Position numbers and translations under genes: made by a program
The notes under the pieces: generated by a model
What the model was told of the DNA's origin: nothing
Databases searched by the model: none
What the model saw: only the letters and a program-made list of their open reading frames with translations
Part shown: positions 1 to 64,000 of the stretch, one piece after another
How the letters are laid out: each line of letters begins with the position of its first letter
Position numbering within the stretch: position 1 is the stretch's first letter
Assembly (NCBI GenBank): GCA_947473305.1
Contig: CANJCB010000004.1
Span: 1-64,000 of the forward strand
Reading direction: 5' to 3'
DNA length: 64,000 bases
Origin: Rhodospirillales bacterium
Lineage (GTDB): Bacteria; Pseudomonadota; Alphaproteobacteria; ATCC43930; CGMCC-115725

Positions 1-114
1 AAGACCTGCGCCAAGCTGGGCATATCGTTCTGGGACTATCTCGGCGCCAGACTCGCCGTCGCAGGAAGTCTCGCCATCCCGCGCCTACCCGAACTCGTCG
101 GCAACCAAGCCTGA
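1..114 (+). CDS. C-terminal fragment of a putative transposase
   Basis: An open frame runs in from the left edge and ends at a TGA at 112-114, giving 37 residues that begin KTCAKLGISFWDYLGARLA and end LVGNQA. The KLGISFWDYLG stretch resembles, from memory, the tail of alphaproteobacterial transposases. The fragment is too short to name an IS family, and no terminal inverted repeat can be seen because most of the element lies outside the window. It sits 64 bases from a tRNA gene, a common neighbourhood for mobile DNA. It could instead be the tail of an unrelated gene. Confidence 0.4.
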   Translation, partial: KTCAKLGISFWDYLGARLAVAGSLAIPRLPELVGNQA

Positions 115-177
115 CAAGCAGACAGGCCCAGGGTTTTGCCCCTGTTACCAAAATTCCCACTAACCTATTGAAAAGAA

Positions 178-254
178 TGGCGCGCCCGGAGGAATTCGAA
201 TCCCCAACCCCCAGATTCGTAGTCTGGTGCTCTATCCAGTTGAGCTACGGGCGC
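178..254 (-). tRNA. tRNA-Arg (anticodon ACG)
   Basis: Read on the minus strand the segment folds as a cloverleaf. The acceptor stem pairs GCGCCCG with CGGGCGC, followed by discriminator G and an encoded CCA (plus-strand 178-180). The anticodon stem-loop is CCAGA-CTACGAA-TCTGG, giving anticodon ACG, which is deaminated to ICG in bacteria and decodes CGU, CGC and CGA arginine codons. The T arm carries the usual GATTCGAAT core. Length is 77 nt including CCA. It stands alone, with no second tRNA beside it. Confidence 0.96.
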
Positions 255-411
255 CCGACCTGCCGCCATAGGGCGGCGAGGGAGCCGGAAGCTAACCGCA
301 ACTGTCGGCGAAGGCAAGCGTCGCGTGGCAGCTCATAAATCCCATGCATCGGGCCTTGTTACAGCTGCAAAGGGCCTTTCGCGTTCCGTCCGAGGCGGGT
401 AGTCTCCCGCC

Positions 412-975
412 ATGCTTCTCGCCCGCTCATTGCCCTTCGCCGCCCCCGCTCTGCTCGTGACGCTCCTGGCCCTGCCGGGGTGCTCGACGCTCGACAAGAA
501 TGTCTGGCCGCTCTTTGCGGGCTCGAATGAGAGCACGACGACCGCCAGCACGGCCACGGCGAGCACGGGAACGGTTGCCGGCGCTTCGGGAAGCGCCGCC
601 CCCGTTCTCCGCCCGCCCGCGGCCCCGGCTTCGGGAGACCGGCCCGGCCTTTCGGTCGCCAATGGGCTCGCCGAGCGGCGGCCCCTGGTGATCATCCGCT
701 TCGATCGCCCGGACCCTGTTTTCGACCGTCCGCTCTACGACGCCGTGAGCCTTGCTCTCCAGCGCAAGCCCGACGCGGTCTTCGATCTCGTGGCCATGGC
801 GCCCCCACCCGCCACCGTTCAGCGGTTGCGCGACAATCAGGCCGCCGCGGGGCGCAACATGCAGTCGGTTCTGCGCTCGCTCACCGAAATGGGGCTGCCG
901 GAGGATCGGGTCACGCTTTCGGCCACGACCAGCGCGGCCACGGGCGGCGACGAGATCCGTCTCTATGTCCGCTGA
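412..975 (+). CDS. Putative lipoprotein of unknown function
   Basis: The 187-residue protein starts with a signal sequence (residues 1-23: two arginines/alanines then [10 protein letters not shown]) that ends in a lipobox, LPGC, with the lipidated cysteine at residue 24. A low-complexity Thr/Ser/Ala/Pro linker at about 40-75 is followed by a compact C-terminal part with [12 protein letters not shown] and later [18 protein letters not shown]. The predicted location is the periplasmic face of the inner or outer membrane. The last 11 bases overlap the start of the phosphoribosyltransferase gene, so the two are probably cotranscribed. I do not recognise a named family, although short envelope lipoproteins of this shape are common in alphaproteobacteria. 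Confidence 0.75.
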
Positions 976-1462
976 GCCGGACGGAAACCCGAACAAAACC
1001 TTTCCCGTCACCTGGGACGAATTGCACCGCAACGCCCGCGCGCTCGCCTGGCGGCTGCTGGACATGGGGCCCTGGAAGGGAATTATCGCGATTACTCGCG
1101 GCGGGCTGGTGCCGGCGGCCATCGTCGCCCGCGAACTCGACCTCAGGCTGGTGGATACGCTCTGCGTCGCCAGCTACGACGACCGCCAGCGCGGCACGGT
1201 TCAGGTGCTGAAAGGCGTGGCCGGGGACGGCGAGGGTTATCTCATCATCGACGACCTCGTGGATACCGGCCATACCGCCCGGGTCGTCCGGGAAATGCTG
1301 CCCAAGGCGCATTTTGCGACGGTCTATGCAAAACCGGCGGGCCGGCCCCTGGTCGATACCTTCATCACCGAATTGAGCCAGGACACCTGGATCCTCTTCC
1401 CCTGGGACATCGAACATCAATTCGCTCCGCCGCTCGCCAGCGTGCGGGCGGCACAACGCTGA
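965..1462 (+). CDS. gpt: Xanthine/guanine phosphoribosyltransferase
   Basis: This 165-residue enzyme would transfer phosphoribosyl from PRPP to xanthine or guanine in purine salvage, in the cytoplasm. The PRPP-binding signature of type I phosphoribosyltransferases is clear as [13 protein letters not shown] near residue 95, and an ITRGGLVPA segment near residue 40 matches the loop after the first strand in Gpt. Length is close to the E. coli enzyme (152). The ATG at 965 is chosen because it gives the normal Gpt length; the frame stays open further upstream but only through the lipoprotein gene. The end [14 protein letters not shown] is also typical of the family. Confidence 0.88.
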
Positions 1463-1473
1463 GAGCGGGCGTC

Positions 1474-3216
1474 ATGCGCCTGCCGCCTGGATCCTTGCGA
1501 TGGCTCGCGGTTGCCGGCTGTTTCCTGGCCGGAGCCGCAACCGCCCAGCCGGCGCCTGAGCGCGCCACCGGATCGATCGAGAAACACGCGGTTACGACCC
1601 GTCACGATATGGTGGTGGCCGAGGATGTCCGCGCGGTCGATGCCGGGGTTGCGATGCTGCGCGCCGGGGGCGGCGCCATCGATGCCGCCATCGCGACCCA
1701 GCTTGTGCTCAACCTGGTCGAGCCGCAGTCTTCCGGCATCGGCGGCGGCGCCTTCCTGGTCTATTGGGCGGCCGGGGAGAAGCGCGTCGAGACCTTCGAC
1801 GGGCGCGAAACCGCTCCCGCCAGCGCCAAGCCCGACCGTTTCCTCGGCGCGGACGGCAAGCCCCTTCCCTTCTTCCAGGCGGTGGTGGGCGGCAAGTCGG
1901 TCGGCGTACCGGGCGTGCTGCGCATGCTGGAACTCGCCCATAAGAAACATGGCAAACTCCCCTGGGCGAAGCTTTTCGAGCCCGCCATCCAGCTTGCGGA
2001 CGAGGGTTTCCTGATTTCTCCCCGTCTTCATGGCCTGCTCTCGGACGAGCGTTACCTGAAGCTCTACGAGCCTGCACGGAGCTATTTCTACCGGCCCGAC
2101 GGCACGCCCAAGCCGATTGGCACAAGGCTCGTCAACAAGGCCCTCGCCGATACCTTCCGAACCCTCGCGGCGGAAGGCCCCGACGCCTTCTACAAAGGCG
2201 CCATCGGCCGCGATGTGGTGGAAGCGGTCGCCCATGCCGAGGTCAGTCCCGGCGATCTCAGCGAAAGCGACCTCGCCGCCTATAAGGCCGAGGAGCGGGA
2301 AGCCGTCTGCGGCCCTTATCGCGTCTACCGGGTCTGCAGCATGGGGCCGCCGAGTTCGGGCGGCATCGCGGTGCTGGAAATTCTCGGGATCCTGAGCCGC
2401 TTCGATCTCAAGGGCCTCGCGCCGCCCTCGGCCGAGGGCGTCCATCTCTTCGCCGAGGCGGGGCGGCTCGCCTATGCGGACCGCGACCGCTACGTGGCCG
2501 ATCCCGCCTTCGCCCGTGTGCCGACCAAGGGCATGATCGACCCCGCCTATATCGCGACGCGAGCCCGGCTGGTCGACCCCGCCAAATCCATGGGCCGCGC
2601 GGAACCGGGCGAGCCGCCGGGCTCGCATGCGGCGCTGCAGAGCGACGACCGGTCGCCGGAATTGCCCTCGACCAGCCAGATCTCCATCGTCGACAAGGAC
2701 GGTGACGCCGTCAGCATGACCACGACCATCGAGAACCAATTCGGTTCCCGGATGATGGTGCGGGGCTTCCTTTTGAACAATCAGCTCACCGATTTCTCCT
2801 TCGCGCCCGAACAGGATGGCAAGCCCATCGCCAACCGGGTCGAGGCCGGCAAGCGCCCGCGCAGCTCGATCAGCCCGGTCCTGGTCTTCGACGGGGAAGG
2901 CAGGCTGAAAATGGTCGTGGGCTCGCCCGGCGGACCGACGATCATCAATTACGTCGCCAAGACCATCGTCGCGGCGCTCGATTGGGACCTCGACATGCAG
3001 CAGGCGGCAGATCTCCTGAACTTCGGCAACCGCAACGGGTTGACCGAGATCGAGGAAGACCCGATGGCCAAGGGCCTCGCCGAAAAGCTCGCGGGCATGG
3101 GCCATCAGACCCGCATCCTCGAGCAGAACAGCGGAGTCCACGGCATCCTCGTCAGGGACGGCAAACTCGAAGGCGGCGCGGACCGGCGGCGGGAGGGCGT
3201 CGCGCGCGGCGACTGA
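1474..3216 (+). CDS. ggt: Gamma-glutamyltransferase precursor
   Basis: The 580-residue precursor carries a signal peptide (about residues 1-24, ending AGAATAQ), so it acts in the periplasm, where it cleaves or transfers gamma-glutamyl groups from glutathione and related peptides. Family landmarks occur in order: SGIGGGAFLVYW near 88, SMGPPSSGGIAVLEI near 290, the autoprocessing site TSQISIVDKDGD with the expected nucleophile Thr400 that becomes the first residue of the small subunit, and LLNNQLTDFSF after it. PRSSISPVLVF and SPGGPTIINYV lie in the small subunit. Length matches the E. coli enzyme (580). It ends one base before the next ATG, so it is coupled to the methyltransferase gene. Confidence 0.93.
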   Translation: MRLPPGSLRWLAVAGCFLAGAATAQPAPERATGSIEKHAVTTRHDMVVAEDVRAVDAGVAMLRAGGGAIDAAIATQLVLNLVEPQSSGIGGGAFLVYWAAGEKRVETFDGRETAPASAKPDRFLGADGKPLPFFQAVVGGKSVGVPGVLRMLELAHKKHGKLPWAKLFEPAIQLADEGFLISPRLHGLLSDERYLKLYEPARSYFYRPDGTPKPIGTRLVNKALADTFRTLAAEGPDAFYKGAIGRDVVEAVAHAEVSPGDLSESDLAAYKAEEREAVCGPYRVYRVCSMGPPSSGGIAVLEILGILSRFDLKGLAPPSAEGVHLFAEAGRLAYADRDRYVADPAFARVPTKGMIDPAYIATRARLVDPAKSMGRAEPGEPPGSHAALQSDDRSPELPSTSQISIVDKDGDAVSMTTTIENQFGSRMMVRGFLLNNQLTDFSFAPEQDGKPIANRVEAGKRPRSSISPVLVFDGEGRLKMVVGSPGGPTIINYVAKTIVAALDWDLDMQQAADLLNFGNRNGLTEIEEDPMAKGLAEKLAGMGHQTRILEQNSGVHGILVRDGKLEGGADRRREGVARGD

Positions 3217-3217
3217 C

Positions 3218-4417
3218 ATGACCGATACGCCTCAATCGAGACCTTCCGTGGCCCTCCAGCCCGGCCGCCACAAGCGCGCCGAGGGCGGGCATCCCTGGGT
3301 CTATTCCAACGAGATCCAGATGAACGAGGCGGCAAAGGCCCTGCCTGCGGGATCCCTGGTGACCCTGCGCGCCGCCGGCGGACAGCCGCTGGGCGTCGCC
3401 ACCTTCAATCCGCACACCCTGGTCAGCGCCCGTTTCCTCGATCGCCACTGGGACTGCAAGATCGATGCGGACTTCCTGGCAAGCCGGCTGGAGGCCGCCC
3501 TGGCGATCCGGGGCAGGCTCTACCCCGAGCCCTATTACCGCCTCATCCATGCGGAAGCGGATGGCTTGCCGGGTCTGGTAGTCGACCGCTTCGGCGATAC
3601 CCTTGTCTGCCAGCTCAATACCGCCGGGATGATGGGCCTCGAAGGCGCGTTGATCCAGGCGTTCGATATCGTGCTTCATCCCCAGGCCATCGTATTCCGG
3701 AACGACAGCCCGGCGCGGGGCATGGAGGGATTGGAGCCGGAGACCCGCGTGGTGCGGGGAGCCCTTGACGGCCCCATCGAGCTTCTCGAGAACGGCGCGG
3801 TGCTTTTCGCCGATCTCGCCGGGGGTCAGAAGACGGGTTGGTTCTACGATCAGCGCGACAATCGGCGTTTCATCAAGGATCTGGCGCAGGGAGCGCGGGT
3901 TCTCGACCTCTATTGTTTCGCCGGCGGCTTCGCGGTCGAGGCGGCCCTGGGCGGCGCCAGGGAAGTGCTGGCGATCGACCGGTCCGAAGCGGCCTTGGCG
4001 CTGGCCTCGAAGGCGGCCGAGCGCAATGGGGTGGCGGATCGCTGCCGTTTCCTCCGCGCCGACGTCTTCGACGAGCTCCAGCGTCTCGCAAGCCAGGGCG
4101 AGCGCTTCGATATCGTGATCGCCGATCCGCCCGCCTTCATCAAATCCAGGAAGGACCTGGGGCCGGGGCTCCGGGGCTACCGCAAGCTCGCCCGCATGTC
4201 GGCGGCCGTGGTGGCGAAGGGCGGTTATCTCCTGGCCGCTTCCTGCTCCCACAACGCAAGCCCCGAGGATTTCGCCGAAGCGGTGCGGCGCGGCGTCCAG
4301 GACGCAGGCCGCACGGGACGCATCCTGCGGCAGGCCGGGGCGGCCCCGGATCACCCGGTCCACCCTTTCCTGCCCGAATCCGCCTATCTCAAGGCCGAAG
4401 TCCTGGCGCTCGACTAG
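3218..4417 (+). CDS. rlmI: Class I SAM-dependent rRNA methyltransferase, RlmI-like
   Basis: A 399-residue protein with the RlmI layout: an N-terminal PUA-type RNA-binding region (about 10-80, with HPWVYSNEI), a central EEHEE-like part, and a C-terminal Rossmann methyltransferase domain. Motif I is VLDLYCFAGGFAVEAAL, followed by the acidic VLAIDRS. Motif IV is FDIVIADPPAFIKS and the final substrate-binding region is AASCSHNASPEDF. In E. coli RlmI makes 5-methylcytosine 1962 of 23S rRNA, and that role is inferred here by family. The 3' end overlaps the opposing kinase gene by 29 bases. Confidence 0.85.
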   Translation: MTDTPQSRPSVALQPGRHKRAEGGHPWVYSNEIQMNEAAKALPAGSLVTLRAAGGQPLGVATFNPHTLVSARFLDRHWDCKIDADFLASRLEAALAIRGRLYPEPYYRLIHAEADGLPGLVVDRFGDTLVCQLNTAGMMGLEGALIQAFDIVLHPQAIVFRNDSPARGMEGLEPETRVVRGALDGPIELLENGAVLFADLAGGQKTGWFYDQRDNRRFIKDLAQGARVLDLYCFAGGFAVEAALGGAREVLAIDRSEAALALASKAAERNGVADRCRFLRADVFDELQRLASQGERFDIVIADPPAFIKSRKDLGPGLRGYRKLARMSAAVVAKGGYLLAASCSHNASPEDFAEAVRRGVQDAGRTGRILRQAGAAPDHPVHPFLPESAYLKAEVLALD

Positions 4418-5846
4418 AACGTCGCACCCGCCGGCGCGGCGGCGGATTGCTCGGCTCCGACATCGGCAAGGTCAGCCGGAAGATCGTGCCTTCGCCCGTG
4501 CTGTCCACCAGCATGAGATCGCCGCCATGGGCGCGCACGACCTCCCGCGCGATGGCAAGGCCCAGACCCGTCCCGCCGGCCCGTGCCGAACCCGCGAAAG
4601 GCCTGAAGAGATTGTCCCTTGCCTTGGGCGAAAGTCCGGGTCCGTCGTCGGTGACATCTATCGCCACCACGCCGTTGCCGGTCCGCGCGGAGATCTGGAT
4701 CTGCTGGGCTCCCGCCTCGGTCGCGTTGCGGCAGAGATTGTAGAGCGCACGGTAAAGCTGATCCCGGTCGGCTTCGATTTCCAGGGCGGGCATCACGTCG
4801 CGAGCCAGCCGCGGCCCCCCTTCATCGGGCGGATCGAGCATCGTCGAGAGGTCGTCGATGAGCGCCGCCAGCGAAAAATACCGGCGATGCAAAGGGGGCG
4901 CGCCGTCGCGGGTATAGTCGAGCGTGCGCGAGCAGAGCGCCACCGCCCGGTCGATGGCGGCGAGCAGCCGGGGCGCCACGCGCCGCACGTCCGGGGCATC
5001 GCTCTCCGCCAGCCCGTCGGAGACGAGACGAGCGGTGGAGAGGATATTGCGCAGGTCGTGATTGATCTTCATCACCGCCGTGCCGAGCGCCGCGAGCCGC
5101 GCGTTCTGGCCCAGGGACTGGCGGATCGTCTCCTGCATGGTTGCGAGTTCCCGCTGGGCGAGGCCGATCTCGTCCCCTCGGGGCGAGGGCACGATGACCC
5201 GGGACGCATCCTCCGGGTCTTCGCGGAAGGCGACCATGCTGTTACTGAGCCGGCGCAAGGGGCGCACCAGCATGAATTCGAGGCTCAAATAGACGAGCGT
5301 CCCGGCCATCAGCGAAATTACGATGGAGAGTTCGAGCACCCGCCAGCCGAAATCCCACATTTCGCCCACCATGGGCGCTTCGTCGAGCAGCACCTCGACG
5401 ATGGTCAGGGGATCCTTGGGCGAGATCGCCAGCACGCGCAGCACCCGGTTATGGGTCTGGGCCAGCGCCACGAAGGCGTCGGAAATTGACTGGAAGAACT
5501 TGGTCGTCCGCAGATCGTAGACCGCGTCGATGGGCGGCGGCTCTTCCGCGTCGATCATGAGGCGCGTATTGTTGGGCTTGCTCAGGACGATGCCATAGGC
5601 GCCCACATGGGCCAGAAGCTCGTCGGCCAAGTCCTGGCTCACCATATTGTCGGGCGTCGCTTCGAGCGCCAGGATCGCGAGATGGCTCGAAGCGATCCGG
5701 CTCTCAAGATAAGAGAGCCGCCAACGGGCAACCGAGGGGGCGAAGATCAGGAATTCGCCCAGCATGATGAAGACGGCGGTCAGCACGAGAAGCCGCGCCG
5801 AGAGGCTGCGCCAGGGCGCGAGCTTAGTTGCTTTGCGTCCGATCAT
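4389..5846 (-). CDS. Membrane sensor histidine kinase
   Basis: With the ATG at 5846 the protein is 485 residues. Two membrane segments (about 17-37 and 170-193) bracket a periplasmic sensor region of roughly 130 residues, followed by a HAMP-like linker (VRPLRRLSNSMVAF). The H-box is INHDLRN with the likely phosphorylated His263. The ATPase domain shows an N-box (LYNLCRNATEAG), DDGPGLS and a GTGLGLAIA glycine loop. The H-box HDLRN and the compact ATPase domain are typical of an alphaproteobacterial HWE-unlike, NtrB/PhoR-type subgroup. No response regulator gene lies next to it, so its partner is elsewhere. The upstream frame extension to 6005 overlaps the rpmH promoter and looks non-coding. 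Confidence 0.85.
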   Translation of the reverse strand: MIGRKATKLAPWRSLSARLLVLTAVFIMLGEFLIFAPSVARWRLSYLESRIASSHLAILALEATPDNMVSQDLADELLAHVGAYGIVLSKPNNTRLMIDAEEPPPIDAVYDLRTTKFFQSISDAFVALAQTHNRVLRVLAISPKDPLTIVEVLLDEAPMVGEMWDFGWRVLELSIVISLMAGTLVYLSLEFMLVRPLRRLSNSMVAFREDPEDASRVIVPSPRGDEIGLAQRELATMQETIRQSLGQNARLAALGTAVMKINHDLRNILSTARLVSDGLAESDAPDVRRVAPRLLAAIDRAVALCSRTLDYTRDGAPPLHRRYFSLAALIDDLSTMLDPPDEGGPRLARDVMPALEIEADRDQLYRALYNLCRNATEAGAQQIQISARTGNGVVAIDVTDDGPGLSPKARDNLFRPFAGSARAGGTGLGLAIAREVVRAHGGDLMLVDSTGEGTIFRLTLPMSEPSNPPPRRRVRRSSRAPGLRP

Positions 5847-5922
5847 GGCCCCAAGCCTATCATAAGGTAGGAGGCCGGTCAGCCTGCGACGATCATGAAC
5901 GGAGGCTGAACCCGAGCGAAAG

Positions 5923-5951
5923 TTGACTTCGACCGGGCGGTCCCTTATACA
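5923..5951 (+). promoter_or_regulatory. Sigma70-type promoter of the rpmH operon
   Basis: TTGACT at 5923-5928 is followed after 17 bases by TATACA at 5946-5951 (or TTATAC one base earlier with a 16-base spacer). Both hexamers are near consensus and lie 44 bases before the GTG start of rpmH, so the leader is short. A strong promoter here is expected because rpmH and rnpA products are needed in large amounts. It faces away from the sensor-kinase gene, whose start is at 5846. Confidence 0.75.
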
Positions 5952-5994
5952 CCCCGCCTCAACCCTTGCCCTGTCCGTAGTCGGAGCCCGTGCC

Positions 5995-6129
5995 GTGAAG
6001 CGCACTTATCAGCCGAGCAAACTCATTCGCAAGCGCCGCCACGGTTTCCGCAGCCGCATGGCCACCGTCGGCGGCCGGGGCGTCATCGCCCGCCGCCGCT
6101 CGCGCGGCCGCAAGCGGCTCTCCGCCTAA
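5995..6129 (+). CDS. rpmH: 50S ribosomal protein L34
   Basis: A 44-residue, very basic protein, the exact usual length of L34. The sequence begins [20 protein letters not shown] and ends with GRKRLSA, both diagnostic of bL34. The start is GTG at 5995; the frame is open further upstream, but the extension runs across the promoter. It is the first gene of the conserved rpmH-rnpA-yidD-yidC-engB run. Confidence 0.98.
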
Positions 6130-6153
6130 AACCCGCTCAAGGCTCATGGCCTC

Positions 6154-6510
6154 ATGGGAGCCATCGCGCGCCTGACGCGACGATCGGAATTCCTGAAGGT
6201 GGCCGCGGGCCGGCGGAAGTCGGTGACGCCGGGCCTGATCCTTCAAGCGCTTGATAATCCCGACCTCATCGCCGAAAACCCTTTCCGGATCGGTTATACC
6301 GCGAGCCGCAAGGTCGGCAATGCCGTGAAGCGCAACCGCGCCAAGCGGCGGCTTCGGGCGCTCGCGGCCGAAATCCTGCCGGAGAAGGCCGCGCCAGGGC
6401 GGGATTACGTGCTGATCGCCCGTTCCGAAACCGTGACACGCCCTTTCGCCGACTTGCGCGGGGACCTGATACAGGCCCTGCGCCGGCTCGACAGGCAGGT
6501 GCAGCGATGA
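6154..6510 (+). CDS. rnpA: Ribonuclease P protein component
   Basis: A 118-residue basic protein that binds the catalytic RNA of RNase P and helps it remove 5' leaders from tRNA precursors. The family signature [16 protein letters not shown] is present near residues 53-68, preceded by RIGYTASRK, and the N terminus shows [10 protein letters not shown]. It follows rpmH by 24 bases and overlaps yidD by four bases (ATGA), so the genes are translationally coupled. Confidence 0.97.
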
Positions 6511-6773
6511 TCGGCGCCTTGCTTCGCGGGCTGATCCGCGCCTACAAACTCTTCGTCTCGCCCATCCTGCCGCCGAGTTGCCGCTATCTGCCGACCTGCT
6601 CGGACTACGCGGCGGAAGCCATCGCGACCCATGGAGCCCTTCGGGGTTCCTGGCTCACCGCGCGGCGCCTTTCACGCTGCCACCCCTGGGGCGGCAGCGG
6701 TTACGATCCGGTCCCGGAAGCCCATCCGGCGCACCGCCCCCACACCCCGCTCGCCTGCCGCCACGGCCGGTAA
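6507..6773 (+). CDS. yidD: Membrane protein insertion efficiency factor YidD
   Basis: An 88-residue protein with the conserved YidD core: [28 protein letters not shown], and [15 protein letters not shown]. It lies on the inner face of the membrane and assists YidC in inserting membrane proteins. The start codon lies inside the end of rnpA (ATGA overlap). The last 15 residues after the core are poorly conserved in the family, as usual. Confidence 0.96.
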
Positions 6774-6793
6774 GAGCGCCGTCAGGAATCCCC

Positions 6794-8545
6794 ATGTCTG
6801 GAATGGACAATAAAAATCTCATCATCGCCATCGCGGTTTCGATCGTGATCCTGCTGGGGTTCGAGCTTTTCATTCAGCGCCCGAACGCCGAGCTTAAGCA
6901 GGCGCAGATCGCCGCCCAGCAGGCCGAAGAGGCAAAGAAGGCGGAGAGCAATCCGACGCCCGCCGCGGCACCGGCGGGAACGGTTCCGGGCACGGCCGCA
7001 GCGACCACAACCGTGATGCCCCGCGCCCAGGCACTGACCCAGGCTCCGCGCGTCCGCATCAGCACCCCGAGCCTCCATGGCTCCATCTCGCTGGAAGGCG
7101 GTCGGCTCGACGATCTCTCCCTTGTCAAATATCGCGAGACGGTGGATCCCGCGAGCCCGGAGATCGTGCTGCTTTCTCCCAACGGCGCCGAGCATCCCTA
7201 TAAGGCGGAATTCGGCTGGTCCCTGGCGCAAGGCGCGACGGCGAAGCTGCCGGACGGCGACACCCGCTGGACCACCTCGGCCGACGAGTTGACCGTGGGT
7301 CACCCGGTCGATCTCTCCTGGGACAACGGCGAGGGTCTCAAATTCGTCCGCACCTATGCGGTGGACGAGAACTTCATGTTCACCGTGACACAGCGGGTCG
7401 AGAACAAAAGCTCGACGCCGGTGTCGCTCCTTCCCTACGGCCTCATCAACCGGACCGGCACGCCGGAGGTCCTGGGCTATTACCTTCTCCACGAAGGCCT
7501 CATCGGCATCTTCGATGGGAAAGAAAAGGACATCAAATACGCGGACCTGAAGCCCGCGGACGGCAAGCCCAACGAAGTCATCGAGACCCCCACCACCGGC
7601 GGCTGGCTCGGGATCACCGACAAATATTGGCTGACCGCGCTTATTCCCGACCAGAAGGAAATGGTCAAAACCCATTTCCAGAAAACCGAGGCCGGCAAGA
7701 TCGAGCGCTATCAGGCGGATTTCCTGGGGCCGGAGCATGTGGCCGATGCCGGCGGTTCGACAGAATCGACGATCCGCTTTTTCGCCGGCGCCAAGGAGGT
7801 GAAACTCCTGACCGGCTATATGAACGATCTCGGAATCACCAATTTCGACTATGCGGTCGACTGGGGCTATTTCTGGTTCCTGACCCATCCGATCTTCAAG
7901 GTGCTCGATTTCTTCAATCATGAAATCGGCAATTTCGGCCTGTCGATCCTGCTGCTGACGGTGCTCATCAAGCTTGCCTTTTTCCCGCTCGCCAACAAGT
8001 CCTACCGGGCGATGGGCAAGATGAAGCTCCTCCAGCCGGAGATGGTGAAGCTCCGCGAGAAGTTCGGCGAGGACAAGGCCAGGCTCAATCAGGAGATGAT
8101 GGCGCTCTATAAGCGCACCGGAGCGAACCCCATGGCCGGGTGTCTTCCGATCTTCATCCAGATCCCGGTCTTCTTCTCGCTCTACAAGGTGCTCTTCGTC
8201 ACCATCGAGATGCGGCATGCGCCCTTCTACGGCTGGGTCCACGACCTGTCGGCCCAGGATCCGACCAGCATCTTCAATCTCTTCGGCCTGATTCCCTTCA
8301 CGCCGCCCCATGTGTTGATGATCGGCGCCTGGCCGCTGATCATGGGCGTGACCATGTTCCTGCAGCAGAAACTGAACCCGCAGCCCGCCGACCCGGTGCA
8401 GGCCAAGATGTTCATGTTCCTGCCGATCGTCTTCACCTACATGCTGGCCTCCTTCCCGGCCGGACTGGTGATCTATTGGGCCTGGAACAACACGCTCTCG
8501 ATCCTCCAGCAATGGGTCATCATGCGCCGGGCAGCAAAAACCTGA
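6794..8545 (+). CDS. yidC: Membrane protein insertase YidC
   Basis: With ATG at 6794 the protein is 583 residues, a normal size for a Gram-negative YidC. The first membrane segment is LIIAIAVSIVILLGFELF. It is followed by a large periplasmic domain (about 50-350) after a Pro/Ala-rich linker, and then the conserved five-helix insertase core starting near WGYFWFLTHPIF, with ANKSYRAMGKMKLLQPEM, ANPMAGCLPIFIQIPVF and YWAWNNTLSILQQW. It inserts inner-membrane proteins with or without SecYEG. A second ATG three codons later (6803) is equally possible as start. It follows yidD by 20 bases and precedes engB by 7. Confidence 0.97.
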   Translation: MSGMDNKNLIIAIAVSIVILLGFELFIQRPNAELKQAQIAAQQAEEAKKAESNPTPAAAPAGTVPGTAAATTTVMPRAQALTQAPRVRISTPSLHGSISLEGGRLDDLSLVKYRETVDPASPEIVLLSPNGAEHPYKAEFGWSLAQGATAKLPDGDTRWTTSADELTVGHPVDLSWDNGEGLKFVRTYAVDENFMFTVTQRVENKSSTPVSLLPYGLINRTGTPEVLGYYLLHEGLIGIFDGKEKDIKYADLKPADGKPNEVIETPTTGGWLGITDKYWLTALIPDQKEMVKTHFQKTEAGKIERYQADFLGPEHVADAGGSTESTIRFFAGAKEVKLLTGYMNDLGITNFDYAVDWGYFWFLTHPIFKVLDFFNHEIGNFGLSILLLTVLIKLAFFPLANKSYRAMGKMKLLQPEMVKLREKFGEDKARLNQEMMALYKRTGANPMAGCLPIFIQIPVFFSLYKVLFVTIEMRHAPFYGWVHDLSAQDPTSIFNLFGLIPFTPPHVLMIGAWPLIMGVTMFLQQKLNPQPADPVQAKMFMFLPIVFTYMLASFPAGLVIYWAWNNTLSILQQWVIMRRAAKT

Positions 8546-8552
8546 GGGCGAC

Positions 8553-9209
8553 ATGACCGAAACGGAAGCGCCGGACGCAGAAGCGATCGAAGCAGGCCGG
8601 ATTCTGTTCACCCAGGCCTGCGAGTTTGTGGCCGGCGCGACCAACGTCGGGGCGCTCCCGCCGGATACCCTCATCGAGGTCGCGGTCGCCGGCCGGTCCA
8701 ACGTCGGCAAATCCAGTCTCCTGAACGCGCTGACCGGCCAGAATGCCCTGGCCCGCACCTCCCATACGCCGGGACGCACCCGGCAGGTCAATTTCTTCGA
8801 TCTCGGGCATCGTCTGATGCTGGTGGATCTGCCGGGCTATGGCTATGCCGAGGCACCGAAGACCGATATCCACGCCTGGCAGGAACTGATCCGCTCCTAT
8901 CTCAGGGGGCGGGCGAGCCTGCGCCGCGTCCTCCTGTTGATCGACGCGCGCCATGGGATCAAACCGACCGACCTGCCGCTCATGATCATGCTCGACCAGA
9001 GCGCGGTCTCTTATCAGATCGTCTTGACCAAGGCCGACAAGGTCAAGAAGGGCGAACTCGACGCCCGGATCGCCGCGACCAAGGCCGAGCTTTCGCGCCA
9101 CACCGCCGCCCATCCCGACCTCCACCTCACCAGCGCCCATGAGGGCGCCGGCATCGCCGAGCTGCGGGCAACCCTCGCCGCGCTGGCGGCTCCGGCTCAA
9201 CCGAGATAA
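8553..9209 (+). CDS. engB: Ribosome biogenesis GTPase EngB (YihA/YsxC)
   Basis: A 218-residue TRAFAC-class GTPase. The G1 loop is AGRSNVGKSSLLNAL, switch I contains TSHTPGRTRQVNFF, G3 is LVDLPGYGYAEAPK and G4 is VLTKADKVKKG. The SHTPGRTRQ segment is distinctive for EngB. It takes part in assembly of the large ribosomal subunit. It belongs to the rpmH-yidC transcription unit, only 7 bases after yidC, an arrangement conserved in alphaproteobacteria. Confidence 0.96.
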   Translation: MTETEAPDAEAIEAGRILFTQACEFVAGATNVGALPPDTLIEVAVAGRSNVGKSSLLNALTGQNALARTSHTPGRTRQVNFFDLGHRLMLVDLPGYGYAEAPKTDIHAWQELIRSYLRGRASLRRVLLLIDARHGIKPTDLPLMIMLDQSAVSYQIVLTKADKVKKGELDARIAATKAELSRHTAAHPDLHLTSAHEGAGIAELRATLAALAAPAQPR

Positions 9210-9218
9210 ATTCCCGCC

Positions 9219-10124
9219 ATGACCGATCCCAAAGCCCCGCCGCCGATCCCCGCCAACAAGGCCTCCGTCCTCTCCGAGGCGCTTCCCTATTTCCGCCGCT
9301 ATTCGGGCAAGAAGATCGTCGTCAAATACGGCGGCCACGCCATGGGTGACGAGGCGATCGCCGATATGTTCGCCCGCGACGTGGTGCTGCTGAAGCAGGT
9401 GGGCGTCGAGCCCATCGTGGTCCACGGCGGCGGCCCCCAGATCGGCCAGATGCTGGACCGCCTCAAGATCAAGAGTTCCTTCATCGACGGGCTGCGCGTC
9501 ACCGACAAGGAGACGGTCGAGATCGTCGAGATGGTCCTCTCAGGCTCCATCAACAAGCAGCTCGTCGGCGCGATCAACAACGCCGGCGGGCTGGCCATCG
9601 GGCTCTCCGGCAAGGATGGGAACCTGATCCGTGCGCGGAAGCTCCGCCGCACCAAGGCCGATCCCGACAGCAACATCGAGAAGATCCTGGACTTGGGCTT
9701 CGTGGGCGAGCCCAGAGAGATCAACGCCCGGGTCCTCGAAATCTTCGAGAGCTCGGACATCATCCCGGTGATCGCGCCGATCGGTGTCGGCGACGCGGGC
9801 GAGACCTATAACATCAACGCTGACACCGCCGCGGGCGCTGTCGCGGCAGCCGTGGGTGCGACCCGCTTCCTGCTGCTGACGGATGTGGCGGGCGTTCTCG
9901 ACAAGCAGAAGAAACTCATCCCCGAACTCAGCATCGCCCAGGCCAAGGCCCTGATTGCAGACGGCACGATCTCCGGCGGCATGATCCCCAAGATCGAAAC
10001 CTGCATCGAGGCGGTCGAGGGCGGTGTCGAGGCGGCGGTCATCATCGACGGAAGGGTGCCCCATTCGATCCTTCTCGAGTTGTTCGCCGAGGGCGCCGGC
10101 ACGCTTATCCGCGCCAACACTTGA
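9219..10124 (+). CDS. argB: Acetylglutamate kinase
   Basis: This 301-residue enzyme phosphorylates N-acetyl-L-glutamate in the second step of arginine synthesis. Amino-acid kinase landmarks are visible: [14 protein letters not shown] (phosphate-binding lysine and glycine loop), [21 protein letters not shown]-like [19 protein letters not shown] and [10 protein letters not shown], then [10 protein letters not shown] near the C terminus. It follows engB by 9 bases, continuing the long plus-strand operon. Length fits the arginine-inhibited class with an N-terminal extension, though feedback regulation cannot be judged from sequence alone. Confidence 0.96.
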
Positions 10125-10137
10125 GGAAAGGGCCAGC

Positions 10138-10554
10138 ATGTCCGCGATCACGCTTCGTGGCCTCGACCATGTGGTCCTGCGCGTTACCGACATGGAACGG
10201 GCCAAGCGCTTCTATTGCGATGTGCTCGGCTGCTCCGTCGCCAAAGAGCGGCCTGACCTCGGTCTTATCCATCTGAAAGCCGGCCGGTCCATGATCGACC
10301 TCTCCATCGTCGATGGACTGCGCGGCAAGGAAGGCGGAGCCCCGCCCGGCAAGGAAGGCCGCAACGTCGACCATTTCGCCCTGCAGATCGAAAGCTTCGA
10401 CGAAGCGGCGCTCCGGGCGGAACTCGCCAAGCACGGCGTCGGCGTGGATCTGGTGGCCAAGCGCTTCGGAGCGGAAGGGACGGGCATGTCGCTCTATCTT
10501 TACGATCCCGACGGCAACAAGGTCGAGCTCAAGGGCCCGTCGGAAGGCCCCTGA
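10138..10554 (+). CDS. VOC (glyoxalase/bleomycin-resistance) family protein
   Basis: A 138-residue protein with the paired beta-alpha-beta-beta-beta fold of the vicinal oxygen chelate superfamily: LDHVVLRVTDMERAKRFYCDVLG at the N terminus and LYLYDPDGNKVELKGP at the C terminus. His (LDH), a central VDHFAL His and the final Glu (KVEL) are the likely metal ligands. The ATG at 10138 is preceded by a good ribosome site (GAGGAAAGG) and is preferred over upstream codons inside argB. Its stop overlaps the next start (TGATG). The substrate is unknown; similar small proteins are often annotated as glyoxalases without proof. Confidence 0.85.
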   Translation: MSAITLRGLDHVVLRVTDMERAKRFYCDVLGCSVAKERPDLGLIHLKAGRSMIDLSIVDGLRGKEGGAPPGKEGRNVDHFALQIESFDEAALRAELAKHGVGVDLVAKRFGAEGTGMSLYLYDPDGNKVELKGPSEGP

Positions 10555-11246
10555 TGACGCCCGCACCGCGCGGCGGCCGGCCGCTCCATGAGATCGAGAC
10601 CTGGGTTTTCGATCTCGACAACACGCTTTATCCCGCCGCCTGCAATCTCTTCGTGCTGATCGAAAAGCGCATGAACGAGTTCATCGCCGAGGAATTCAAG
10701 GTCAGCCTCGAAGAGGCGCATGAGATCCGCCGCGCCTATTTCCTGAAGCACGGCACGACGCTCCGCGGCCTCATGCTGGACAACGGCATGCACCCGAAGC
10801 GCTTCCTCGATTACGTCCATGAGGTCGATCTTTCGAGCATCCCCGCCAATCCAGCACTCATTCAGGCGTTGGAGGACCTGCCGGGCCGCAAGATCGTCTT
10901 CACCAACGGCTCGCACCGGCATGCGGAACGCATCCTCGACTGGCTGTCGATCTCCCATCATTTCAGCGGGATCTTCGACATCGTCGCCTGCGATTATGTC
11001 CCGAAACCGGATCCCTCGGGCTATCAGACCCTGATCCGCCGCCACGATTTCGATCCCCGATCCGCCCTCATGGTCGAGGATATCGCCAAGAATCTGAAAC
11101 CCGCCGCGGCGCTCGGCATGACGACGGCTTGGATCAAGGGCGTGAAGGACTGGCAGGTTGCCGATCTCCAGGAAGATCATATCCACCATGTGGTCGACGA
11201 CCTGGTGCCCTGGCTGGTCGAGGCGGCGAAGAAGCCGGTCGTCTGA
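10554..11246 (+). CDS. HAD-family hydrolase, pyrimidine 5'-nucleotidase type
   Basis: A 230-residue haloacid-dehalogenase-superfamily enzyme. Motif I is [12 protein letters not shown] (nucleophile and acid Asp), motif II is [13 protein letters not shown], motif III Lys lies in [12 protein letters not shown], and motif IV is [17 protein letters not shown]. The DNTLYP form of motif I and the insertion between motifs I and II match the SDT1/pyrimidine 5'-nucleotidase subgroup, so it probably dephosphorylates UMP/CMP-like nucleotides. It overlaps the preceding gene by one base and is the last gene before a hairpin at 11252-11269. Confidence 0.85.
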
Positions 11247-11251
11247 GGTTT

Positions 11252-11269
11252 CCCGGCCTTTCGGCCGGG
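11252..11269 (+). terminator. Hairpin between the HAD gene and dapD; possible terminator
   Basis: CCCGGCC and GGCCGGG form a perfect 7-bp stem around a TTTC loop, starting 6 bases after the upstream stop codon. Only two T residues follow, so it is at best a weak intrinsic terminator. A TTGACA hexamer begins directly after it (11270-11275), about 60 bases before the dapD ATG, and may be the -35 element of a separate dapD promoter; no good -10 hexamer is seen 17 bases downstream. Confidence 0.45.
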
Positions 11270-11335
11270 TTGACACCCTATTCCCGCTGCCGCATGGTTC
11301 GGCCCTCTTTCCCAAGCACTTCCGGTAGAAGCCTC

Positions 11336-12178
11336 ATGTCCAACGCCGATCTCGAAGCGACCATCAACGCCGCCTGGGAGGCGCGCGACACCCTCAACGG
11401 CGGCACCAAGGGGCCGATGCGCGAGGCCGTGAACGCGGCGCTCGGCGGGCTCGACGACGGGTCCTTCCGCGTGGCCGAAAAGATCGACGGAAAATGGGAG
11501 GTCCGGCAGTGGCTCAAGAAGGCCGTGCTGCTGTCCTTCCGCCTCAACGACATGGAAGCCATCGCGGGCGGCCCCGATGGGGCGACCTGGTGGGACAAGG
11601 TGCCTTCCAAGTTCGACGGCTGGGATGCGGCGCAATTCCGCAAGGCGGCCTTCCGGGCGGTGCCGAACTGTATCGTGCGACGCTCGGCCTATATCGCGCC
11701 GGGCGTCGTCTTGATGCCAAGCTTCGTCAATGTGGGCGCCCATGTGGGCGAGAATTCCATGGTCGATACCTGGGCCACGGTCGGCTCCTGTGCGCAAATC
11801 GGGAAGAACTGCCATCTTTCGGGAGGCGTCGGAATCGGCGGCGTGCTGGAACCCCTTCAGGCTGAACCCGTCATCATCGAGGACAATTGTTTCGTCGGCG
11901 CCCGCAGCGAGGTCGTCGAGGGCGTGATCGTCGAAACCGGATCGGTCCTGGCCATGGGCTGCTTCATCAGTTCGACCACCAAGATCGTCGACCGGGCCAC
12001 GGGCGAAGTCACCATGGGGCGGGTTCCCTCCTATTCGGTGGTTGTCCCGGGCAGCCTGCCGGGCAACCCGCTGCCCAACGGGAAGCCGAGCCCCAGCCTC
12101 AGCTGCGTCGTGATCGTCAAGCGGGTGGACGAGAGGACCCGCGCCAAGACCGCGATCAACGACCTTCTCCGGGACTGA
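11336..12178 (+). CDS. dapD: 2,3,4,5-tetrahydropyridine-2,6-dicarboxylate N-succinyltransferase
   Basis: This 280-residue enzyme transfers succinyl from succinyl-CoA to tetrahydrodipicolinate in the lysine/diaminopimelate pathway. The left-handed beta-helix is evident from hexapeptide-type repeats through [42 protein letters not shown] and [35 protein letters not shown] near the C terminus is typical of DapD. The ATG at 11336 gives the usual length and the family's N terminus ([15 protein letters not shown]). It is followed after 10 bases by dapE, the third-next enzyme of the same pathway. Confidence 0.96.
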
Positions 12179-12188
12179 GGGTTTCCCG

Positions 12189-13340
12189 ATGACAGGCCCG
12201 ATCGAACCGGCCGCGCTGGCGGCGGACCTCATCCGCTGCGAGAGCGTGACACCCCGCGACGAAGGGGCATTGGGGGTGCTGGCCAAGGCGCTCGAAGGCT
12301 TGGGCTTCACCTGTCACCCCCTGGAATTCACCGAGCCCGGCACCGATCCGGTCAAGAACCTCTATGCCAGGCTCGGCGCCGACTGCCCCAATTTCTGCTA
12401 TGCGGGCCATACCGATGTGGTGCCGCCGGGCAACCTTAAATCCTGGTCCATCGACCCCTTCGCCGCAGAGATCCACGACGGTTATCTCTATGGCCGTGGC
12501 GCGGTGGACATGAAGGGCGGTATCGCGAGCTTCGTCACCGCGACCGACCGTTTCCTGCGCGCCCGCAACGGCAAGTTCAAAGGGTCGATCAGCCTTCTCA
12601 TCACCGGCGACGAGGAAGGTGTAAACATCAACGGCACCCGCAAGGTGCTGGATTGGCTGGAGGCGCGCGGCGAAACCCTGGATGCCTGCATCGTCGGCGA
12701 GCCCACCAACGCCAAGTCCCTGGGCGACATGATGAAGATCGGCCGTCGCGGAAGCCTGACCGGCCATCTGACTGTCCATGGCATCTCGGGCCACGCCGCC
12801 TATCCGCATCTGGCGGACAATGCCGCTCATCGCATCGTGCGGATGCTCCATGCACTGACCAGCGAGCCTCTCGACGAGGGCACCGCGCATTTTCAGGCCT
12901 CCTCCCTTCAGGTCTCGACAGTGGACGTGGGAAACCCGACCACCAACGTGATCCCGGCGGAGGCTAAGGCGTCCTTCAACGTCCGCTTTAACGACCTCTG
13001 GACCAGCGAGACCCTGCAGGCCTGGATCGAGGAGCGGCTGGAACGCGAGGGCGGGCGCTGGGATCTCGCCGTCCGTGTGAGCGGCGAATCCTTCCTGGTC
13101 CCGCCGGGGCAGGTCAGCGATCTTCTGACCGAGGCGATCGGCCAAGTGACCGGCGAAACCCCCGATCTCAGCACCACGGGCGGTACCTCGGACGCACGCT
13201 TCATCCACCGTTTCTGCCCGCTGGCGGAATTCGGGCTCGTCGGCCTCACCATGCATAAGGTGGACGAGCGGGTGGCGCTCAAGGATCTGGAGAACCTCGC
13301 CGAGATCTATCGGATCTTCCTCGACCGTTATTTCGCCTGA
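12189..13340 (+). CDS. dapE: Succinyl-diaminopimelate desuccinylase
   Basis: A 383-residue M20-family dizinc hydrolase that releases succinate from N-succinyl-LL-diaminopimelate. The catalytic-domain motifs are [12 protein letters not shown] (first His/Asp), [14 protein letters not shown] (bridging Asp), TGDEEG (Glu pair) and [12 protein letters not shown]; the dimerisation domain follows at about 180-290 ([23 protein letters not shown]), and the last metal His is in TMHKVDERV. Partnered with dapD ten bases upstream. It supplies meso-diaminopimelate for peptidoglycan as well as lysine. Confidence 0.96.
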
Positions 13341-13345
13341 CGGAC

Positions 13346-13915
13346 ATGGCGCTGCTGCAAGATCTATCGACCGGCATTTCCGGCGCCTGGCGGCTCATGC
13401 GCGCCGATCCACGCGGGATGCTCCTCTTCACCCGCACGGTGGAGGAATGCCGGCGCTCCTTCATGGCGGGCGTGATCCTCTTTCCGATTTTCATGCTCAT
13501 CATGGCCATGAACCGGGAGCCGGAGGTTTGGGAGGCGGTCGGGCCCGCGCGCATCCTGGCGGTCGAAACCATCGGCTATGTCGTGCGCTGGACCGTCTTC
13601 CCGCTGGCTTCCCTGCCGCTCTGCGTCTGGCTCGGGCGAGGACAACTCTATCCGGGATTCATCACCGCCTATAACTGGGCGCAGGTGCTGGAGACCGTTC
13701 CCCTCGCCCTTCTCGTAGCGCTTTCCGCAATGGGTTTCATAAGCAAGGATGCGCTGTCGGTCCTGTTTCTCGTGGTCCTGGTGCTGTCCCTGATCTACGA
13801 GGGCTTCATCGCCTGGGCGGCGCTTCGCATTCCGAGGCTCGCGGTCTTCGCCATGGTGCTGCTGGATATTACCGCGGCGGAATTCGTGAACCGGCTCACC
13901 GGGAGCTTTTATTGA
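13346..13915 (+). CDS. Integral membrane protein of unknown function
   Basis: A 189-residue hydrophobic protein with four to five likely membrane segments: around 35-52 (FMAGVILFPIFMLIMAM), 70-95, 118-135 (LALLVALSAMGFI), and 138-180 (VLFLVVLVLSLIYEGFIAW). The N-terminal TGISGAWRLMRADPRGMLLF is amphipathic. Layout suggests the Yip1-like class, but no diagnostic motif lets me assign a role. It starts 5 bases after dapE and overlaps the next gene by four bases, so it belongs to the dap transcription unit. Confidence 0.75.
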   Translation: MALLQDLSTGISGAWRLMRADPRGMLLFTRTVEECRRSFMAGVILFPIFMLIMAMNREPEVWEAVGPARILAVETIGYVVRWTVFPLASLPLCVWLGRGQLYPGFITAYNWAQVLETVPLALLVALSAMGFISKDALSVLFLVVLVLSLIYEGFIAWAALRIPRLAVFAMVLLDITAAEFVNRLTGSFY

Positions 13916-14532
13916 CGCAGAGCGAGCACCGGACATCCGAGGTCCTGTCTACACTCGCCGCCCGGCACGAAGGTGAGCGTATCTCTCTCCAGGACCTGCT
14001 CGACGCGTTGAAGGACCAGGGTTTCGGGCTTCTGCTTCTGGTTCTGGCGCTGCCCAACGCGATACCCGGGCCGATGATCCCGGGCTTCTCGCTGGTCTTC
14101 GCCCTGGGGCTTATCCCGCTGGGCTTGCAGATGATGTGCGGCAGCCATGAGCCGCGCCTTCCCCGCTGGCTGCTCCGCCGCTCCTTCGACAAGGAGATGT
14201 TCCGCCGCTTCGCCGGCCGGACGGCGCCCTTCCTGGCCCGCACCGAGCGCTGGCTCAAACCGCGCCCCAATTGGCTGACATCGAGCCTTGGCGAGAAGTT
14301 CATCGGCGGCGCCGTCGTCGTGTTCAGCCTTGTCCTGGCCCTACCCGTACCCTTCGGCAATCTGCCTCTGGGGCTCGGGATTTCGGTGATCGCCTGCGGG
14401 ATGCTGGAGGGCGATGGCGTCGCACTCTGGATCGGGCTGATCGGCAGCGGGGTGGCGCTGGCCTGGAACCTGCTCATCCTCTTCGCCGGGGCTGAGGTGC
14501 TGATGTTCCTGGGTCTTCAACTCGTCGGATAG
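13912..14532 (+). CDS. Exopolysaccharide synthesis ExoD-like membrane protein
   Basis: A 206-residue protein resembling the ExoD family: a soluble N terminus with ISLQDLLDALKDQGFGLLLL, then repeated hydrophobic helices with ALPNAIPGPMIPGFSLVFA, a charged middle (PRLPRWLLRRSF), and VFSLVLALPVPFGNLPLGLGI. In Rhizobium ExoD affects exopolysaccharide production and alkaline tolerance, but its biochemical role is unknown. The start is TTG at 13912, overlapping the previous stop (TTGA). A small hairpin (TTCCCGC-GTT-GCGGGAA, 14543-14559) follows the stop and might end the operon. Confidence 0.8.
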   Translation: MTQSEHRTSEVLSTLAARHEGERISLQDLLDALKDQGFGLLLLVLALPNAIPGPMIPGFSLVFALGLIPLGLQMMCGSHEPRLPRWLLRRSFDKEMFRRFAGRTAPFLARTERWLKPRPNWLTSSLGEKFIGGAVVVFSLVLALPVPFGNLPLGLGISVIACGMLEGDGVALWIGLIGSGVALAWNLLILFAGAEVLMFLGLQLVG

Positions 14533-14603
14533 GTTCCCGGGCTTCCCGCGTTGCGGGAAAGCGTGGTCGGCGACATAGCACCGTTCCTTACCGCAACATT
14601 TGT

Positions 14604-14633
14604 TTGTCGGCATCGCTCGATAGCGACTACTAT
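14604..14633 (+). promoter_or_regulatory. Possible promoter of the aldehyde dehydrogenase gene
   Basis: TTGTCG (14604-14609) and TACTAT (14628-14633) are separated by 18 bases, 33 bases before the ATG at 14666. The -10 element is good and the -35 element partial. An ATTG-CCAA-CAAT inverted repeat (14632-14643) overlaps the expected start point and might be an operator; four-base arms are too short to be sure. Confidence 0.35.
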
Positions 14634-14665
14634 TGCCAACAATAAACAATGCCGGAGGGTCTCCC

Positions 14666-16099
14666 ATGTATCCCGAAGTCCAGCTTTTCATCGACGGCAC
14701 CTGGCGTCCCGCCCGGAGCGGCAAACGCATCCCCGTGATCAATCCCTCGACCGAGGAAGAGATCGGCAGCGTGGCCCATGCCGGGATCGAGGATCTGGAC
14801 GAGGCGCTGGCCGCCGCCGACAAGGGTTTCAAGATCTGGCGCAAGACCTCCGCCTATGAGCGCGCCAAGGTCCTGCGCAAAGTCGCCGATCTCTTGCGCC
14901 AGCGCGCCGATAGCATCGCCATGATGCTCTCGCTGGAGAACGGCAAGCCTCTGGATCTCGCCAAGATGGACACCCTGCAGACAGCGGATGCGGTCGAGTG
15001 GTTCGCCGGCGAGTGCAGCCGCGCCTATGGCCGGGTGATACCCGCGCGGGCGGACGGCATCTATCAGCTCGTGGTGAAGGAGCCGGTTGGCCCGGTGGCC
15101 GCCTTCGGCCCCTGGAACGTGCCGGTCAATACCATCGGCAAGAAGATCTGCGTCGCGCTGGCGGCGGGCTGCTCGGTCATCGCCAAATCGGCGGAAGAGA
15201 CCCCGGCCTCGGCGGCGGAAGTGGTCCGCGCCTTCGGCGACGCGGGCGTGCCGGCGGGGGCGGTGAACCTCGTCTTCGGCATCCCGTCGCAGATTTCCGA
15301 ATACCTCATCCCGCATCCGGTGATCCGCAAGGTGTCCTTCACGGGCTCGACCGTGGTGGGCAAGCAGCTCGCGGCGCTGGCCGGCAAGCATATGAAACGG
15401 GTGACCATGGAGCTGGGCGGCCATTCGCCCTGCATCGTCTTCGACGATATCGATGTCGATGCCATCGCCAAGATGCTGACCCTCACCAAGTTCCGGAACA
15501 CCGGGCAAGGCTGCATCACGCCGACCCGCGTCATCGTCCAGGATAAGATCTACGATCAGTTCCTGGAGCGCTATGTGGCGCATGCCAAGCAGGTGAAGGT
15601 CGGCGACGGCCTCGTCCCCGGCAGCTTCATGGGTCCCCTCGCCAACCCTCGCCGTCTCACCGCCATGGAAGGCTTCGTAGCCGACGCCGTCCAGCACGGC
15701 GCCACCATCGCAACCGGCGGCAAGCGGATCGGCAACAAGGGCTATTATTACGAGCCCACTATCCTCAGCAACGTGCCCAAGACCGCCCGCTGCATGAACG
15801 AGGAGCCTTTCGGTCCTCTGGCGCTCGTCAACCGCTTCACCGAATTCGAGGAGGCCATCGAAGAGGCCAACCGCCTGCCCTATGGCCTGGCGGCCTATGC
15901 CTATACCCGCTCCAACAAGCGGGCGACGGCGGTGGCGGCGCAGGTCGAGGCCGGCATGGTCTCGATCAACCACCACGGTCTGGCGCTGGTCGAAACCCCC
16001 TTCGGCGGCGTCAAGGATTCAGGCATCGGCTCCGAAAGCGGCATCGAGGCCATGGACGCCTATATGAATCATAAGTTCGTAACCCAGGCGAGCGCCTAG
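14666..16099 (+). CDS. NAD(P)-dependent aldehyde dehydrogenase, succinate-semialdehyde dehydrogenase-like
   Basis: A 477-residue member of the aldehyde dehydrogenase superfamily. The catalytic motifs are VTMELGGHSPCIVFDD (general base Glu) and NTGQGCITPTRVIV (nucleophilic Cys), with the coenzyme-binding FTGSTVVGKQLA and the N-terminal FIDGTWRPARSGKRIPVINPS. It converts an aldehyde to the carboxylic acid. The C-terminal region (PFGGVKDSGIGSESGIEA) resembles succinate-semialdehyde dehydrogenases (GabD type), but substrate cannot be fixed. ATG at 14666 has a GGAGGG ribosome site six bases before it. It is monocistronic; its stop codon overlaps that of truA on the other strand. Confidence 0.88.
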   Translation: MYPEVQLFIDGTWRPARSGKRIPVINPSTEEEIGSVAHAGIEDLDEALAAADKGFKIWRKTSAYERAKVLRKVADLLRQRADSIAMMLSLENGKPLDLAKMDTLQTADAVEWFAGECSRAYGRVIPARADGIYQLVVKEPVGPVAAFGPWNVPVNTIGKKICVALAAGCSVIAKSAEETPASAAEVVRAFGDAGVPAGAVNLVFGIPSQISEYLIPHPVIRKVSFTGSTVVGKQLAALAGKHMKRVTMELGGHSPCIVFDDIDVDAIAKMLTLTKFRNTGQGCITPTRVIVQDKIYDQFLERYVAHAKQVKVGDGLVPGSFMGPLANPRRLTAMEGFVADAVQHGATIATGGKRIGNKGYYYEPTILSNVPKTARCMNEEPFGPLALVNRFTEFEEAIEEANRLPYGLAAYAYTRSNKRATAVAAQVEAGMVSINHHGLALVETPFGGVKDSGIGSESGIEAMDAYMNHKFVTQASA

Positions 16100-16833
16100 T
16101 ACCGGACACTCGTGAGGTAAAGGCCGTCGGGGGGTGCTGTCGGTCCCCCGCGGGTGCGGTCCCTGGCCTCGAAGGCCTCCTGGAGCTGCGCCTTCGTCCA
16201 TTTGCCGGAGCCGACGAGCTTCAGCGTGCCGGTCATGTTCCGCACCTGATGGTGGAGGAAGGACCGCGCCTCGGCGACGATCCGGATTTCCTCGCCCTCG
16301 CGGGTCACATCCAGACGGTCCAGCGTCCGGATCGGCGATTTCGCCTGGCACAGCGAATCCCGGAAAGTCGTAAAATCATGCTTGCCGAGAAGCATCTGCG
16401 CCGCTTCCTGCATGGCGTCGGCGTCGAGCGGCGTTCCCACATGCCAAACCCGGTTCGCGAGCAGCATCGGGGGCGCGCGGCGGTTCAGGATCCGGTAGAG
16501 ATAGGCCCGCCCCTTGGCGGAGAACCGCGCCTCCCAGTCATCCGGCACTTCCTCGACCATGAGCACGGAAACCGCCGCCGGGCGCAGATGGAAATTAAGC
16601 CCGCTGCGGATGATTTCGTGATCCATGGCTTTGGTAAGATCGACCTGGGCGACCTGGCCCATGGCATGCACGCCGGAATCCGTCCGCCCCGCGCCATAAA
16701 CCCTCGCGGCCTCGCCGCAGAGGCGCTCGACAGCGGTCTCCAGGACCTCCTGAACCGAAAGCCCGTTGGGCTGGCGCTGCCAGCCGACAAGGCTGGTACC
16801 GTCGTATTCGATGGTCAGCTTGTAGCGGGGCAT
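16096..16833 (-). CDS. truA: tRNA pseudouridine(38-40) synthase TruA
   Basis: A 245-residue pseudouridine synthase acting on the anticodon arm of tRNAs. Diagnostic features are [21 protein letters not shown] at the N terminus (given here in part), the catalytic Asp in [16 protein letters not shown], and [13 protein letters not shown]. The ATG at 16833 gives the family length; longer readings run into fmt. It overlaps fmt by 19 bases and is the last gene of a def-fmt-truA series on the minus strand. Confidence 0.95.
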
Positions 16834-17756
16834 GACAGCAAGCTTCCCGTCGGGACCGCATGACCGCGCAGGAAGGAGGCCGCATCCGCCGGCTTTCCCC
16901 CTGCCCGCTGGAGCATGAGACAGCGCAACGCGGCTTCGCCGCAAGCGACGGTGAGCCGGTCGTCGAGCACCGTGCCGGGCTCGGCATTGCCTTTTCCGGG
17001 GACCGGCTCGGCGTCGAGGAGCTTCACCCGCTCCGTCCCGATCTCGAACCAGACGCCGGGCCAGGGATTGAGCGCGCGCACGACCCGGTCGAGTTCCGCC
17101 GCCGGACGCCGCCAATCGACGCGTCCCTCGTCGCGGTCGAGCTTCTTCGCATAGGTCGAGCCTTCCGGGGGTTGCGCTTCGGGTTTCAGACTTCCCGAGG
17201 CTACGCCCTCCAGCGCCTCGACCGCCAGCCGCGCGCCCATCTCCGCGAGTTTGTCGTGCAGTTCAGCTGCCGTGGTGCGGGGACCGATGGGGACACTGCC
17301 CTTCAGAAGCATCGGCCCGGTGTCGAGGCCGGCATCCATCTGCATGATGGTGATGCCCGTCTCGGCATCTCCGGCCAGGATCGACCTCTGTAACGGTGCG
17401 GCGCCCCGCCAGCGCGGCAGGAGCGAGCCATGGACGTTGAGACAACCGAGGCGCGGTGCTGCCAGCACCGCTTTCGGCAGGATGAGGCCATAGGCCGCCA
17501 CCACCGCCGCATCGAGCTTCAGCGCGGCGAAGCTCTCCGCCTCGTCGGGCGTCAATTTCACTGGATGGCGCAGTGGCAGCCCGGCCTCTCCCGCAAAACG
17601 CTGCACCGGCGACGGCTGGAGCTTGTGACCCCGGCCGGCCGGACGGGGCGGCTGACAATAGACGGCGGCGATCTCGTGTCCCGCCTCTAGAAGCGCGCGC
17701 AGGGTCGGCACCGCGAAATCCGGCGTGCCCATGAAGGCGAGGCGGAGTTTGGTCAT
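16815..17756 (-). CDS. fmt: Methionyl-tRNA formyltransferase
   Basis: A 313-residue enzyme that formylates initiator Met-tRNA using 10-formyltetrahydrofolate. The N-terminal formyltransferase domain shows [34 protein letters not shown], the catalytic stretch [19 protein letters not shown] and [11 protein letters not shown]. The C-terminal domain follows from about residue 205. The ATG at 17756 matches other Fmt proteins ([14 protein letters not shown]); the 13-codon upstream extension is not family-like. It is transcribed after def and before truA. Confidence 0.96.
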
Positions 17757-17785
17757 GGCAGAAGAACAAGTCCTTCTCCGGCCGA

Positions 17786-17951
17786 GGCGAAGCATCGCTT
17801 CGCCCGCCGACAGCGCAAGTTCGCTTGCACGAAAGGCAGGGGGGAGAAAGGTTGGGATGAGGTGGATGTTGATGAAAAACTGGGTCTATTGAAGCGAGAC
17901 ACACAGCCCCACCTCACCCTACCCTCTCCCCCCCAGAGGGGCGGAGAGGGT
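17786..17951. repeat. Hairpin-rich spacer between def and fmt, with a CCCTCTCC/GGAGAGGG palindrome
   Basis: The 237-base gap between fmt and def has no gene but three inverted repeats. GGCGAAGC-ATC-GCTTCGCC (17786-17804) is a perfect 8-bp stem. GCAAG-TTCG-CTTGC (17815-17828) is a 5-bp stem. ACCCTCTCC (17921-17929) pairs with GGAGAGGGT (17943-17951) around a C/G-rich loop that can itself pair. The last resembles the larger palindrome at 25181-25257, with the same CTCACCCT and CTCTCCC words. Such clustered hairpins are a common form of dispersed intergenic repeat in alphaproteobacteria. Confidence 0.6.
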
Positions 17952-17993
17952 TCATGAGAGAAAGCGGCGTTCTTCGAAACCAAATCTTTCAAA

Positions 17994-18512
17994 TCAGGCC
18001 GTCACCTTCGCCCGCTTCGCCTTGGCGAGCTTGCGCAGGATGATGTTCCGCTTCAATGCCGTGATGTGGTCGACGAAGAGCGTCCCGTCGAGATGGTCCA
18101 TCTCATGCTGGATGCAGGTGGAGAGCAACCCCTCCGCCTCCAGGACCCGGATCTCGTTCTGATGGTCGAGATAGCGCAGCTTGATCTTCGCCGGCCGCTC
18201 CACATCGGCGTAATGCTCGGGCAGCGAGAGGCAGCCCTCGTTATAGATCACCACCTCGTCCGACGACCCCAGGATCTCCGGGTTCACGATGCGCAAAGGG
18301 TTGGGCGGCTCGCCGTCCTTGGCGCAATCGACCACCAGGATGCGCTTCGCGATCCCGACCTGGGGGGCTGCGAGCCCGATGCCTGGGGCCGCATACATGG
18401 TGGAGAGCATGTCGTCCATGAGCTGGCGCGTCTCGTCGTCGACATGCTCAACCCGCTTGGCCTTCGTCTTGAGGCGCGGGTCGGGAGCCACGATGATCGG
18501 GAGCAAGGCCAT
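17994..18512 (-). CDS. def: Peptide deformylase
   Basis: A 172-residue metallohydrolase that removes the N-formyl group from nascent proteins. All three family motifs are intact: GIGLAAPQVG (44-53), EGCLSLP with metal ligand Cys94, and QHEMDHLDG with His136, catalytic Glu137 and His140. The N-terminal LLPIIVAPDPRLK is typical. It lies upstream of fmt on the same strand, pairing the enzymes that add and remove formyl groups, although 237 bases of hairpin-rich DNA separate them. Confidence 0.97.
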   Translation of the reverse strand: MALLPIIVAPDPRLKTKAKRVEHVDDETRQLMDDMLSTMYAAPGIGLAAPQVGIAKRILVVDCAKDGEPPNPLRIVNPEILGSSDEVVIYNEGCLSLPEHYADVERPAKIKLRYLDHQNEIRVLEAEGLLSTCIQHEMDHLDGTLFVDHITALKRNIILRKLAKAKRAKVTA

Positions 18513-18570
18513 TTGGAATCGTCGTAAACTGGGGAGCGATAGGTCACTAGGTATGCCCTGAAGCGCCGAC

Positions 18571-18606
18571 CGTCAACCCTGGCGTCAACCCTGGCGTCAA
18601 CCCCGG
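18571..18606. repeat. Three tandem copies of a 12-bp unit
   Basis: CGTCAACCCTGG occurs twice exactly (18571-18582 and 18583-18594) and once with one change (CGTCAACCCCGG, 18595-18606). It lies about 60 bases upstream of the def start codon, so it is in or near that gene's promoter. Each unit contains GTCAACC; on the minus strand GGTTGACG, which includes a TTGACG hexamer in the right orientation to act as a -35 element for def. Confidence 0.85.
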
Positions 18607-18680
18607 GAATGCCCCTTCCGTTCGAGTTTCGTTCCCTCTACACTTTCGGGGCCGGGCTGGTATTCCGGCATGCGGACACC

Positions 18681-18787
18681 GTCATCCTCGGGCTTGGCCC
18701 GAGGATCCACGACTAAGTAGCTGCTAAAGCCGGGCTCGATGTCGGGCACACACCTTCGTGGATCCTCGGACTAAATCCGAGGATGAC
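18681..18787. repeat. Paired palindromic repeat element with 32-bp terminal inverted repeats
   Basis: The 107-bp element begins GTCATCCTCGG and ends CCGAGGATGAC. Its outer 32 bases (18681-18712 and 18756-18787) are inverted copies of each other that differ at four positions, all in the middle. Each copy is also a hairpin (CCTCGGG..CCCGAGG and CCTCGGA..TCCGAGG), and one difference keeps pairing by swapping G-C for A-T. This layout is that of doublet REP-like or small non-autonomous mobile units. It fills most of the 318-base stretch between def and rmuC (18513-18830), which holds no gene otherwise, only this element and the 12-bp tandem repeat. Confidence 0.85.
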
Positions 18788-18830
18788 GACCGAGGGGTAA
18801 TTGAGTTCAGAGGCCTCAGGAGACATCGCA

Positions 18831-20201
18831 TTGGACATCCTCGTCATCCTGCTGCTGATCGGCCTGGGCATCGCCGGCGCCGTGGCGGCGTCCCTCTGGA
18901 CCCGCGCCAAGGAGGCCGCCGCCCGCCACGGGGCCGAGGCCCGTTTCGAGGAGGCGCGGCGCAGCCTCCAGGCGCTGGCCGCCGAGCGCGATAGGGCACA
19001 GGCCGAACGCCTCGCGGCCGTGGGCGAATTGGCGGCCGCCCGCCAGCAGCTTTCCGACGGAGAGCTCCGCATCAAGGATTTCGAGCGACTGAAGGAGGAA
19101 AGCCTCCTCGCCGCCAAGGCGGCCATGCTTTCCACCGCCCAGGAGCTGTCCACCAAGCTCATCGAGGACCACCGCCGCGAGAACGCCGAATCGAAGAAAG
19201 AGGGCGAGGAGCGCGTCCGCCTCACCACCGAGCAGTTGATGACCCGCATGGGCGAGATCACCACGGCGGTCGCGGCCTTGAACGGCCAGGTCAGCGAAAA
19301 AGCGCAGCAGCTCGACACGGTCTGGCGCGCGCTGTCGAACCCCAGCGGGGCCGGGCAGATCGCCGAGATCGGCCTCGCCAATACCTTGAAATCCTTCGGG
19401 CTCGAGGCGGGGCGCGACTATCTCCTGCAGATGACGACCCAGGACGACGAGACCGGCCGGCGCCTGCGTCCCGACGCGGTCGTCTTCCTGCCCGCGAGCA
19501 GCGTCTTGGTGATCGACTGCAAGGCGTCGAAGTTCCTCCTCGACATCGCCCGCGCCGAGGGCACCCCTGACGAGGCGGAGGCCTATCAGAGCTTAAGCCG
19601 CACCATGAACCTCCACCTGAAGCAGCTCGCCGAGAAGGATTACCGCTCCGCGATCCTGGGCGCCTGGAAGCAAGGCGGCCGCGAGGGCGAAATCACCCGG
19701 ATCCTGAGCGTCATGTATCTGCCCAACGAGGCGGCGCTGGAAAAGCTCAACCGCGCGGACCCGGAGTTCCTGGCCAAGGCCCGCCGCGCCCAGATCATCC
19801 CGGTCGGCCCGGCCGGCCTCCATTGCGTCGCCTCGCTGGTGTCGGTCGAGATCACACTGGCCAAGCAGGTCGAGAACCAGGATCGCATCGTCGCCGCGGC
19901 CCAAGGTCTCTTGGAGGCGATCACGGTGATGCTGGGCTATACCGCCGCGGTCGGCAAAGGCCTGCGCGGCGCCGCCGAGAGCTTCGGCAAGCTCTCGGCC
20001 TCGATCAACGGGAGGCTGTTGAGCCGCGCGCGCGGCCTGGCGCGGCTGGGCGTCCAACCGCCGAAACCGCTCCCCGGCAACATCCCGAGCTTCGGCGTGG
20101 TGTCCCATGAGCCCGATATGATCGACGGCGAGGCGTCGGAGGTCGGAGAGGAACTGCCGATGGCGGAGGTCAGGACGCTGATTGCGAAGGAGGGGCGGTA
20201 G
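18831..20201 (+). CDS. rmuC: DNA recombination protein RmuC
   Basis: About 456 residues. An N-terminal membrane anchor (DILVILLLIGLGIAGAVAAS) is followed by a long Ala/Glu/Arg-rich coiled coil (about 25-150) and then the RmuC nuclease-like domain with GQIAEIGLANTLKSFGL, RRLRPDAVVFLPASSVLVIDCKAS and HLKQLAEKDYRSAI. RmuC limits recombination at inverted repeats; the PD-(D/E)XK-like residues are D in RPDAVV and DCK. The TTG at 18831 is favoured by an AGGAG eight bases upstream; an earlier TTG at 18801 stands only three bases after a GAGGGG. Interestingly it lies 44 bases from a large inverted-repeat element. Confidence 0.88.
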   Translation: MDILVILLLIGLGIAGAVAASLWTRAKEAAARHGAEARFEEARRSLQALAAERDRAQAERLAAVGELAAARQQLSDGELRIKDFERLKEESLLAAKAAMLSTAQELSTKLIEDHRRENAESKKEGEERVRLTTEQLMTRMGEITTAVAALNGQVSEKAQQLDTVWRALSNPSGAGQIAEIGLANTLKSFGLEAGRDYLLQMTTQDDETGRRLRPDAVVFLPASSVLVIDCKASKFLLDIARAEGTPDEAEAYQSLSRTMNLHLKQLAEKDYRSAILGAWKQGGREGEITRILSVMYLPNEAALEKLNRADPEFLAKARRAQIIPVGPAGLHCVASLVSVEITLAKQVENQDRIVAAAQGLLEAITVMLGYTAAVGKGLRGAAESFGKLSASINGRLLSRARGLARLGVQPPKPLPGNIPSFGVVSHEPDMIDGEASEVGEELPMAEVRTLIAKEGR

Positions 20202-20305
20202 CCCCAGCCGAGAAACCGCCGCAATCCTCCGGCCCGGCGCTCGATTGCGGGTAGAGGGCAATCGTGCCACTCTGTGCCAACTTCGGCATGAGAGAGGGAC
20301 GTCCC

Positions 20306-21322
20306 ATGGATGACGTGAAGACTCGCGACCCGCGTGGCGAAATACGGGACGATGCGGAAACCGTCGCCCTGATGGATTATCCCGATTCGACCGAGGAAAT
20401 CCCGGTCCTCGACTTCGCGCCCTATCTCAACGGCGAGCCCGGCGGGCGGGAGAAGGTGGCGGAGCAGCTGCGCGAAATCACCAAGACCGTCGGCTTCTTC
20501 TACCTCAAGAACCACGGCATTCCGCAAAGCCTGATCGACGACGCCTTCGTGCAGAACCGGCGCTTCCACGCGCTGCCCGCCGAGGTGAAGGCCGAGGTGC
20601 CCTGGACGGAGCGCGAGGGCTATAAGCTCGGCTATCAGCCCTATGGCAAGGACGAGGATTACCGTCCCGAGGCCAACGTCAATATCCTGAAGGACGTGCG
20701 GCCCAACCTGCTTGGGAAATTCACCTTCGTCCACCGCCGCGAAAACGGCAAACCGCCGGTGAGCTTCTGGCCGAAAAACCTGCCGGGCTTCCGCGAGACC
20801 ATGGAGGCCTATGGCGAGGCGGTCGAGAAGTTGGGCCGGAGCTTCCTGCCGCTCTGGTGCGTTTCGTTGAAGCTGCCGCTGGATTATTTCGATGCCTTCT
20901 TCAAGGAGCCGCATCTCCAGCCGTCGCTGCTGCACTACCCGCCGCAGAAGGAGATCGGGAACCGGCAATACGGGATCTCGCCCCATACCGACAACGCCAT
21001 GATGACCTTCCTGGCGCAGGCGGACGTACCCGGCCTCGCGGTGCGGATGCCGTCCGGCCATTGGCGGGCGGTGGAGATCAAGCCCGGCACCTTGCTGGTC
21101 AACACCGGCAACTCGCTCGTGCGCTGGACCAACGAGGAATATCTGTCGACGAAGCACCGGGTGCTCAACAACAATCCGGTGGACCGCTATTCCATCCCGG
21201 TGTTCTTCGGCCCGAGCAACGAGACCGTGGTGGAAGTGCTGCCGACCTGCCAGGGACCGGGCAACCCGCCGAAATACGAGCCCATCACCTATGGCGACAT
21301 GCGCAAGTGGTACTACGGCTGA
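20306..21322 (+). CDS. Isopenicillin N synthase-like 2OG-Fe(II) oxygenase (first paralogue)
   Basis: A 338-residue non-haem iron oxygenase of the isopenicillin N synthase superfamily. The N-terminal DIOX_N-type region shows EEIPVLDFAPYLNG and KTVGFFYLKNHGIP. The iron ligands are His227 and Asp229 (SPHTDNAMMTF) and His284 (STKHRVLNN), and Arg294-Tyr-Ser296 fits the co-substrate carboxylate-binding RxS. The ATG at 20306 has a GAGAGGGA ribosome site. Its substrate is unknown. It is followed by a binding-protein gene 75 bases downstream. A paralogue sits at 37018-38058 with a shared PDSTEEIPVLD start. Confidence 0.87.
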   Translation: MDDVKTRDPRGEIRDDAETVALMDYPDSTEEIPVLDFAPYLNGEPGGREKVAEQLREITKTVGFFYLKNHGIPQSLIDDAFVQNRRFHALPAEVKAEVPWTEREGYKLGYQPYGKDEDYRPEANVNILKDVRPNLLGKFTFVHRRENGKPPVSFWPKNLPGFRETMEAYGEAVEKLGRSFLPLWCVSLKLPLDYFDAFFKEPHLQPSLLHYPPQKEIGNRQYGISPHTDNAMMTFLAQADVPGLAVRMPSGHWRAVEIKPGTLLVNTGNSLVRWTNEEYLSTKHRVLNNNPVDRYSIPVFFGPSNETVVEVLPTCQGPGNPPKYEPITYGDMRKWYYG

Positions 21323-21397
21323 CCGGCGCGGCGGCGACCATCTCAAGGCGAGGGAACGACACGACGATCATCTGAGCCATCCAAGGGGGGAAGCATC

Positions 21398-22249
21398 ATG
21401 GGGCATGTCTGGTCACGGCGAAGCGTCGTAGCGGCACTCGGCACCTCGGCCTTCATCCGCCCCAGCTGGGCGGCCAATGGGCTTCTCGAAAAACTGCGCA
21501 AGCAGGGTTCGATGAAGGTCGGTATCGCCGACAACATGCCCTGGAGCACCTTGAGCCCGGATGGCACGATGAACGGCATCGCCCCCGCGCTCGTCAATGC
21601 GGTCGCCCCCCGGATGGGCATCCCCAAGGTCGAAGGGATCATCGCGACCTATGGCGAGCTGGTGCCGGGCCTGCTGGCCGGGCGCTGGGACATGATCGGC
21701 GCGGCGCTGCGGGTTTCGCCCGAGCGTTGCGCCCAGGTCGTCTTCACCGATCCCTTCTATCGTACCGTCGATCTTTTCGGCGTCGCCTATATCAAGGCCG
21801 ACGTGCCGAACCCGCCGAAAAGCTACAAGGATGCGGCGGACCGGTTCGATGCCATCGGCCTGACGGCGGGAACGTCGGAAATCCCGCTCTGGCAGACGGC
21901 GATGGCGGCGGGCAAGAAGGGCACGATCACCCCGTTTCCCGATCCCGACCTGATGGTGCGGGGTCTTCTGGCCAAGCGCGTCCAGATCGTCTCCGCCGAT
22001 ATCGTCACGCTCCGGGCGCTGGCGAAGCTGCATGGCGGCTTCGAGGTCATGCCCATCGACGCGGGCCACGCGGATCGCGGGTCGAGCGGCGCTTTCCGCA
22101 AGGACGACACCGACCTTCGCGACGCCTTCCTGACGGAGTACCGGGCGCTTCGGAAATCCGGGACGGTCGCGGCCATCTTGAAGAAATACGACTTCGAATA
22201 CGAGCCCCAGGCCATGGAGATCACCGGCGAGCAGGCCTGCGCGATCTGA
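21398..22249 (+). CDS. Periplasmic substrate-binding protein, amino-acid (family 3) type
   Basis: A 283-residue protein with a twin-arginine-like leader (SRRSVVAALGTSAF) ending near ASW-AAN, so it is exported. The mature part matches the family 3 solute-binding fold: MKVGIADNMPWSTLSPDG near the start, VTYGELVPGLLAGRWDMIGAALRVSPERC (in part), FTDPFYRTVDL and a hinge with TAGTSEIPLWQ. These bind polar amino acids or similar ligands for ABC import. No permease or ATPase gene follows. The C-terminal LKKYDFEYEPQAME is typical. Ligand cannot be predicted. Confidence 0.85.
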   Translation: MGHVWSRRSVVAALGTSAFIRPSWAANGLLEKLRKQGSMKVGIADNMPWSTLSPDGTMNGIAPALVNAVAPRMGIPKVEGIIATYGELVPGLLAGRWDMIGAALRVSPERCAQVVFTDPFYRTVDLFGVAYIKADVPNPPKSYKDAADRFDAIGLTAGTSEIPLWQTAMAAGKKGTITPFPDPDLMVRGLLAKRVQIVSADIVTLRALAKLHGGFEVMPIDAGHADRGSSGAFRKDDTDLRDAFLTEYRALRKSGTVAAILKKYDFEYEPQAMEITGEQACAI

Positions 22250-22273
22250 GGGCGCCGGCTGCTAACCGCCAAA

Positions 22274-22298
22274 CGCCTCATCGCCGGATCGAGGCGAT
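22274..22298. terminator. Hairpin between convergent genes
   Basis: Two alternative overlapping stems exist: CGCCTC/GAGGCG (22274-22279 with 22291-22296) and ATCGCC/GGCGAT (22280-22285 with 22293-22298). The site lies between the stop codons of the binding-protein gene (22249) and the opposing transglutaminase gene (22323). No T run follows on either strand, so termination is a guess from position. Confidence 0.35.
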
Positions 22299-22322
22299 AA
22301 AGCCACCACGGCTAACATCCCC

Positions 22323-23126
22323 TCACACCGGCTCGCAGGTCACTCCGAACTTCACCAGCGTCGTCGGCCCGAAGGTGTTGCTGAGCGCCACATCGGCGGC
22401 GTCGCGGCCTCGGGCCATCAGCACGCGGCCGATGCGGGGCACGTTGTTGCGCGGGTCGAAGAGTTGCCAGGTGCCGCCCAGATAGGCCTCGAACCAGGCG
22501 GCGAAATCCATCGCGCCATAGGGCGGCAGGGTTCCCATATCGCTGATATAGCCGGTGCAATAGCGCGCCGGGATGTTCATGGCCCGGCAGAGCGCAACGC
22601 CCAGATGGGTGAAGTCGCGGCAAACGCCCTTCCCTTCCTGCCAAGCCTCGAAGGCGGTCTTGGTCGGCCGGGCGTCGGCATAGTTGAAACGGATGTGATT
22701 ATGGACGAAATCGCAGATCGCCTGGACCCGCTCGCGCCCGGGCGGAGTCTGGCCGAACATCCGCCAGGCCATGTCGGAGAGAAGATCGGTCTCGCAATAG
22801 CGGCTACCCAGCAGGAAGACCAGACATTCGTCGGGCAGTTCCTCCACGGGATGCTGGCGGCCGTCGGCGGGACGGGTCTCGGGCTCCGCCGAGACCTCCA
22901 GGAGAGCGGAGGTCTTGAGCGAGATCAGCCCCTGGGGGGCCACCAACCGGCTGCAGAGATTGCCGAAGCCGTCCCGGTACTGGCGCAGCGGCACCGGCGG
23001 GTCGGTCACCAGGAGGTCCGCGCTCACCACATCCTCGGCACGCGAGAAATGGGTGTTGAGCATCAGCATCATAGGGGTCGGTTGCGGGCAATCGTAAACG
23101 AGGTCGTAGCCAACGCGGAGTCGCAT
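22323..23126 (-). CDS. Transglutaminase-like protein lacking the usual His
   Basis: A 267-residue transglutaminase-superfamily protein. The cysteine motif is intact (GKGVCRDFTHLG, Cys169) and the acid is present (LFDPRNN, Asp224), but where the family commonly has DFHAWFEAYL it reads DFAAWFEAYL (Ala209). Checked on the DNA: the codons read GAT TTC GCC GCC TGG. Some bacterial homologues are, from memory, Ser at this place, so a subfamily with a different base or without peptidase activity is possible. No signal peptide. It is 30 bases downstream of a canonical homologue and in the same direction. Confidence 0.82.
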   Translation of the reverse strand: MRLRVGYDLVYDCPQPTPMMLMLNTHFSRAEDVVSADLLVTDPPVPLRQYRDGFGNLCSRLVAPQGLISLKTSALLEVSAEPETRPADGRQHPVEELPDECLVFLLGSRYCETDLLSDMAWRMFGQTPPGRERVQAICDFVHNHIRFNYADARPTKTAFEAWQEGKGVCRDFTHLGVALCRAMNIPARYCTGYISDMGTLPPYGAMDFAAWFEAYLGGTWQLFDPRNNVPRIGRVLMARGRDAADVALSNTFGPTTLVKFGVTCEPV

Positions 23127-23156
23127 GGGGGTGCTTTCTTATGGAATGAGAAGGGA

Positions 23157-24020
23157 TCAGCGGTCTTCGGTGACGCTCACCTCGACCTCCAGCCCCCGGA
23201 ATGAACCCGCGGCGCCGTACCAGGTTCCCCAGAGCGGCAAAGCCTGGCGATGATCCCAGGCGACAGCGACGCGAATGAGGTGCCGGTTGCCGACGATGCC
23301 GTTGGTGGGATCGAAATCGACCCAGCCCGCGCCTGGCAGATAGACCTGCAGCCAGGCATGGGTGGCGCCTCCGCCCCGCGTCGCATCGCGCTCCGGCACG
23401 AAGATATAGCCGCTGACGAAACGCGCGGCGAGGCCGAGGGACCGCGCCGCCTCCATCATCAGGACGGCGAAGTCGCGGCAGCTCCCGCTGCGGTGGCGCA
23501 GCGTCTCGCCCGGATGGTTGACGCCCTTCTCGGTCCGGCGGGTATAGCGGAAGCTCTCGCGGATGCCCTCGTTCATGGCGCGCAGCAGGGCCATGGTGGT
23601 CCCGCCAGGCTTGACGAACTGCCGCGCCCAATCGTCCACCGCCGCATCGGGATAATGGCGGCAGAGGGCACTTTCAAGATCCGCCACCTCCTCCTCGGAA
23701 TAGGCGAAGGGGAAGCTCGCGGCATAGGATTCCAGGGAATAGTCGGGCTTGCGGCCCTCGTAATGCTCCAGCCGCACTTCGCTCTCGAAGGTCAGCGCAT
23801 CCGCCTCATCGGTGAAATTGGCCACCGCCACCGAATTGTCGAAGACGTCGTGCAGCCAATGGAGGCGTTCGGGCTCCGGGGTGATCCGGAGCCTCGTCTC
23901 GACAAGGCGCAGGTCATGGCTCGCCCGGGGCCGGAACATCATGCGATGCTCCCCGAATCGCACAGGCTCCGCATAGCGGTAGGCGCTGACGTGCCTCACC
24001 GTGAAGCGCTTCGGTTCCAT
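23157..24020 (-). CDS. Transglutaminase-like cysteine peptidase
   Basis: A 287-residue protein with the N-terminal beta-rich domain common in this family (RHVSAYRYAEPVRFGEHRMMFRPR) and a C-terminal transglutaminase core. The triad is complete: Cys181 in RSGSCRDFAVLMMEAAR, His221 in ATHAWLQVYLPGAGW, Asp236 in VDFDPTNG. No signal peptide, so it is probably cytoplasmic. Homologues often accompany a second transglutaminase-like gene and alpha-E proteins (circularly permuted ATP-grasp type); here only the second transglutaminase gene is present. The substrate is unknown. Confidence 0.87.
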   Translation of the reverse strand: MEPKRFTVRHVSAYRYAEPVRFGEHRMMFRPRASHDLRLVETRLRITPEPERLHWLHDVFDNSVAVANFTDEADALTFESEVRLEHYEGRKPDYSLESYAASFPFAYSEEEVADLESALCRHYPDAAVDDWARQFVKPGGTTMALLRAMNEGIRESFRYTRRTEKGVNHPGETLRHRSGSCRDFAVLMMEAARSLGLAARFVSGYIFVPERDATRGGGATHAWLQVYLPGAGWVDFDPTNGIVGNRHLIRVAVAWDHRQALPLWGTWYGAAGSFRGLEVEVSVTEDR

Positions 24021-24116
24021 AAACGTTCACCTTCCAAGCCGCCCGGTCCGGGACGGGCCTAAGTTAAAGTACGCGTCTGATGCCGGAGGGTTGGCAGGCA
24101 GCCCCCGGCCTTACCG

Positions 24117-24527
24117 TTATCCTCGCCGATCACCGTCCTTCGAATACTCGCTGACCTCCACCAAATTCCCATCCGGGTCGCGAAAATAAAGCGACATCAT
24201 CTGCCCCTGGGCGCCGTTCCGGGGAACCGGCCCGAGTTCGACGACCACGCCGCAAGCTTCCAGGTGAGCGCGGAGGCCCGCGAGCGGCCGATCGGTAATA
24301 AGGCAGAAGTCTCCCGCGCCGGAGGTCGGTGTTGTGGCCTTCGGATCGAAGGTATGACCGATTTCGTGGACATTGATCTTCTGCTGTCCGAATGCGAGGG
24401 TGGTCGGCCGATCAGGTGTGTCCACCCGCGTCATGCCCAGCACCCGTTGGTAAAACCCGCAGGTCGCCTCGAGCGAGCGCACCGTCAAGACGAAATGGTC
24501 GATGCGGGCAATCCAAGGTTCGTTCAT
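24117..24527 (-). CDS. VOC family protein
   Basis: A 136-residue vicinal-oxygen-chelate protein: IDHFVLTVRSLEATCGFYQRVLGM at the N terminus (given in part), then a second module with DFCLITDRPL and LYFRDPDGNLVEVSEYS. Likely metal ligands are His of IDHF, His of INVHEIG and the Glu of LVEVSEY. It belongs to the group annotated as glyoxalase or virulence-related protein. The ATG at 24527 is used because the frame upstream overlaps recR. It is 38 bases downstream of recR, probably on the same transcript. Confidence 0.85.
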   Translation of the reverse strand: MNEPWIARIDHFVLTVRSLEATCGFYQRVLGMTRVDTPDRPTTLAFGQQKINVHEIGHTFDPKATTPTSGAGDFCLITDRPLAGLRAHLEACGVVVELGPVPRNGAQGQMMSLYFRDPDGNLVEVSEYSKDGDRRG

Positions 24528-24565
24528 TGGCCTCTGGCTTCCACAACCTCGCGGCTCCTGACCAT

Positions 24566-25153
24566 CTAAAGTACCCGTCGCGCCGATAGCGCCGCGCTCA
24601 GCGTTCCCTCGTCGAGGTAATCCAACTCGCCGCCCACCGGGACGCCATGGGCGAGGCGGGAGACCTTGATGCCGGTCCCCTGGAGCCGGTCGAGGATGTA
24701 ATGGGCCGTGGTCTGTCCCTCGACCGTCGCGTTCATGGCCAGGATCACCTCCGCCACCTCGCCGGAGCCCGCGCGGGCGACGAGGGCTTCTATATGGAGA
24801 TCCTCCGGGGAAATGCCATCGAGCGCCGAGAGCGTGCCGCCCAGCACATGATAGCGCCCGGCGAAGGCGGCGGATCGCTCGATGGCCCAGAGATCGGCCA
24901 CATCCTCGACGACACAGATCGAGGCGGCGTCCCGGCGCGGGTCGCGACAGATCGCGCAAGGCTCGGTCGTATCGAGATTGCCGCAGATCGGGCAAGGCCG
25001 GATGCGCTCCGCCGCCTCGGCCAGGGCCGCGGCGAGCGGCTGCATCAGGCTCTCGCGCTTCTTCACAAGATGCAGCACCGCGCGGCGGGCCGAACGCGGC
25101 CCCAGGCCGGGGAGCCGACCGAGAAGCTGGATGAGGCGGTCGAGTTCGTTCAT
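24566..25153 (-). CDS. recR: Recombination protein RecR
   Basis: A 195-residue RecFOR-pathway protein. It has the helix-hairpin-helix [15 protein letters not shown] (15-30), the four-cysteine zinc site [16 protein letters not shown] (near 54-69), and a Toprim domain from [14 protein letters not shown] onward with [34 protein letters not shown] (in part). ATG at 25153 gives the family start ([16 protein letters not shown]). It is downstream of dnaX and ybaB, the conserved order, but here a palindromic repeat (25181-25257) is placed between ybaB and recR. Confidence 0.96.
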
Positions 25154-25180
25154 GGGGCGGGAGGCGCTGGTGCGAACCCA

Positions 25181-25257
25181 CAACCCTCACCCTCCCATCG
25201 CCGACGCGATGGGTCCCTCTCTCTCCCAAGCTTGGGAGAGGGGCGGGGTGAGGGTTG
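25181..25257. repeat. Nested palindromic repeat between ybaB and recR
   Basis: The 77-bp element has 12-bp perfect outer arms, CAACCCTCACCC (25181-25192) and GGGTGAGGGTTG (25246-25257). Inside lie CCCATCG/CGATGGG and a perfect 20-bp palindrome CTCTCCCAAGCTTGGGAGAG (25221-25240). It sits between ybaB and recR, which are usually adjacent, so it interrupts an operon. Its words (CCCTCACCCT, CTCTCCC) recur in a smaller form at 17911-17951. The general form matches dispersed intergenic repeats known from many alphaproteobacterial genomes. Confidence 0.85.
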
Positions 25258-25277
25258 GCGGTTCCGCAGGACCTTGC

Positions 25278-25601
25278 TCAGAACGGCAGCTTCATGCCCG
25301 GCGGGAGCTTCAACCCGCCGGTGAGCCTGCCCATTTCCTCGGACATCTGGGCCTCGACCCGGGCCTTGGCGTCGTTGAAGGCGGCGACGATCAGGTCTTC
25401 CAGCACTTCCACGTCCTCAGGATCGACCAGGGATTTGTCGATCTTGATCGACTTCAAGTCGCCCTTGCCGGTGACCATGACCTGGACCATGCCGCCGCCG
25501 GAAGCGCCCGGGACCTCCATCTGGTCCATGCGCGCCTGCATTTCGGCCATCTTGGCCTGCATCTGCTGCGCCTGCTTCATCATGTTGCCGAAGTTCTTCA
25601 T
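25278..25601 (-). CDS. YbaB/EbfC family nucleoid-associated protein
   Basis: A 107-residue small DNA-binding protein: the N-terminal Met/Gln-rich helix ([21 protein letters not shown]), then [46 protein letters not shown] (in part), typical of YbaB/EbfC dimers. It is encoded between dnaX and recR as in most bacteria. Its ATG overlaps the dnaX stop (TGATG), and a GGAGA ribosome site lies inside the end of dnaX. Confidence 0.95.
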
Positions 25602-27379
25602 CAGAAATCGTCTCCTTCCAGGATGTCGTCCTCGGGGTCCGGCGGGGGCGGGGCGGGAGTGTCCTCGGGAGCCGCCTGGGCAAGCTCGCGCACCGCCTCG
25701 ATCCGCGCGCCGGGAAATGTGTCCAGCACCGCCTGAACCAACGGGTGGAGCACCGCTTCGTTCCGCAGGTCGAGCGCCTTGGCGTCGGCCTGTTCCTTCA
25801 AGGTGGCCGCCCCCTCGGCGCCCGAGACCGTCACAACCCAACGGACGCCGGTCCATTCGCCCAGAAGCTGACCCAGCTTGTTGGCGAGATCGCGGGGGGC
25901 GAGAGCCGTGGGCCGGAACTCGATGCGGCCAGGCTCGAAGCTCACGAGATGGACATGCGACCAGAGATGGGAGCGCAGCAGCCCCTCCCGGTGCTTGTCG
26001 AAAAGCTCGATGACTTCCATGAAATTCTGAGGCTGCGGCAAGCCTGGGGCTACCGCTTCGACAGGCGCGGGAGCCAGAGCGAGGCGGGTCGCCCCGGAAG
26101 CGCTCGCCTCATGCACCATGCGCGGTTGCGGCGCGGATGGGGACATGGAGGCCATGGCGGAAGATCCGCCACCACCGCCCGCCGGGGCCGAGGCCGCGGG
26201 CCGGGAGGTCATCGCGCCGCCCTCGGTCAGGGCCTTCACGAGATCGGCCGGGGCGGGCAGGTCAGCGACATAGGCCAGACGCACCAGCACCATCTCCGCC
26301 GCCTGAAGCGGTGAGGGTGCCGATTGCAATTCGCCCAGGCCCTTCAGAATCATCTGCCAGGCACGGGTCAGCGCCGGCATGCCGAGCTTCTGCGCCAAGG
26401 GCAGGCCACGCGCCCTATCGCCTTCGACGGTCGGATCGCCCTCCCCCGCCGCCGGCACGACCTTGAGCCGCGTCAGGAAATGCGTGAGATCCAGCAAATC
26501 CTGCATCACCGTGACGGGATCGGCGCCGCCGTCATAGAGCGACCGCATCTGCTGCAAGGCGCTCGCCGCATCGCCCTTCAGCACCGTTTCCAGAAGGTCG
26601 AAGACGAGCCCCCGGTCGGCGATGCCCAGCATCTCTCGCACGGAAGTCTCGGTAACGGTATTGCCGCCCAAGGCTATGGCCTGATCGAGGATCGAAAGCC
26701 CATCCCGCACCGAACCGTCCGCCGCCCGGGAGATGAGCCCTAGCGCAGCCGGTTCGGCCGTCACGCTCTCGGCCTCGGAAATCCGGGCGTAATGGGCGGT
26801 CAGAATATCCGCTGGCACGCGGCGCAACGAAAACCGCTGGCAGCGGCTCAGCACCGTCACCGGGACCTTCTGGATCTCAGTGGTGGCGAAGATGAATTTA
26901 ACGTCCGGGGGCGGTTCTTCCAGCGTCTTCAGAAGCGCGTTGAAGGCGTTCTTCGACAGCATATGGACTTCGTCGATGATGTAGATCTTGAAGCGCGCCG
27001 AGACGGGCTTGTAGCGCACCTGATCGGTCAGCTCGCGGATATCGTCGACACCGGTGCGCGACGCGGCATCCATCTCCATCACGTCGACATGCCGGTCCTC
27101 GGCGATGGCGCGGCAATTGTCGCAAACCCCGCAGGGCGTAATGGTTGGCCCACCCTTGCCGTCCGGCCCCACACAATTCAAGGCCCGCGCCATGATCCGG
27201 GCCGTGGTCGTCTTGCCGACGCCGCGCACCCCCGTCAGGATGAAGGCATGGGCGATCCGGCCCGTGGCCACGGCATTGGAAAGGGTGCGGACCAGCGCCT
27301 CCTGTCCGATAAGCTCGGAGAAGGTTCCCGGCCGGTACTTCCGGGCCAGCACGCGATAGGCGACGCCCGTATCGCTCAT
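25601..27379 (-). CDS. dnaX: DNA polymerase III subunits gamma and tau
   Basis: A 592-residue clamp-loader ATPase. Walker A is [15 protein letters not shown], the zinc module has CGVCDNC after a more distant Cys, Walker B is [10 protein letters not shown], and the sensor 1 region is [22 protein letters not shown]. Domain III runs to about 370, then a Pro/Ala-rich linker and a C-terminal tau-like region ([21 protein letters not shown]) follow. Whether a short gamma form is made by frameshifting was not established; no obvious A-run slippery site was noticed. It heads the dnaX-ybaB-recR unit. Confidence 0.96.
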
Positions 27380-27437
27380 AAGCTTCCGATCATGGGCGGC
27401 CCCGGGTCACATGCTTGGTACTAAGGCGATGGAGGGT

Positions 27438-27533
27438 GGGAGACTGGACAACGACCCAGACCGAAACTCGTTACGGCTGCTTCCTTCCGGACCTGACCGG
27501 GTTGGCGAGGGACCTGCCCATCGCCAGCCTCCC
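27438..27533 (-). ncRNA. ffs: Signal recognition particle RNA, small bacterial type
   Basis: Read on the minus strand the RNA starts GGGAGGCTGG and ends CCAGTCTCCC, which pair as the closing stem, and contains the universally conserved apical domain GGTCAGGTCCGGAAGGAAGCAGCC in the middle (core words only: CAGGTCC, GGAAG, GCAGCC). Length is 96 nt, the expected size for the 4.5S-like form. It binds Ffh and directs membrane-protein targeting. It lies between dnaX and nudC, a placement common in alphaproteobacteria. Confidence 0.95.
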
Positions 27534-27539
27534 GAGGGC

Positions 27540-27570
27540 ACTATATCAGGTCCCACCCACCCCCGTGCAA
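27540..27570 (-). promoter_or_regulatory. Promoter of the SRP RNA gene
   Basis: On the minus strand TATAGT (27540-27545) ends seven bases before the deduced RNA start at 27533, as expected for a -10 element, and TTGCAC (27565-27570) lies 19 bases further upstream as a possible -35. The spacer is two bases longer than ideal. Position relative to the RNA end makes the -10 convincing. Confidence 0.6.
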
Positions 27571-27603
27571 GGATCATCCACCCTTGCCGCAGCATCACGA
27601 CCC

Positions 27604-28530
27604 ATGCCAGTGTCCCCCGCCATGAAGCAACCCAATCTCTATGCCGCCGAATTCGACCGGATCGGCCATCGCCGCCGGGATAATGACTGGCTGAAGGCAA
27701 GGATGAACGATCCTGCCAGCCGCTTCGTCCCGGTCTGGCGCAACCAGAGCCTTGTGACAAATGGCGCGGAGGGGCCGCAGCCCGTCTTTCTCGACCGCAA
27801 CCAGATCGAATGGGATCTCGACGAATCGGTACTCCTGAGCCTCGACGGCGAGACCGCCTATTTCGCGCTCGACCTTTCCACCGCCGAGGAACCGCTGAAG
27901 ACGCTGAAGCATGGGGGTGAGCCCCAATTCACCGATCTCCGCACGGTCGGCGCGCTCCTGGGACCGACCGAGGGAGCCTTGCTGGCCTTCGCGCGCGGCA
28001 TGTTCTATTGGCATTCGCGACACCGGTTCTGTGGCATCTGCGGGCATCCGACTCGCAGCGAGGACGCAGGCCATGTGCGGCGGTGCACCAACCCAGACTG
28101 CAAGACCCAGCATTTCCCCCGGACCGATCCCGCCGTCATCATGCTGGTGACGGACGGCGACCGCTGCCTCTTGGGCCGGCAGAAATCCTGGCCCCTGGGC
28201 CAGCATTCGACGCTGGCGGGATTCGTCGAACCCGGCGAGAGCCTGGAGGGTGCCGTGGCGCGGGAGGTTTTCGAGGAAACCGGCGTCAGGATTACCGACG
28301 TGACCTATCATTCCTCGCAGCCCTGGCCCTTTCCGGGCTCGATCATGCTGGGTTTCCATGCCAAGGCGGTCACGACAGAGATCACCATCGACCCCAGCGA
28401 GTTGGAAGCCGCCCGCTGGTACGACCGGTCTTACATGCTCTCCCACAAGGAGGATGACGTCTTCCGCATGCCCCGCCGCGGCTCGATCGCCCGGCGGCTG
28501 GTGGAAGACTGGCTCAACGGGGTGAGTTGA
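27604..28530 (+). CDS. nudC: NAD(+)/NADH diphosphatase (NUDIX)
   Basis: About 308 residues. The N-terminal half is followed by a four-cysteine zinc ribbon (FCGICGHPT...RRCTNPDCKTQHFPR, near 140-168) and a NUDIX domain whose box reads GFVEPGESLEGAVAREVFEETG. The SQPWPFPGSIMLGF segment after the box is the NudC signature that distinguishes NADH pyrophosphatases from other NUDIX enzymes. It hydrolyses NADH to NMNH and AMP and can remove NAD caps from RNA. ATG at 27604 and ATG at 27622 are both possible starts; neither has a clear ribosome site. Confidence 0.93.
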   Translation: MPVSPAMKQPNLYAAEFDRIGHRRRDNDWLKARMNDPASRFVPVWRNQSLVTNGAEGPQPVFLDRNQIEWDLDESVLLSLDGETAYFALDLSTAEEPLKTLKHGGEPQFTDLRTVGALLGPTEGALLAFARGMFYWHSRHRFCGICGHPTRSEDAGHVRRCTNPDCKTQHFPRTDPAVIMLVTDGDRCLLGRQKSWPLGQHSTLAGFVEPGESLEGAVAREVFEETGVRITDVTYHSSQPWPFPGSIMLGFHAKAVTTEITIDPSELEAARWYDRSYMLSHKEDDVFRMPRRGSIARRLVEDWLNGVS

Positions 28531-28586
28531 CGCCCGCCCGGCCGAAGGGCCAACATGCTCGAAACCCATGAGTTAAGGGGGCGGAC

Positions 28587-30161
28587 ATGAAGGGTGTGGA
28601 CCGCGCGGCCCTGGCGGCCGCGTTGATGACCATCGCATCGCTGGCCAATGCCGCCGATCCGCAGCGCGGCGGCACCGCTATCTATGTCCAGGCCCAGGAT
28701 CCGCCGGGGGTCAATCCGGATATCATCTCAGGCCTCCCCAACCGCTTCGCCGGCTGCACGATCTTCGAGGGGTTGGTCAATGTCTCCCAGACTTACGAGA
28801 TCGTCCCGGCGCTCGCCAGATCCTGGAGCATCTCGCCGGACCAGCTGACCTATAGCTTCGAGCTGACGCCGACCGAATTCCACGACGGCAAGCCGGTCAC
28901 ATCCCAGGATGTGAAATATACCCTTCAGGAGGTTTCGACCAAATATTCGGCTGTCTTCCTGCCGGCGGGCAAGATTATCGACACGATCGAAACGCCTGTG
29001 CCGGACAAGGTGGTCATCAAGCTGAAGCAACCCTTCGGGCCTTTCCTGATGTCTCTTGCCTGCAACCAGGGCTCGGCCATCCTGCCGTCGCATCAGTTCA
29101 AGGGCTCGGACCCCCTCACCAATCCCGGCAATACCACCAACCCTATCGGGACCGGCGCCTTCAAGCTCCAGGAATGGAAGCGCGGCGACTACATCAAGTT
29201 CACGCGCAACACGAAATATCACGAGCCGGGGAAACCCTATCTCGACGCGGTCATCGGCAAGACCATCCCGCAGACCGCTTCCGCCCTGCAGGCTCTGTTG
29301 GCGGGTGAGGTCGACATCATCCAATCCTTCCCGCCCGGCAACAAGGCGGCGGTCGAAGCCAATCCCAAGCTCAAGGTCATGGAAAGCGACCAGCCGGCGG
29401 TAACGACCTTCATCATGGTCAATATCGACCGCAAGCCCTTCGGCGACAGGCGGGTCCGTCAGGCGCTCTACCGGGCGATCGACCGCGACTACCTGATGAA
29501 GAACGCCTTCTTCAATGTGGGCAAGGTCTCGTCTCAGCCCTTTCCCTCGAATATTTCCTGGGCGATAGACCCCGCGCTCGATCTCCGGAAGATGTATCCC
29601 TTCGACATCGCCAAGGCGAACGAGGAGTTCGACGCGGCGGGCGTCAAGCGCGGCCCGGACGGCAAGCGTCTTTCGGCGCGTCTCGTGATCTATGCCCATG
29701 AGTATCCGGAGTTCCTGCCCGCCGCCACGGCGATCAAAAGCGTCTGGCAGCAATTGGGCATCGACCTCACGATCGACCAGCTCGAAACCGCGACCATCAT
29801 CGAGAAGGTCTTCAAGGAGCGCGACTTCGACCTTGTCATGCTGACCTACAACAGCTTCGCCGATCCGGTCTTCGGGATCGCCCGCGAATATGTGGGACCC
29901 TCGGTCGGCAAGGCCTTCGGCAATGCGACAGGCTACGCCAATCCCGTGGTCGACGATCTCTTCGAGAAAGGCGAGCGGGCCACGTCGCCCGAGGAACGCG
30001 GCAAGTTCTACAAGGAGGCCCAGGCGATCCTGGCGCTGGACAACCCGAGCCTCAAGCTGCGCGAATACAAGAACCTCGACGCCGCGACCAAGCGGCTCGA
30101 GGGCTTCGCGGGGAATCTCATGGGCAATGGACGCTGGGCCGACGCCTGGCTTTCCAACTGA
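28587..30161 (+). CDS. ABC transporter substrate-binding protein, family 5 (copy 1)
   Basis: A 524-residue exported protein; the signal peptide ends about residue 22 (ASLANA-AD). The family 5 (peptide/nickel/opine-type) fold shows in QRGGTAIYVQAQDPPGVNPDI, IFEGLVNVSQTYEIVPALARSW, FHDGKPVTSQDVKYTL, NPIGTGAFKLQEWKRGDYIKFTRN (in part) and DRRVRQALYRAIDRDYL. Closely resembles the copies at 42802, 49133 and 63807. No permease or ATPase gene is nearby. It is followed after 28 bases by the UbiD-like gene, so it may deliver that enzyme's substrate. Confidence 0.9.
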   Translation: MKGVDRAALAAALMTIASLANAADPQRGGTAIYVQAQDPPGVNPDIISGLPNRFAGCTIFEGLVNVSQTYEIVPALARSWSISPDQLTYSFELTPTEFHDGKPVTSQDVKYTLQEVSTKYSAVFLPAGKIIDTIETPVPDKVVIKLKQPFGPFLMSLACNQGSAILPSHQFKGSDPLTNPGNTTNPIGTGAFKLQEWKRGDYIKFTRNTKYHEPGKPYLDAVIGKTIPQTASALQALLAGEVDIIQSFPPGNKAAVEANPKLKVMESDQPAVTTFIMVNIDRKPFGDRRVRQALYRAIDRDYLMKNAFFNVGKVSSQPFPSNISWAIDPALDLRKMYPFDIAKANEEFDAAGVKRGPDGKRLSARLVIYAHEYPEFLPAATAIKSVWQQLGIDLTIDQLETATIIEKVFKERDFDLVMLTYNSFADPVFGIAREYVGPSVGKAFGNATGYANPVVDDLFEKGERATSPEERGKFYKEAQAILALDNPSLKLREYKNLDAATKRLEGFAGNLMGNGRWADAWLSN

Positions 30162-30189
30162 TCGAAGCACCCTCACTCACAGGATCGGT

Positions 30190-31590
30190 ATGGCAACGAA
30201 CATAGACGACCAGAGCCTGCGCGGTTTCCTCGCCATGGTGGAGCGCGACTTTCCCGAGGAAATCCTGCGGGTAACCGAACGGGTGAGCCGCGAGTTCGAC
30301 GTGACCTCCGCCGTCTTCGAACTGGAGCGCCGGGGCAAGAGCCCGGTGCTGGTTTTCGAAAATGTGGAAGGTTCTCCCATCCCGGTGGTGACCAATATCG
30401 CCGGCAATCGCAAGCTGCTCGCGGCCTGCCTTGGTGTCACGCCCGACACCCTGGCCCAGACATTCCGGGAGCGGTGCCAGAACTACCAGCCGGTCGAGAG
30501 GGTCGCCAACGCGCCCTGGCAGGAAGTCGTCATCGAGGGCGACGACATCGACCTCGGCAAACTTCCGATCCCCCGCCATTTCCCGGTGGATGCCGCCCCC
30601 TATATCACCGCCGGCCAGATCGTCGCCCGCGACCCCGAGACCGGGGTCGATACCACGGGCTTCCACCGGCTGATGGTCAAGGGCAAGGACCGGCTCGGCG
30701 TCTCGCTCCATTCGCGCCGCCGCATGTATGAATTCCACCGCCGCGCCGAGGCCAAGGGCGAGAACCTGCCGGCGGTCATCACGCTCGGCATCCATCCGAT
30801 CCACTACATGGGCTCGATGGCCTATCACTATCCGCCCAACGTCCGGAAATACGAGATCATCGGCGCGCTCTTCGGCGCTCCCTATCGGGTGGCGCCGGTC
30901 GGCGATACCGGCCTCGAAGTCCCAGCCGGGGCAGAGATCGTCATCGAGGGCGAAATCCTGGCCAATGTCCACGAGCCCGAAGGTCCCTTCGGCGAGTTCA
31001 CCGGCTATGCCTCCTACCGCTCGACGCAGAATGTCTTCGTCGCCAAGCGCATCCATATGCGGCGCGACGCCCTCTATCATTCGGTTGCCTCGGGCATGGC
31101 GGCCGACCATATCCTGGTGAGCTGCATCAGCCGCGAAGCCGAGATCATGAACACGCTGAAGCGCAACATGCCCAATGTGAAGGCGGTGCATGTCCCGACC
31201 TATACGGCGGGTGCCTTGATGGCCATCGTTTCCATGAAAAAGACAGCGGAGGGCCAGCCCAAGATCGCGATCATGGGGGCGCTGGCCACCGAGTTCTATT
31301 GCAAGATCGTGATCGTGGTGGACGACGACGTGGACATCTTCAACATGCACGACGTCATGTGGGCCATCTCGACCCGGGTCCATGCGGAGAAGGACATCCT
31401 GCTCATCCCCGGCGCCATGGGAGCGATCCTCGATCCGACCTCCGACCCGGTCGATCACACCGTGACCAAGATCGGCATCGACGCCACCAAGCCCACGGGC
31501 CGGGATTTCGCCGAACGCCTGACGATCTCGGAGGAGCAACAGGAACGGGTGAGGGGCATCATCGAGCGAGCTTTGGCTGGAAAGGGATAA
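30190..31590 (+). CDS. UbiD family decarboxylase
   Basis: A 466-residue member of the UbiD superfamily of prenylated-FMN-dependent (de)carboxylases. Landmarks are the N-terminal LRGFLAMVERDF, IPRHFPVDAAPYITAGQIVARDPETG with TGFHRLMVKGKDRLGVSLHSRRR (in part), EFTGYASYRSTQNVF with the expected catalytic Glu-Arg-Glu region in EPEGPFGEFTGY, and a C-terminal VVDDDVDIFNMHDVMWAISTR. It could decarboxylate aromatic or unsaturated acids. No UbiX (prenyl-FMN synthase) gene is in the window. It converges with the luciferase-like pair. Confidence 0.9.
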   Translation: MATNIDDQSLRGFLAMVERDFPEEILRVTERVSREFDVTSAVFELERRGKSPVLVFENVEGSPIPVVTNIAGNRKLLAACLGVTPDTLAQTFRERCQNYQPVERVANAPWQEVVIEGDDIDLGKLPIPRHFPVDAAPYITAGQIVARDPETGVDTTGFHRLMVKGKDRLGVSLHSRRRMYEFHRRAEAKGENLPAVITLGIHPIHYMGSMAYHYPPNVRKYEIIGALFGAPYRVAPVGDTGLEVPAGAEIVIEGEILANVHEPEGPFGEFTGYASYRSTQNVFVAKRIHMRRDALYHSVASGMAADHILVSCISREAEIMNTLKRNMPNVKAVHVPTYTAGALMAIVSMKKTAEGQPKIAIMGALATEFYCKIVIVVDDDVDIFNMHDVMWAISTRVHAEKDILLIPGAMGAILDPTSDPVDHTVTKIGIDATKPTGRDFAERLTISEEQQERVRGIIERALAGKG

Positions 31591-31627
31591 CAGCTTCCAC
31601 CGCCGTCATGGCGAGGGGCGGTATTTT

Positions 31628-32428
31628 TCAGCCCGACGGTGCGAAGAATTCGATAAGACGGCGCCATTCGGGAAGATCGGCACGGTTCGGCGGCTTCGGT
31701 TTCAACACCAGCGTCGCGGCCCCCCGATAGGGAGCGAGTTGCGCCTCGATATCGGCGCGGGTCTCGGCCGCAACGCCGACCCAGGGCGGATTGCCCATGA
31801 CCGCCTGATGGCGCATCTGGGACGCGGAGGTGCGGTATTTCACCACCTCCTCCGCGAGGATCGTCGCCGCATCCGGCCCCTGCGCCACGCGATGATAAAG
31901 ATAGAGCGCCGGCATGGGACGGCCCGCGCGCCTGGCGCCCTCTTGGATCGTCTCCGTCGCCCAGGCAAGGCCGCTTGGCGTCATCCAATTGAGGTTCACA
32001 ACATCGGCGATCTCGCCGGCGAGCCCGAGGACCTGGGGACCATAGCCGCCGATCGCCACGCGGGATTTGGGAGACGCCTCGCGCAGCGCCGCAACACCCC
32101 GCCGGTCCACCCCCAGCCTGCCGCTGGGCGTGCGGCCCGCGCCGACCCCGAAGATGAAACGGGGATCGGAAAGCCCCGCGGCTTTCACATCCTGGGCGAT
32201 CTGCTCGGGCGTGTAGCGATCCAGGGGAAAGACGCCGATGGCGATCTCCATCGCCTTGGTGCGCTTGGCCGAAAGCTCGAAGGCGCGGACGGCGTTTTCC
32301 TCCCGCGCGTTGACGTTGATCCAGAAATTGTCGTAGCCGCAGGCTTCCGCCAGCACCGCCAGATCGGCGATGGCTTCGGGGCCGAGATGGCCATCGACGC
32401 CGACGCCCCGTCTTCCCGATCCGGCCAT
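31628..32428 (-). CDS. Luciferase-like flavin-dependent oxidoreductase (tandem copy 2)
   Basis: A 266-residue protein of the bacterial luciferase-like/LLM class, shorter than the usual 320-350 residues. [50 protein letters not shown] and [16 protein letters not shown] occur in the same order as in the adjacent gene, with about half or more of residues the same. Such enzymes use reduced FMN or F420 to oxidise or reduce carbon-nitrogen or carbon-sulphur bonds. The ATG at 32428 is 5 bases after the first copy's stop. Last gene of the oxoprolinase operon. Confidence 0.8.
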   Translation of the reverse strand: MAGSGRRGVGVDGHLGPEAIADLAVLAEACGYDNFWINVNAREENAVRAFELSAKRTKAMEIAIGVFPLDRYTPEQIAQDVKAAGLSDPRFIFGVGAGRTPSGRLGVDRRGVAALREASPKSRVAIGGYGPQVLGLAGEIADVVNLNWMTPSGLAWATETIQEGARRAGRPMPALYLYHRVAQGPDAATILAEEVVKYRTSASQMRHQAVMGNPPWVGVAAETRADIEAQLAPYRGAATLVLKPKPPNRADLPEWRRLIEFFAPSG

Positions 32429-32433
32429 CGGCT

Positions 32434-33225
32434 CTATCCCTTGGGCGAGAAGAACCTCACCAAGCGCTTCCAATCGGCCACATCTGTCGGATCGGCGGGT
32501 TTCGGCTTGATGACCGGGATACAGATCCCGAGATAGGGCGCGAGTTGCGGGGCGATCTCTTCGCGCGTCATGGCGGCGATGCCGATAAAATGCGGGTCGC
32601 CCATCGTGGCCTGATGCTTCACCTGAACCGGATTGCTGCGATAGCGGGTCAGTTCGTCGGCGATGATATCCGCCGCATTGGGACCCTGAGCCACGCGGTG
32701 ATAGAGATAAAGCGCCGGCATCGGACGCCCTGCCTCGCGAGCGCCCGCGGCGATCTGCTCGGTCGCCCAGCCCACCCGCTCCGGCGTCATCCAGTTGATG
32801 TTCACCACATCGGCGATGGCGCCGGAGAGCGCCAGCACCTTGGGTCCGTAACCGCCGATCCCGACACGCGACTTGGGCGAGGCCTTGCGCAGCGCCTCGA
32901 TCCCCCTCCGGTCGAGATCCAGGATGCCCGTCGTCGCCCGGCCCGAGGAAATGCAAAAAATGAAGCGCGGATCGGAAAGCCCCGCCGCCGCCACATCCTC
33001 CGCCACCTCGTCGGGCGTGTAGCGGTCGAGCGGGAAGACCCCAACGCCGATCTCGAACTTGGTCCGCCCGGCGGCGGCGGCCACGAGGCCTACCGGATCC
33101 TGGTCCCGGCGATTCACATTGATCCAGAAATTGTCGTAGCCGCAATCCTCGGCCAGGGCCGCGAGATCCGCGACCGCCTCCCGGCCCAATTCACCACTGA
33201 CACCAACGCCGCGCCGTTCCGTCAT
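32434..33225 (-). CDS. Luciferase-like flavin-dependent oxidoreductase (tandem copy 1)
   Basis: A 263-residue LLM-class protein, paralogue of its downstream neighbour. Its sequence begins [21 protein letters not shown] and carries [40 protein letters not shown] and [19 protein letters not shown]. Its start overlaps the 3' end of the 1211-residue oxoprolinase-like gene by four bases (ATGA), so the three are one operon. Two enzymes may form a heterodimer as in classical luciferases or act separately. RutA of pyrimidine breakdown is of the same superfamily, but the length and context differ. Confidence 0.82.
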
Positions 33226-36200
33226 TTAGCTCTCCCATATCCGCCGCCACCCGGCGTTTCGATCACGAAGACATCGCCGACCTTAACATCGATCGACCAG
33301 GTTCCCCCGAATTCCTCTCGGCTGCCGTCGGTGCGTTCCACCCAATTGCGCGCCAGAGCCGCCGGCTCTCCGCCCTCCAGCCCATAGGGCGCGATCCGTC
33401 GGTGTCCCGACAGGATGGAGGCGGTCATGGCTTCCAGGAACCGCAGGCGCCGCGTCGCCCCGTCTCCTCCCTTATGCGCCCCTTTTCCTCCCGATCCGCG
33501 CCGGATGGCGAAGCTCTCCAGCAAGACCGGGAAGCGCCATTCCAACACCTCGGGATCGGTGAGGCGCGAGTTGGTCATATGGGTCTGAACCGCATCGGTC
33601 CCGTCGAAATCGGGGCCTGCGCCGGAGCCGCCGCAGACCGTCTCGTAATATTGGTGGCGCTCGTTCCCGAAGGTGAAGTTGTTCATGGTGCCCTGCGCCG
33701 CCGCCATGACGCCCAAGGCTCCATAGAGCGCGTCGGTGATGTATTGCGAGGTCTCCACATTTCCGGCCACCACGGCGGCGGGATAGTGGGGCCGCAGCAT
33801 GGAGCCTTCCGGGATGACGATGTCCAGGGGCTTCAGGCAGCCGCCGTTCATCGGGATATCGTCGTCGACGAGGGTGCGGAAGACATAGAGCACGGCCGCG
33901 CGACAGACCGCCGAGGGCGCGTTGAAATTATTCGGAAGCTGGGCGTCGGTGCCGGTGAAATCGATCACGGCGCGGCGGGCCTCCTGGTCGATGGAGATGG
34001 CGACCTTGACCACGGCCCCGTTGTCCATCTCGTAGGCGAAGCTGCCGTCCTTCAGCACGCCCAGCACGCGGCGCACGGCCTCCTCGGCATTGTCCTGGAC
34101 ATGGCCCATATAGGCCTCGACCACATCGAGCCCGAAATGGCGGACCATGCGGTGCAACTCCTGGACGCCCTTCTCGCAGGCCGCGATCTGGGCTTTCAGG
34201 TCCGCGATGTTCTGGGAGGTATTGCGCGACGGATATTTCCCCGAGCGCAGAAGGTCCACCATCTCCGCCTCGCGGAAATGGCCTTCGTCCACCAGCAGGA
34301 AATTGTCGATCAGCACGCCCTCTTCCTCGACGGTGCGGCTGGTCGGCGGCATGGAGCCGGGGGTGATGCCGCCGATATCCGCATGATGACCGCGCGAGGC
34401 GACATAGAAGAGGACGGCGCCTTCTCCCTTCACATCTTCCTCGGCGAAGACGGGCGTGATGACCGTGACGTCCGGCAGATGGGTTCCGCCGTTATAGGGC
34501 GCGTTCAGAACATAGACATCGCCGCGCTTCATGCCTCTTCCGTCCGCCTCGCCGGCTCTCGCACGGATCACCGCCTGGACGCTCTCGCCCATGGAACCCA
34601 GATGCACGGGCATATGCGGCGCATTGGCGATCAACGCGCCCTCCCGGTCGAAAAGCGCGCAGGAAAAATCGAGCCGTTCCTTGATGTTTACGGAGTAGGC
34701 GGTGTTCTGCAGCGCTACGCCCATCTGCTCGGCGACCGCCATGAAGAGGTTGTTGAAAACCTCCAGCATGACAGGATCGACGGTGGTTCCGATGGCGACT
34801 TCGGCGGAGCGGGGAACGACCCGCTCCAGCACCAGATAGCGCCGCTGGTCGAGGGATGCCTGCCAGCCCATCTCGACGATGGTCGTTCCGGTCTGCTCGG
34901 AGATGATGGCAGGGCCGGACACGGTCTGGCCGGGCGTCAGCCGATCCCGGTCGAAAACGGGGACGGCTCTCAACTCGCCCTCCGAAACCATTTCCACAGT
35001 CGCGAGACGGCGCGGCGCGCGAGGGTCGGCGGGCACGACTTCGACCTCGTCGTCGATCGCCCCGGCGCTACCAATGACCTCTACCGCCACAGCCTCGACG
35101 ACAACCGGCTTGCTGTCCATGACGAAGCCGTAGCGCTGGCGATGAGCGGTCGCGAAGCCTTCCCGGATCCCAGCCTCATCGCCGTAATCCACAATCAAGG
35201 CTTTGTCCGTGCCTTCGTATTTCACATGCACCTTGCGCAACACCGAGATGCGGTCGGCCGAAACTCCCTGGCTTTTCATCTCTTCGGCGCCCTGGGCGGA
35301 AAGCCTCTCAAGCATGAGATCGAGATCGGGCAGGATATCCGCGGCGAGGCGCTTCTCCACCGAAGCCTCCTTCAGGCTCCTGAGATCGGCGAGGCCCATG
35401 CCATAGGCCGACAGAACCCCTGAGAAGGGATGCACATAGGCCCGCGTCATGCCCAGGGAATCGGCCACGAGGCAGGCATGCTGCCCCCCCGCCCCGCCGA
35501 AGCAGCAGAGCGTATACTCGGTCACGTCGTAGCCGCGCTGGATCGAGATCTGCTTGATGGCATTGGCCATGTTCTCGACCGCGATCCGGACGAAGCCCTC
35601 GGCCACCTGCTGCGGCGTGCGCTGGGTGCCCGTCGCATCGGCGATGCGGAAAGCAAGCTCGGTGAACTTCCTTTCCACCACCATGCGATCCAGGGGCTCA
35701 TCCCCCCCAGGACCAAAGACACTGGGGAAGAACTCGGGTCGGATCTTGCCCAGCATGACATTGCAGTCGGTGACCGTGAGCGGCCCGCCGCGTCGGTAGC
35801 AGGCAGGACCGGGATTGGCCCCGGCGGATTCCGGTCCCACCCGGAAGCGCGCGCCATCGAAGAAGCAGATCGACCCGCCGCCCGCCGCGACCGTGTTGAT
35901 ATGCATCATCGGGACCCGCATCCGCACGCCGGCGACCACGGTCTCGAAGGTCCGCTCGTATTCGCCGGCGTAGTGGGACACATCCGTCGAGGTGCCGCCC
36001 ATGTCGAAGCCGATGATCTTCGGGAATCCGCCCATCTCCGCGGTGCGCGCGGCGCCGACGATGCCGGCGGCGGGGCCTGAGAGGATCGCGTCCTTGCCCT
36101 GGAAGCGATGCGCGTCGGTGAGGCCCCCGTTCGACTGCATGAAGAAGAGCCGCGTGCCGCCCAATTCGTCCGCCACCTGGGCCACATAGCGGCGCAGCAG

Positions 36201-36857
36201 GGGCGAGAGATAGGCGTCCACCACGGTGGTGTCGCCCCGGCTCACGAGCTTCATGAGCGGGCTCACCTCGTGGCTCGCCGAGACCTGGGTGAAGCCGATC
36301 TCCCGCGCCAGCGCCGCGAGCTTCTTCTCGTGGTCCGGGTAGCGATAGGCATGCATCAGGAGGATCGCCACCGACCGGATGCCCGACTGATAAGCCGCTT
36401 CAAGGCCCATGCGGGCGGCATCGAGATCGAGCGGCGTCAGAACCTGCCCCTGCGCGTCGAGGCGTTCCTTGACCTCGACCACTTGCTCATAGAGCTGTTC
36501 CGGCAATTGGATATGGCGCGTGAAGAGCTTGGGCCGGTTCTGGTAGCCGATACGCAGCGCGTCGGCGAAGCCTTCGGTCACCACCAGCAGCGTCCGCTCG
36601 CCCTTGCGCTCCAGAAGCGCGTTGGTGGCGACCGTCGTTCCCATCTTGACCGCCTCTATGGCGTCGCCGGGAATGGGATCGCCGTCCTGGAGCTTCAGGA
36701 GATCGCGGATCCCCCGGATCGCGGCGTCCCGATACCGTTCGGGATTGTCGGAGAGCAGCTTATGGGTCGCGAGGCTGCCATCGGGGCGCCGCGCGACGAT
36801 ATCGGTAAAAGTACCGCCTCTATCGATCCAGAACTGCCATTTACCGGGGATATGCAT
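33222..36857 (-). CDS. Fused hydantoinase/oxoprolinase (HyuA-HyuB), 5-oxoprolinase-like
   Basis: A 1211-residue protein that joins an N-terminal HyuA ATP-binding half ([66 protein letters not shown]) to a C-terminal HyuB half from about residue 690 ([48 protein letters not shown], and a glycine-rich C terminus). This is the layout of ATP-dependent 5-oxoprolinase, which opens pyroglutamate to glutamate. N-methylhydantoinases and acetophenone carboxylases share the fold, so the substrate is open. Operon partners are two flavin oxidoreductases. Confidence 0.9.
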
Positions 36858-36956
36858 ACACTCGCCTGACGTTACAACCGGGACTGGCCCCGACCCTCAA
36901 CATATAGCGGGCTCGCGCTTTTCGATCACGTCTCTTGTCATGGGAACGGGCCACAC

Positions 36957-36968
36957 ATTGTTGACAAT
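36957..36968. promoter_or_regulatory. Palindrome ATTGTTGACAAT, likely GntR-type operator
   Basis: ATTGT and ACAAT arms flank TG, a 12-bp palindrome 50 bases before the oxygenase gene at 37018. It contains TTGACA (36961-36966), so a bound regulator would cover a -35 element; the -10 is weak (GACGAT at 36984). The GT-N2-AC core with T and A flanks fits operators of FCD-type GntR regulators. One such gene converges on this region (38063-38752). Confidence 0.5.
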
Positions 36969-37017
36969 CAATCGCCCGGCGGGGACGATCATTCCAACGG
37001 CAATCAAGGTGCACAGC

Positions 37018-38058
37018 ATGGACGGCTCGGACGAACTCCACCTGATGGAACACCCCGATTCGACGGAGGAAATTCCCGTCCTCGATGTCGGCCCCTTCCT
37101 GCGTGGCGAGGCTGGCGCGCGGGAGCGGATCGGGGCTGAACTCAGGGCGATTTCGGAGACGGTCGGTTTCTTCTATCTCGAGGGCCATGGGGTCCCGCAG
37201 GACAAGATCGACGGGATCTTAGCTGCCTCCAAGCGGCTCCACGAACTGCCTCTCGAGCAACGCCGCCGGATCGAACGGACGGACCGGGTGGGCTATCGCG
37301 CCGCCGAGGACCGCGAGGGGCTGGGCGGGATGGAGCCGATCCTGATGTCGTCTTTCGTCACGCTTCGGGAGCGCCCCCCAGGCGATGCCCGCACGATATC
37401 GAGCGATCCCTTCCGCATGGGCAACCATTGGCCGCAAGAACTGCCGGGATTTCGCGAGCAGGCCGTCGATTATTACCGGACCGTGGAACAGGTGCATTTC
37501 AACCTGCTCCCGCTTTGGGAAACGGCGCTCGATCTGCCGGACGGTTATCTTAACCGCTTCTTCCGCGATCCCTATGTGGCGCTGTCGCTGCTGCATTACC
37601 CGCCCCAGGGCGAGGTGGAGCAGCTTGGCCTTCAGCCGCACACCGACAGCGGCTTCGTCAGCATCCTGGCCCAGGGCGAGGTGCCCGGGCTCATCGTGCG
37701 AATGCCTTCGGGGCGCTGGCGGATCGCGGATGTCCGGCGTGGGGCCTTCATGGTCAATACCGGCAATATCATGGTGCGGCTGACCAACGGGCGGTTTCTC
37801 TCCACCAAGCACGGCGTCATCAACAACGGCGGGGTCGCGCGCTGCTCGGTGCCGCTTTTCGTCGGCCCCGACCTCGACGCCATGATCGAGGTCTTGCCGA
37901 CCTGCCAGGGTCCTGACAATCCGGCGAAATACCCGCCGATCCGCTATGAGGACTATTATCGCTGGTTCTATTACGGCGGCGGCGTCAACGAAAAGGCCGT
38001 CGGCCCCGACGTAAAATCGGAAGGCCGCTGGGTCCCCGAACGCGCCATGGGCGAATAG
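37018..38058 (+). CDS. Isopenicillin N synthase-like 2OG-Fe(II) oxygenase (second paralogue)
   Basis: A 346-residue non-haem iron oxygenase related to the one at 20306. Iron ligands are His208 and Asp210 (QPHTDSGFVSI) and His265 (STKHGVINN); Arg275 and Ser277 (ARCSVPLF) bind the co-substrate carboxylate in this family. The start PDSTEEIPVLDVGPFLRG and the end VLPTCQGPDNPAKYPPIRYEDYYRW are near those of the first paralogue. The ATG at 37018 follows a likely operator. The gene stands opposite the six-gene GntR operon, its stop 4 bases from the regulator's stop, so coregulation with that operon is plausible. Confidence 0.86.
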   Translation: MDGSDELHLMEHPDSTEEIPVLDVGPFLRGEAGARERIGAELRAISETVGFFYLEGHGVPQDKIDGILAASKRLHELPLEQRRRIERTDRVGYRAAEDREGLGGMEPILMSSFVTLRERPPGDARTISSDPFRMGNHWPQELPGFREQAVDYYRTVEQVHFNLLPLWETALDLPDGYLNRFFRDPYVALSLLHYPPQGEVEQLGLQPHTDSGFVSILAQGEVPGLIVRMPSGRWRIADVRRGAFMVNTGNIMVRLTNGRFLSTKHGVINNGGVARCSVPLFVGPDLDAMIEVLPTCQGPDNPAKYPPIRYEDYYRWFYYGGGVNEKAVGPDVKSEGRWVPERAMGE

Positions 38059-38062
38059 TGCG

Positions 38063-38752
38063 TTAGGCCACGACCGGAACGGTCTCGTTCAGCAGCGGCA
38101 GCAGGCGGGCCTGGCCGCGCATCACATGCTCGCGCAGCATGCGGCTGGCCTTTTCGGGATCGCCGCTTGCCAGCGCCTCGACCATCTCGCTGTGCTCTTC
38201 GTTGGAGACCAGGATCCCGCCGCCCTGGAAGAGACTGCGGCGGCGCATCAGATGCATCTCGTTCATCAGACGCCGGTAGATCTCCAGGAGCTTCGTATTG
38301 CCCGTCATCTCCACGATGCGGTCGTGGAAGCGGATGTTGCGCGGGAAATAGCCGTCCGGATCGTTGCGGGAGGAGGCGGTGTCCATCTCCTTGATGAACT
38401 CCCTGAGTTCCGCGACCTGTTCCGCCGTGATGCGCGGCGCCAGGATACGTCCCACCATCTCGTCGAGACCGGCGCGGACCTCATAGAGTTCGGTGGCCTG
38501 CTCCCGGTCCATCTGCCGGACGAAGACACCACGATTGCGCGTCAGGCGCAAAAGCCCCGCTTCTTCCAGTGCCCGGAAGGCTTCGCGGACGGGTCCCCGG
38601 CTCACCTGGAGCCGGGCGGCGAGGTCCGCCTCGGTCAGCTTGTCGCCCGGCCCCACCTCGCCTTCGAGGATGAGGCGCATGATTTCGGCCTGTACCGCCT
38701 TGGGCAGCGATTCGGACCGCAGGATCTGAAGAAGCGAACGTTCGGTATCCAT
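38063..38752 (-). CDS. GntR family regulator, FCD type
   Basis: A 229-residue regulator: N-terminal winged helix (LPKAVQAEIMRLILEGEVGPGDKLTEADLAARLQVSRGPVREAFRALEEAGLL, in part, near 16-68) and a C-terminal all-helical FCD ligand domain with DxxxH-type metal ligands (RFHDRIVEMTGN, HSEMVEAL, REHVMRGQARLL). FCD regulators of this type bind small organic acids. It is the last gene of the SBP-to-regulator operon and probably controls it by feedback from a pathway intermediate. A GGAGAGAT ribosome site precedes the ATG. Confidence 0.93.
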   Translation of the reverse strand: MDTERSLLQILRSESLPKAVQAEIMRLILEGEVGPGDKLTEADLAARLQVSRGPVREAFRALEEAGLLRLTRNRGVFVRQMDREQATELYEVRAGLDEMVGRILAPRITAEQVAELREFIKEMDTASSRNDPDGYFPRNIRFHDRIVEMTGNTKLLEIYRRLMNEMHLMRRRSLFQGGGILVSNEEHSEMVEALASGDPEKASRMLREHVMRGQARLLPLLNETVPVVA

Positions 38753-38763
38753 GTATCTCTCCT

Positions 38764-39801
38764 TCAGGCCGCGCGGAGCGCCTGCTCGAGCTTGACGAGC
38801 TCGGGCGGGTCCACAAGTGCGCCGTTGCGCACGATCTGGCGGCCGTCGATGGAAATGGAATGATTGGTCACGACGCCATCCGGATGGTTCTCCCCGCCGC
38901 CCGGCTGCCACCACGGAATGCCGAAGCCGATGGCGTTGTTCCCGGCGACGCGGATGTTCTCGTTGAAGGAGCGGCCGTCGAACTGAGCCGCCGGATGGAA
39001 ACCGTGGGAGAAGTGAATGATCTTGCCGAATTGGCCTCCCGCGGCGCGGCGCAGCGATTCCTCCATGAGGCGAAGGTCGGAACCCCCGCCGGTAACTTCG
39101 CGGATCTGGCCGTCCACTTTGAACGTCATAGGCGTCTTCAACAGGGTGAAATACTTGTGGAAGGCGGCATGAGTGACCACGACGCCTTTCACGGAATCGA
39201 CCTCGGGATAGATGACCGCGGACCCGGGCGGCGTGAAGGTGCCCGGCCGGTCGGTATGGCGCAGCTTCTTGGTCGCCATCTTGCCGATGGTGAAGCGCAC
39301 GTCGGTGCCGCTGGTGTCGGTGATATGGCACTCCTTGCCCACCGCCCCGCCGATCAGCTCGTCAAGCGCGTTCTGCAAATCGAAAAGCCGGTCGAAATTC
39401 ACCTCGGCGAAGAGCCGCGAGATGCCGCCCGCGCCCAGATCCAAGAGGTTGAGCGACCGGGTCCGGTTCTTCTTCATGGCTTCCGAATGAGCCTTGGAGC
39501 CGCTCATATAGGGGAAGGTCATGTCGATCCAGACATCGCAGCTCATGCCGGCCGCGATGGCGACTTCCGGGATATAGGGATCGGAGAGCGAGCCCTGATA
39601 GGGAAGCTGCGGGATCGTCACCACGGAAGGGATCGCCTTCTGCACGCGCGCCGCCTCGAAGAGGGCCCAGACGCCACGGGGATCCGTGGCGGCGTCGGCG
39701 GTGATGAGAACCTGCTCACCCGCCTTCACGCACATATAGTCTCGGATGATGAGATCAGCGGCTACCGCCAGCACCGATGCATCGACCGAATTCTTCATCA
39801 T
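38764..39801 (-). CDS. M29-family metalloprotein, aminopeptidase or NicX (2,5-dihydroxypyridine dioxygenase)-like
   Basis: A 345-residue protein of the M29/leucyl-aminopeptidase T fold. It begins MMKNSVDASVLAVAADLIIRDYM and has the C-terminal metal-site region: GHGFHPAAQFDGRSFNENIR, GFGIPWWQPGGGENHPDGVVTNHSISIDG, with NHSISIDG aligning to the paired His and Asp ligands. The same fold houses NicX, the iron dioxygenase that opens 2,5-dihydroxypyridine. Because the adjacent upstream gene is an FAD ring hydroxylase and two hydrolases follow, a ring-cleaving role is more likely than peptidase, but this is inference. The start ATG at 39801 (or 39798) leaves the upstream gene untouched. Confidence 0.65.
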   Translation of the reverse strand: MMKNSVDASVLAVAADLIIRDYMCVKAGEQVLITADAATDPRGVWALFEAARVQKAIPSVVTIPQLPYQGSLSDPYIPEVAIAAGMSCDVWIDMTFPYMSGSKAHSEAMKKNRTRSLNLLDLGAGGISRLFAEVNFDRLFDLQNALDELIGGAVGKECHITDTSGTDVRFTIGKMATKKLRHTDRPGTFTPPGSAVIYPEVDSVKGVVVTHAAFHKYFTLLKTPMTFKVDGQIREVTGGGSDLRLMEESLRRAAGGQFGKIIHFSHGFHPAAQFDGRSFNENIRVAGNNAIGFGIPWWQPGGGENHPDGVVTNHSISIDGRQIVRNGALVDPPELVKLEQALRAA

Positions 39802-39815
39802 CTCCCAAAGCTCCT

Positions 39816-41009
39816 TCAGACGGCCACTGTGGTGGCGTCGTATCCATAGATCCAATCGTACCACTCGACGACCTTATCGGGCGACCACTGGCTTTCGATG
39901 TAACGCGCAGCGGTCACGGGATCGGCCAAGTCCTTGGCGTGCCTGCGGCTGGCTTGCTCCATCGACTTCTTGACGATCTGGGTGCAGCGCGGCCGTCGCG
40001 CTTCTTCGTAATGCGAAAGCGCCGACTCGGCATCCTCATATGCCTCCAGCGCCCGGGCAAGGATCAAGCCATCCTCGATCGCCATATTGGCCCCTTGGCC
40101 CAGTGTCGGCCGGGTGGAATGGCAGGCATCGCCCAGCAGGGCGACGCGGCCCTTCGCCCATTGCTGAAGCGGGTCGCGGACGAAGACGCCCCATTTGAAG
40201 GGCGTCCCGAGGCCCTGGATCAACCTCTGGATATCTTCGTGCCAGCCGGTGAAGTCGCGCGCGCATTCCTCGATGGTGCCGGGCACGATCCAGCTTTCGA
40301 CGCGCCAGTCCTCGCGCTCGATATTACCGATGAAATTCAAAAGCTCGCCGCGCCGGACGGGGTATAGCGTGATGCTGCCGGTGGTGCTGATCCAATTGGC
40401 GGCGGAGGTGCGGAACCGTTCAGGCACCTGATCCATGGGTACAAGGCCGCGCCAGGCGATATAACCGGTGAATTTCGGCTCGGCAGGCCCGAAAAGCTGC
40501 TTCTGGATTACCGAATGTATGCCATCCGCGCCGATCAGGATGTCGCCCCGGACCGTCCCCCCATCCTCGAAGCTCACGGTCACGCCGCTGCCGTCATCGG
40601 TGAAGCCCGTGCAGGTCCGCGCCACATGAATGGCACCGGGTTTCCGCTGACGCACCCCATCCACCAGCATCGCATGAAGATCGCCGCGATGAAGGCAGAG
40701 ATAGGGCGAACCGAAACGTGCCTCGGCCTGGGAATTATGGTTCGGAATTTCCCAGGTCTGGCCGGAGTCCCAGAGGCAGAGATAGCGCGCATCAGGCTGC
40801 ACGCCGTCGCGCAGATAGCGCTCGGCAAGGCCCAGTTCACGCAGCACGCGGGAACCGTTTGGGCTGACATGCAGACCCGCGCCCACTTCCTTCAACTCGG
40901 GCGAGCGTTCGTAGACATCGACATCGAAACCGCGATCGAGCAGTGCCAGGGCGGCCGTCAGCCCGCCGATCCCCGCACCGATAACGATCACATGGGGTTT
41001 TTTCGCCAT
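39816..41009 (-). CDS. FAD-dependent aromatic monooxygenase
   Basis: A 397-residue class A flavoprotein hydroxylase. The FAD dinucleotide motif is VIVIGAGIGGLTAALAL near residue 8, the DG motif is DILIGADGIHSVI near 160, and the GD motif LLGDACHSTRPTLGQGANMAIEDG is near 285-305. Sequence features are those of salicylate 1-, 3-hydroxybenzoate 6- and 6-hydroxynicotinate 3-hydroxylases (NicC). It would use NAD(P)H to hydroxylate an aromatic acid, possibly with loss of carboxylate. Next to an M29/NicX-like gene this suggests a pyridine-type substrate, though benzenoids fit as well. Confidence 0.87.
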   Translation of the reverse strand: MAKKPHVIVIGAGIGGLTAALALLDRGFDVDVYERSPELKEVGAGLHVSPNGSRVLRELGLAERYLRDGVQPDARYLCLWDSGQTWEIPNHNSQAEARFGSPYLCLHRGDLHAMLVDGVRQRKPGAIHVARTCTGFTDDGSGVTVSFEDGGTVRGDILIGADGIHSVIQKQLFGPAEPKFTGYIAWRGLVPMDQVPERFRTSAANWISTTGSITLYPVRRGELLNFIGNIEREDWRVESWIVPGTIEECARDFTGWHEDIQRLIQGLGTPFKWGVFVRDPLQQWAKGRVALLGDACHSTRPTLGQGANMAIEDGLILARALEAYEDAESALSHYEEARRPRCTQIVKKSMEQASRRHAKDLADPVTAARYIESQWSPDKVVEWYDWIYGYDATTVAV

Positions 41010-41010
41010 A

Positions 41011-41892
41011 TCAGGTTTCGAGCGCCCGGACGAAGCCGCCCACCGCCGCGTCGAAGGCGGGCGGCTGCTCACGGAAGGGCATGGAGCCCGCTTGGTTCAG
41101 GATGCGGATCTGGGTCAGGGGCTGCTTCGCCGAGACGATCTGGAAGAGCGAAATCGCGAAGGGCACCGGCGACAACGGGTCCTGGTGGCCCCAGACCATG
41201 AGCGTCGGCACCGACACGCCCGTCTCGCGGAACCGGACGTAATTATTGGCCTTGAGCTTCGCCAGGGACGCCCGCACCTGGGCGCCGAGCTTGCCCTCGG
41301 TGAGTTTCGCCCGCACCGCGCGGAAGGTCTCGCCCCGGGCGGTCTCGGCGGCCTCCTCCATCCAGCGTCCAGCCCGCAGATGATGGTCGGTGTAGGAGGT
41401 CCTGGAGAGAAGCCAGCGCTGGCTTTCCGCGCCATAGATCGGATGAGGGCGACCCATCAGCGCGAAGTTGATATCCGCGTCTCCGGCAGGTGCTATGGCG
41501 GGGCTCGCCACGATGGTCAGGGAGGCAACCCGCTCCGGCGCCTCAAAAGCGAGACGCAAAGCGATCATGGCGCCTTCGTCGTGGCCGACGAGATGGGCCT
41601 TCTTGACTTCCGTCGCATCGAGGAAGCCGCGCGCATGCCGGACCAGCCCGTCGTAGGAATAATCGGCATCTTCCTTCGGCGCTTCGCTCTGGCCCTGGCC
41701 CGGTGCGTCGTAGGCCAGCACGCGGGCGCTCTGGGCGAGGCCGGCGATATTATGCTCCCAGACCGTGGCCGAGGGGCAGTAGCCCGGATCGGTCAGCGCG
41801 CCGCCATGGATCAGCACGAGGGTCGCCGGGCCGGAACCCTCCTCGACATAGCGGGTCTTGACGCCGGAGACGGTGACGAATTTGTCGGACAT
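41011..41892 (-). CDS. Alpha/beta hydrolase fold protein with an altered triad
   Basis: A 293-residue alpha/beta hydrolase. The oxyanion region is LIHGGALTDPG, but the nucleophile elbow reads LVGHDEGAMIA with Asp105 where most members have Ser. Epoxide hydrolases and dehalogenases also use Asp. The usual general-base His near the C terminus is Ser270 (NQAGSMPFREQP), whereas the neighbouring paralogue has His. The acid WGHQDPLSP is kept. Without His the normal hydrolytic mechanism would not work, so another base or a non-hydrolytic role is likely. The start is ATG at 41892; a TTG at 41910 overlaps the previous gene. Confidence 0.85.
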   Translation of the reverse strand: MSDKFVTVSGVKTRYVEEGSGPATLVLIHGGALTDPGYCPSATVWEHNIAGLAQSARVLAYDAPGQGQSEAPKEDADYSYDGLVRHARGFLDATEVKKAHLVGHDEGAMIALRLAFEAPERVASLTIVASPAIAPAGDADINFALMGRPHPIYGAESQRWLLSRTSYTDHHLRAGRWMEEAAETARGETFRAVRAKLTEGKLGAQVRASLAKLKANNYVRFRETGVSVPTLMVWGHQDPLSPVPFAISLFQIVSAKQPLTQIRILNQAGSMPFREQPPAFDAAVGGFVRALET

Positions 41893-41906
41893 GACGCGCG
41901 CTCCGG

Positions 41907-42788
41907 TCAATTCAGGCTGCCGATGAAACCGGTCATCAGCTCGTTGAACTGCTCCGGATGCTCGCGGTAGGGGTGATGGCCGGCGGCGGCGACCACATGG
42001 AAATAGGCCTGGCGTTCGTGGGCGGCGATGGTCCGGTAGAGCATCAGGCCACGTTCGATCGAGGAGGAATGATCCTCCGCCCCCCAGATCACCTGGGTGG
42101 GCCTGAGCGAGCCCGCGTCGGCGATCCTTTGCAGGGTCTCGTGCTTCACCTTCGCAAGATCGGGGCGGAAGAGGCTGTTCTTGAGCCCGCCCTTTTCCAT
42201 GAGTTCCGAGCTTTCGCGATATTTCGGCTGCGACATGACCTCGAAGCCCGCCTCGACGAAATTTTCGCTGACGCTGGAAAGGTCATAGGCGCAGCGTTCG
42301 AAAAGCCAGCGCTGCCCCTCGCGACTGAATGCGGGATGCGGACAGCCCGCGTAATTGACCTCGTTGAGGCTGACGCCGGGCGCGAGGCTGCTGCTGTTGA
42401 TGACAGTCAGGGACCTTACCCGTTCCGGCACCAGATGAGGCAGCGCCGCCGCCGGCAAGGCCCCGGCCGACTGCCCCACCACATGGGTGCCTTCCAGGTT
42501 CATCACCCGCATGAAGGCGACCAGATGGCGGTGGACAGCCTCCTGGGTGTAGTCGCCGTTCCTGGGGTTTTCGGTGTGGCCGTGGCCGAGCTTGTCGACC
42601 ACGATCACCCGGTAGCGCTGCGACAGCGGCCCGATGTTGTATTCCCAGGTCTCCGCGGGCGAGGCCGCCACGGTATTCCCGTAGTGACTGCCCGTGATGA
42701 AGAGGATCGGCTCCCCTTTTCCCGCCTCGAAATAGCGGGTGCGGATGCCGTCCACATCGACCCAGCTCGGCGCGACCGCCATCGCCAT
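41907..42788 (-). CDS. Alpha/beta hydrolase, canonical Ser-His-Asp triad
   Basis: A 293-residue alpha/beta hydrolase with the usual triad: Ser107 in VVGQSAGALPAA, acid in WGAEDHSSS and His271 in AAAGHHPYREHPEQF. The helical cap lies at about 130-215. Such enzymes open C-C or amide/ester bonds in aromatic breakdown (MhpC, BphD, NicD types). NicD deformylates N-formylmaleamate in the nicotinate pathway, so a matching step is conceivable here. The start ATG at 42788 is 13 bases after the binding-protein stop; another ATG lies two codons later. Confidence 0.88.
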   Translation of the reverse strand: MAMAVAPSWVDVDGIRTRYFEAGKGEPILFITGSHYGNTVAASPAETWEYNIGPLSQRYRVIVVDKLGHGHTENPRNGDYTQEAVHRHLVAFMRVMNLEGTHVVGQSAGALPAAALPHLVPERVRSLTVINSSSLAPGVSLNEVNYAGCPHPAFSREGQRWLFERCAYDLSSVSENFVEAGFEVMSQPKYRESSELMEKGGLKNSLFRPDLAKVKHETLQRIADAGSLRPTQVIWGAEDHSSSIERGLMLYRTIAAHERQAYFHVVAAAGHHPYREHPEQFNELMTGFIGSLN

Positions 42789-42801
42789 CTGATGAATGCT
42801 C

Positions 42802-44385
42802 CTATTGCGCGAGATAGGCGTCGACCCAGTGGCCCTGCCCCTGGATGATTCCCCAGAGGCCCTTGAGCCGCACGCTGGCCGCGTCGTTGTTGCGATATTG
42901 CCGGAGCGTCAGCGCCGGCAGGTCCGAGGCCAGGATCGACTGGACCTGGCGATAATATTGGCCACGGCCTTCGGTCGTGACCGCGCCCTGGGCCTTGTCG
43001 AAGAGGGCATCGACCTCGGGGTTCGAATATTGGGTCGCATTGCCATAGGGCTTGGCGATCGAGGAAGTCACGAAAACGCGCGCGATGCCCAGCGCCGGAT
43101 CGGAGAAGCTCGAATAGGGCGACAGCGTCCAGTCGAAGTCGTGGTCCACGAAGACCTGCTTCAGATAGGTCGCGGTCTCCAGGTTCGACAGCTGCAGGTC
43201 GACCCCAACCGCCTGCCACATGCTCTTCAGCGCCGGCGCCACGAGCTGGTACTCAGGATATTCGTGACCGTAGTTCAACATGCGGAAGGTCGCCCGCTTG
43301 CCGTCCGCGCCCCGCTTCAGCCCCGCCTCGTCGAGCAGCGCATTGGCCTTGGCGACATCGAAGGGATACATCTTGTTGTAGTCGATCTCCGGGTTCGCGG
43401 CCCAGGAGATGTCAGGGGCAAAGGGCATGACGGCGACAGCGCCCTGGTTGAAGAAGGCGTTCTTCATCAGATAGTCGCGGTCGGTCGCCATGAACATCGC
43501 CTGGCGCACCCGCTTGTCGTCCAAGGGCTTGTTCTTGTTGTTGGGCATCAGGAAGACGGTATTCGGCGGCACGTCCCCGGTCTCGATCTTGAGCTTGGGA
43601 TTGGCGCGAACCGCCGCGAAATCGCTCGGCTGCAGCAGCGGCACCATATCAACCTCGCCCGCCTGGAGCGCCTGCAAGGCAGCTGAGGCCTGGGTGATCG
43701 TCTTCGTCGTGATCCCGTCGAGATAGGGTTTGCCCGGTTCCCAATATTTGTCGCTCTTCACGAGCCGCATCGTGTCGCCACGCTTCCACTCGACGAGCTT
43801 GAAGGCGCCGGTTCCGATAGGCCCCTCCATATTGGCGGGATTCTGCGGGATATTGGTCCCGCGAAACTGCGCCGGCTGAAGGATCGCCGCACCCTGGGAG
43901 CAGGTCATCGACACCAGGAAGGGCGCAAAGGGCTTCTTGAGCTTGATCACCACCTTGTCAGGCGCCGGGGCCTCGACGCTGTCGAGTTCGCGGCCGGCGG
44001 GTGCGAAGGTCGGGGAGAATTTGGCGCTGACCTCCGTCAGGGAATATTTCACGTCCTCGGCCGTCACCGGCGAGCCATCCTGGAAGCTCGTCTTGTTGAG
44101 CTCGAAACTATAGGTCAGCCCGTCCGGCGACACGGTCCAGGACTTGGCGATCAAGGGCTTGATCGAATAGTCCGCCGCGACCTCGACGAGGCCCTGATAG
44201 ATCATGCAGCCCAGCAGATGATTGATGTAACCCGAGGTGATGTTGGGGTTAACATGGGGCGGGTCCTGCGCTAGCACCACGATGGCCGTGCCACCCTTTT
44301 GCGGCGTCTGGGCTTGAGCGAGCGGCGCCGCGAGGCACAAAGCGGCGGCGAGGCTTGCAAAAACCTCGGTACGGCGCATCCACAT
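42802..44385 (-). CDS. ABC transporter substrate-binding protein, family 5 (copy 2)
   Basis: A 527-residue exported protein, signal peptide to about residue 25 (LAAPLAQAQ). Family 5 traits are KGGTAIVVLAQDPPHVNPNIT, YQGLVEVAADYSIKPLIAKSW, FQDGSPVTAEDVKYSL, GPIGTGAFKLVEWKRGDTM and DDKRVRQAMFMATDRDYL. It is the first gene of the operon that includes hydrolases, monooxygenase, NicX-like enzyme and GntR regulator, with 13 bases to the next gene, so it very likely captures the operon's substrate. A GGGGGG-type ribosome site precedes the ATG. Confidence 0.91.
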   Translation of the reverse strand: MWMRRTEVFASLAAALCLAAPLAQAQTPQKGGTAIVVLAQDPPHVNPNITSGYINHLLGCMIYQGLVEVAADYSIKPLIAKSWTVSPDGLTYSFELNKTSFQDGSPVTAEDVKYSLTEVSAKFSPTFAPAGRELDSVEAPAPDKVVIKLKKPFAPFLVSMTCSQGAAILQPAQFRGTNIPQNPANMEGPIGTGAFKLVEWKRGDTMRLVKSDKYWEPGKPYLDGITTKTITQASAALQALQAGEVDMVPLLQPSDFAAVRANPKLKIETGDVPPNTVFLMPNNKNKPLDDKRVRQAMFMATDRDYLMKNAFFNQGAVAVMPFAPDISWAANPEIDYNKMYPFDVAKANALLDEAGLKRGADGKRATFRMLNYGHEYPEYQLVAPALKSMWQAVGVDLQLSNLETATYLKQVFVDHDFDWTLSPYSSFSDPALGIARVFVTSSIAKPYGNATQYSNPEVDALFDKAQGAVTTEGRGQYYRQVQSILASDLPALTLRQYRNNDAASVRLKGLWGIIQGQGHWVDAYLAQ

Positions 44386-44404
44386 GAGACCCCCCTTTTG
44401 ACTT

Positions 44405-44414
44405 TTGTCGACGA
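44405..44414. promoter_or_regulatory. TTGTCGACGA, possible GntR operator at the operon head
   Basis: A GTCGAC core with flanking T and A residues lies 20 bases upstream of the first gene of the GntR operon (ATG at 44385). Its T-N-GT-N2-AC-N-A pattern matches the palindrome at 36957-36968. It could be where the operon-encoded regulator binds. The core alone is short and occurs by chance. Confidence 0.3.
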
Positions 44415-44508
44415 TCCGACGCGATCCTAGTGCTTTCTCGCGCCGGATTGAACAGGCTGGTTCATGTTTTTTTGAGGGGGCCGCCCCAGGTTTCCCCCAA
44501 CAGGCGGG

Positions 44509-45471
44509 TCAGGCCAGCTTATTAAGCGGGTTCAGCACTTTGCCCTGGAGGAAAGCGCGGATGTCCTCGACCGCCACGGCATAGGCCTGGAGATAGTTCT
44601 CCTCGGTGACATAACCGAGGTGCGGGGTCACCAGCGCATTGTCCAGCGCCAGGAAAGGATGATGCGCGGGCAGCGGCTCCTGGTCGAAGACATCGAGCGC
44701 CGCCCCGGCGATGCGGCGTTCGCGCAGGGCCTGGAGCAGCGCCTTCTCGTCGATGATCGGGCCGCGCGAGGTGTTTACCAGCCAGGCGCTATGCTTCATG
44801 CCCCGAAGCTCGGCGTCGCCGACGAGGCTTTCCGTCCGCTCGCTCAATTGCATATGGATCGTCAAGACATCGGAACGCGCGAAAAGCTCGGCCTTTTCCA
44901 CCCGGGTGACGCCCTGCTCCGCCGCGCGCTCGGCTGTCAGGTTCTGGCTCCAGGCGATGACCTCCATGCCGAAAGCCAAACCCACCTTTGCAACCTGCGC
45001 GCCCAGACGGCCCAAGCCCAGCACGCCGAGCGTCTTGCCCAGAAGCCCCGTACCCAGTGTCGTTTGCCAGCGACCTTCATGGGTCGCCTTGATCTCGGCC
45101 GGGATATGACGGAAGGCCGACAGGATCAGACCCCAGGTAAGCTCCGCCGTGGGATAGGGCAGTGTCGGCGTGCCGCAGACCTGCACCTTGTGATGCGTCG
45201 CCGCATCGAGATCGATGGAGGCGTTGCGATGGCCCGTGGTGACGATTAGCTTCAAATGGGGAAGTTTCGGGAAAATCGCGGCCGGAAAGGGAGTTCGTTC
45301 CCGCATCAGCACCACCGCATCGAAGGGCCGAAGCCGCGCGGCGACGGCATCCATGCTGTCGAGATGATCCGGAAAGGCTACGACCTCGACCTCGGGCTCC
45401 AGGCCGCGCCAATTGGCCATGCGGAGCGCCACACGCTGGTAATCGTCGAGAATCGCGACTCTTATTGCCAA
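44509..45471 (-). CDS. D-isomer specific 2-hydroxyacid dehydrogenase
   Basis: A 320-residue NAD-dependent enzyme. The Rossmann domain has LGVLGLGRLGAQVAKVGLAFGM, and the catalytic residues are Arg in VNTSRGPIIDEKAL, Glu in DVFDQEPLPAHHP and His in TPHLGYVTEENY. The start is TTG at 45471, with GGGAG 8 bases upstream; no ATG is available. It would reduce a 2-keto acid or oxidise a D-2-hydroxy acid. It is followed on the minus strand, after about 120 bases, by the SBP-GntR operon; it may feed or drain the same pathway, but this is only suggested by position. Confidence 0.88.
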   Translation of the reverse strand: MAIRVAILDDYQRVALRMANWRGLEPEVEVVAFPDHLDSMDAVAARLRPFDAVVLMRERTPFPAAIFPKLPHLKLIVTTGHRNASIDLDAATHHKVQVCGTPTLPYPTAELTWGLILSAFRHIPAEIKATHEGRWQTTLGTGLLGKTLGVLGLGRLGAQVAKVGLAFGMEVIAWSQNLTAERAAEQGVTRVEKAELFARSDVLTIHMQLSERTESLVGDAELRGMKHSAWLVNTSRGPIIDEKALLQALRERRIAGAALDVFDQEPLPAHHPFLALDNALVTPHLGYVTEENYLQAYAVAVEDIRAFLQGKVLNPLNKLA

Positions 45472-45626
45472 AATATGCTCCCGGCCCTATTGGCGGCCCG
45501 CGAGATTAGGCGCTGAGGCGGCGCAACGCAACGGGCCGCAAGCGCGACTCTAAGCCGCCCGTCCCGCGCCAAAAGACCACGGCTAAGAAAGCGACGGTAG
45601 CCGGACTTGTTCCCCAAATCGAAGTT

Positions 45627-47099
45627 TCAAAAGGTAATCGTCGTGCGCAACGCCAGCAGCAGGACATTCCGAAGCGGGGTTCGTCCCGACGCATCGGCGG
45701 GACTGGCGATATGGGTGCCGGGATGCCGAATGAACTGGATATCCGGCTGCAGCACCCACCAGGGTGCGAGCTTGGCCATATAGGTCACTTCGATCACGGT
45801 TTCGTCGTCCCGCCGCAGGTGATCGACGCCGGTGAACCGCGGAAAATCACGATCCAGCGCGCGCGCCGCCTCGCCCACCCTGGCATAGCTCAAGGCAAAG
45901 CCGACAAGATCGCCGGATCGAAACCCCTGGTAGGTGACGCCCGCATCGAGATACCAGGCCAGGAGATTCCGGTCCCCAGGCGCGGCGCCCAGCCGGAAGA
46001 AACTTCCGACCGAGCGATTGTCCGCGCCGCGCCAGAGCAATTTGTCGGCGACGAGATAGACCCCGAAATCGCTCCTCCGGGCCGCCGCCACGCCGGTGCC
46101 CGACGGATCCGCGAGGGAACGGCCAGCGGCATCGAAGCGTTGATCCGGGAACCGGCCGCTATGCGCCCAGCCGCCCAGTTTCAGGGTGAATGGCAGGCCG
46201 GCAGCGGCTTGCTCCCGATCGGTCGCATAGGCGGCTTCGAGAAGGAGCAAGACGTCCGAAGTCACATGGAAGGCCAGCCCATCCTTATTTTTGGCCAAGG
46301 GATCGCCAAAGCCCGCACCGGCGGGATCGCCGCTGAAAACCGCGGCCTGAAGCGAAAAACTGTCCGAGAGCGACGCCCTGGCCCTCACGCCCGGCGCCGC
46401 CAAGGGAAAGGACGGCCCGCCGCCCGGCAGATTGACGCCCACGATGGCCGGCCAGCCGAAGGTCGAATTGACGAAAGGCACGGCGGTATCGCTGACGAAG
46501 AATTCATCATCCGCCGCGAGTTGGCCCAAGCGGAGCGAAAAACGCTTGTCGGCGGTCTTCTGCTGCAGCCAGAAATTATAAAGGCGCGCCGCGCGATCCG
46601 CCTCGATGCTGCTGACGGCATTGAGGTTTGCGACATAATTGGCGCTCAGGCCCCGGCCGTGGGTGATCCAGGCATTGGCGTAAAGGGTCGCGCCCGTCCA
46701 GTTCGCGAGCTTTCCCAGATCGGCGACGGCATCGAGTTCCAGCCGGCCCTCGTAGACCGTCCCCCGCCGGATGCCGCCCGAGAGATTCCCGACCGCTTCC
46801 CCGATATAGGCCGCCGAGAATTGGAGCCCCCGGTCCTGGATCGCCTGCCGGAAGCCCGCCCAATCGCCGGTCAGGCTTTGACGTGTCCACAAGCCTTCTT
46901 CGGCCGAAGCGGCCGGAACCGGTCCCAGAAATGGAAAAATCGACAGCCAAAGTGCGACTGTCAGCCTCTTGGCGAGCCCCTGGATTGTGACGCCTTGCGC
47001 GATCGCCCCCTCCGTTGATCGCAAACCTGGTCCGCAGATTTCAATAATAGCCTCTCGTTGCCGCAGAATGACAAAATTCGCGACGCTCTTGACGGGCAT
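45627..47099 (-). CDS. OprB-like carbohydrate-selective porin
   Basis: A porin of the OprB family. LWTRQSLTGDWAGFRQAIQDRGLQF is the OprB start signature (in part), followed by many alternating beta strands and a C-terminal aromatic residue (RTTITF). Signal peptide: a hydrophobic stretch VALWLSIFPFLGPVPAASA ends near residue 67 of the longest frame. ATG at 47099 is the only standard start upstream of it; a GGAGGGGG ribosome-like site lies between them without a usual start codon next to it. The true start is therefore unsettled. It forms an outer-membrane channel for sugars or similar solutes. Confidence 0.82.
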   Translation of the reverse strand: MPVKSVANFVILRQREAIIEICGPGLRSTEGAIAQGVTIQGLAKRLTVALWLSIFPFLGPVPAASAEEGLWTRQSLTGDWAGFRQAIQDRGLQFSAAYIGEAVGNLSGGIRRGTVYEGRLELDAVADLGKLANWTGATLYANAWITHGRGLSANYVANLNAVSSIEADRAARLYNFWLQQKTADKRFSLRLGQLAADDEFFVSDTAVPFVNSTFGWPAIVGVNLPGGGPSFPLAAPGVRARASLSDSFSLQAAVFSGDPAGAGFGDPLAKNKDGLAFHVTSDVLLLLEAAYATDREQAAAGLPFTLKLGGWAHSGRFPDQRFDAAGRSLADPSGTGVAAARRSDFGVYLVADKLLWRGADNRSVGSFFRLGAAPGDRNLLAWYLDAGVTYQGFRSGDLVGFALSYARVGEAARALDRDFPRFTGVDHLRRDDETVIEVTYMAKLAPWWVLQPDIQFIRHPGTHIASPADASGRTPLRNVLLLALRTTITF

Positions 47100-47202
47100 G
47101 AGGGCGAAAGACAGGCTCCGGGAAAAGGGTTATACCGACATCGCCTCACCCCGGATGATGCAGGATAGGATTGCTTTGACGTTGCGCGCCGAGACCGTCC
47201 CG

Positions 47203-47412
47203 ATGAAACGCACTTTCGCGCTGGCCACCGCCCTCGCCCTGCTGCTTTCCGGCTGCTCGCTCTTCTCTTCCGACAAGGACAAGCCGGAGGAGCCCAAGCC
47301 GGTGGTCGAACGCGTCAGCCCGGAAAAGCAGGACGAGCTTTGCCGCGATCCGAACTGGCGGCAATCGCACCTCGGCCTCTGGTTCTCGGTCTGCCGCGGC
47401 ACGAGGCTTTAA
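47203..47412 (+). CDS. Small putative lipoprotein
   Basis: A 69-residue protein: signal sequence MKRTFALATALALLLSGC, with a lipobox (LLSG) before Cys18. The mature part is charged (SSDKDKPEEPKP) and ends with CRDPNWRQSHLGLWFSVCRG, with two Cys that might pair. It starts at the ATG 47203 because that gives a clean signal peptide; the upstream frame has no support. It is divergent from the porin gene and close to the aldolase gene that follows. No family recognised. Confidence 0.65.
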   Translation: MKRTFALATALALLLSGCSLFSSDKDKPEEPKPVVERVSPEKQDELCRDPNWRQSHLGLWFSVCRGTRL

Positions 47413-47428
47413 AGCTTTGCTGAACCTC

Positions 47429-48178
47429 ATGAAAAAGGCGATGTCAGAGGGGCGGCCGACCTATGGTTATGTCCTCTCCATTGCAAGCCCGCAGATCGCC
47501 CGGCTTCTCGCGGGGACCGGCGTCGATTGGCTGATGATCGACCTGGAGCACGCGCCGATCGGGGTCGAGACCATGGCGGCGATGATCGGGGCCACGACGG
47601 GAATGCCGGTAACGCCTATCGTCCGGGTGCCGGGCGTCGGTTCCGATCTGGTGAAGCCCGCGCTCGACAATGGCGCCCTGGGCGTCGCTTTTCCCCAGGT
47701 CGCCACCCGTCAGGAAGCCGAGCAGGCCGCCCTCTCGACGCGTTATTCACCGCAGGGCTACCGGGGTTTCGGGCCGACCTATGCGGCGCTTCGCTGGGGC
47801 ATGGCGCCTTTCGACTACGTCAAGGCCGCCAACGAGCAGATGCTGACGATCATCCTGATCGAATCGCCGGCCGGGGTGGCTCAACTCGACGGGATCCTGA
47901 AGGTGGATGGCATCGACGTCGTGGTGATCGCGCGCGGCGACCTGTCGGAGAGTCTTGGCCTCGCCGGCCAATTCGACCACCCCAAGGTCAAGGAGATCGT
48001 GGCCGAGGCGGAAACCAAGATCCTGGGCGCCAAGCGCGCGGCCCTCGGCGGAATCGCCTTTTCGAGCGCAGACGCCAAGGACATGGCGGCACGGGGCTAT
48101 CTCTTCATCGCATTGGCTTCGGATGCCGCGCTGGTCCAGCGCGCCGCATCGTCCCAGATGAAGGAAATCAGGGGCTAA
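47429..48178 (+). CDS. HpcH/HpaI aldolase family protein
   Basis: A 249-residue class II (metal-dependent) aldolase/citrate-lyase-family protein. WLMIDLEHAPIGVETM, VRVPGVGSDLVKPALDNGALGVAFPQV (in part), ILIESPAGVAQLDGIL and GVDVVVIARGDLSESLG (reading DGIDVVVIARGDLS) are the family's metal and phosphate-binding regions. Such enzymes cleave 4-hydroxy-2-keto acids to pyruvate and an aldehyde, a late step in aromatic breakdown. A TTG at 47417 would add four residues (MLNL); the ATG is preferred. Function within the cluster is inferred. Confidence 0.87.
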   Translation: MKKAMSEGRPTYGYVLSIASPQIARLLAGTGVDWLMIDLEHAPIGVETMAAMIGATTGMPVTPIVRVPGVGSDLVKPALDNGALGVAFPQVATRQEAEQAALSTRYSPQGYRGFGPTYAALRWGMAPFDYVKAANEQMLTIILIESPAGVAQLDGILKVDGIDVVVIARGDLSESLGLAGQFDHPKVKEIVAEAETKILGAKRAALGGIAFSSADAKDMAARGYLFIALASDAALVQRAASSQMKEIRG

Positions 48179-48212
48179 CTTCCCCGAGACGCCCGGAAAT
48201 CGATGCCGCCGC

Positions 48213-48449
48213 TTATCTTGCGGAAGCGGAGAGGGTCGCCGCCCTCCGCCGGTTGATCACCATTCGATCATGAAGCTCGGCAATCGTCTTCGACCCTGTC
48301 GTGACGAACAGAAACGGCAGCACCCCATGGACGAGGCAGGCCAATCCCGCGAGCACTAGGCGAAAACCGAAATCCGACGCCGTATGGAGGTGCTCCCCAT
48401 AGGTTTCGCCAACAGTCTCGGGATGCTCGGTAAAGGACAGGCGGGTCAT
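48213..48449 (-). CDS. DUF6356 family small membrane protein
   Basis: A 78-residue protein matching a small alphaproteobacterial family (DUF6356, from memory): HPETVGETYGEHLHTASDFGFRLVLAGLACLVHGVLPFLFVTTGSKTIAELHDRMVINRRR (key residues HPxxVGExYxEHL, LACLVHGxxPFLF, LHDRMVxNRR). One membrane segment at about 29-50. Conserved His residues flank it. No role is known. It lies between the convergent aldolase gene and the divergent Lrp-type regulator. Confidence 0.75.
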   Translation of the reverse strand: MTRLSFTEHPETVGETYGEHLHTASDFGFRLVLAGLACLVHGVLPFLFVTTGSKTIAELHDRMVINRRRAATLSASAR

Positions 48450-48535
48450 GAAAGTCTCTCGTAACAGGTTGAGAGAATTCTATCCGTGCGAAGGGGAATA
48501 AGGTTGCAAACTCGCCTCCATTTCAGGCTAATTTT

Positions 48536-48548
48536 GGAATTATATTCC
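48536..48548. promoter_or_regulatory. GGAATTATATTCC palindrome upstream of the Lrp-type regulator
   Basis: A 13-bp perfect palindrome (GGAAT-TAT-ATTCC) lies 22 bases before the regulator ATG in an AT-rich stretch unlike the rest of the window. It overlaps possible -10 words (TATATT, TTATAT). Lrp/AsnC regulators commonly bind such AT-centred sites next to their own gene, so it is probably an autoregulatory operator also affecting the divergent DUF6356 gene. Confidence 0.5.
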
Positions 48549-48569
48549 TAGTTATATGGCCATAGAGAA

Positions 48570-49043
48570 ATGGATTTTCACCTCGACGAGATAGATCGGA
48601 AAATCCTCTCCGCTCTCCAGGAAGACGCGACCTTGCCCGTAGCTGTCGTTGCGGAACGGGCGGGCGTCACGGCGACGCCCTGCTGGCGGCGCATCCAGAA
48701 GCTCGAAGCAGCCGGCGTGATCAAAGGACGAGTGGCGCTCCTTGATCCGGAAAAGATGAATGTGGGCGTTACCGTCTTCGTCTCGATCCGCACCAACCAA
48801 CACAATCTCGACTGGGCGGAGCGCTTCTGCGCGGCCGTGTCCGGCATTCCCGAAGTCGTGGAATTCTACCGCATGAGCGGCGACGTCGATTACCTGCTGC
48901 GGGTGGTGGTGCCCGATATTGCCGCCTATGACGGGGTTTACAAGCGGCTCATCAAGGTGGCGGAACTCTTCGACGTGAGTTCGAGCTTCGCGATGGAGCA
49001 GATCAAATACACGACGGCCCTGCCCACCCGCTACGCAAGGTAG
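48570..49043 (+). CDS. Lrp/AsnC family transcriptional regulator
   Basis: A 157-residue regulator. The DNA-binding half starts MDFHLDEIDRKILSALQED and carries the helix-turn-helix AVVAERAGVTATPCWRRIQKLEAAGVI (reading in part). The RAM effector domain follows (VGVTVFVSIRT, GIPEVVEFYRMSGDVDYLLRVVV). The CWRRI wording in the recognition helix is common in this group. It is probably a local regulator of the binding-protein gene that starts 90 bases downstream, responding to an amino acid or related compound. Confidence 0.94.
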   Translation: MDFHLDEIDRKILSALQEDATLPVAVVAERAGVTATPCWRRIQKLEAAGVIKGRVALLDPEKMNVGVTVFVSIRTNQHNLDWAERFCAAVSGIPEVVEFYRMSGDVDYLLRVVVPDIAAYDGVYKRLIKVAELFDVSSSFAMEQIKYTTALPTRYAR

Positions 49044-49132
49044 CGCTCCGGTTGCGTCGCCCCCGTAATTAAAGTTCACTACCCCAAGCGCATATCCTTC
49101 GCGCAACAAAAAGCGAAACGGGAGGGGTGAGG

Positions 49133-50725
49133 ATGGGATCGAAGAAGCTCGGAATGGCGGCCGCCTTCGTGGCAGGCGCTCTCTGTCTGACAGCAACGGC
49201 CAATGCCCAGGACGCCGGCAAGCCCGTGAAGGGTGGCAGCCTCATCCTCGCCATCGGCGTCGATCCGCCGACCGTCAATCCCGCCATCACCTCGGGCATC
49301 CCGGACAAGCAGGTCGGCTGCCTCATCTATGAAGGCATGATGCAAGCGACGGCCGATGGACGGCCGATGCCACTGCTGGCGAAGTCCTGGACCATCTCGC
49401 CGGACGGCAAGACCTATTCCTTCAAGCTCAATCAGGCGAAGTGGCACGACGGCAAGCCCTTCACCTCCGAGGATGTCGCTTATTCCATCAAGGAGGTGAG
49501 CGCCAAATATGCCGCCGTCATCGCGACGGCCGTGCGGCTCATCGACCGGATCGAGACACCGGCCTCCGACGAGGTCAAGATCATCCTGAAGGAGCCTTTC
49601 GGCCCCTTCCTCATCTCCTGGTCCTGCGGAGAGGGCGGCGTCGTCCTGCCCGCCCATATCTTCCGGGGCACGGATGTGCCGGCCAATCCCGCGACCTCCG
49701 CCACGCCGGTCGGAACGGGCGCCTATAAGATCGGGGAATGGAAACGGGGGAACTACATCCGGCTCGTCCGCAATCCCGATTACTGGGACCCGAACAAGCC
49801 CTATCTCGATGAGATCGTCGTCCGCATCATGCCCGAAAGCACCACCCGGATGCAGGCGCTCCAGGCGGGCGAGATCGACTATCTTCCCGGCAATTACTTC
49901 GCGACCAACGACCGCGCGGCGGTGGCCGCCAATCCGAAGCTCAAGACCGCGCTCTCAGGCTTCCCGCCCGCCAGCTATCACCTCTTCTACAACATCACGC
50001 GCAAACCGATGGACGATGTAAGGGTCCGCCGCGCCCTCGCCATGGGGCTCGACCGGGACTATCTCGTGAAGAACGTCTGGTTCGGCGACGGGATGCCGGG
50101 GAGGATGCCCTTCACCCAGGTGATGAAATGGGCCGCCGATCCCAATGTCGATTACAACAAGATGTATCCCTACGACCCTGCCAAGGCGAACGCGCTGCTG
50201 GATGAAGCCGGCTTGAAGAAGGGCGCCGATGGCACCCGTTTCACCCTGCGCCTTTCCTATTCGAACGACGCCGCCGAGCGGAACCAGGCCGCCGCCGCGA
50301 TAAAGAGCATGTGGCGCGCGATCGGGGTCGAGACCACGATCGATTCGAACGACCGCGCGACCGACCAGAAGAAGGTCTTCCTCGACCGGGATTTCGACGT
50401 GACCATCGAGAATTACACGAGCTACGGCGACCCGGCCCTGGGTATCGCGCGTACTTTCGTGAGTTCCTCCGGCGGCAAGCTCTTCGGCAATCCCACCGGC
50501 TATGCGAATCCTGAGGTGGACGAGCTTTTCGTCAAGGGCGAGCAGGCGACGGATCAGGCCGCGCGCGGCGAATTCTACAAGAAGGCCCAGGCGATCCTGG
50601 CGCGCGACCTGCCGTCCCTCAATTTCCGCGATTACCAGACGGTCGATGCGGCTTCCGTCAAGCTGCAGGGCGCTTGGGAAGTCCTGGGGCCGGCCTCGCT
50701 TTTCGACGCCTGGCTCGCGAAATAA
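49133..50725 (+). CDS. ABC transporter substrate-binding protein, family 5 (copy 3)
   Basis: A 530-residue exported protein with signal peptide ending near TATANAQ. Family 5 segments: KGGSLILAIGVDPPTVNPAIT, YEGMMQATADGRPMPLLAKSW, WHDGKPFTSEDVAYSI, TPVGTGAYKIGEWKRGNYIRL and DDVRVRRALAMGLDRDYLVKN (in part). ATG at 49133 has GGAGGGG at 49121-49127; a GTG two codons earlier is less well placed. It follows the Lrp gene in the same direction. No transport partners are encoded nearby. Confidence 0.91.
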   Translation: MGSKKLGMAAAFVAGALCLTATANAQDAGKPVKGGSLILAIGVDPPTVNPAITSGIPDKQVGCLIYEGMMQATADGRPMPLLAKSWTISPDGKTYSFKLNQAKWHDGKPFTSEDVAYSIKEVSAKYAAVIATAVRLIDRIETPASDEVKIILKEPFGPFLISWSCGEGGVVLPAHIFRGTDVPANPATSATPVGTGAYKIGEWKRGNYIRLVRNPDYWDPNKPYLDEIVVRIMPESTTRMQALQAGEIDYLPGNYFATNDRAAVAANPKLKTALSGFPPASYHLFYNITRKPMDDVRVRRALAMGLDRDYLVKNVWFGDGMPGRMPFTQVMKWAADPNVDYNKMYPYDPAKANALLDEAGLKKGADGTRFTLRLSYSNDAAERNQAAAAIKSMWRAIGVETTIDSNDRATDQKKVFLDRDFDVTIENYTSYGDPALGIARTFVSSSGGKLFGNPTGYANPEVDELFVKGEQATDQAARGEFYKKAQAILARDLPSLNFRDYQTVDAASVKLQGAWEVLGPASLFDAWLAK

Positions 50726-50754
50726 CGGCGCGGTGAGCCGGAACTGGCGTCGAT

Positions 50755-51555
50755 CTAGCTGCCCGCCTCGAGCGTCGCCAGCACCGGCGGCGGCTCCGTC
50801 CGTCGCGAGAAGCCGACCGATCCGACACCCGGGAGCTTCAAGGCCGGCGACTTGAAATCTATACCGAGATTGAGCCCGAGGAGGTTGGCTTCAACCCCCT
50901 CCTCCTTGGCGACCAGCAAGCCCGCGAGGCCGAAGAAGGAAAGCTGGTAGCCGGTGCCGGACGGAGCCTCGGCGAAAACGCTGCCGGGCAGCCAGTCCTT
51001 GCCGATGGCGTTGGAGGGCAGGCTGACGGCAAGCTCCGGCACCGAGCGCGCGACGAAGGCGACGAAGGTGTTGCTGTTGGGACCGGGCCAGGCCCGGTAC
51101 TCATGCGGATAGGGATAGGCCTTGACCGCTTCCCGCACCTTGTCGATCAGCGCGTCGACGCCGGGGCCGCGCTTGTCGTAGATCAGCTCGGGCTTGGCGC
51201 CGAACCAGTAATTATCCGGGCCGGACCGATCCGTCCTGACCGAGGACACCGTATCGGAAACCCCGAAGCCCACCACCTCGTAACGGGAGAAAGCGGGCGC
51301 ATCGGTCGGTTTGACCGCGATCCAGGTATGGACCGCGAAGACCCCGCGCCAGGACACGGCCCGGGCCGCATAGACCTGGATCACCGCCTCCGGCGTCGTC
51401 TTGGGATCGGGCGCGAGCCCGGTCGCATCGCGCCGGGCCTCGTACCAGGGAACTGAAGCGTCTCGTCCGAACATGCAGGCATTCACCGCCAGGGGAAGGA
51501 GAAGCACCAACCCCAGCGCGAGACTTAACCGTCGTTTCTTCCTTTCAGCCGGCAT
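50755..51555 (-). CDS. DUF3750 domain protein
   Basis: A 266-residue protein with an N-terminal membrane anchor or signal (LSLALGLVLLLPLAVNA) and the DUF3750 core, recognised by VIQVYAARAVSWRGVFAVHTWIAVK (in part) near 57-82, a YEVVGFGV, and PYPHEYRAWPGPNSNTFVAFVAR. Such proteins are exported or membrane-tethered; no function is known. It converges with the binding-protein gene and is followed by no close gene on its strand. Confidence 0.78.
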   Translation of the reverse strand: MPAERKKRRLSLALGLVLLLPLAVNACMFGRDASVPWYEARRDATGLAPDPKTTPEAVIQVYAARAVSWRGVFAVHTWIAVKPTDAPAFSRYEVVGFGVSDTVSSVRTDRSGPDNYWFGAKPELIYDKRGPGVDALIDKVREAVKAYPYPHEYRAWPGPNSNTFVAFVARSVPELAVSLPSNAIGKDWLPGSVFAEAPSGTGYQLSFFGLAGLLVAKEEGVEANLLGLNLGIDFKSPALKLPGVGSVGFSRRTEPPPVLATLEAGS

Positions 51556-51678
51556 TGCGCCTGCTGATCCGGGAGTAACGATCGGTTTTGCCGGGGAACG
51601 ACCTCATCTTCCTGGCATATGGGAATGCGCGGGTCAGTGTAAAGCACCCCCTATCGGTGGCCGATGACCGGCATTCCC

Positions 51679-52716
51679 TCAGGCACCGATACTTGCGTGT
51701 TGGTGCAAGGGTTGCGCGTCTTTCTTCAGATGCACGTTGGTATAGAAGTCAGCCTCAAGCTTATAGGGTGAGACGACCGGCCGGCCCCCCTGCGGGAGAT
51801 TGAGCCAGAGCCGCATCAGATAGCGCTTCTTCTCCGCCGAATCCTCGAAAGAGGTGCGGGAATGCATGACCGTGTAATTGTTAAACATCGAGATTTCGCC
51901 GGGCTGCAGCATGAAGTTCGCGTGGATATCCTCGCGCGCCGCAACCTCCTTCAGATAGGCGATGGCCTCGACCAGATCCGCCGGCATCTCGACGCCGAGC
52001 TTCTGCGCCGCAGCCTCCATGAAGCCGCCGGTATAGATGCAGCTGAGCTTGCCGCCGGTATAGGAGAAGATCGGGATCTTATAGGGCGTTACGGGCTGGG
52101 CGGTCAGCGCGGCCTCACGGCTCGCGTAGTAATAACCCTCGTAGAGCGCCGGCAGGACTTCCGGCCGGGTCTTCAGGATCTCGTTATGGACGGCGGCCGA
52201 GCTGGCGAGCTGGCTGTAGCCGCCGGACTGGGCGTTCTGCACGCACATGAGGCCGACAAGCTCATTGAGATCGGTATGGAGCGTCAGCTCCTCGTTGCTA
52301 CGATAGGCGCGGTTGGTGGGATTTTCGGGGCCGACCGGCGTGAAGGTGACGCGCCCGATCTTGTCGCCCTTGGCGCTCTGAGTGACGGCGGTGCCCCAAT
52401 GGGTCCCGAAACCCCAGTAGATCCGCTCGAAATCCTCGACCGAATAGCGCTCCGGCGTGCAGCCCTGGACGATGACCGCACCGCGGCCGTTTTGCAGGAT
52501 GTCGAAAAGCTCGGCCAGCATCTTGTCGAGCGTCGGATCGCTGAATTCCTTGCGGGTCGCCTCCTGGATGCCGAGATGCCGGGTCTTCTTGAGGGCCGCG
52601 TCGATCCCGTCGAGCTGGGCCTCGGTCATCTTATAGGTCAGGCCGTCCTTGCCGCCGATCGCCTTGTTGGTCCAGGCGCTCGGGTGGTCGATGATCTGGC
52701 GATAGATTTCGGTCAT
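51679..52716 (-). CDS. TauD/TfdA-type 2OG-Fe(II) dioxygenase
   Basis: A 345-residue non-haem iron oxygenase of the TauD/TfdA superfamily. The first His and Asp ligands are in LTLHTDLNEL (His147, Asp149), the distal His is His285 in NNYTVMHSRTSFED, and Arg302 (YLMRLWLNLP) would bind 2-oxoglutarate. QPGEISMFNNYTV precedes the distal His as usual. Substrate unknown; relatives hydroxylate taurine, aryloxyacids, carnitine precursors or other small acids. Transcribed alone, opposite to nothing close. Confidence 0.87.
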   Translation of the reverse strand: MTEIYRQIIDHPSAWTNKAIGGKDGLTYKMTEAQLDGIDAALKKTRHLGIQEATRKEFSDPTLDKMLAELFDILQNGRGAVIVQGCTPERYSVEDFERIYWGFGTHWGTAVTQSAKGDKIGRVTFTPVGPENPTNRAYRSNEELTLHTDLNELVGLMCVQNAQSGGYSQLASSAAVHNEILKTRPEVLPALYEGYYYASREAALTAQPVTPYKIPIFSYTGGKLSCIYTGGFMEAAAQKLGVEMPADLVEAIAYLKEVAAREDIHANFMLQPGEISMFNNYTVMHSRTSFEDSAEKKRYLMRLWLNLPQGGRPVVSPYKLEADFYTNVHLKKDAQPLHQHASIGA

Positions 52717-52798
52717 GAGGGGGGCTCCTTCGCTCGACGGCGGATCGTGTACAATATGCGCCCCGACGGAAGTCCGTCAAATGTCCGTCCGAGGGAGG

Positions 52799-54910
52799 TC
52801 AGACCGTATCGGGATCGGCCATGCGCGGAATGAGGACCGTCACCACCGTCCCCTCGCCCGCCCGGCTTTCCACCATGAGCCTGCCGCCGTGCAATTCCGC
52901 GAGCTTCATCGCCAGGGGCAGGCCGAGGCCCGTCCCCTCGCGGTCCTTCGCAAGCGGATTGTCGATCTGGCCGAAAGGCTGGAGCGCGATACGGATGCCG
53001 TCTTCCGACATGCCCACGCCGTCGTCTTCCACCCGCAACATCATCTCGCCGGAGGGCGCGATGCGTGCCGAAGTCTGGATGTGGCCCCCGGGGGGCGTGA
53101 ATTTGATGGCGTTCGACAGCAAGTTCAGGACGATCTGGCGGAGTCGCCCCTCGTCACCCCGGATTTCCTGGGCATCGGGCCCGACCTCGACCGAGATCTC
53201 CAGCCCCGCGGCTTCGGCCTGCGGCTGCACCGTACGGCGGCATTCGTCGAGCAACAGCGGAAGATCGACCGGCCCCAATCTCAGCGACAGCGCCCCCGCC
53301 TCCACCTTGGCGAGATCCAGGATATCGCTGATGAGGGACAGGAGGTGCCGCCCGCTCGACATGATGTCCCGGGCGTATTCGCGGTAGCGCTCGACCCCGA
53401 TCTTCCCCAGAATCTCCCCTTCGATCACCTGGGAGAAGCCGATGATCGCATTCAGAGGCGTCCTGAGCTCGTGGCTCATGTTCGTCAGGAAATCGGATTT
53501 CGCCCGGTTGGCGTATTCCGCCTGTTCCTTGGCGGCGCGCAAGGCCTGCTCGTAGCGGATGCGCTGGGTCGCGTCGCGGACCGTGCTGATGATCTCCGAG
53601 GTGCCGGTCTCCGGGTTGTCGGCCCGGGTGATGCTCGCCTCGACCCAGATCCATTCCCCGTCCTTGCGACGGACGCGGTGGGTCACCAGGGCATGGGCGT
53701 GGGGTCCGACGCCGCGCATCGTATCCTCGAGATGGGCGATATCGTCGGGGTGGATGAGAGCCTGGAGCGGCATGCCCAGAAGCTCCTCAGGCTCATAGCC
53801 GTATATGCGGCGCACGGCGGGTGAGGAATAAAGCCTGCGCCAGGTGACCGGATCGACCCGCGAGATCATGTCGGAGGAATGCTCGGCGAGGAGCCGGTAG
53901 CGTTGCTCGCTTTCGCGCGCGTCGAACTCGGCGAGCCCGCGGCGGCGCAGTTCCCGCACCAACCCCGCCGCCAGCAGGAAGGCGATGATCGTGATCGTCG
54001 CGATGGTCGCGCAGATGATGAAGGTCTTGCGCGCCCATTGGTCGAGCACCGCGTCCTTGGAGAGGCTGACCGCTATCATCAAGGGCAGGCTGCCCACCTG
54101 CTTATAGACAACGAGACGGGCGAGGCCGGTCTGTGGCGAAAGGTCCTCGTAGCTTCCCATCGGCGATTGGGTGAAACGGCGGAAAAGCCCCGTATTCTTG
54201 AGATCGCTGCCGATCAGGGTCTCCTCGTAGGGCCGCCGCATGAGCATGGCGCCGTCGGTTTTCATCAGGAGGACCATTCCGTCCCGACCGAGTTCGATCC
54301 CGTCGAAGAGCTGCTGCACATAGTTCAGGTGCAAGGTGCCCGTGACGAGGCCGGCGAAGCTTCCGTCCGGTTTCTCCAGCCGCCGGCTGAGGCCCAGCGC
54401 CCATTGATTGTCCTGGCGGCCCTTGAAGGGTCCGGTGATGAGCAATCCGGTTTGCAGCTTGTCTTTATGGATGCGGAAATAGTCCCGGTCGGCGTAATTC
54501 GCCTGAGGCACGCGCAGAGGCTGGTTATCGGCGACCACGTCCCCCTGCTCGTTCAGGATGAGCATGATGCCGAGATCGGGGGCGGTCGCCGCCAGGTCGA
54601 AAAGGATGAGGTTGCGGACCTCGCGCTGGAAATCCCAGATGCCGGGAACCTTCAGGCCTTCGTTGGCGGCCTGCAGAGACAGGTCGTAGAGCTGGATATT
54701 GCGGTCGATGTCGCGTTCAAGCGTGGAAACGAGGTTCGCGGACGACTGATAGGCGTCGTCCAGTGCGTCGTTGCGGGTATCCCAGGTCACCCAGGCGGTC
54801 AGGCCCAACACGCCCACGAGCACAAGCGCCGCCGCCGCCAGCGCCACAAAACGTCGCCGGGCGCCGGTGAAGGTCCGCACTCTGACCGAAGGCGTTTCGC
54901 TCGGCCGCAC
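52799..54910 (-). CDS. Membrane-bound PAS sensor histidine kinase
   Basis: About 703 residues from GTG at 54910, chosen for the AGAGGGGG upstream; a TTG at 54934 would add eight. Order: first membrane helix (near 20-45), an extracytoplasmic dCACHE-like sensor of about 240 residues (DGMVLLMKTDGAMLMRRP), second helix (FIICATIATITIIAFLLAAGLV), PAS domain (about 335-450, YEPEELLGMPLQALIHPDD), HisKA with MSHELRTPLNAIIGF (phospho-His480) and HATPase (NLLSNAIKFTPPGG, DDGVGM, GTGLGLPLA). No response regulator gene adjoins it. Confidence 0.87.
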   Translation of the reverse strand: MRPSETPSVRVRTFTGARRRFVALAAAALVLVGVLGLTAWVTWDTRNDALDDAYQSSANLVSTLERDIDRNIQLYDLSLQAANEGLKVPGIWDFQREVRNLILFDLAATAPDLGIMLILNEQGDVVADNQPLRVPQANYADRDYFRIHKDKLQTGLLITGPFKGRQDNQWALGLSRRLEKPDGSFAGLVTGTLHLNYVQQLFDGIELGRDGMVLLMKTDGAMLMRRPYEETLIGSDLKNTGLFRRFTQSPMGSYEDLSPQTGLARLVVYKQVGSLPLMIAVSLSKDAVLDQWARKTFIICATIATITIIAFLLAAGLVRELRRRGLAEFDARESEQRYRLLAEHSSDMISRVDPVTWRRLYSSPAVRRIYGYEPEELLGMPLQALIHPDDIAHLEDTMRGVGPHAHALVTHRVRRKDGEWIWVEASITRADNPETGTSEIISTVRDATQRIRYEQALRAAKEQAEYANRAKSDFLTNMSHELRTPLNAIIGFSQVIEGEILGKIGVERYREYARDIMSSGRHLLSLISDILDLAKVEAGALSLRLGPVDLPLLLDECRRTVQPQAEAAGLEISVEVGPDAQEIRGDEGRLRQIVLNLLSNAIKFTPPGGHIQTSARIAPSGEMMLRVEDDGVGMSEDGIRIALQPFGQIDNPLAKDREGTGLGLPLAMKLAELHGGRLMVESRAGEGTVVTVLIPRMADPDTV

Positions 54911-55006
54911 CCCAAAGCCCCCTCTTCCCGGCAACGGCCGCCCGTTTTAACGCAGTAAGCTTAAGAAAGCTCGGGCTATTGTGGGAGAATGTAACTTGTC
55001 ATTCAC

Positions 55007-56386
55007 ATGCGGAAGAGAATGGACGGCCTCCCCACGCCACAACGATATTGGGCGATCCTGACGCTCGCCATGGCCATCGCCATGGCCGTGCTCGACAGCT
55101 TCATCGCCAATGTGGCGCTGCCGACGATCGCGCGGGATCTCGATGTCAGCCCCGCGACCTCGATCTGGGCGGTCAATGCCTATCAGATCGCGGTGACCGT
55201 CTCGCTTCTTCCCCTCTCGTCGCTGGGCGATATCTACGGCTATCGCCGGGTCTATCGAGTGGGGCTTGCTATTTTCACGGTCGCTTCGCTCGCCTGCGCC
55301 CTGGCGCCGAGCTTCTGGACGCTGACCGCCGCGCGCGCCGCCCAGGGCATCGGCGCCGCGGGGATCCTGAGCGTGAACGTCGCGCTTATCCGCTTCATCT
55401 ATCCGAAAGCCTCGCTCGGGCGCGGCATCGGGACCAACGCCCTGGTCGTCGCCACGGGATCGGTCGCCGGACCTACCGTCGCCGCGGGCATCCTCTCCTT
55501 CGCAACCTGGCCCTGGCTTTTCGCCGTCAATCTGCCGATCGGCCTTGTGGCGCTTTGGATGGCCCGAGCGCTTCCCGCCACCGAAGGCTCGGGCCAGAAC
55601 TTCGATTTCGCGAGCGCGCTGATCAGCGCCAGCACCTTCGGCCTTCTGATCCTGGGCATGGGAAGCATCGGCCAGCCGGGCCCTATCGCCTGGATCGAGT
55701 TGGCCGCAGCGCTCTGCCTAGGTCTGGTGCTCATCCGGCGCCAAGCCGGTCAGACCCGCCCGATGCTGGCGATCGATCTCTTCCGCCGGCTGCCCTTCAC
55801 ACTCGCCATCGCCACCTCCTTCTGTTTCTTCGTAGCCGCCTATCTGGCCTATGTCTCCCTGCCCTTCTTCTTCCAGAACGTGCTCGGGCGGTCCCAGGCG
55901 GAGACCGGACTGCTGATAACCCCTTGGCCGGCCGCGACGGCCCTGGCCGCGCCGCTGGCCGGCAGGCTCTCCGACCGCTGGCCGGCCATTCCTCTCGCCG
56001 TGATCGGCATGGGGACCATGGCGCTGGGCCTGATCCTCCTGGCCCTTCTGCCTGCGGCCCCTTCGAACCTGGACATCGTCTGGCGGATGGTGATCTGCGG
56101 GCTGGGCTTTGGGCTTTTCCAGACGCCCAACAACAAGGCGATCGTCACGAGCGCTCCCCTCGACCGGAGCGGGGGGGCCAATGGCGTGGCCGCGACGACG
56201 CGGCAATTGGGCATGGCCACGGGCGCGGCCCTCGTCGCGATCGTCTTCAGTCTTGGCGCAGGTCAGAGCCTTTCGCGCGATGTCATTACGGCATTGTTGC
56301 TCGCCGCGGGATTCGCGACGGCTTCAGCCCTGGGCAGCAGCCTCAGGATGATCGGCTTTGCCCGGGAAGCAAGAACCCGGCCCTAA
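55007..56386 (+). CDS. MFS transporter, 14-helix DHA2 type
   Basis: A 459-residue transporter. The first helix holds AMAVLDSFIANVALPTIARDL, characteristic of DHA2 drug:H+ antiporters, followed by SLGDIYGYRRVY (motif A) and GSVAGPTVAAGILSF (motif C-like GxxxGPxxGG variant). About 14 hydrophobic segments can be drawn. DHA2 members export drugs, dyes or bile salts. It diverges from the kinase gene across 96 bases and precedes a hairpin between convergent genes. A start at ATG 55007 is followed by another ATG at codon 5. Confidence 0.88.
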   Translation: MRKRMDGLPTPQRYWAILTLAMAIAMAVLDSFIANVALPTIARDLDVSPATSIWAVNAYQIAVTVSLLPLSSLGDIYGYRRVYRVGLAIFTVASLACALAPSFWTLTAARAAQGIGAAGILSVNVALIRFIYPKASLGRGIGTNALVVATGSVAGPTVAAGILSFATWPWLFAVNLPIGLVALWMARALPATEGSGQNFDFASALISASTFGLLILGMGSIGQPGPIAWIELAAALCLGLVLIRRQAGQTRPMLAIDLFRRLPFTLAIATSFCFFVAAYLAYVSLPFFFQNVLGRSQAETGLLITPWPAATALAAPLAGRLSDRWPAIPLAVIGMGTMALGLILLALLPAAPSNLDIVWRMVICGLGFGLFQTPNNKAIVTSAPLDRSGGANGVAATTRQLGMATGAALVAIVFSLGAGQSLSRDVITALLLAAGFATASALGSSLRMIGFAREARTRP

Positions 56387-56400
56387 CAGGCCGGGGCCTG
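56387..56400. terminator. Short GC hairpin between convergent genes
   Basis: CAGGCC and GGCCTG arms (56387-56392, 56395-56400) form a short stem directly after the MFS stop and just before the stop of the opposing small lipoprotein gene. With four loop bases the stem is five pairs. Weak by itself and lacking a T run, it may serve both genes. Confidence 0.3.
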
Positions 56401-56402
56401 GT

Positions 56403-56603
56403 TCAGCGGTCGACGGTCACGCGCGCTTCAGCGACCACGAGGTCGCCCTTCCCCGAGGCGCCAACGCAATAACCGAAGACCCAAAGCTTGGAAGCGCAGG
56501 TCGGCCCCAGCATCGGGCTTGTTCGTTGCTCGGTGTCGCCCACCGTGCAGGAAGCCAGCATAGCCGCGGCCAGGGCAAAGAACGTCACTTGCAAAAACTT
56601 CAT
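56403..56603 (-). CDS. Small putative lipoprotein
   Basis: A 66-residue protein: signal MKFLQVTFFALAAAMLAS before Cys19 with an acceptable lipobox (LAS-C). The mature portion has two further cysteines (GPTCASKLWVFGYCVGASGKGD) and ends VVAEARVTVDR. I recognise no family; similar short, Cys-containing lipoproteins are frequent and unannotated. It lies between an MFS gene and a hairpin downstream of the amidase operon. Confidence 0.6.
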   Translation of the reverse strand: MKFLQVTFFALAAAMLASCTVGDTEQRTSPMLGPTCASKLWVFGYCVGASGKGDLVVAEARVTVDR

Positions 56604-56719
56604 CGGGACAGGCCCTTCGAAAAGGTACGGTTATTGGGGTCCGATTTTAGGAAGATCGGTCCTCACGTCAAACGATATCCCCGTTAATCCCATAGAAGAG
56701 CGCTCGAAGCGACAATATG

Positions 56720-56747
56720 GCCGGCCCCGCGATGAAACGAGGCCGGC
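56720..56747 (-). terminator. Hairpin after the six-gene GntR-dioxygenase operon
   Basis: GCCGGCC (56720-56726) pairs with GGCCGGC (56741-56747) around a 14-base loop. It begins 27 bases after the last gene's stop on the minus strand, where a terminator would be expected. No T run follows. Confidence 0.4.
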
Positions 56748-56773
56748 TGGATTGCACAATCGGATCGGCCGGA

Positions 56774-57829
56774 TCAGCCCGCGATCCACTGGGTCCAGCG
56801 TTCCCGCATCTTGGCGAGGTTGGGGGCGAGCCATTCGTCGTCCTGGATGAAGCCCACCTTAAGATGCTCCTCCGAACTCGGCATCTTCGCCGCCTCGGTT
56901 GGGGAAAGATATTTGAAGGCCTCGGGATTGGAAGGGCCGTAATTCATTCCCCTCGCGAAATCAGCCATCGGCTTCGCCAGAGAGGTGAATTCTATATATT
57001 TCCAGGCGAGCTTGGCCCTGGGCGTTCCCTTGGGGACGAAACGCTGGGTGAAGCTGACCTGCGTGCCGGGCCACATGATTTCCAGCGGAACGCCACGGTC
57101 GATCAACTCCTGGGCACGGCCGTTCCACATCGGCACCATGTCGACCTCGCCCGATTCGATCAGGGTCTGAGACTGGGTGCCTTGGGTCCACCAGACTTTG
57201 ATATGGGGCTTGATCTCGCTCATCTTCTTGAAGGCGCGGTCGAGATCCATGGGATAGATCTTGTCCTTGGGAACCCCGTCCGCCAGGAGCGCGAAGGCCA
57301 GCATGGAATAGGGCTGATCGAAGCCGCCCCGAATTTGAGGAAACTTCTTCGCATCCCAGTAATCCGCCCAGGTCTGGGGGCCGCCGTTGGGGAACTTGTC
57401 CTTGCGGTAGACGAGCCCGGTGCCAAGGCTGGTCGAAGCGACACAGACATCCTTATAGATCACCCCCGGGGCCAGCTTGTTCTTGTCGAGCACCGTGTAA
57501 TCGACGGGCTCCAACAGGTTTTCGAGCAGGGCTTGGCGCACTTCGCTGATGGTGATCGAACTCACGTCCCATTCGTAGTTGTTGCTCTGAACCTGCGCCT
57601 TGAGCTTGGAGAAGGAGACGGGGGCCACGGTCCGGATCTCGATGCCGGTCTCTTTCGTGAAGGGCTCGAAGAAGGCCTTGCGCTCCACTTCGGTATAGCC
57701 GCCGCCCCAAGTATTCACATAAAGCACCTCGGCGCCCAGCGCGGAGCGGGGGAGGATGGCGGGAGCCGCGAGGAGTGCGGCACCTCCCTTCAAAAGGGTT
57801 CGGCGGTTCGGATTACGAAAATCGGTCAT
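56774..57829 (-). CDS. Tat-exported ABC substrate-binding protein, polyamine/iron-like family 1 type
   Basis: A 351-residue binding protein with a twin-arginine leader (NPNRRTLLKGGAALLAAPAIL), so folded and cofactor-bearing or early-folding export is likely. Mature segments: LYVNTWGGGYTEVERKAFFEPFTKETGI, KLKAQVQSNNYEWDVSSI, VDMVPMWNGRAQELIDRGVPLE. This is the spermidine/putrescine (PotD)-like class of family 1 binding proteins. It is the final gene of the amidase/dioxygenase operon. ATG at 57829 has AGGGAA 8 bases upstream; an ATG two codons earlier is too close. Confidence 0.87.
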   Translation of the reverse strand: MTDFRNPNRRTLLKGGAALLAAPAILPRSALGAEVLYVNTWGGGYTEVERKAFFEPFTKETGIEIRTVAPVSFSKLKAQVQSNNYEWDVSSITISEVRQALLENLLEPVDYTVLDKNKLAPGVIYKDVCVASTSLGTGLVYRKDKFPNGGPQTWADYWDAKKFPQIRGGFDQPYSMLAFALLADGVPKDKIYPMDLDRAFKKMSEIKPHIKVWWTQGTQSQTLIESGEVDMVPMWNGRAQELIDRGVPLEIMWPGTQVSFTQRFVPKGTPRAKLAWKYIEFTSLAKPMADFARGMNYGPSNPEAFKYLSPTEAAKMPSSEEHLKVGFIQDDEWLAPNLAKMRERWTQWIAG

Positions 57830-57854
57830 TCTCATGCTTCCCTGTTTTTTAAGC

Positions 57855-59261
57855 TCACTCGGCGGCGGCGCGTTTCGCCTTGTGCCAGGCGGCCATGATT
57901 TTTGACGATGGCTCCACCAGCCCGAAGAGCGTGCGGAGGCTTTCGAGCGAAGGTTCGTGAAGATGCCGTGCCCGATCCGGCACCGCGACGCAATCTTCGG
58001 CGATGACGAGGTAATAATCCCGCATCGCCGCATCCCGCGCGCTCGATTCCACGCAGCAATTGGTCGTGACGCCCGCCATGATGACGGTCTTCACGCCATT
58101 GGCGCGCAGCAGAAGGTCCAGCCGCGTGTCGACGAAGGCGCTGAAGCGGTGCTTTTCCACCACTTGCTCGCCCGGTTGCGGAGCGACCACATCCATGATC
58201 TGCCCGCCCCAGGTGCCCACCACGCAGACCTCGCGGCCGTTGGCCAGTACGTCCTCGCCTGCCCTAATCTCCGTGGCGGAGGTCGTGAAACTCATCTGTT
58301 CGCCCGGCGCGAAAGGCCGGACGCGATAGGGCGAGCCCACGTTGCGATAGACCTGCCCGTAAGTTGCCTTGACGAAGATGACCCTGACGCCGGCCTCCCG
58401 CGCCGCCAGAAGCAGGTTGCGAATGCGGGGAACTGTCTCTTTGTACATCTCGATGGGGGCGCCGGATTTGGCCGTCATGCCCTCGGGGTGGCAGAAGTCG
58501 TTCTGCACGTCGATCAGCACCAGCGCGGCATGGGCGGGATCGACGCGGTCTTCGAGGGTCCGCAGGACATTGGCCGCCTTGACCTCGGGTTGCCAGTTGC
58601 GGGGGCCGGCCGCGGCGGCGTTCCAGATCGCCCTGATTTCCGTCGAGAGGGCGAGACGGCCGAAGGTCTGATTGAGGAGCGCCTGGGAGGCCGCCCCGGC
58701 GGCTTCCGAGAAGGGACAGGCGCAGTCGGTCGCCATGACGACCCGATAATCCCGGAAGAAGGCGTCCCTGGCCGTCGATTCCACGCAGACTTCGGTGACG
58801 ATACCGGTCAGCACCACGGTCTCGATGCCGTTGGACCGCAGCACCAGGTCGATATCGCTCCCGGCGAAAGGGCTGTAGCGATGCTTGGTGACGACCACCT
58901 CGTTGGGCAGGCCGACAGGCCCCGTGCCTTCGACGAAATCGGGGCCCGTGGTGCCGGTGAGGCAAAGGCTGTCCTTGAAGTCGCGACGGGCGAATTGCTC
59001 GGCGAGGGGCTGGCTCAAAACCGGCTCGTCGTAGACCGCGCGGATATAGACGATGAAGACGCCGGCCTTGCGCGCGTCCGCGATCAAGGGTTTCAGCCGC
59101 TCGATCATTTCCTGGGCCGCCGTGACCGCCTTGCCGCCCCGGGCGACGAGGCCGTCCGGCGCGGCGAATTCGTTCTGCACATCGACCACCACGAGCGCCG
59201 TATGGGCGGGATCGATCCGCTGGGAAAGAGTGGGCTCCCAGCCCTTCTTGTCGGTAATCAT
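57855..59261 (-). CDS. Two-domain isochorismatase-type cysteine hydrolase
   Basis: A 468-residue protein made of two tandem isochorismatase-like domains, unlike the usual 180-220-residue single-domain enzymes. Domain 1 (about 17-215) has its Asp-Lys-Cys triad at Asp27 (VVVDVQNEF), Lys126 (VVVTKHRYSPF) and Cys159 (VTEVCVESTARDA). Domain 2 (about 240-455) has Asp251 (VLIDVQNDF), Lys370 (VVEKHRFSAF) and Cys403 (TTNCCVESSARDA). Both triads look intact. Relatives hydrolyse amides such as maleamate (NicF), N-carbamoyl or ureidoacrylate (RutB), nicotinamide. It follows an amidase gene by 16 bases. Confidence 0.88.
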   Translation of the reverse strand: MITDKKGWEPTLSQRIDPAHTALVVVDVQNEFAAPDGLVARGGKAVTAAQEMIERLKPLIADARKAGVFIVYIRAVYDEPVLSQPLAEQFARRDFKDSLCLTGTTGPDFVEGTGPVGLPNEVVVTKHRYSPFAGSDIDLVLRSNGIETVVLTGIVTEVCVESTARDAFFRDYRVVMATDCACPFSEAAGAASQALLNQTFGRLALSTEIRAIWNAAAAGPRNWQPEVKAANVLRTLEDRVDPAHAALVLIDVQNDFCHPEGMTAKSGAPIEMYKETVPRIRNLLLAAREAGVRVIFVKATYGQVYRNVGSPYRVRPFAPGEQMSFTTSATEIRAGEDVLANGREVCVVGTWGGQIMDVVAPQPGEQVVEKHRFSAFVDTRLDLLLRANGVKTVIMAGVTTNCCVESSARDAAMRDYYLVIAEDCVAVPDRARHLHEPSLESLRTLFGLVEPSSKIMAAWHKAKRAAAE

Positions 59262-59277
59262 CGGGACTGCACTCCCC

Positions 59278-60663
59278 TTAGAGTTCCGGAAACGGGACCT
59301 TGTCCCAACCTGTCAAAACTTCGACCGCGCGGCCGACGCGGATCATCATGGCCTCGTCGAAAGGCCGCGCCACGACCTGCAGCGAGAGCGGCATGCCGCC
59401 CGGCGAGAGACCGATGGGCACGCTCATGGCGGGATGGCCCGAGACATTGAAAGGCACCGTGCGGGTCGTGGCGCCCGAGGCGCGGTGATCGTATTCGTCG
59501 AAACGGGGGGCCGGCTCCAGAATGCAGCCGCAGAGCAGCGCGTCGTAGCGCTGGAATTGCGCGTTCACCGCCGCCGTGAGTTCCCGGCGCAGGCGGAAAG
59601 CCTGGACCAGATCAGTGGCCGTCAGGAAAGCGCCGGCCATCAGCCGCTCCAGCCCGATGGCGCCGAAATCCTGCGGGCGGTTCCGCAGATTGTCCTCGTG
59701 GATGGCGTATCCTTCGGCTCCCGCGATCACCGCGCGGCAAAGGGCGAAAAGCGGGTAATCGGGAAGCCGCATGTCCTCGACCGTGGCGCCGGCGTCGCGC
59801 AGCAAACCGACGGTGCGGGCAATGGCCTCAAGAGCCACGGGTGCGGCGGGCGCCTCCTGGAAATTGGTGATGACGCCGATCCGCAAACCCGTGACGCCCC
59901 TCTCAAGATCGGCGCGGAAATCGGGCACCGGCTGGTCCACGCTCGCGGGATCCTCAGGGTCGTAGCCGGCGATCACCTGGAGCGCGATGGCGGCATCTTC
60001 GACGCTGCGCGCCAGCGGCCCCGCATGATCGAGGGAATAGGAAAGCGGCAGGACCCCGCGCTTGCTAACCCGTCCATAGGTAGCCTTCAGACCGACATCC
60101 CCGCAAAGCGCGGCGGGGCCTCGGATCGAGCTCGTTGTGTCGGTGCCCATGGCGACCCGCATCAGCCGCGCCGCGACCGCCGCCGCCGAGCCGCTCGAAG
60201 AGCCGCCGGTGAAATGATCCGTGTTCCAGGGATTGCGCGACGGCGGCCAGGGAAGATCCCAACTCGGGCCGCCGATGGCGAATTCATGGGTTGAGAGCTT
60301 GCCCAGCAGCACCCCGCCGCCCTCGTGGAGCTTCTGGACGACGACGCTGTCCTCTGTCGGCACATTGTCGATCAGCAGCTTCGAATGACCGGTCGTGCGA
60401 ATGCCCTTGGTGTCGTACATGTCCTTCAGGCCGTAGGGCACGCCATGGAACGGCCCCCGGTCCTTGCCGGATTTCAGTTCGGTATCGGCGCGGCGCGCAT
60501 CCGTGAGCGCCCTCTCCTCCGTCAGGGTGATGAAGGCGTGGAGCTTGGGCTCCAGCGCCTTGATCCTGATAAGGAGATGTTTCGTCAGCCCTTCCGAGGT
60601 CAGCGATCCGTCCCGGAGTTTCCGGCCGGTTTCCGCGACGGAGAGATCCTCCAGGCGTTCCAT
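59278..60663 (-). CDS. Amidase (amidase-signature family)
   Basis: A 461-residue AS-family enzyme. The Ser-cisSer-Lys triad is Lys80 (VPYGLKDMYDTKG), cis-Ser in TGGSSSGSAAAVA (155/156) and nucleophile Ser179 in GTDTTSSIRGPAA. The family would cleave amides to acid and ammonia, including aryl- and acyl-amides; GatA and indoleacetamide hydrolase share the fold, but the length and context favour a catabolic amidase. Its ATG overlaps the beta-subunit stop by one base. The operon places it between ring dioxygenase and the two-domain hydrolase. Confidence 0.9.
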   Translation of the reverse strand: MERLEDLSVAETGRKLRDGSLTSEGLTKHLLIRIKALEPKLHAFITLTEERALTDARRADTELKSGKDRGPFHGVPYGLKDMYDTKGIRTTGHSKLLIDNVPTEDSVVVQKLHEGGGVLLGKLSTHEFAIGGPSWDLPWPPSRNPWNTDHFTGGSSSGSAAAVAARLMRVAMGTDTTSSIRGPAALCGDVGLKATYGRVSKRGVLPLSYSLDHAGPLARSVEDAAIALQVIAGYDPEDPASVDQPVPDFRADLERGVTGLRIGVITNFQEAPAAPVALEAIARTVGLLRDAGATVEDMRLPDYPLFALCRAVIAGAEGYAIHEDNLRNRPQDFGAIGLERLMAGAFLTATDLVQAFRLRRELTAAVNAQFQRYDALLCGCILEPAPRFDEYDHRASGATTRTVPFNVSGHPAMSVPIGLSPGGMPLSLQVVARPFDEAMMIRVGRAVEVLTGWDKVPFPEL

Positions 60664-61127
60664 CAGATCGGCGTCGCCAGCAGGTTCGGGATCGCGAAGG
60701 TATCGACGACCACGATCCGCTCCTTGAACTGCGCGGCTTCGCCGTCGAGCACGATCTTGTCGCGATAGCAGCCGACGCTATAGAGCCGGCTCTCCCCCTC
60801 CGGATCGGTCTGGTAGAGCGAATAGCTGCTTTCGACCGCGTATTCGTTGCCGCCCAGGGGCTTGATCCGGGGGCTGCCGGTGACGTGGCGGTCCCAATGA
60901 ATGTTGAATTCGCAGGCCTCGCGCAGAGCCGTGACCCGGTCGCGGATCATGTTGCGATTGTTGCAGACGATGAGGACGCCAGTGAGGCCCTGCTCGATGT
61001 TCTCGCGCGGCACGACCCGGTAAACGCCATCCTCGGCGAAGAGCTCAGCCCAATCCTCGAGCTTGTTATTGTCGAGGCGGTAGACCGATTCCGTGAGGAG
61101 ACCGTTGATCGCTTCCCAGGTGCTCAT
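60663..61127 (-). CDS. Aromatic-ring-hydroxylating dioxygenase beta subunit
   Basis: A 154-residue subunit of the Rieske non-haem iron dioxygenase small-subunit family (SnoaL/NTF2-like fold): ESVYRLDNNKLEDWAELFAEDGVYRV, NRNMIRDRVTALREACEF and FKERIVVVDTFAIPNLLATPI are recognisable. The subunit is structural for the alpha3beta3 oxygenase. It overlaps the alpha gene (ATGA) and the amidase (TGATG), so dosage is coupled. Confidence 0.88.
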   Translation of the reverse strand: MSTWEAINGLLTESVYRLDNNKLEDWAELFAEDGVYRVVPRENIEQGLTGVLIVCNNRNMIRDRVTALREACEFNIHWDRHVTGSPRIKPLGGNEYAVESSYSLYQTDPEGESRLYSVGCYRDKIVLDGEAAQFKERIVVVDTFAIPNLLATPI

Positions 61128-62383
61128 CGAATGGCACCTTCCGGCTCGATGTCCATCAATTCGGCATAATAGGACCAGAAGCCCCGGACCGGGATGTCGC
61201 TGATCTTATGCTCGACCTCCTCGGGGATCGCGCCGCCGCCGCCCATTTCGACGATGGCCGAGCAGTCGGCATCGGGACGGGTGGCACGATGGGCGACCTC
61301 GACCGCCTCGCCGTCTTCCATGGAGATGAAGCCGCCGGGGCCGACCATATTGGTCTGAAGCTCGCGGAAGTTCTGCATCTCCGCCGTATCGTCGTCATAG
61401 CCGAAGAGCGTCCAATGGAGCTCGAAGTCGTTGATCCCCCGGGTGCGGATCTGGCGGGCGGCGAGGCTGTTGCGGATCTGCTGGAAGGTCACATTCGGGA
61501 AGACCGAGCAGATCGCGAGGCTGATGCCGTCCTCGAATTCCGGCAGATATTCCAGCACCTGTCCATCGCTGAGGCCGAAGTCCTTCACCTCGACCTTGCC
61601 CTGCTGATAGGTGGCGGAGAACTGCTCGGTCGAATCGCTGCCCTCCTTGCCCCAGGAGATATTGTGGCGATGGCGCGGGTCGAGGCTCGCGCCGCCCGTA
61701 TGGGTCACGCGGCTGATGCCGAACTTGCGGTGGAACTGGTGCAAGAGCGAGCCGTGGTACTGGTCGCGCACGTTCTCCGCATAGAGCTTCCAATTGCCGT
61801 GAATGCGCTGGCGCTGATAGCCCATGATCCGGATCGGCTTCGCCGTCAGCCGTTCCAGATGCCAGAGCATTGTCGCGCCGAGATAGTCGCGCAAAGGCTC
61901 GACCTCCTCGGCGAAGGTGCCGAAGATGATGCCGTTGAGCATCTCGACCCGGATCTTGCGGAGCGCATGGTCCTTGGTCTTGAAATCCGGCGACATGCCG
62001 CCGCCTTTGCCGGGAACCCCGCGCTGGAAGGGCACGCCGATGAGCTTGCCTTCGAGGTCGTAGCACCAGCGGTGATAGAAGCAGGTGTGGTCCGTCGCAT
62101 TGCCGTGAGACTCGCGGCGGACATTCGCCCCGCGATGGACGCAGCGGTTGACGAAGGCGTGGACCTTGCCCTGCATGTCCCGGTTGAACAGCACCGGCGT
62201 GTCGCCGAGCCAGGTCGTGCGGAAATCGCCGGGCTTCGGGATCTCGGCCTCAAGACCGACATAGAGCCAGACCGGCCCCCGGAAGATACGCTCCTGCTCC
62301 TGCGTATAGACATCCTGGTCGTGATAGAGGGCGAAGGGGACCCGGGAGTAATCCTTGGTCGTCCAGATATCCTTGGTCAGCAT
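61124..62383 (-). CDS. Aromatic-ring-hydroxylating dioxygenase alpha subunit (Rieske)
   Basis: A 419-residue catalytic subunit. The Rieske [2Fe-2S] cluster is held by Cys81-x-His83 (RCVHRGANV) and Cys101-x2-His104 (CFYHRWCYDLEG). The mononuclear iron site is Asp207, His210 and His215 (VRDQYHGSLLHQFH), the standard D-x2-H-x4-H. The rest resembles anthranilate/salicylate-type dioxygenase alphas, so it may act on an aromatic acid. No ferredoxin or reductase gene is in the operon; electron donors must be elsewhere in the genome. Confidence 0.9.
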   Translation of the reverse strand: MLTKDIWTTKDYSRVPFALYHDQDVYTQEQERIFRGPVWLYVGLEAEIPKPGDFRTTWLGDTPVLFNRDMQGKVHAFVNRCVHRGANVRRESHGNATDHTCFYHRWCYDLEGKLIGVPFQRGVPGKGGGMSPDFKTKDHALRKIRVEMLNGIIFGTFAEEVEPLRDYLGATMLWHLERLTAKPIRIMGYQRQRIHGNWKLYAENVRDQYHGSLLHQFHRKFGISRVTHTGGASLDPRHRHNISWGKEGSDSTEQFSATYQQGKVEVKDFGLSDGQVLEYLPEFEDGISLAICSVFPNVTFQQIRNSLAARQIRTRGINDFELHWTLFGYDDDTAEMQNFRELQTNMVGPGGFISMEDGEAVEVAHRATRPDADCSAIVEMGGGGAIPEEVEHKISDIPVRGFWSYYAELMDIEPEGAIR

Positions 62384-62417
62384 CGAAACCTTCCTCCGTC
62401 CGGCAATACCGGCATCG

Positions 62418-63152
62418 TCATCCTTCGAGCTCGCGCACCGCGGACAGCGCGAGTTCCGTCGTCAGTTGCAAATGATCGCGCAGCAGGGCGCAAGCCTCCT
62501 TGGACTTGCGGGCAACCGCCGCCGCCATGAGACGGCGATGCTCCTCCAGCGAATCGCGCTTGGGATGGGTCCCCTTGGTATAAGCCAGCGCCAGATGCCG
62601 GTAGCGTTCGGCCTGGGCATAGAGCACCGCCCGAAAGTCCAGGAGCCGGCGCGAACCGCAGGCCGAGACCAGCACCGTGTGAAACCGCCCGTGGCGCAAC
62701 TCACGCTCGTCATTGCCGGCGAGGTCTTCGCTCATCCTCTCCTCGACGCGGAGAAGATATTGGAAGGCCCCCGCAAGCTCGGCTTCCCAGCGGTCATCGC
62801 CCCGCTCGATCGCCTTGGCAAGAGCCGCCCCTTCGATGGTGATCCGCAGTTCCGCCAGATCCAGGAAATCCGTGACCGAGATGCCCGTTACCCGCGCCCC
62901 CTTGTGGCTTTCGATCTCGATCAGCCCTTCGGACTGGAGCCGGGACATCGCCTCACGCAGGGGGCTCACCCCAACGCCATAGCGCAACCTCAATTCATCG
63001 AAGCGCAGGCGCGCATTGGGCGCGAAATGGCAGCGCAGCAGATCCGAGCGGAGGTGTCGGTAAGTCGTCTCGTTGATCGTGCGGGACGGGCTCTCGTCGT
63101 CGAGCGCAAGGGGTTGTCCCACTGCCTTTGTCACGGTCGGTTGCTCCGTCAA
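62418..63152 (-). CDS. GntR family regulator, FCD type
   Basis: A 244-residue regulator with an N-terminal winged helix (TYRHLRSDLLRCHFAPNARLRFDELRLRYGVGVSPLREAMSRLQSEGLIE, in part) and an FCD effector domain (RITIEGAALAKAIERGD, GRFHTVLVSACGSRRLLDF, EEHRRLMAAAVAR). It lies first in the amidase/dioxygenase operon, 34 bases before the alpha gene, and diverges from RidA and an SBP, so it probably controls both directions from the 224-base gap (63153-63376). Confidence 0.92.
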   Translation of the reverse strand: MTEQPTVTKAVGQPLALDDESPSRTINETTYRHLRSDLLRCHFAPNARLRFDELRLRYGVGVSPLREAMSRLQSEGLIEIESHKGARVTGISVTDFLDLAELRITIEGAALAKAIERGDDRWEAELAGAFQYLLRVEERMSEDLAGNDERELRHGRFHTVLVSACGSRRLLDFRAVLYAQAERYRHLALAYTKGTHPKRDSLEEHRRLMAAAVARKSKEACALLRDHLQLTTELALSAVRELEG

Positions 63153-63174
63153 GAATTTACGAAGATTACCTAGA

Positions 63175-63318
63175 TTTTCGAAAACTTACACTCTAGCCTA
63201 AGTGAGCAGGCGCTCTTCCGCCAAGAAAAATCGCGTGCGGCGATCCTTGACGAAGCGTGCAAGCAGCGGCGAGCAATCGGCCAAAGACTGGATCCAATTT
63301 ACTAAACCCCGTTGACGG
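63175..63318. promoter_or_regulatory. Two palindromes in the GntR/RidA divergent region
   Basis: The gene-free stretch 63153-63376 holds TTTTCGAAAA (63175-63184), a perfect palindrome 23 bases from the GntR start, and CCGT-TG-ACGG (63309-63318), 59 bases before the RidA start. The second shares a GT-TG-AC core with the palindrome at 36957-36968. Both are placed where a FCD-type GntR regulator could control its own gene and the divergent RidA/SBP pair. A GTTGACG word also makes a plausible -35. Confidence 0.4.
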
Positions 63319-63376
63319 AACCTAAGTTAGCCGACACTCTCCTGCCAAGGAAAAACGCAAAGCAAAGGGGCATAAG

Positions 63377-63772
63377 GTGGAAACTAAACAGGTCGGCAAT
63401 CCCAAGGAACTCCCGCAGCCAGCCGGCGTCTGGTCCAATGTCGTGGTCTCGAAGCCCGGGCGCATGGTCTTCGTGGCCGGGCTGCTGGCCGTGGACGGGC
63501 AGCGCAACATCGTCGGCCCCGGCGACATCCGGGCTCAGACCCGCCAGGTCTGCGAGAACCTGAAGACGGCCCTCGCCAGCGTCGGCGCAGAGATTTCGGA
63601 CGTGGTGCGGGTCGATGTCTATATCGCTGACATGAAGCATTTCGACGCGATCCACGAGATCCGCCGGCAATATTTCACCAAGGATCCGCCCGCCTCCACC
63701 ATGGTCGAGGTGAGCCGCTTCACCAAGGAAGAGGCCCTGATCGAGATCACGGCGATTGCGGTCATTCCCTGA
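63377..63772 (+). CDS. RidA/YjgF family enamine/imine deaminase-like protein
   Basis: A 131-residue RidA-superfamily protein. The family core is RMVFVAGLLAVDGQRNIVGPGDIRAQTRQVCENLKTAL (in part) and VVRVDVYIADMKHFDAIHEIRRQYF with PPASTMVEVSRFTKEEALIEI (in part); the usual catalytic Arg is not in the R(P)PAR-type form but reads PPASTMVEV. The start is GTG at 63377, with AAAGGGG seven bases upstream. RidA proteins remove reactive enamine intermediates; a specialised member (RutC) acts in pyrimidine breakdown. It is divergent from the GntR-dioxygenase operon. Confidence 0.9.
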   Translation: METKQVGNPKELPQPAGVWSNVVVSKPGRMVFVAGLLAVDGQRNIVGPGDIRAQTRQVCENLKTALASVGAEISDVVRVDVYIADMKHFDAIHEIRRQYFTKDPPASTMVEVSRFTKEEALIEITAIAVIP

Positions 63773-63806
63773 GCGACCCGAACCGGAAATAGGAAGGGCA
63801 CCGGCA

Positions 63807-64000
63807 ATGGCGCGTATCGCAATCTATGCGGCTTTCGGAGTTGCCCTTCTGACGGTGCTCGGAACGGCGCAAGCGCAGGAACCGAGACGCGGCGGGACCG
63901 TGATCACCACGGTCCAGGCCGATCCCAATGTGATCAATCCGGCGATCTCCACCTCGCCGCCGGACGGGATCACCGGCTGCATGGTCTATGAGGCGCTGAC
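63807..64000 (+). CDS. ABC transporter substrate-binding protein, family 5 (copy 4, N-terminal part)
   Basis: The first 64 codons are seen before the window ends. The signal peptide MARIAIYAAFGVALLTVLG ends near TAQAQ, and EPRRGGTVITTVQADPNVINPAIS and GITGCMVYEALT match the family 5 binding proteins at 28587, 42802 and 49133. The ATG at 63807 has AGGAAGG ten bases upstream. The gene continues beyond the right edge and lies 34 bases after RidA in the same direction. Confidence 0.88.
   Translation, partial: MARIAIYAAFGVALLTVLGTAQAQEPRRGGTVITTVQADPNVINPAISTSPPDGITGCMVYEAL

Follow-up and report, generated by a model that had tools for sequence, protein, structure and literature searches.

A Rhodospirillales operon encoding a NicX-related protein: a putative pathway for opening an aromatic ring

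A compact six-gene operon

Does the six-gene operon found in this Rhodospirillales genome encode a ring-opening pathway, and if so, what type of ring might it attack? We analysed a window of 64,000 nucleotides (the whole stretch of DNA considered here), whose minus strand carries at positions 38063-44385 the genes for a solute-binding protein (SBP), two members of the alpha/beta hydrolase family (ABH1 and ABH2), an FAD monooxygenase, an 'M29/NicX-like' protein (38764-39801) and a GntR regulator. The M29/NicX-like protein and its homologues are hereafter called M29L. In operon order, the components are the following:

42802..44385, minus strand: solute-binding protein SBP_bac_5, 527 aa, gene 1 of the operon (Pfam SBP_bac_5, E 4e-84)
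41907..42788, minus strand: alpha/beta hydrolase 1 (ABH1), 293 aa (Pfam Abhydrolase_1, PDB matches, residues)
41011..41892, minus strand: alpha/beta hydrolase-fold paralogue 2 (ABH2), 293 aa (Pfam Abhydrolase_1, residues)
39816..41009, minus strand: FAD-dependent aromatic hydroxylase, 397 aa (Pfam FAD_binding_3, PDB matches)
38764..39801, minus strand: M29L, NicX-related putative Fe(II) ring-cleaving dioxygenase, 345 aa (profile, fold, triad)
38063..38752, minus strand: GntR/FadR-type regulator, 229 aa (Pfam GntR and FCD)

As the sequence-only reading had claimed, all six genes run in one direction with small gaps (13, 14, 1, 14 and 11 bases). A D-2-hydroxyacid dehydrogenase gene (44509-45471) is located upstream, separated by 123 bases, and a gene on the opposite strand (36940-38058) lies downstream. 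Same-strand pairs with gaps of at most 20 bases represent 20 of the 57 adjacent gene pairs in the 64-kb window (script-called genes), and the tight spacing of the operon is therefore unremarkable by itself. A scan for promoters and terminators returned signals no commoner than in shuffled sequences. What goes beyond chance is the recurrent gene company of M29L across other genomes.

Relatedness of M29L to NicX and to M29 peptidases

Neither Pfam nor NCBIfam gave a match for M29L, even at E<=10, and its sequence alone found no believable match in the PDB. The label 'M29/NicX-like' thus derives its support from profile comparison, the fold and key residues. The true NicX protein of the same genome is likewise devoid of a Pfam family at E<=1e-5. 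A profile of the M29L family (12 sequences) identified NicX, the 2,5-dihydroxypyridine 5,6-dioxygenase of Pseudomonas putida (PDB 7cn3, 7cup), with an E value of 6e-9 for 7cn3, and the only other match listed at E<=10 was a DnaJ-homologue chain (E 1.3). The Pfam signature PF02073 (Peptidase_M29) had no match in the host genome, the control search being positive in 4 of 14 genomes, and a PDB search with L221, a relative carrying the Pfam M29 signature, gave no match.

The AlphaFold2 model of M29L has a pLDDT of 85.1 and is weak at residues 276-279 and 282-287, in stretches between the metal ligands. It superimposes on NicX with TM scores of 0.70-0.72 in Foldseek (E 1.4e-19 to 5.2e-19) and with Z 27.7 over 322 residues (rmsd 3.9) in VIA-align, at 19-20% sequence identity. 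The M29 peptidases (AmpT, AmpS, PepS) share the overall fold, with TM scores of 0.58-0.62 and Z about 20, and an HxD motif that is also present in L221.

For residue comparisons, we aligned 84 of the 87 distinct M29L sequences, leaving out three of fewer than 315 residues. The iron triad of NicX, His265, His318 and Asp320, corresponds to His, His and Asp in 84/84 M29L proteins, including that of the window (His263, His306 and Asp308), as it does in 21/21 proteins of the NicX group. Removing 10 rows, some of which are copies of others, leaves the triad in 74/74. Alanine mutants of each of these three residues of NicX are reported to be inactive (PMC7910607). The fourth iron ligand of NicX, Ser302, is replaced by Gly in 84/84 M29L proteins in one alignment, by Pro, Glu, Asp, Ala or Lys in an earlier one and by a hydrophobic residue in the HMMER alignment; the local alignment is uncertain in this region, yet none gives Ser. 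Contacts of NicX with its substrate are lost as well. His105 is Gly in 84/84 proteins, the Glu177 column holds Lys or Arg in 61/84, His is never among the residues listed for M29L in the His189 column, and Arg293 is not kept. Because M29L maintains the triad but has neither the Ser302 ligand nor the substrate contacts, it is not itself a NicX and probably acts like NicX on another substrate.

The metal ligands of the aminopeptidase AmpT are Glu250, Glu316, His345, His376 and Asp378. In L221 and two annotated aminopeptidases the column of NicX His265 is occupied by Glu, in contrast with the His found throughout M29L; we take this Glu to be AmpT Glu316, based on a weak alignment (E 0.71). In the stretch of AmpT Glu250, similarly linked through that weak alignment and with the column assigned by eye, the same three proteins have Glu, NicX has Phe and the M29L of the window has Ser. 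M29L does not carry the full set of five peptidase ligands, as its His265 column holds the His of NicX. Profile and fold place M29L nearer to NicX than to the M29 peptidases, and its iron triad is that of NicX, in agreement with the initial proposal. An M29 peptidase was rejected as its first-choice identity, given the lack of a PF02073 match, the top rank of NicX in profile and fold comparisons and the His for Glu replacement.

The M29L family and its gene neighbourhoods

A single-protein scan of named genomes revealed no M29L relative, and an alignment-based scan yielded at least 79 distinct M29L loci from 96 relatives. As homologues were found via two conserved motifs, divergent members are missed by this search. 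The family occurs in Alpha-, Beta- and Gammaproteobacteria, Acidimicrobiia and Binatia. In an unrooted tree, a branch with 100/100 support separates 27 M29L rows from all 21 rows of the NicX group. M29L constitutes a separate clade with a long branch. Some unstudied relatives annotated as aminopeptidases sit on the M29L side of this tree rather than on that of NicX. The M29L of the window groups with a paralogue from the same genome (contig C41) and with that of Ralstonia soli. M29L is present in none of the 38 other genomes of the host's family, and by our reading a homologue of at least 43% identity occurs in 8 of 385 genomes of its class, the host genome included; with this patchy distribution we rejected plain vertical inheritance. 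In both plasmid records examined, M29L is shown as 'hypothetical protein', and a literature search, with subscription journals mostly outside its scope, retrieved no paper that we recognised as describing the family or its pathway.

We collected profile matches on the open frames of all 83 loci, which contain near-copies: 22 of the 72 full-length M29L proteins (window, C41, L048-L126) remain at <62% identity. A Rieske oxygenase is encoded on the same strand at most 300 bases from M29L in 40/83 loci. When Rieske and FAD oxygenases are counted together, 64/83 loci have one within 5 kb; the 19 loci with neither include some on short contigs. In the 79 loci from named genomes, Rieske genes account for 46 of the 442 genes lying no more than 3 kb from M29L vs 7 of 469 beyond 5 kb. 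Molybdenum hydroxylases of the xanthine dehydrogenase type are found within 5 kb in 23/83 loci and alpha/beta hydrolases within 3 kb in 20/83. In two Ralstonia loci, about 50 bases separate the FAD gene from M29L; for the paralogue on C41 the distance is 22 bases. The combination of a hydroxylase, M29L and a hydrolase thus recurs elsewhere, with Rieske, FAD or molybdenum hydroxylases, in support of the initial proposal. Neighbours were also counted in 21 of the 22 non-redundant loci, the window being left out (78 proteins), and a hydrolase survey covered 18/18 loci. Gene maps were drawn from the longest open frames, with L111 lacking a map and that of L057 being unreliable.

Racemase-family genes occur within 5 kb of M29L in 8/83 loci and M20 genes in 6/83. 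Five of the 83 loci combine, within 5 kb, Rieske, M29L, MetX-like hydrolase, amidase and racemase-family genes, a set that echoes the nicotinate route. Their MetX-like hydrolase shares 41% identity with one encoded in the NicX cluster of the host genome. Permeases of the binding-protein-dependent type are found near 11-12 of 71 M29L loci, as judged by eye without Pfam and with a gene caller that missed the M29L gene in 10/81 loci. Together with the M20 genes, they would also suit peptide-like substrates.

A candidate ring-opening route and its alternatives

The top PDB matches of the FAD monooxygenase are tropone 2-monooxygenase and 6-hydroxynicotinate 3-monooxygenase (NicC), and its score against the NCBIfam model of the 3-hydroxybenzoate enzyme is far under the model's cut-off. 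Opposite His211, Tyr215 and His302, functional residues of NicC, it has Gly, Leu and Thr in the PDB-search alignment. The two putative hydrolases are 32% identical. ABH1 has a nucleophile, Ser107, in a GQSAG motif and His271 in AGHHP; its top PDB matches are monoethylhexylphthalate and monoalkylphthalate hydrolases, followed by meta-cleavage-product hydrolases, and the matches of both proteins include ester and meta-cleavage-product hydrolases. In ABH2, Asp105 (GHDEG) replaces the nucleophile and Ser270 (AGSMP) the catalytic His, and ABH2 may therefore not be a hydrolase. The two alpha/beta hydrolase genes of the initial reading are confirmed by Pfam, but activity of both proteins is unsupported, ABH2 being without the usual triad. 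Similarly, the view of the binding protein as the operon's dedicated importer is weakened, as a paralogue search found about 76 SBP paralogues in the same genome (SBP neighbours were drawn from 59 SBP genes in the retrieved stretches). The regulator scores 277.4 bits against the phosphonate-associated NCBIfam model TIGR03338, vs a cut-off of 271.5.

We favour, with some confidence, the view that the operon serves to take up a small compound, probably an N-heteroaromatic one, to hydroxylate it and to open its ring. The binding protein would hand the substrate to a shared transporter, and the FAD monooxygenase would then add a hydroxyl to the ring. M29L, with a mononuclear Fe(II) held by the His-His-Asp triad in a NicX fold, would insert O2 and thereby cleave the ring, after which ABH1 might use its Ser-His pair to cut the open-chain product at a formyl amide or a C-C bond. 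ABH2 would be a diverged partner, and the GntR protein would control the operon. The substrate is unlikely to be 2,5-dihydroxypyridine, because the NicX residues that bind it are lost and the genome has a separate NicX on contig C57, in line with the earlier suggestion of a substrate different from that of the nic pathway. M29L therefore probably opens an aromatic ring other than the pyridine ring that NicX cleaves in the degradation of vitamin B3. At even chances, we propose for the whole family that it represents undescribed Fe(II) ring-cleaving dioxygenases of aminopeptidase-fold origin, as NicX, with a plain His-His-Asp site without the Ser ligand, receiving their substrates from Rieske, FAD or molybdenum hydroxylases and opening N-heteroaromatic rings other than 2,5-dihydroxypyridine.

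The central step might instead be hydrolytic, with M29L as a metallohydrolase acting on a lactam or amide formed after ring hydroxylation and the alpha/beta hydrolases taking its product. We regard this as unlikely: the peptidase fold, the aminopeptidase-annotated relatives on the M29L side of the tree, the M20 amidohydrolases nearby in six loci and the missing Ser302 ligand are all compatible with it, and zinc could still occupy a His-His-Asp site, but M29L has the His of NicX at the first triad position, not the Glu of L221 and the two annotated aminopeptidases, NicX ranks first by profile and fold, and Peptidase_M29 does not match. Doubtful too is a benzenoid substrate that would be hydroxylated, cleaved by M29L as a benzene diol and passed to hydrolases of the meta-cleavage-product type. 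Molybdenum hydroxylases, typical of attack on N-heterocycles, in 23 loci and the hydrolase, amidase and racemase-family set of five loci, which echoes the breakdown of an amide product, argue against such a ring, even though the PDB matches of ABH1 and ABH2, the closeness of the monooxygenase to tropone and, far below the cut-off, 3-hydroxybenzoate enzymes, and the loss of the N-binding environment of NicX (Glu177, His189) would agree with it.

The SBP_bac_5 family of the binding protein, a peptidase-like enzyme and a GntR protein above the TIGR03338 cut-off might also evoke a peptide or phosphonate operon. This is very improbable, since such a route has no role for the FAD monooxygenase, M29L has neither a peptidase profile nor Glu at the first ligand place, and the binding protein is only one of many paralogues. 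The phosphonate reading of the TIGR03338 match was rejected, as Pfam and NCBIfam recognise a phosphonate enzyme in none of the six.

Few enzymes are known that open N-heteroaromatic rings. If the proposed dioxygenase function is true, a second widespread NicX-like family without Pfam or NCBIfam match would point to dozens of catabolic operons that have yet to be read, some of them in uncultured Acidimicrobiia and Binatia; M29L offers a directly testable enzyme. The authors of the NicX study found no obvious full-length structural homologues (PMC7910607).

NicX resembles M29L in its fold, its triad and its association with genes for an FAD hydroxylase and alpha/beta hydrolases, but M29L differs in its lost ligand and contacts, its low identity and its separate clade, and its neighbours in other genomes more often include Rieske and molybdenum hydroxylases. 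The nic cluster for nicotinate comprises NicC, NicX, NicD, NicF and NicE. The logic of a hydroxylase, a NicX-fold enzyme and an alpha/beta hydrolase is common to both systems; in some M29L operons this set is extended by an amidase and a racemase-family gene, and the operon of the window differs by its two tandem hydrolases, its binding protein and the NicC residues not kept in its monooxygenase. The close NicX homologue on C57 adjoins an isochorismatase-fold (NicF-like) gene. Neither NicE nor NicF is among the six genes, as had been noted from the sequence, and no NicF-like gene lies within 5 kb of M29L in any of the 83 loci.

The auxin iad operon was rejected as a match; the passages on it report a Rieske enzyme composed of alpha and beta subunits, and 'M29' is absent from the text. 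In the kpi cluster for 4-hydroxypyridine of Arthrobacter IN13 (PMC7356986), the ring-opening dioxygenase KpiC belongs to the amidohydrolase family, unlike M29L, and a fumarylacetoacetate hydrolase is also present. However, the kinds of parts match those of the operon: a flavin hydroxylase (monooxygenase), a ring opener of a hydrolase family, an alpha/beta hydrolase and a FadR-type regulator.

The operon and its paired hydrolases

All six genes that the sequence-only reading had grouped into a one-direction operon are present on the minus strand, with gaps of 13, 14, 1, 14 and 11 bases, and this observation is sound. The nearest gene before the binding-protein gene is 123 bases off, and the gene after the GntR regulator is on the opposite strand. 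Pfam matches name five of the six proteins, the exception being M29L, a NicX-related putative ring-cleaving dioxygenase.

Genes of the operon
42802-44385, minus strand, binding protein (SBP)
41907-42788, minus strand, alpha/beta hydrolase 1 (ABH1)
41011-41892, minus strand, alpha/beta hydrolase 2 (ABH2)
39816-41009, minus strand, FAD monooxygenase
38764-39801, minus strand, M29L, 345 residues
38063-38752, minus strand, GntR regulator

The GntR regulator scores above the NCBIfam cut-off of the phosphonate-associated TIGR03338 model. No phosphonate gene is present among the six, and this automatic name would mislead.

The two hydrolases are paralogs (32% identity); ABH1 has Ser107 and His271, and ABH2 has Asp105 and Ser270 at the equivalent places. 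The 24 related hydrolases compared, taken from 18 loci, comprise 21 with a Ser nucleophile and 3 with Asp; the catalytic His is retained in 23, ABH2 being the only one without it. An Asp-type partner is thus found elsewhere but uncommon, and ABH2 may be non-hydrolytic. The other two Asp-type copies are second members of tandem pairs on near-alike plasmids of Sagittula stellata and Ponticoccus alexandrii, where they adjoin an M20/amidohydrolase gene and genes for an ABC transporter, the binding protein of which shares 25-26% identity with that of the window. Paralogs with the Asp-nucleophile motif GHDEG accompany a Ser-type copy both in the window (41011-41892) and at loci L203 and L204 (8980-9891). 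A hydrolase of the ABH1/ABH2 family also adjoins the M29/NicX-like genes L218 and L219, which come from two further genomes of the class.

Relationship of M29L to NicX and to M29 peptidases

Neither Pfam nor NCBIfam yields a match to M29L at E<=10, and a single-sequence PDB search gave one match, to glutamate-cysteine ligase, taken as chance (E 1.5). The absence of a family match is weaker than it looks, since the close NicX of the same genome (L034, contig C57) likewise goes unmatched by Pfam (E<=1e-5) and by NCBIfam (E<=1e-10). A profile of 12 M29L relatives found the structure of Pseudomonas putida NicX, the 2,5-dihydroxypyridine 5,6-dioxygenase, at E 6e-9, the sole other row at E<=10 being a DnaJ-homolog chain (E 1.3), and comparison with three aligned proteins of NicX-type or intermediate character yielded 99.4% probability. 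The AlphaFold2 model (pLDDT 85.1, pTM 0.81; under 50 at residues 1-3, 276-279 and 282-287) has TM scores of 0.70-0.72 to NicX versus 0.58-0.62 to M29 aminopeptidases, and a second aligner gave Z scores of 27.7 and about 20, respectively. In an unrooted tree of 55 proteins, M29L proteins occupy one side of a branch with support of 100/100, and NicX lies apart. Some unstudied relatives annotated as aminopeptidases fall on the M29L side of this tree.

The iron ligands of NicX are His265, Ser302, His318 and Asp320, whose alanine mutants are inactive, according to PMC7910607. When 84 M29L and 21 NicX-group proteins were aligned jointly, both His ligands and the Asp proved invariant across the two groups (His263, His306 and Asp308 in the window M29L). 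None of the 84 M29L has Ser opposite Ser302, all 84 carry Gly in the column of NicX His105, and neither His189 nor Arg293 is kept. When L221, a relative above the Pfam M29 cut-off, and two annotated aminopeptidases were added, all three showed Glu at a position occupied by His in NicX and in each of the 84 M29L, which argues against the alternative considered in the sequence-only reading, that of a peptidase with its full set of metal ligands. That Glu appears to correspond to AmpT Glu316, a peptidase ligand, in a weak alignment (E 0.71). Given the shared triad and fold, M29L probably works like NicX, yet its separate branch and lost residues indicate that it is not a NicX; we regard it as founding its own family. 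No recognisable description of this family was found among open-licence papers. Four Cupriavidus plasmid records (H6-H9) hold a partial M29L match in two pieces (33% of the query, 56% identity), with no annotated gene beneath, possibly a remnant.

Oxygenase partners of M29L

We examined 83 M29L loci, comprising the 79 distinct loci listed by a scan of named genomes, two plasmid loci and two from the window's own genome. In these counts, which contain many near-copies, 40 loci have a Rieske oxygenase gene on the same strand at a distance of 300 bases or less, and 64 have a Rieske or FAD monooxygenase no more than 5 kb away, leaving 19 with neither. A xanthine-dehydrogenase-type hydroxylase is found within 5 kb in 23/83 loci; its FAD subunit is encoded on the same strand at most 300 bases away in 17. 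Within 3 kb, 20 loci harbour an alpha/beta hydrolase and 11 an amidase. As an internal control, genes within 3 kb were compared with those beyond 5 kb in the 79 named-genome loci: Rieske genes (46/442 versus 7/469) and molybdenum large subunits (21/442 versus 1/469) are concentrated near M29L, whereas amidases are not (5/442 versus 4/469). Pfam analysis of 78 neighbour proteins from 21 non-redundant loci identified 13 Rieske proteins, 6 alpha/beta hydrolases and 5 molybdenum-hydroxylase FAD subunits.

The nearest PDB entries to the window FAD monooxygenase are tropone 2-monooxygenase and 6-hydroxynicotinate 3-monooxygenase. Its pairing with M29L recurs on contig C41 of the same genome (57% and 63% identity), followed there by a TauD-type dioxygenase, a binding-protein paralog and a molybdenum large subunit, and at two Ralstonia loci, one of them mapped (L048). 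In the tree, the M29L proteins of the window, of C41 and of Ralstonia soli cluster together with one from Zavarzinia, whose contig is too short to reveal its partner; this clustering suggests that there may have been a single switch from a Rieske to an FAD partner.

Five loci out of 83 (L087, L089, L092, L094 and L104), from one cultured and four uncultured proteobacteria and including Pseudomaricurvus alkylphenolicus, combine within 5 kb a Rieske oxygenase, M29L, a MetX-like alpha/beta hydrolase, an amidase and a racemase-family gene (Pfam Amdase, with a weaker Asp_Glu_race match). The genes occur in that order, plus a Rieske ferredoxin, in L092, L094 and L104; L089 has equal distances, and L087 starts with the racemase-family gene. 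A sixth candidate, L126, has a contig edge inside M29L. The nicotinate route proceeds through NicX, a deformylase, an amidase and maleate isomerase, which the variant's gene order recalls; its hydrolase, amidase and racemase-family proteins may perform the deformylase, amidase and isomerase jobs. The hydrolase is 41% identical to that of the NicX cluster in the window's genome.

Substrate, binding proteins and other window genes

That cluster (L034 5271-9314, contig C57) encodes a close NicX, which scores 532 bits against the P. putida structure, followed by an isochorismatase-fold, NicF-like protein, an FAD monooxygenase and a MetX-like hydrolase, and is assigned by sequence to a second, NicX-type pathway. 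Because of this separate cluster and the lost substrate contacts of M29L, the operon likely acts on a substrate other than nicotinate, as previously proposed. The ring-opening interpretation, in which chemistry, metal and substrate are predictions, appears right in outline, with the corrections that M29L forms its own family, ABH2 is a degenerate copy and the operon's binding protein has many paralogs. The kpi pathway is a tested precedent (PMC7356986), combining a flavin hydroxylase, a ring-opening enzyme of hydrolase-family origin and an alpha/beta hydrolase, the same kinds of part as proposed for the operon.

The genome (4.70 Mb, 105 contigs) contains 98 binding-protein matches, about 76 of them with E below 1e-130 including the operon's own; the 75 paralogs are 41-60% identical to it. 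OppC_N-type permease matches number 8, six above cut-off, in a count covering that type. With so many scattered paralogs, the binding protein says little about the ligand. No match at E<=1e-100 was found in 38 family relatives, or in eight other genomes, where an empty result that lacks a positive control is weak evidence. Same-strand runs of at least two genes contain 43 of the 59 SBP genes inspected, and TauD is the commonest partner family (7/91 proteins). This SBP_bac_5 subfamily looks like a lineage-specific expansion scattered through catabolic operons; a comparable one, of 100 TctC proteins in Comamonas testosteroni CNB-2, is reported in PMC9602780. Within the window, paralogs lie at 42802-44385 (the operon's), 28587-30161 and 49127-50725, and a further one with one in-frame TAG (C4:63807-65372) runs past the window end (63807-64000 inside).

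Elsewhere in the window, 33222-36857 encodes a 1211-residue protein with fused hydantoinase A and B halves, whose closest NCBIfam models are caprolactamase subunits, at scores far below their cut-offs. The gene at 57855-59261 codes for two tandem isochorismatase domains in a single protein and adjoins genes for an amidase and a Rieske oxygenase with its small subunit (60663-62383).
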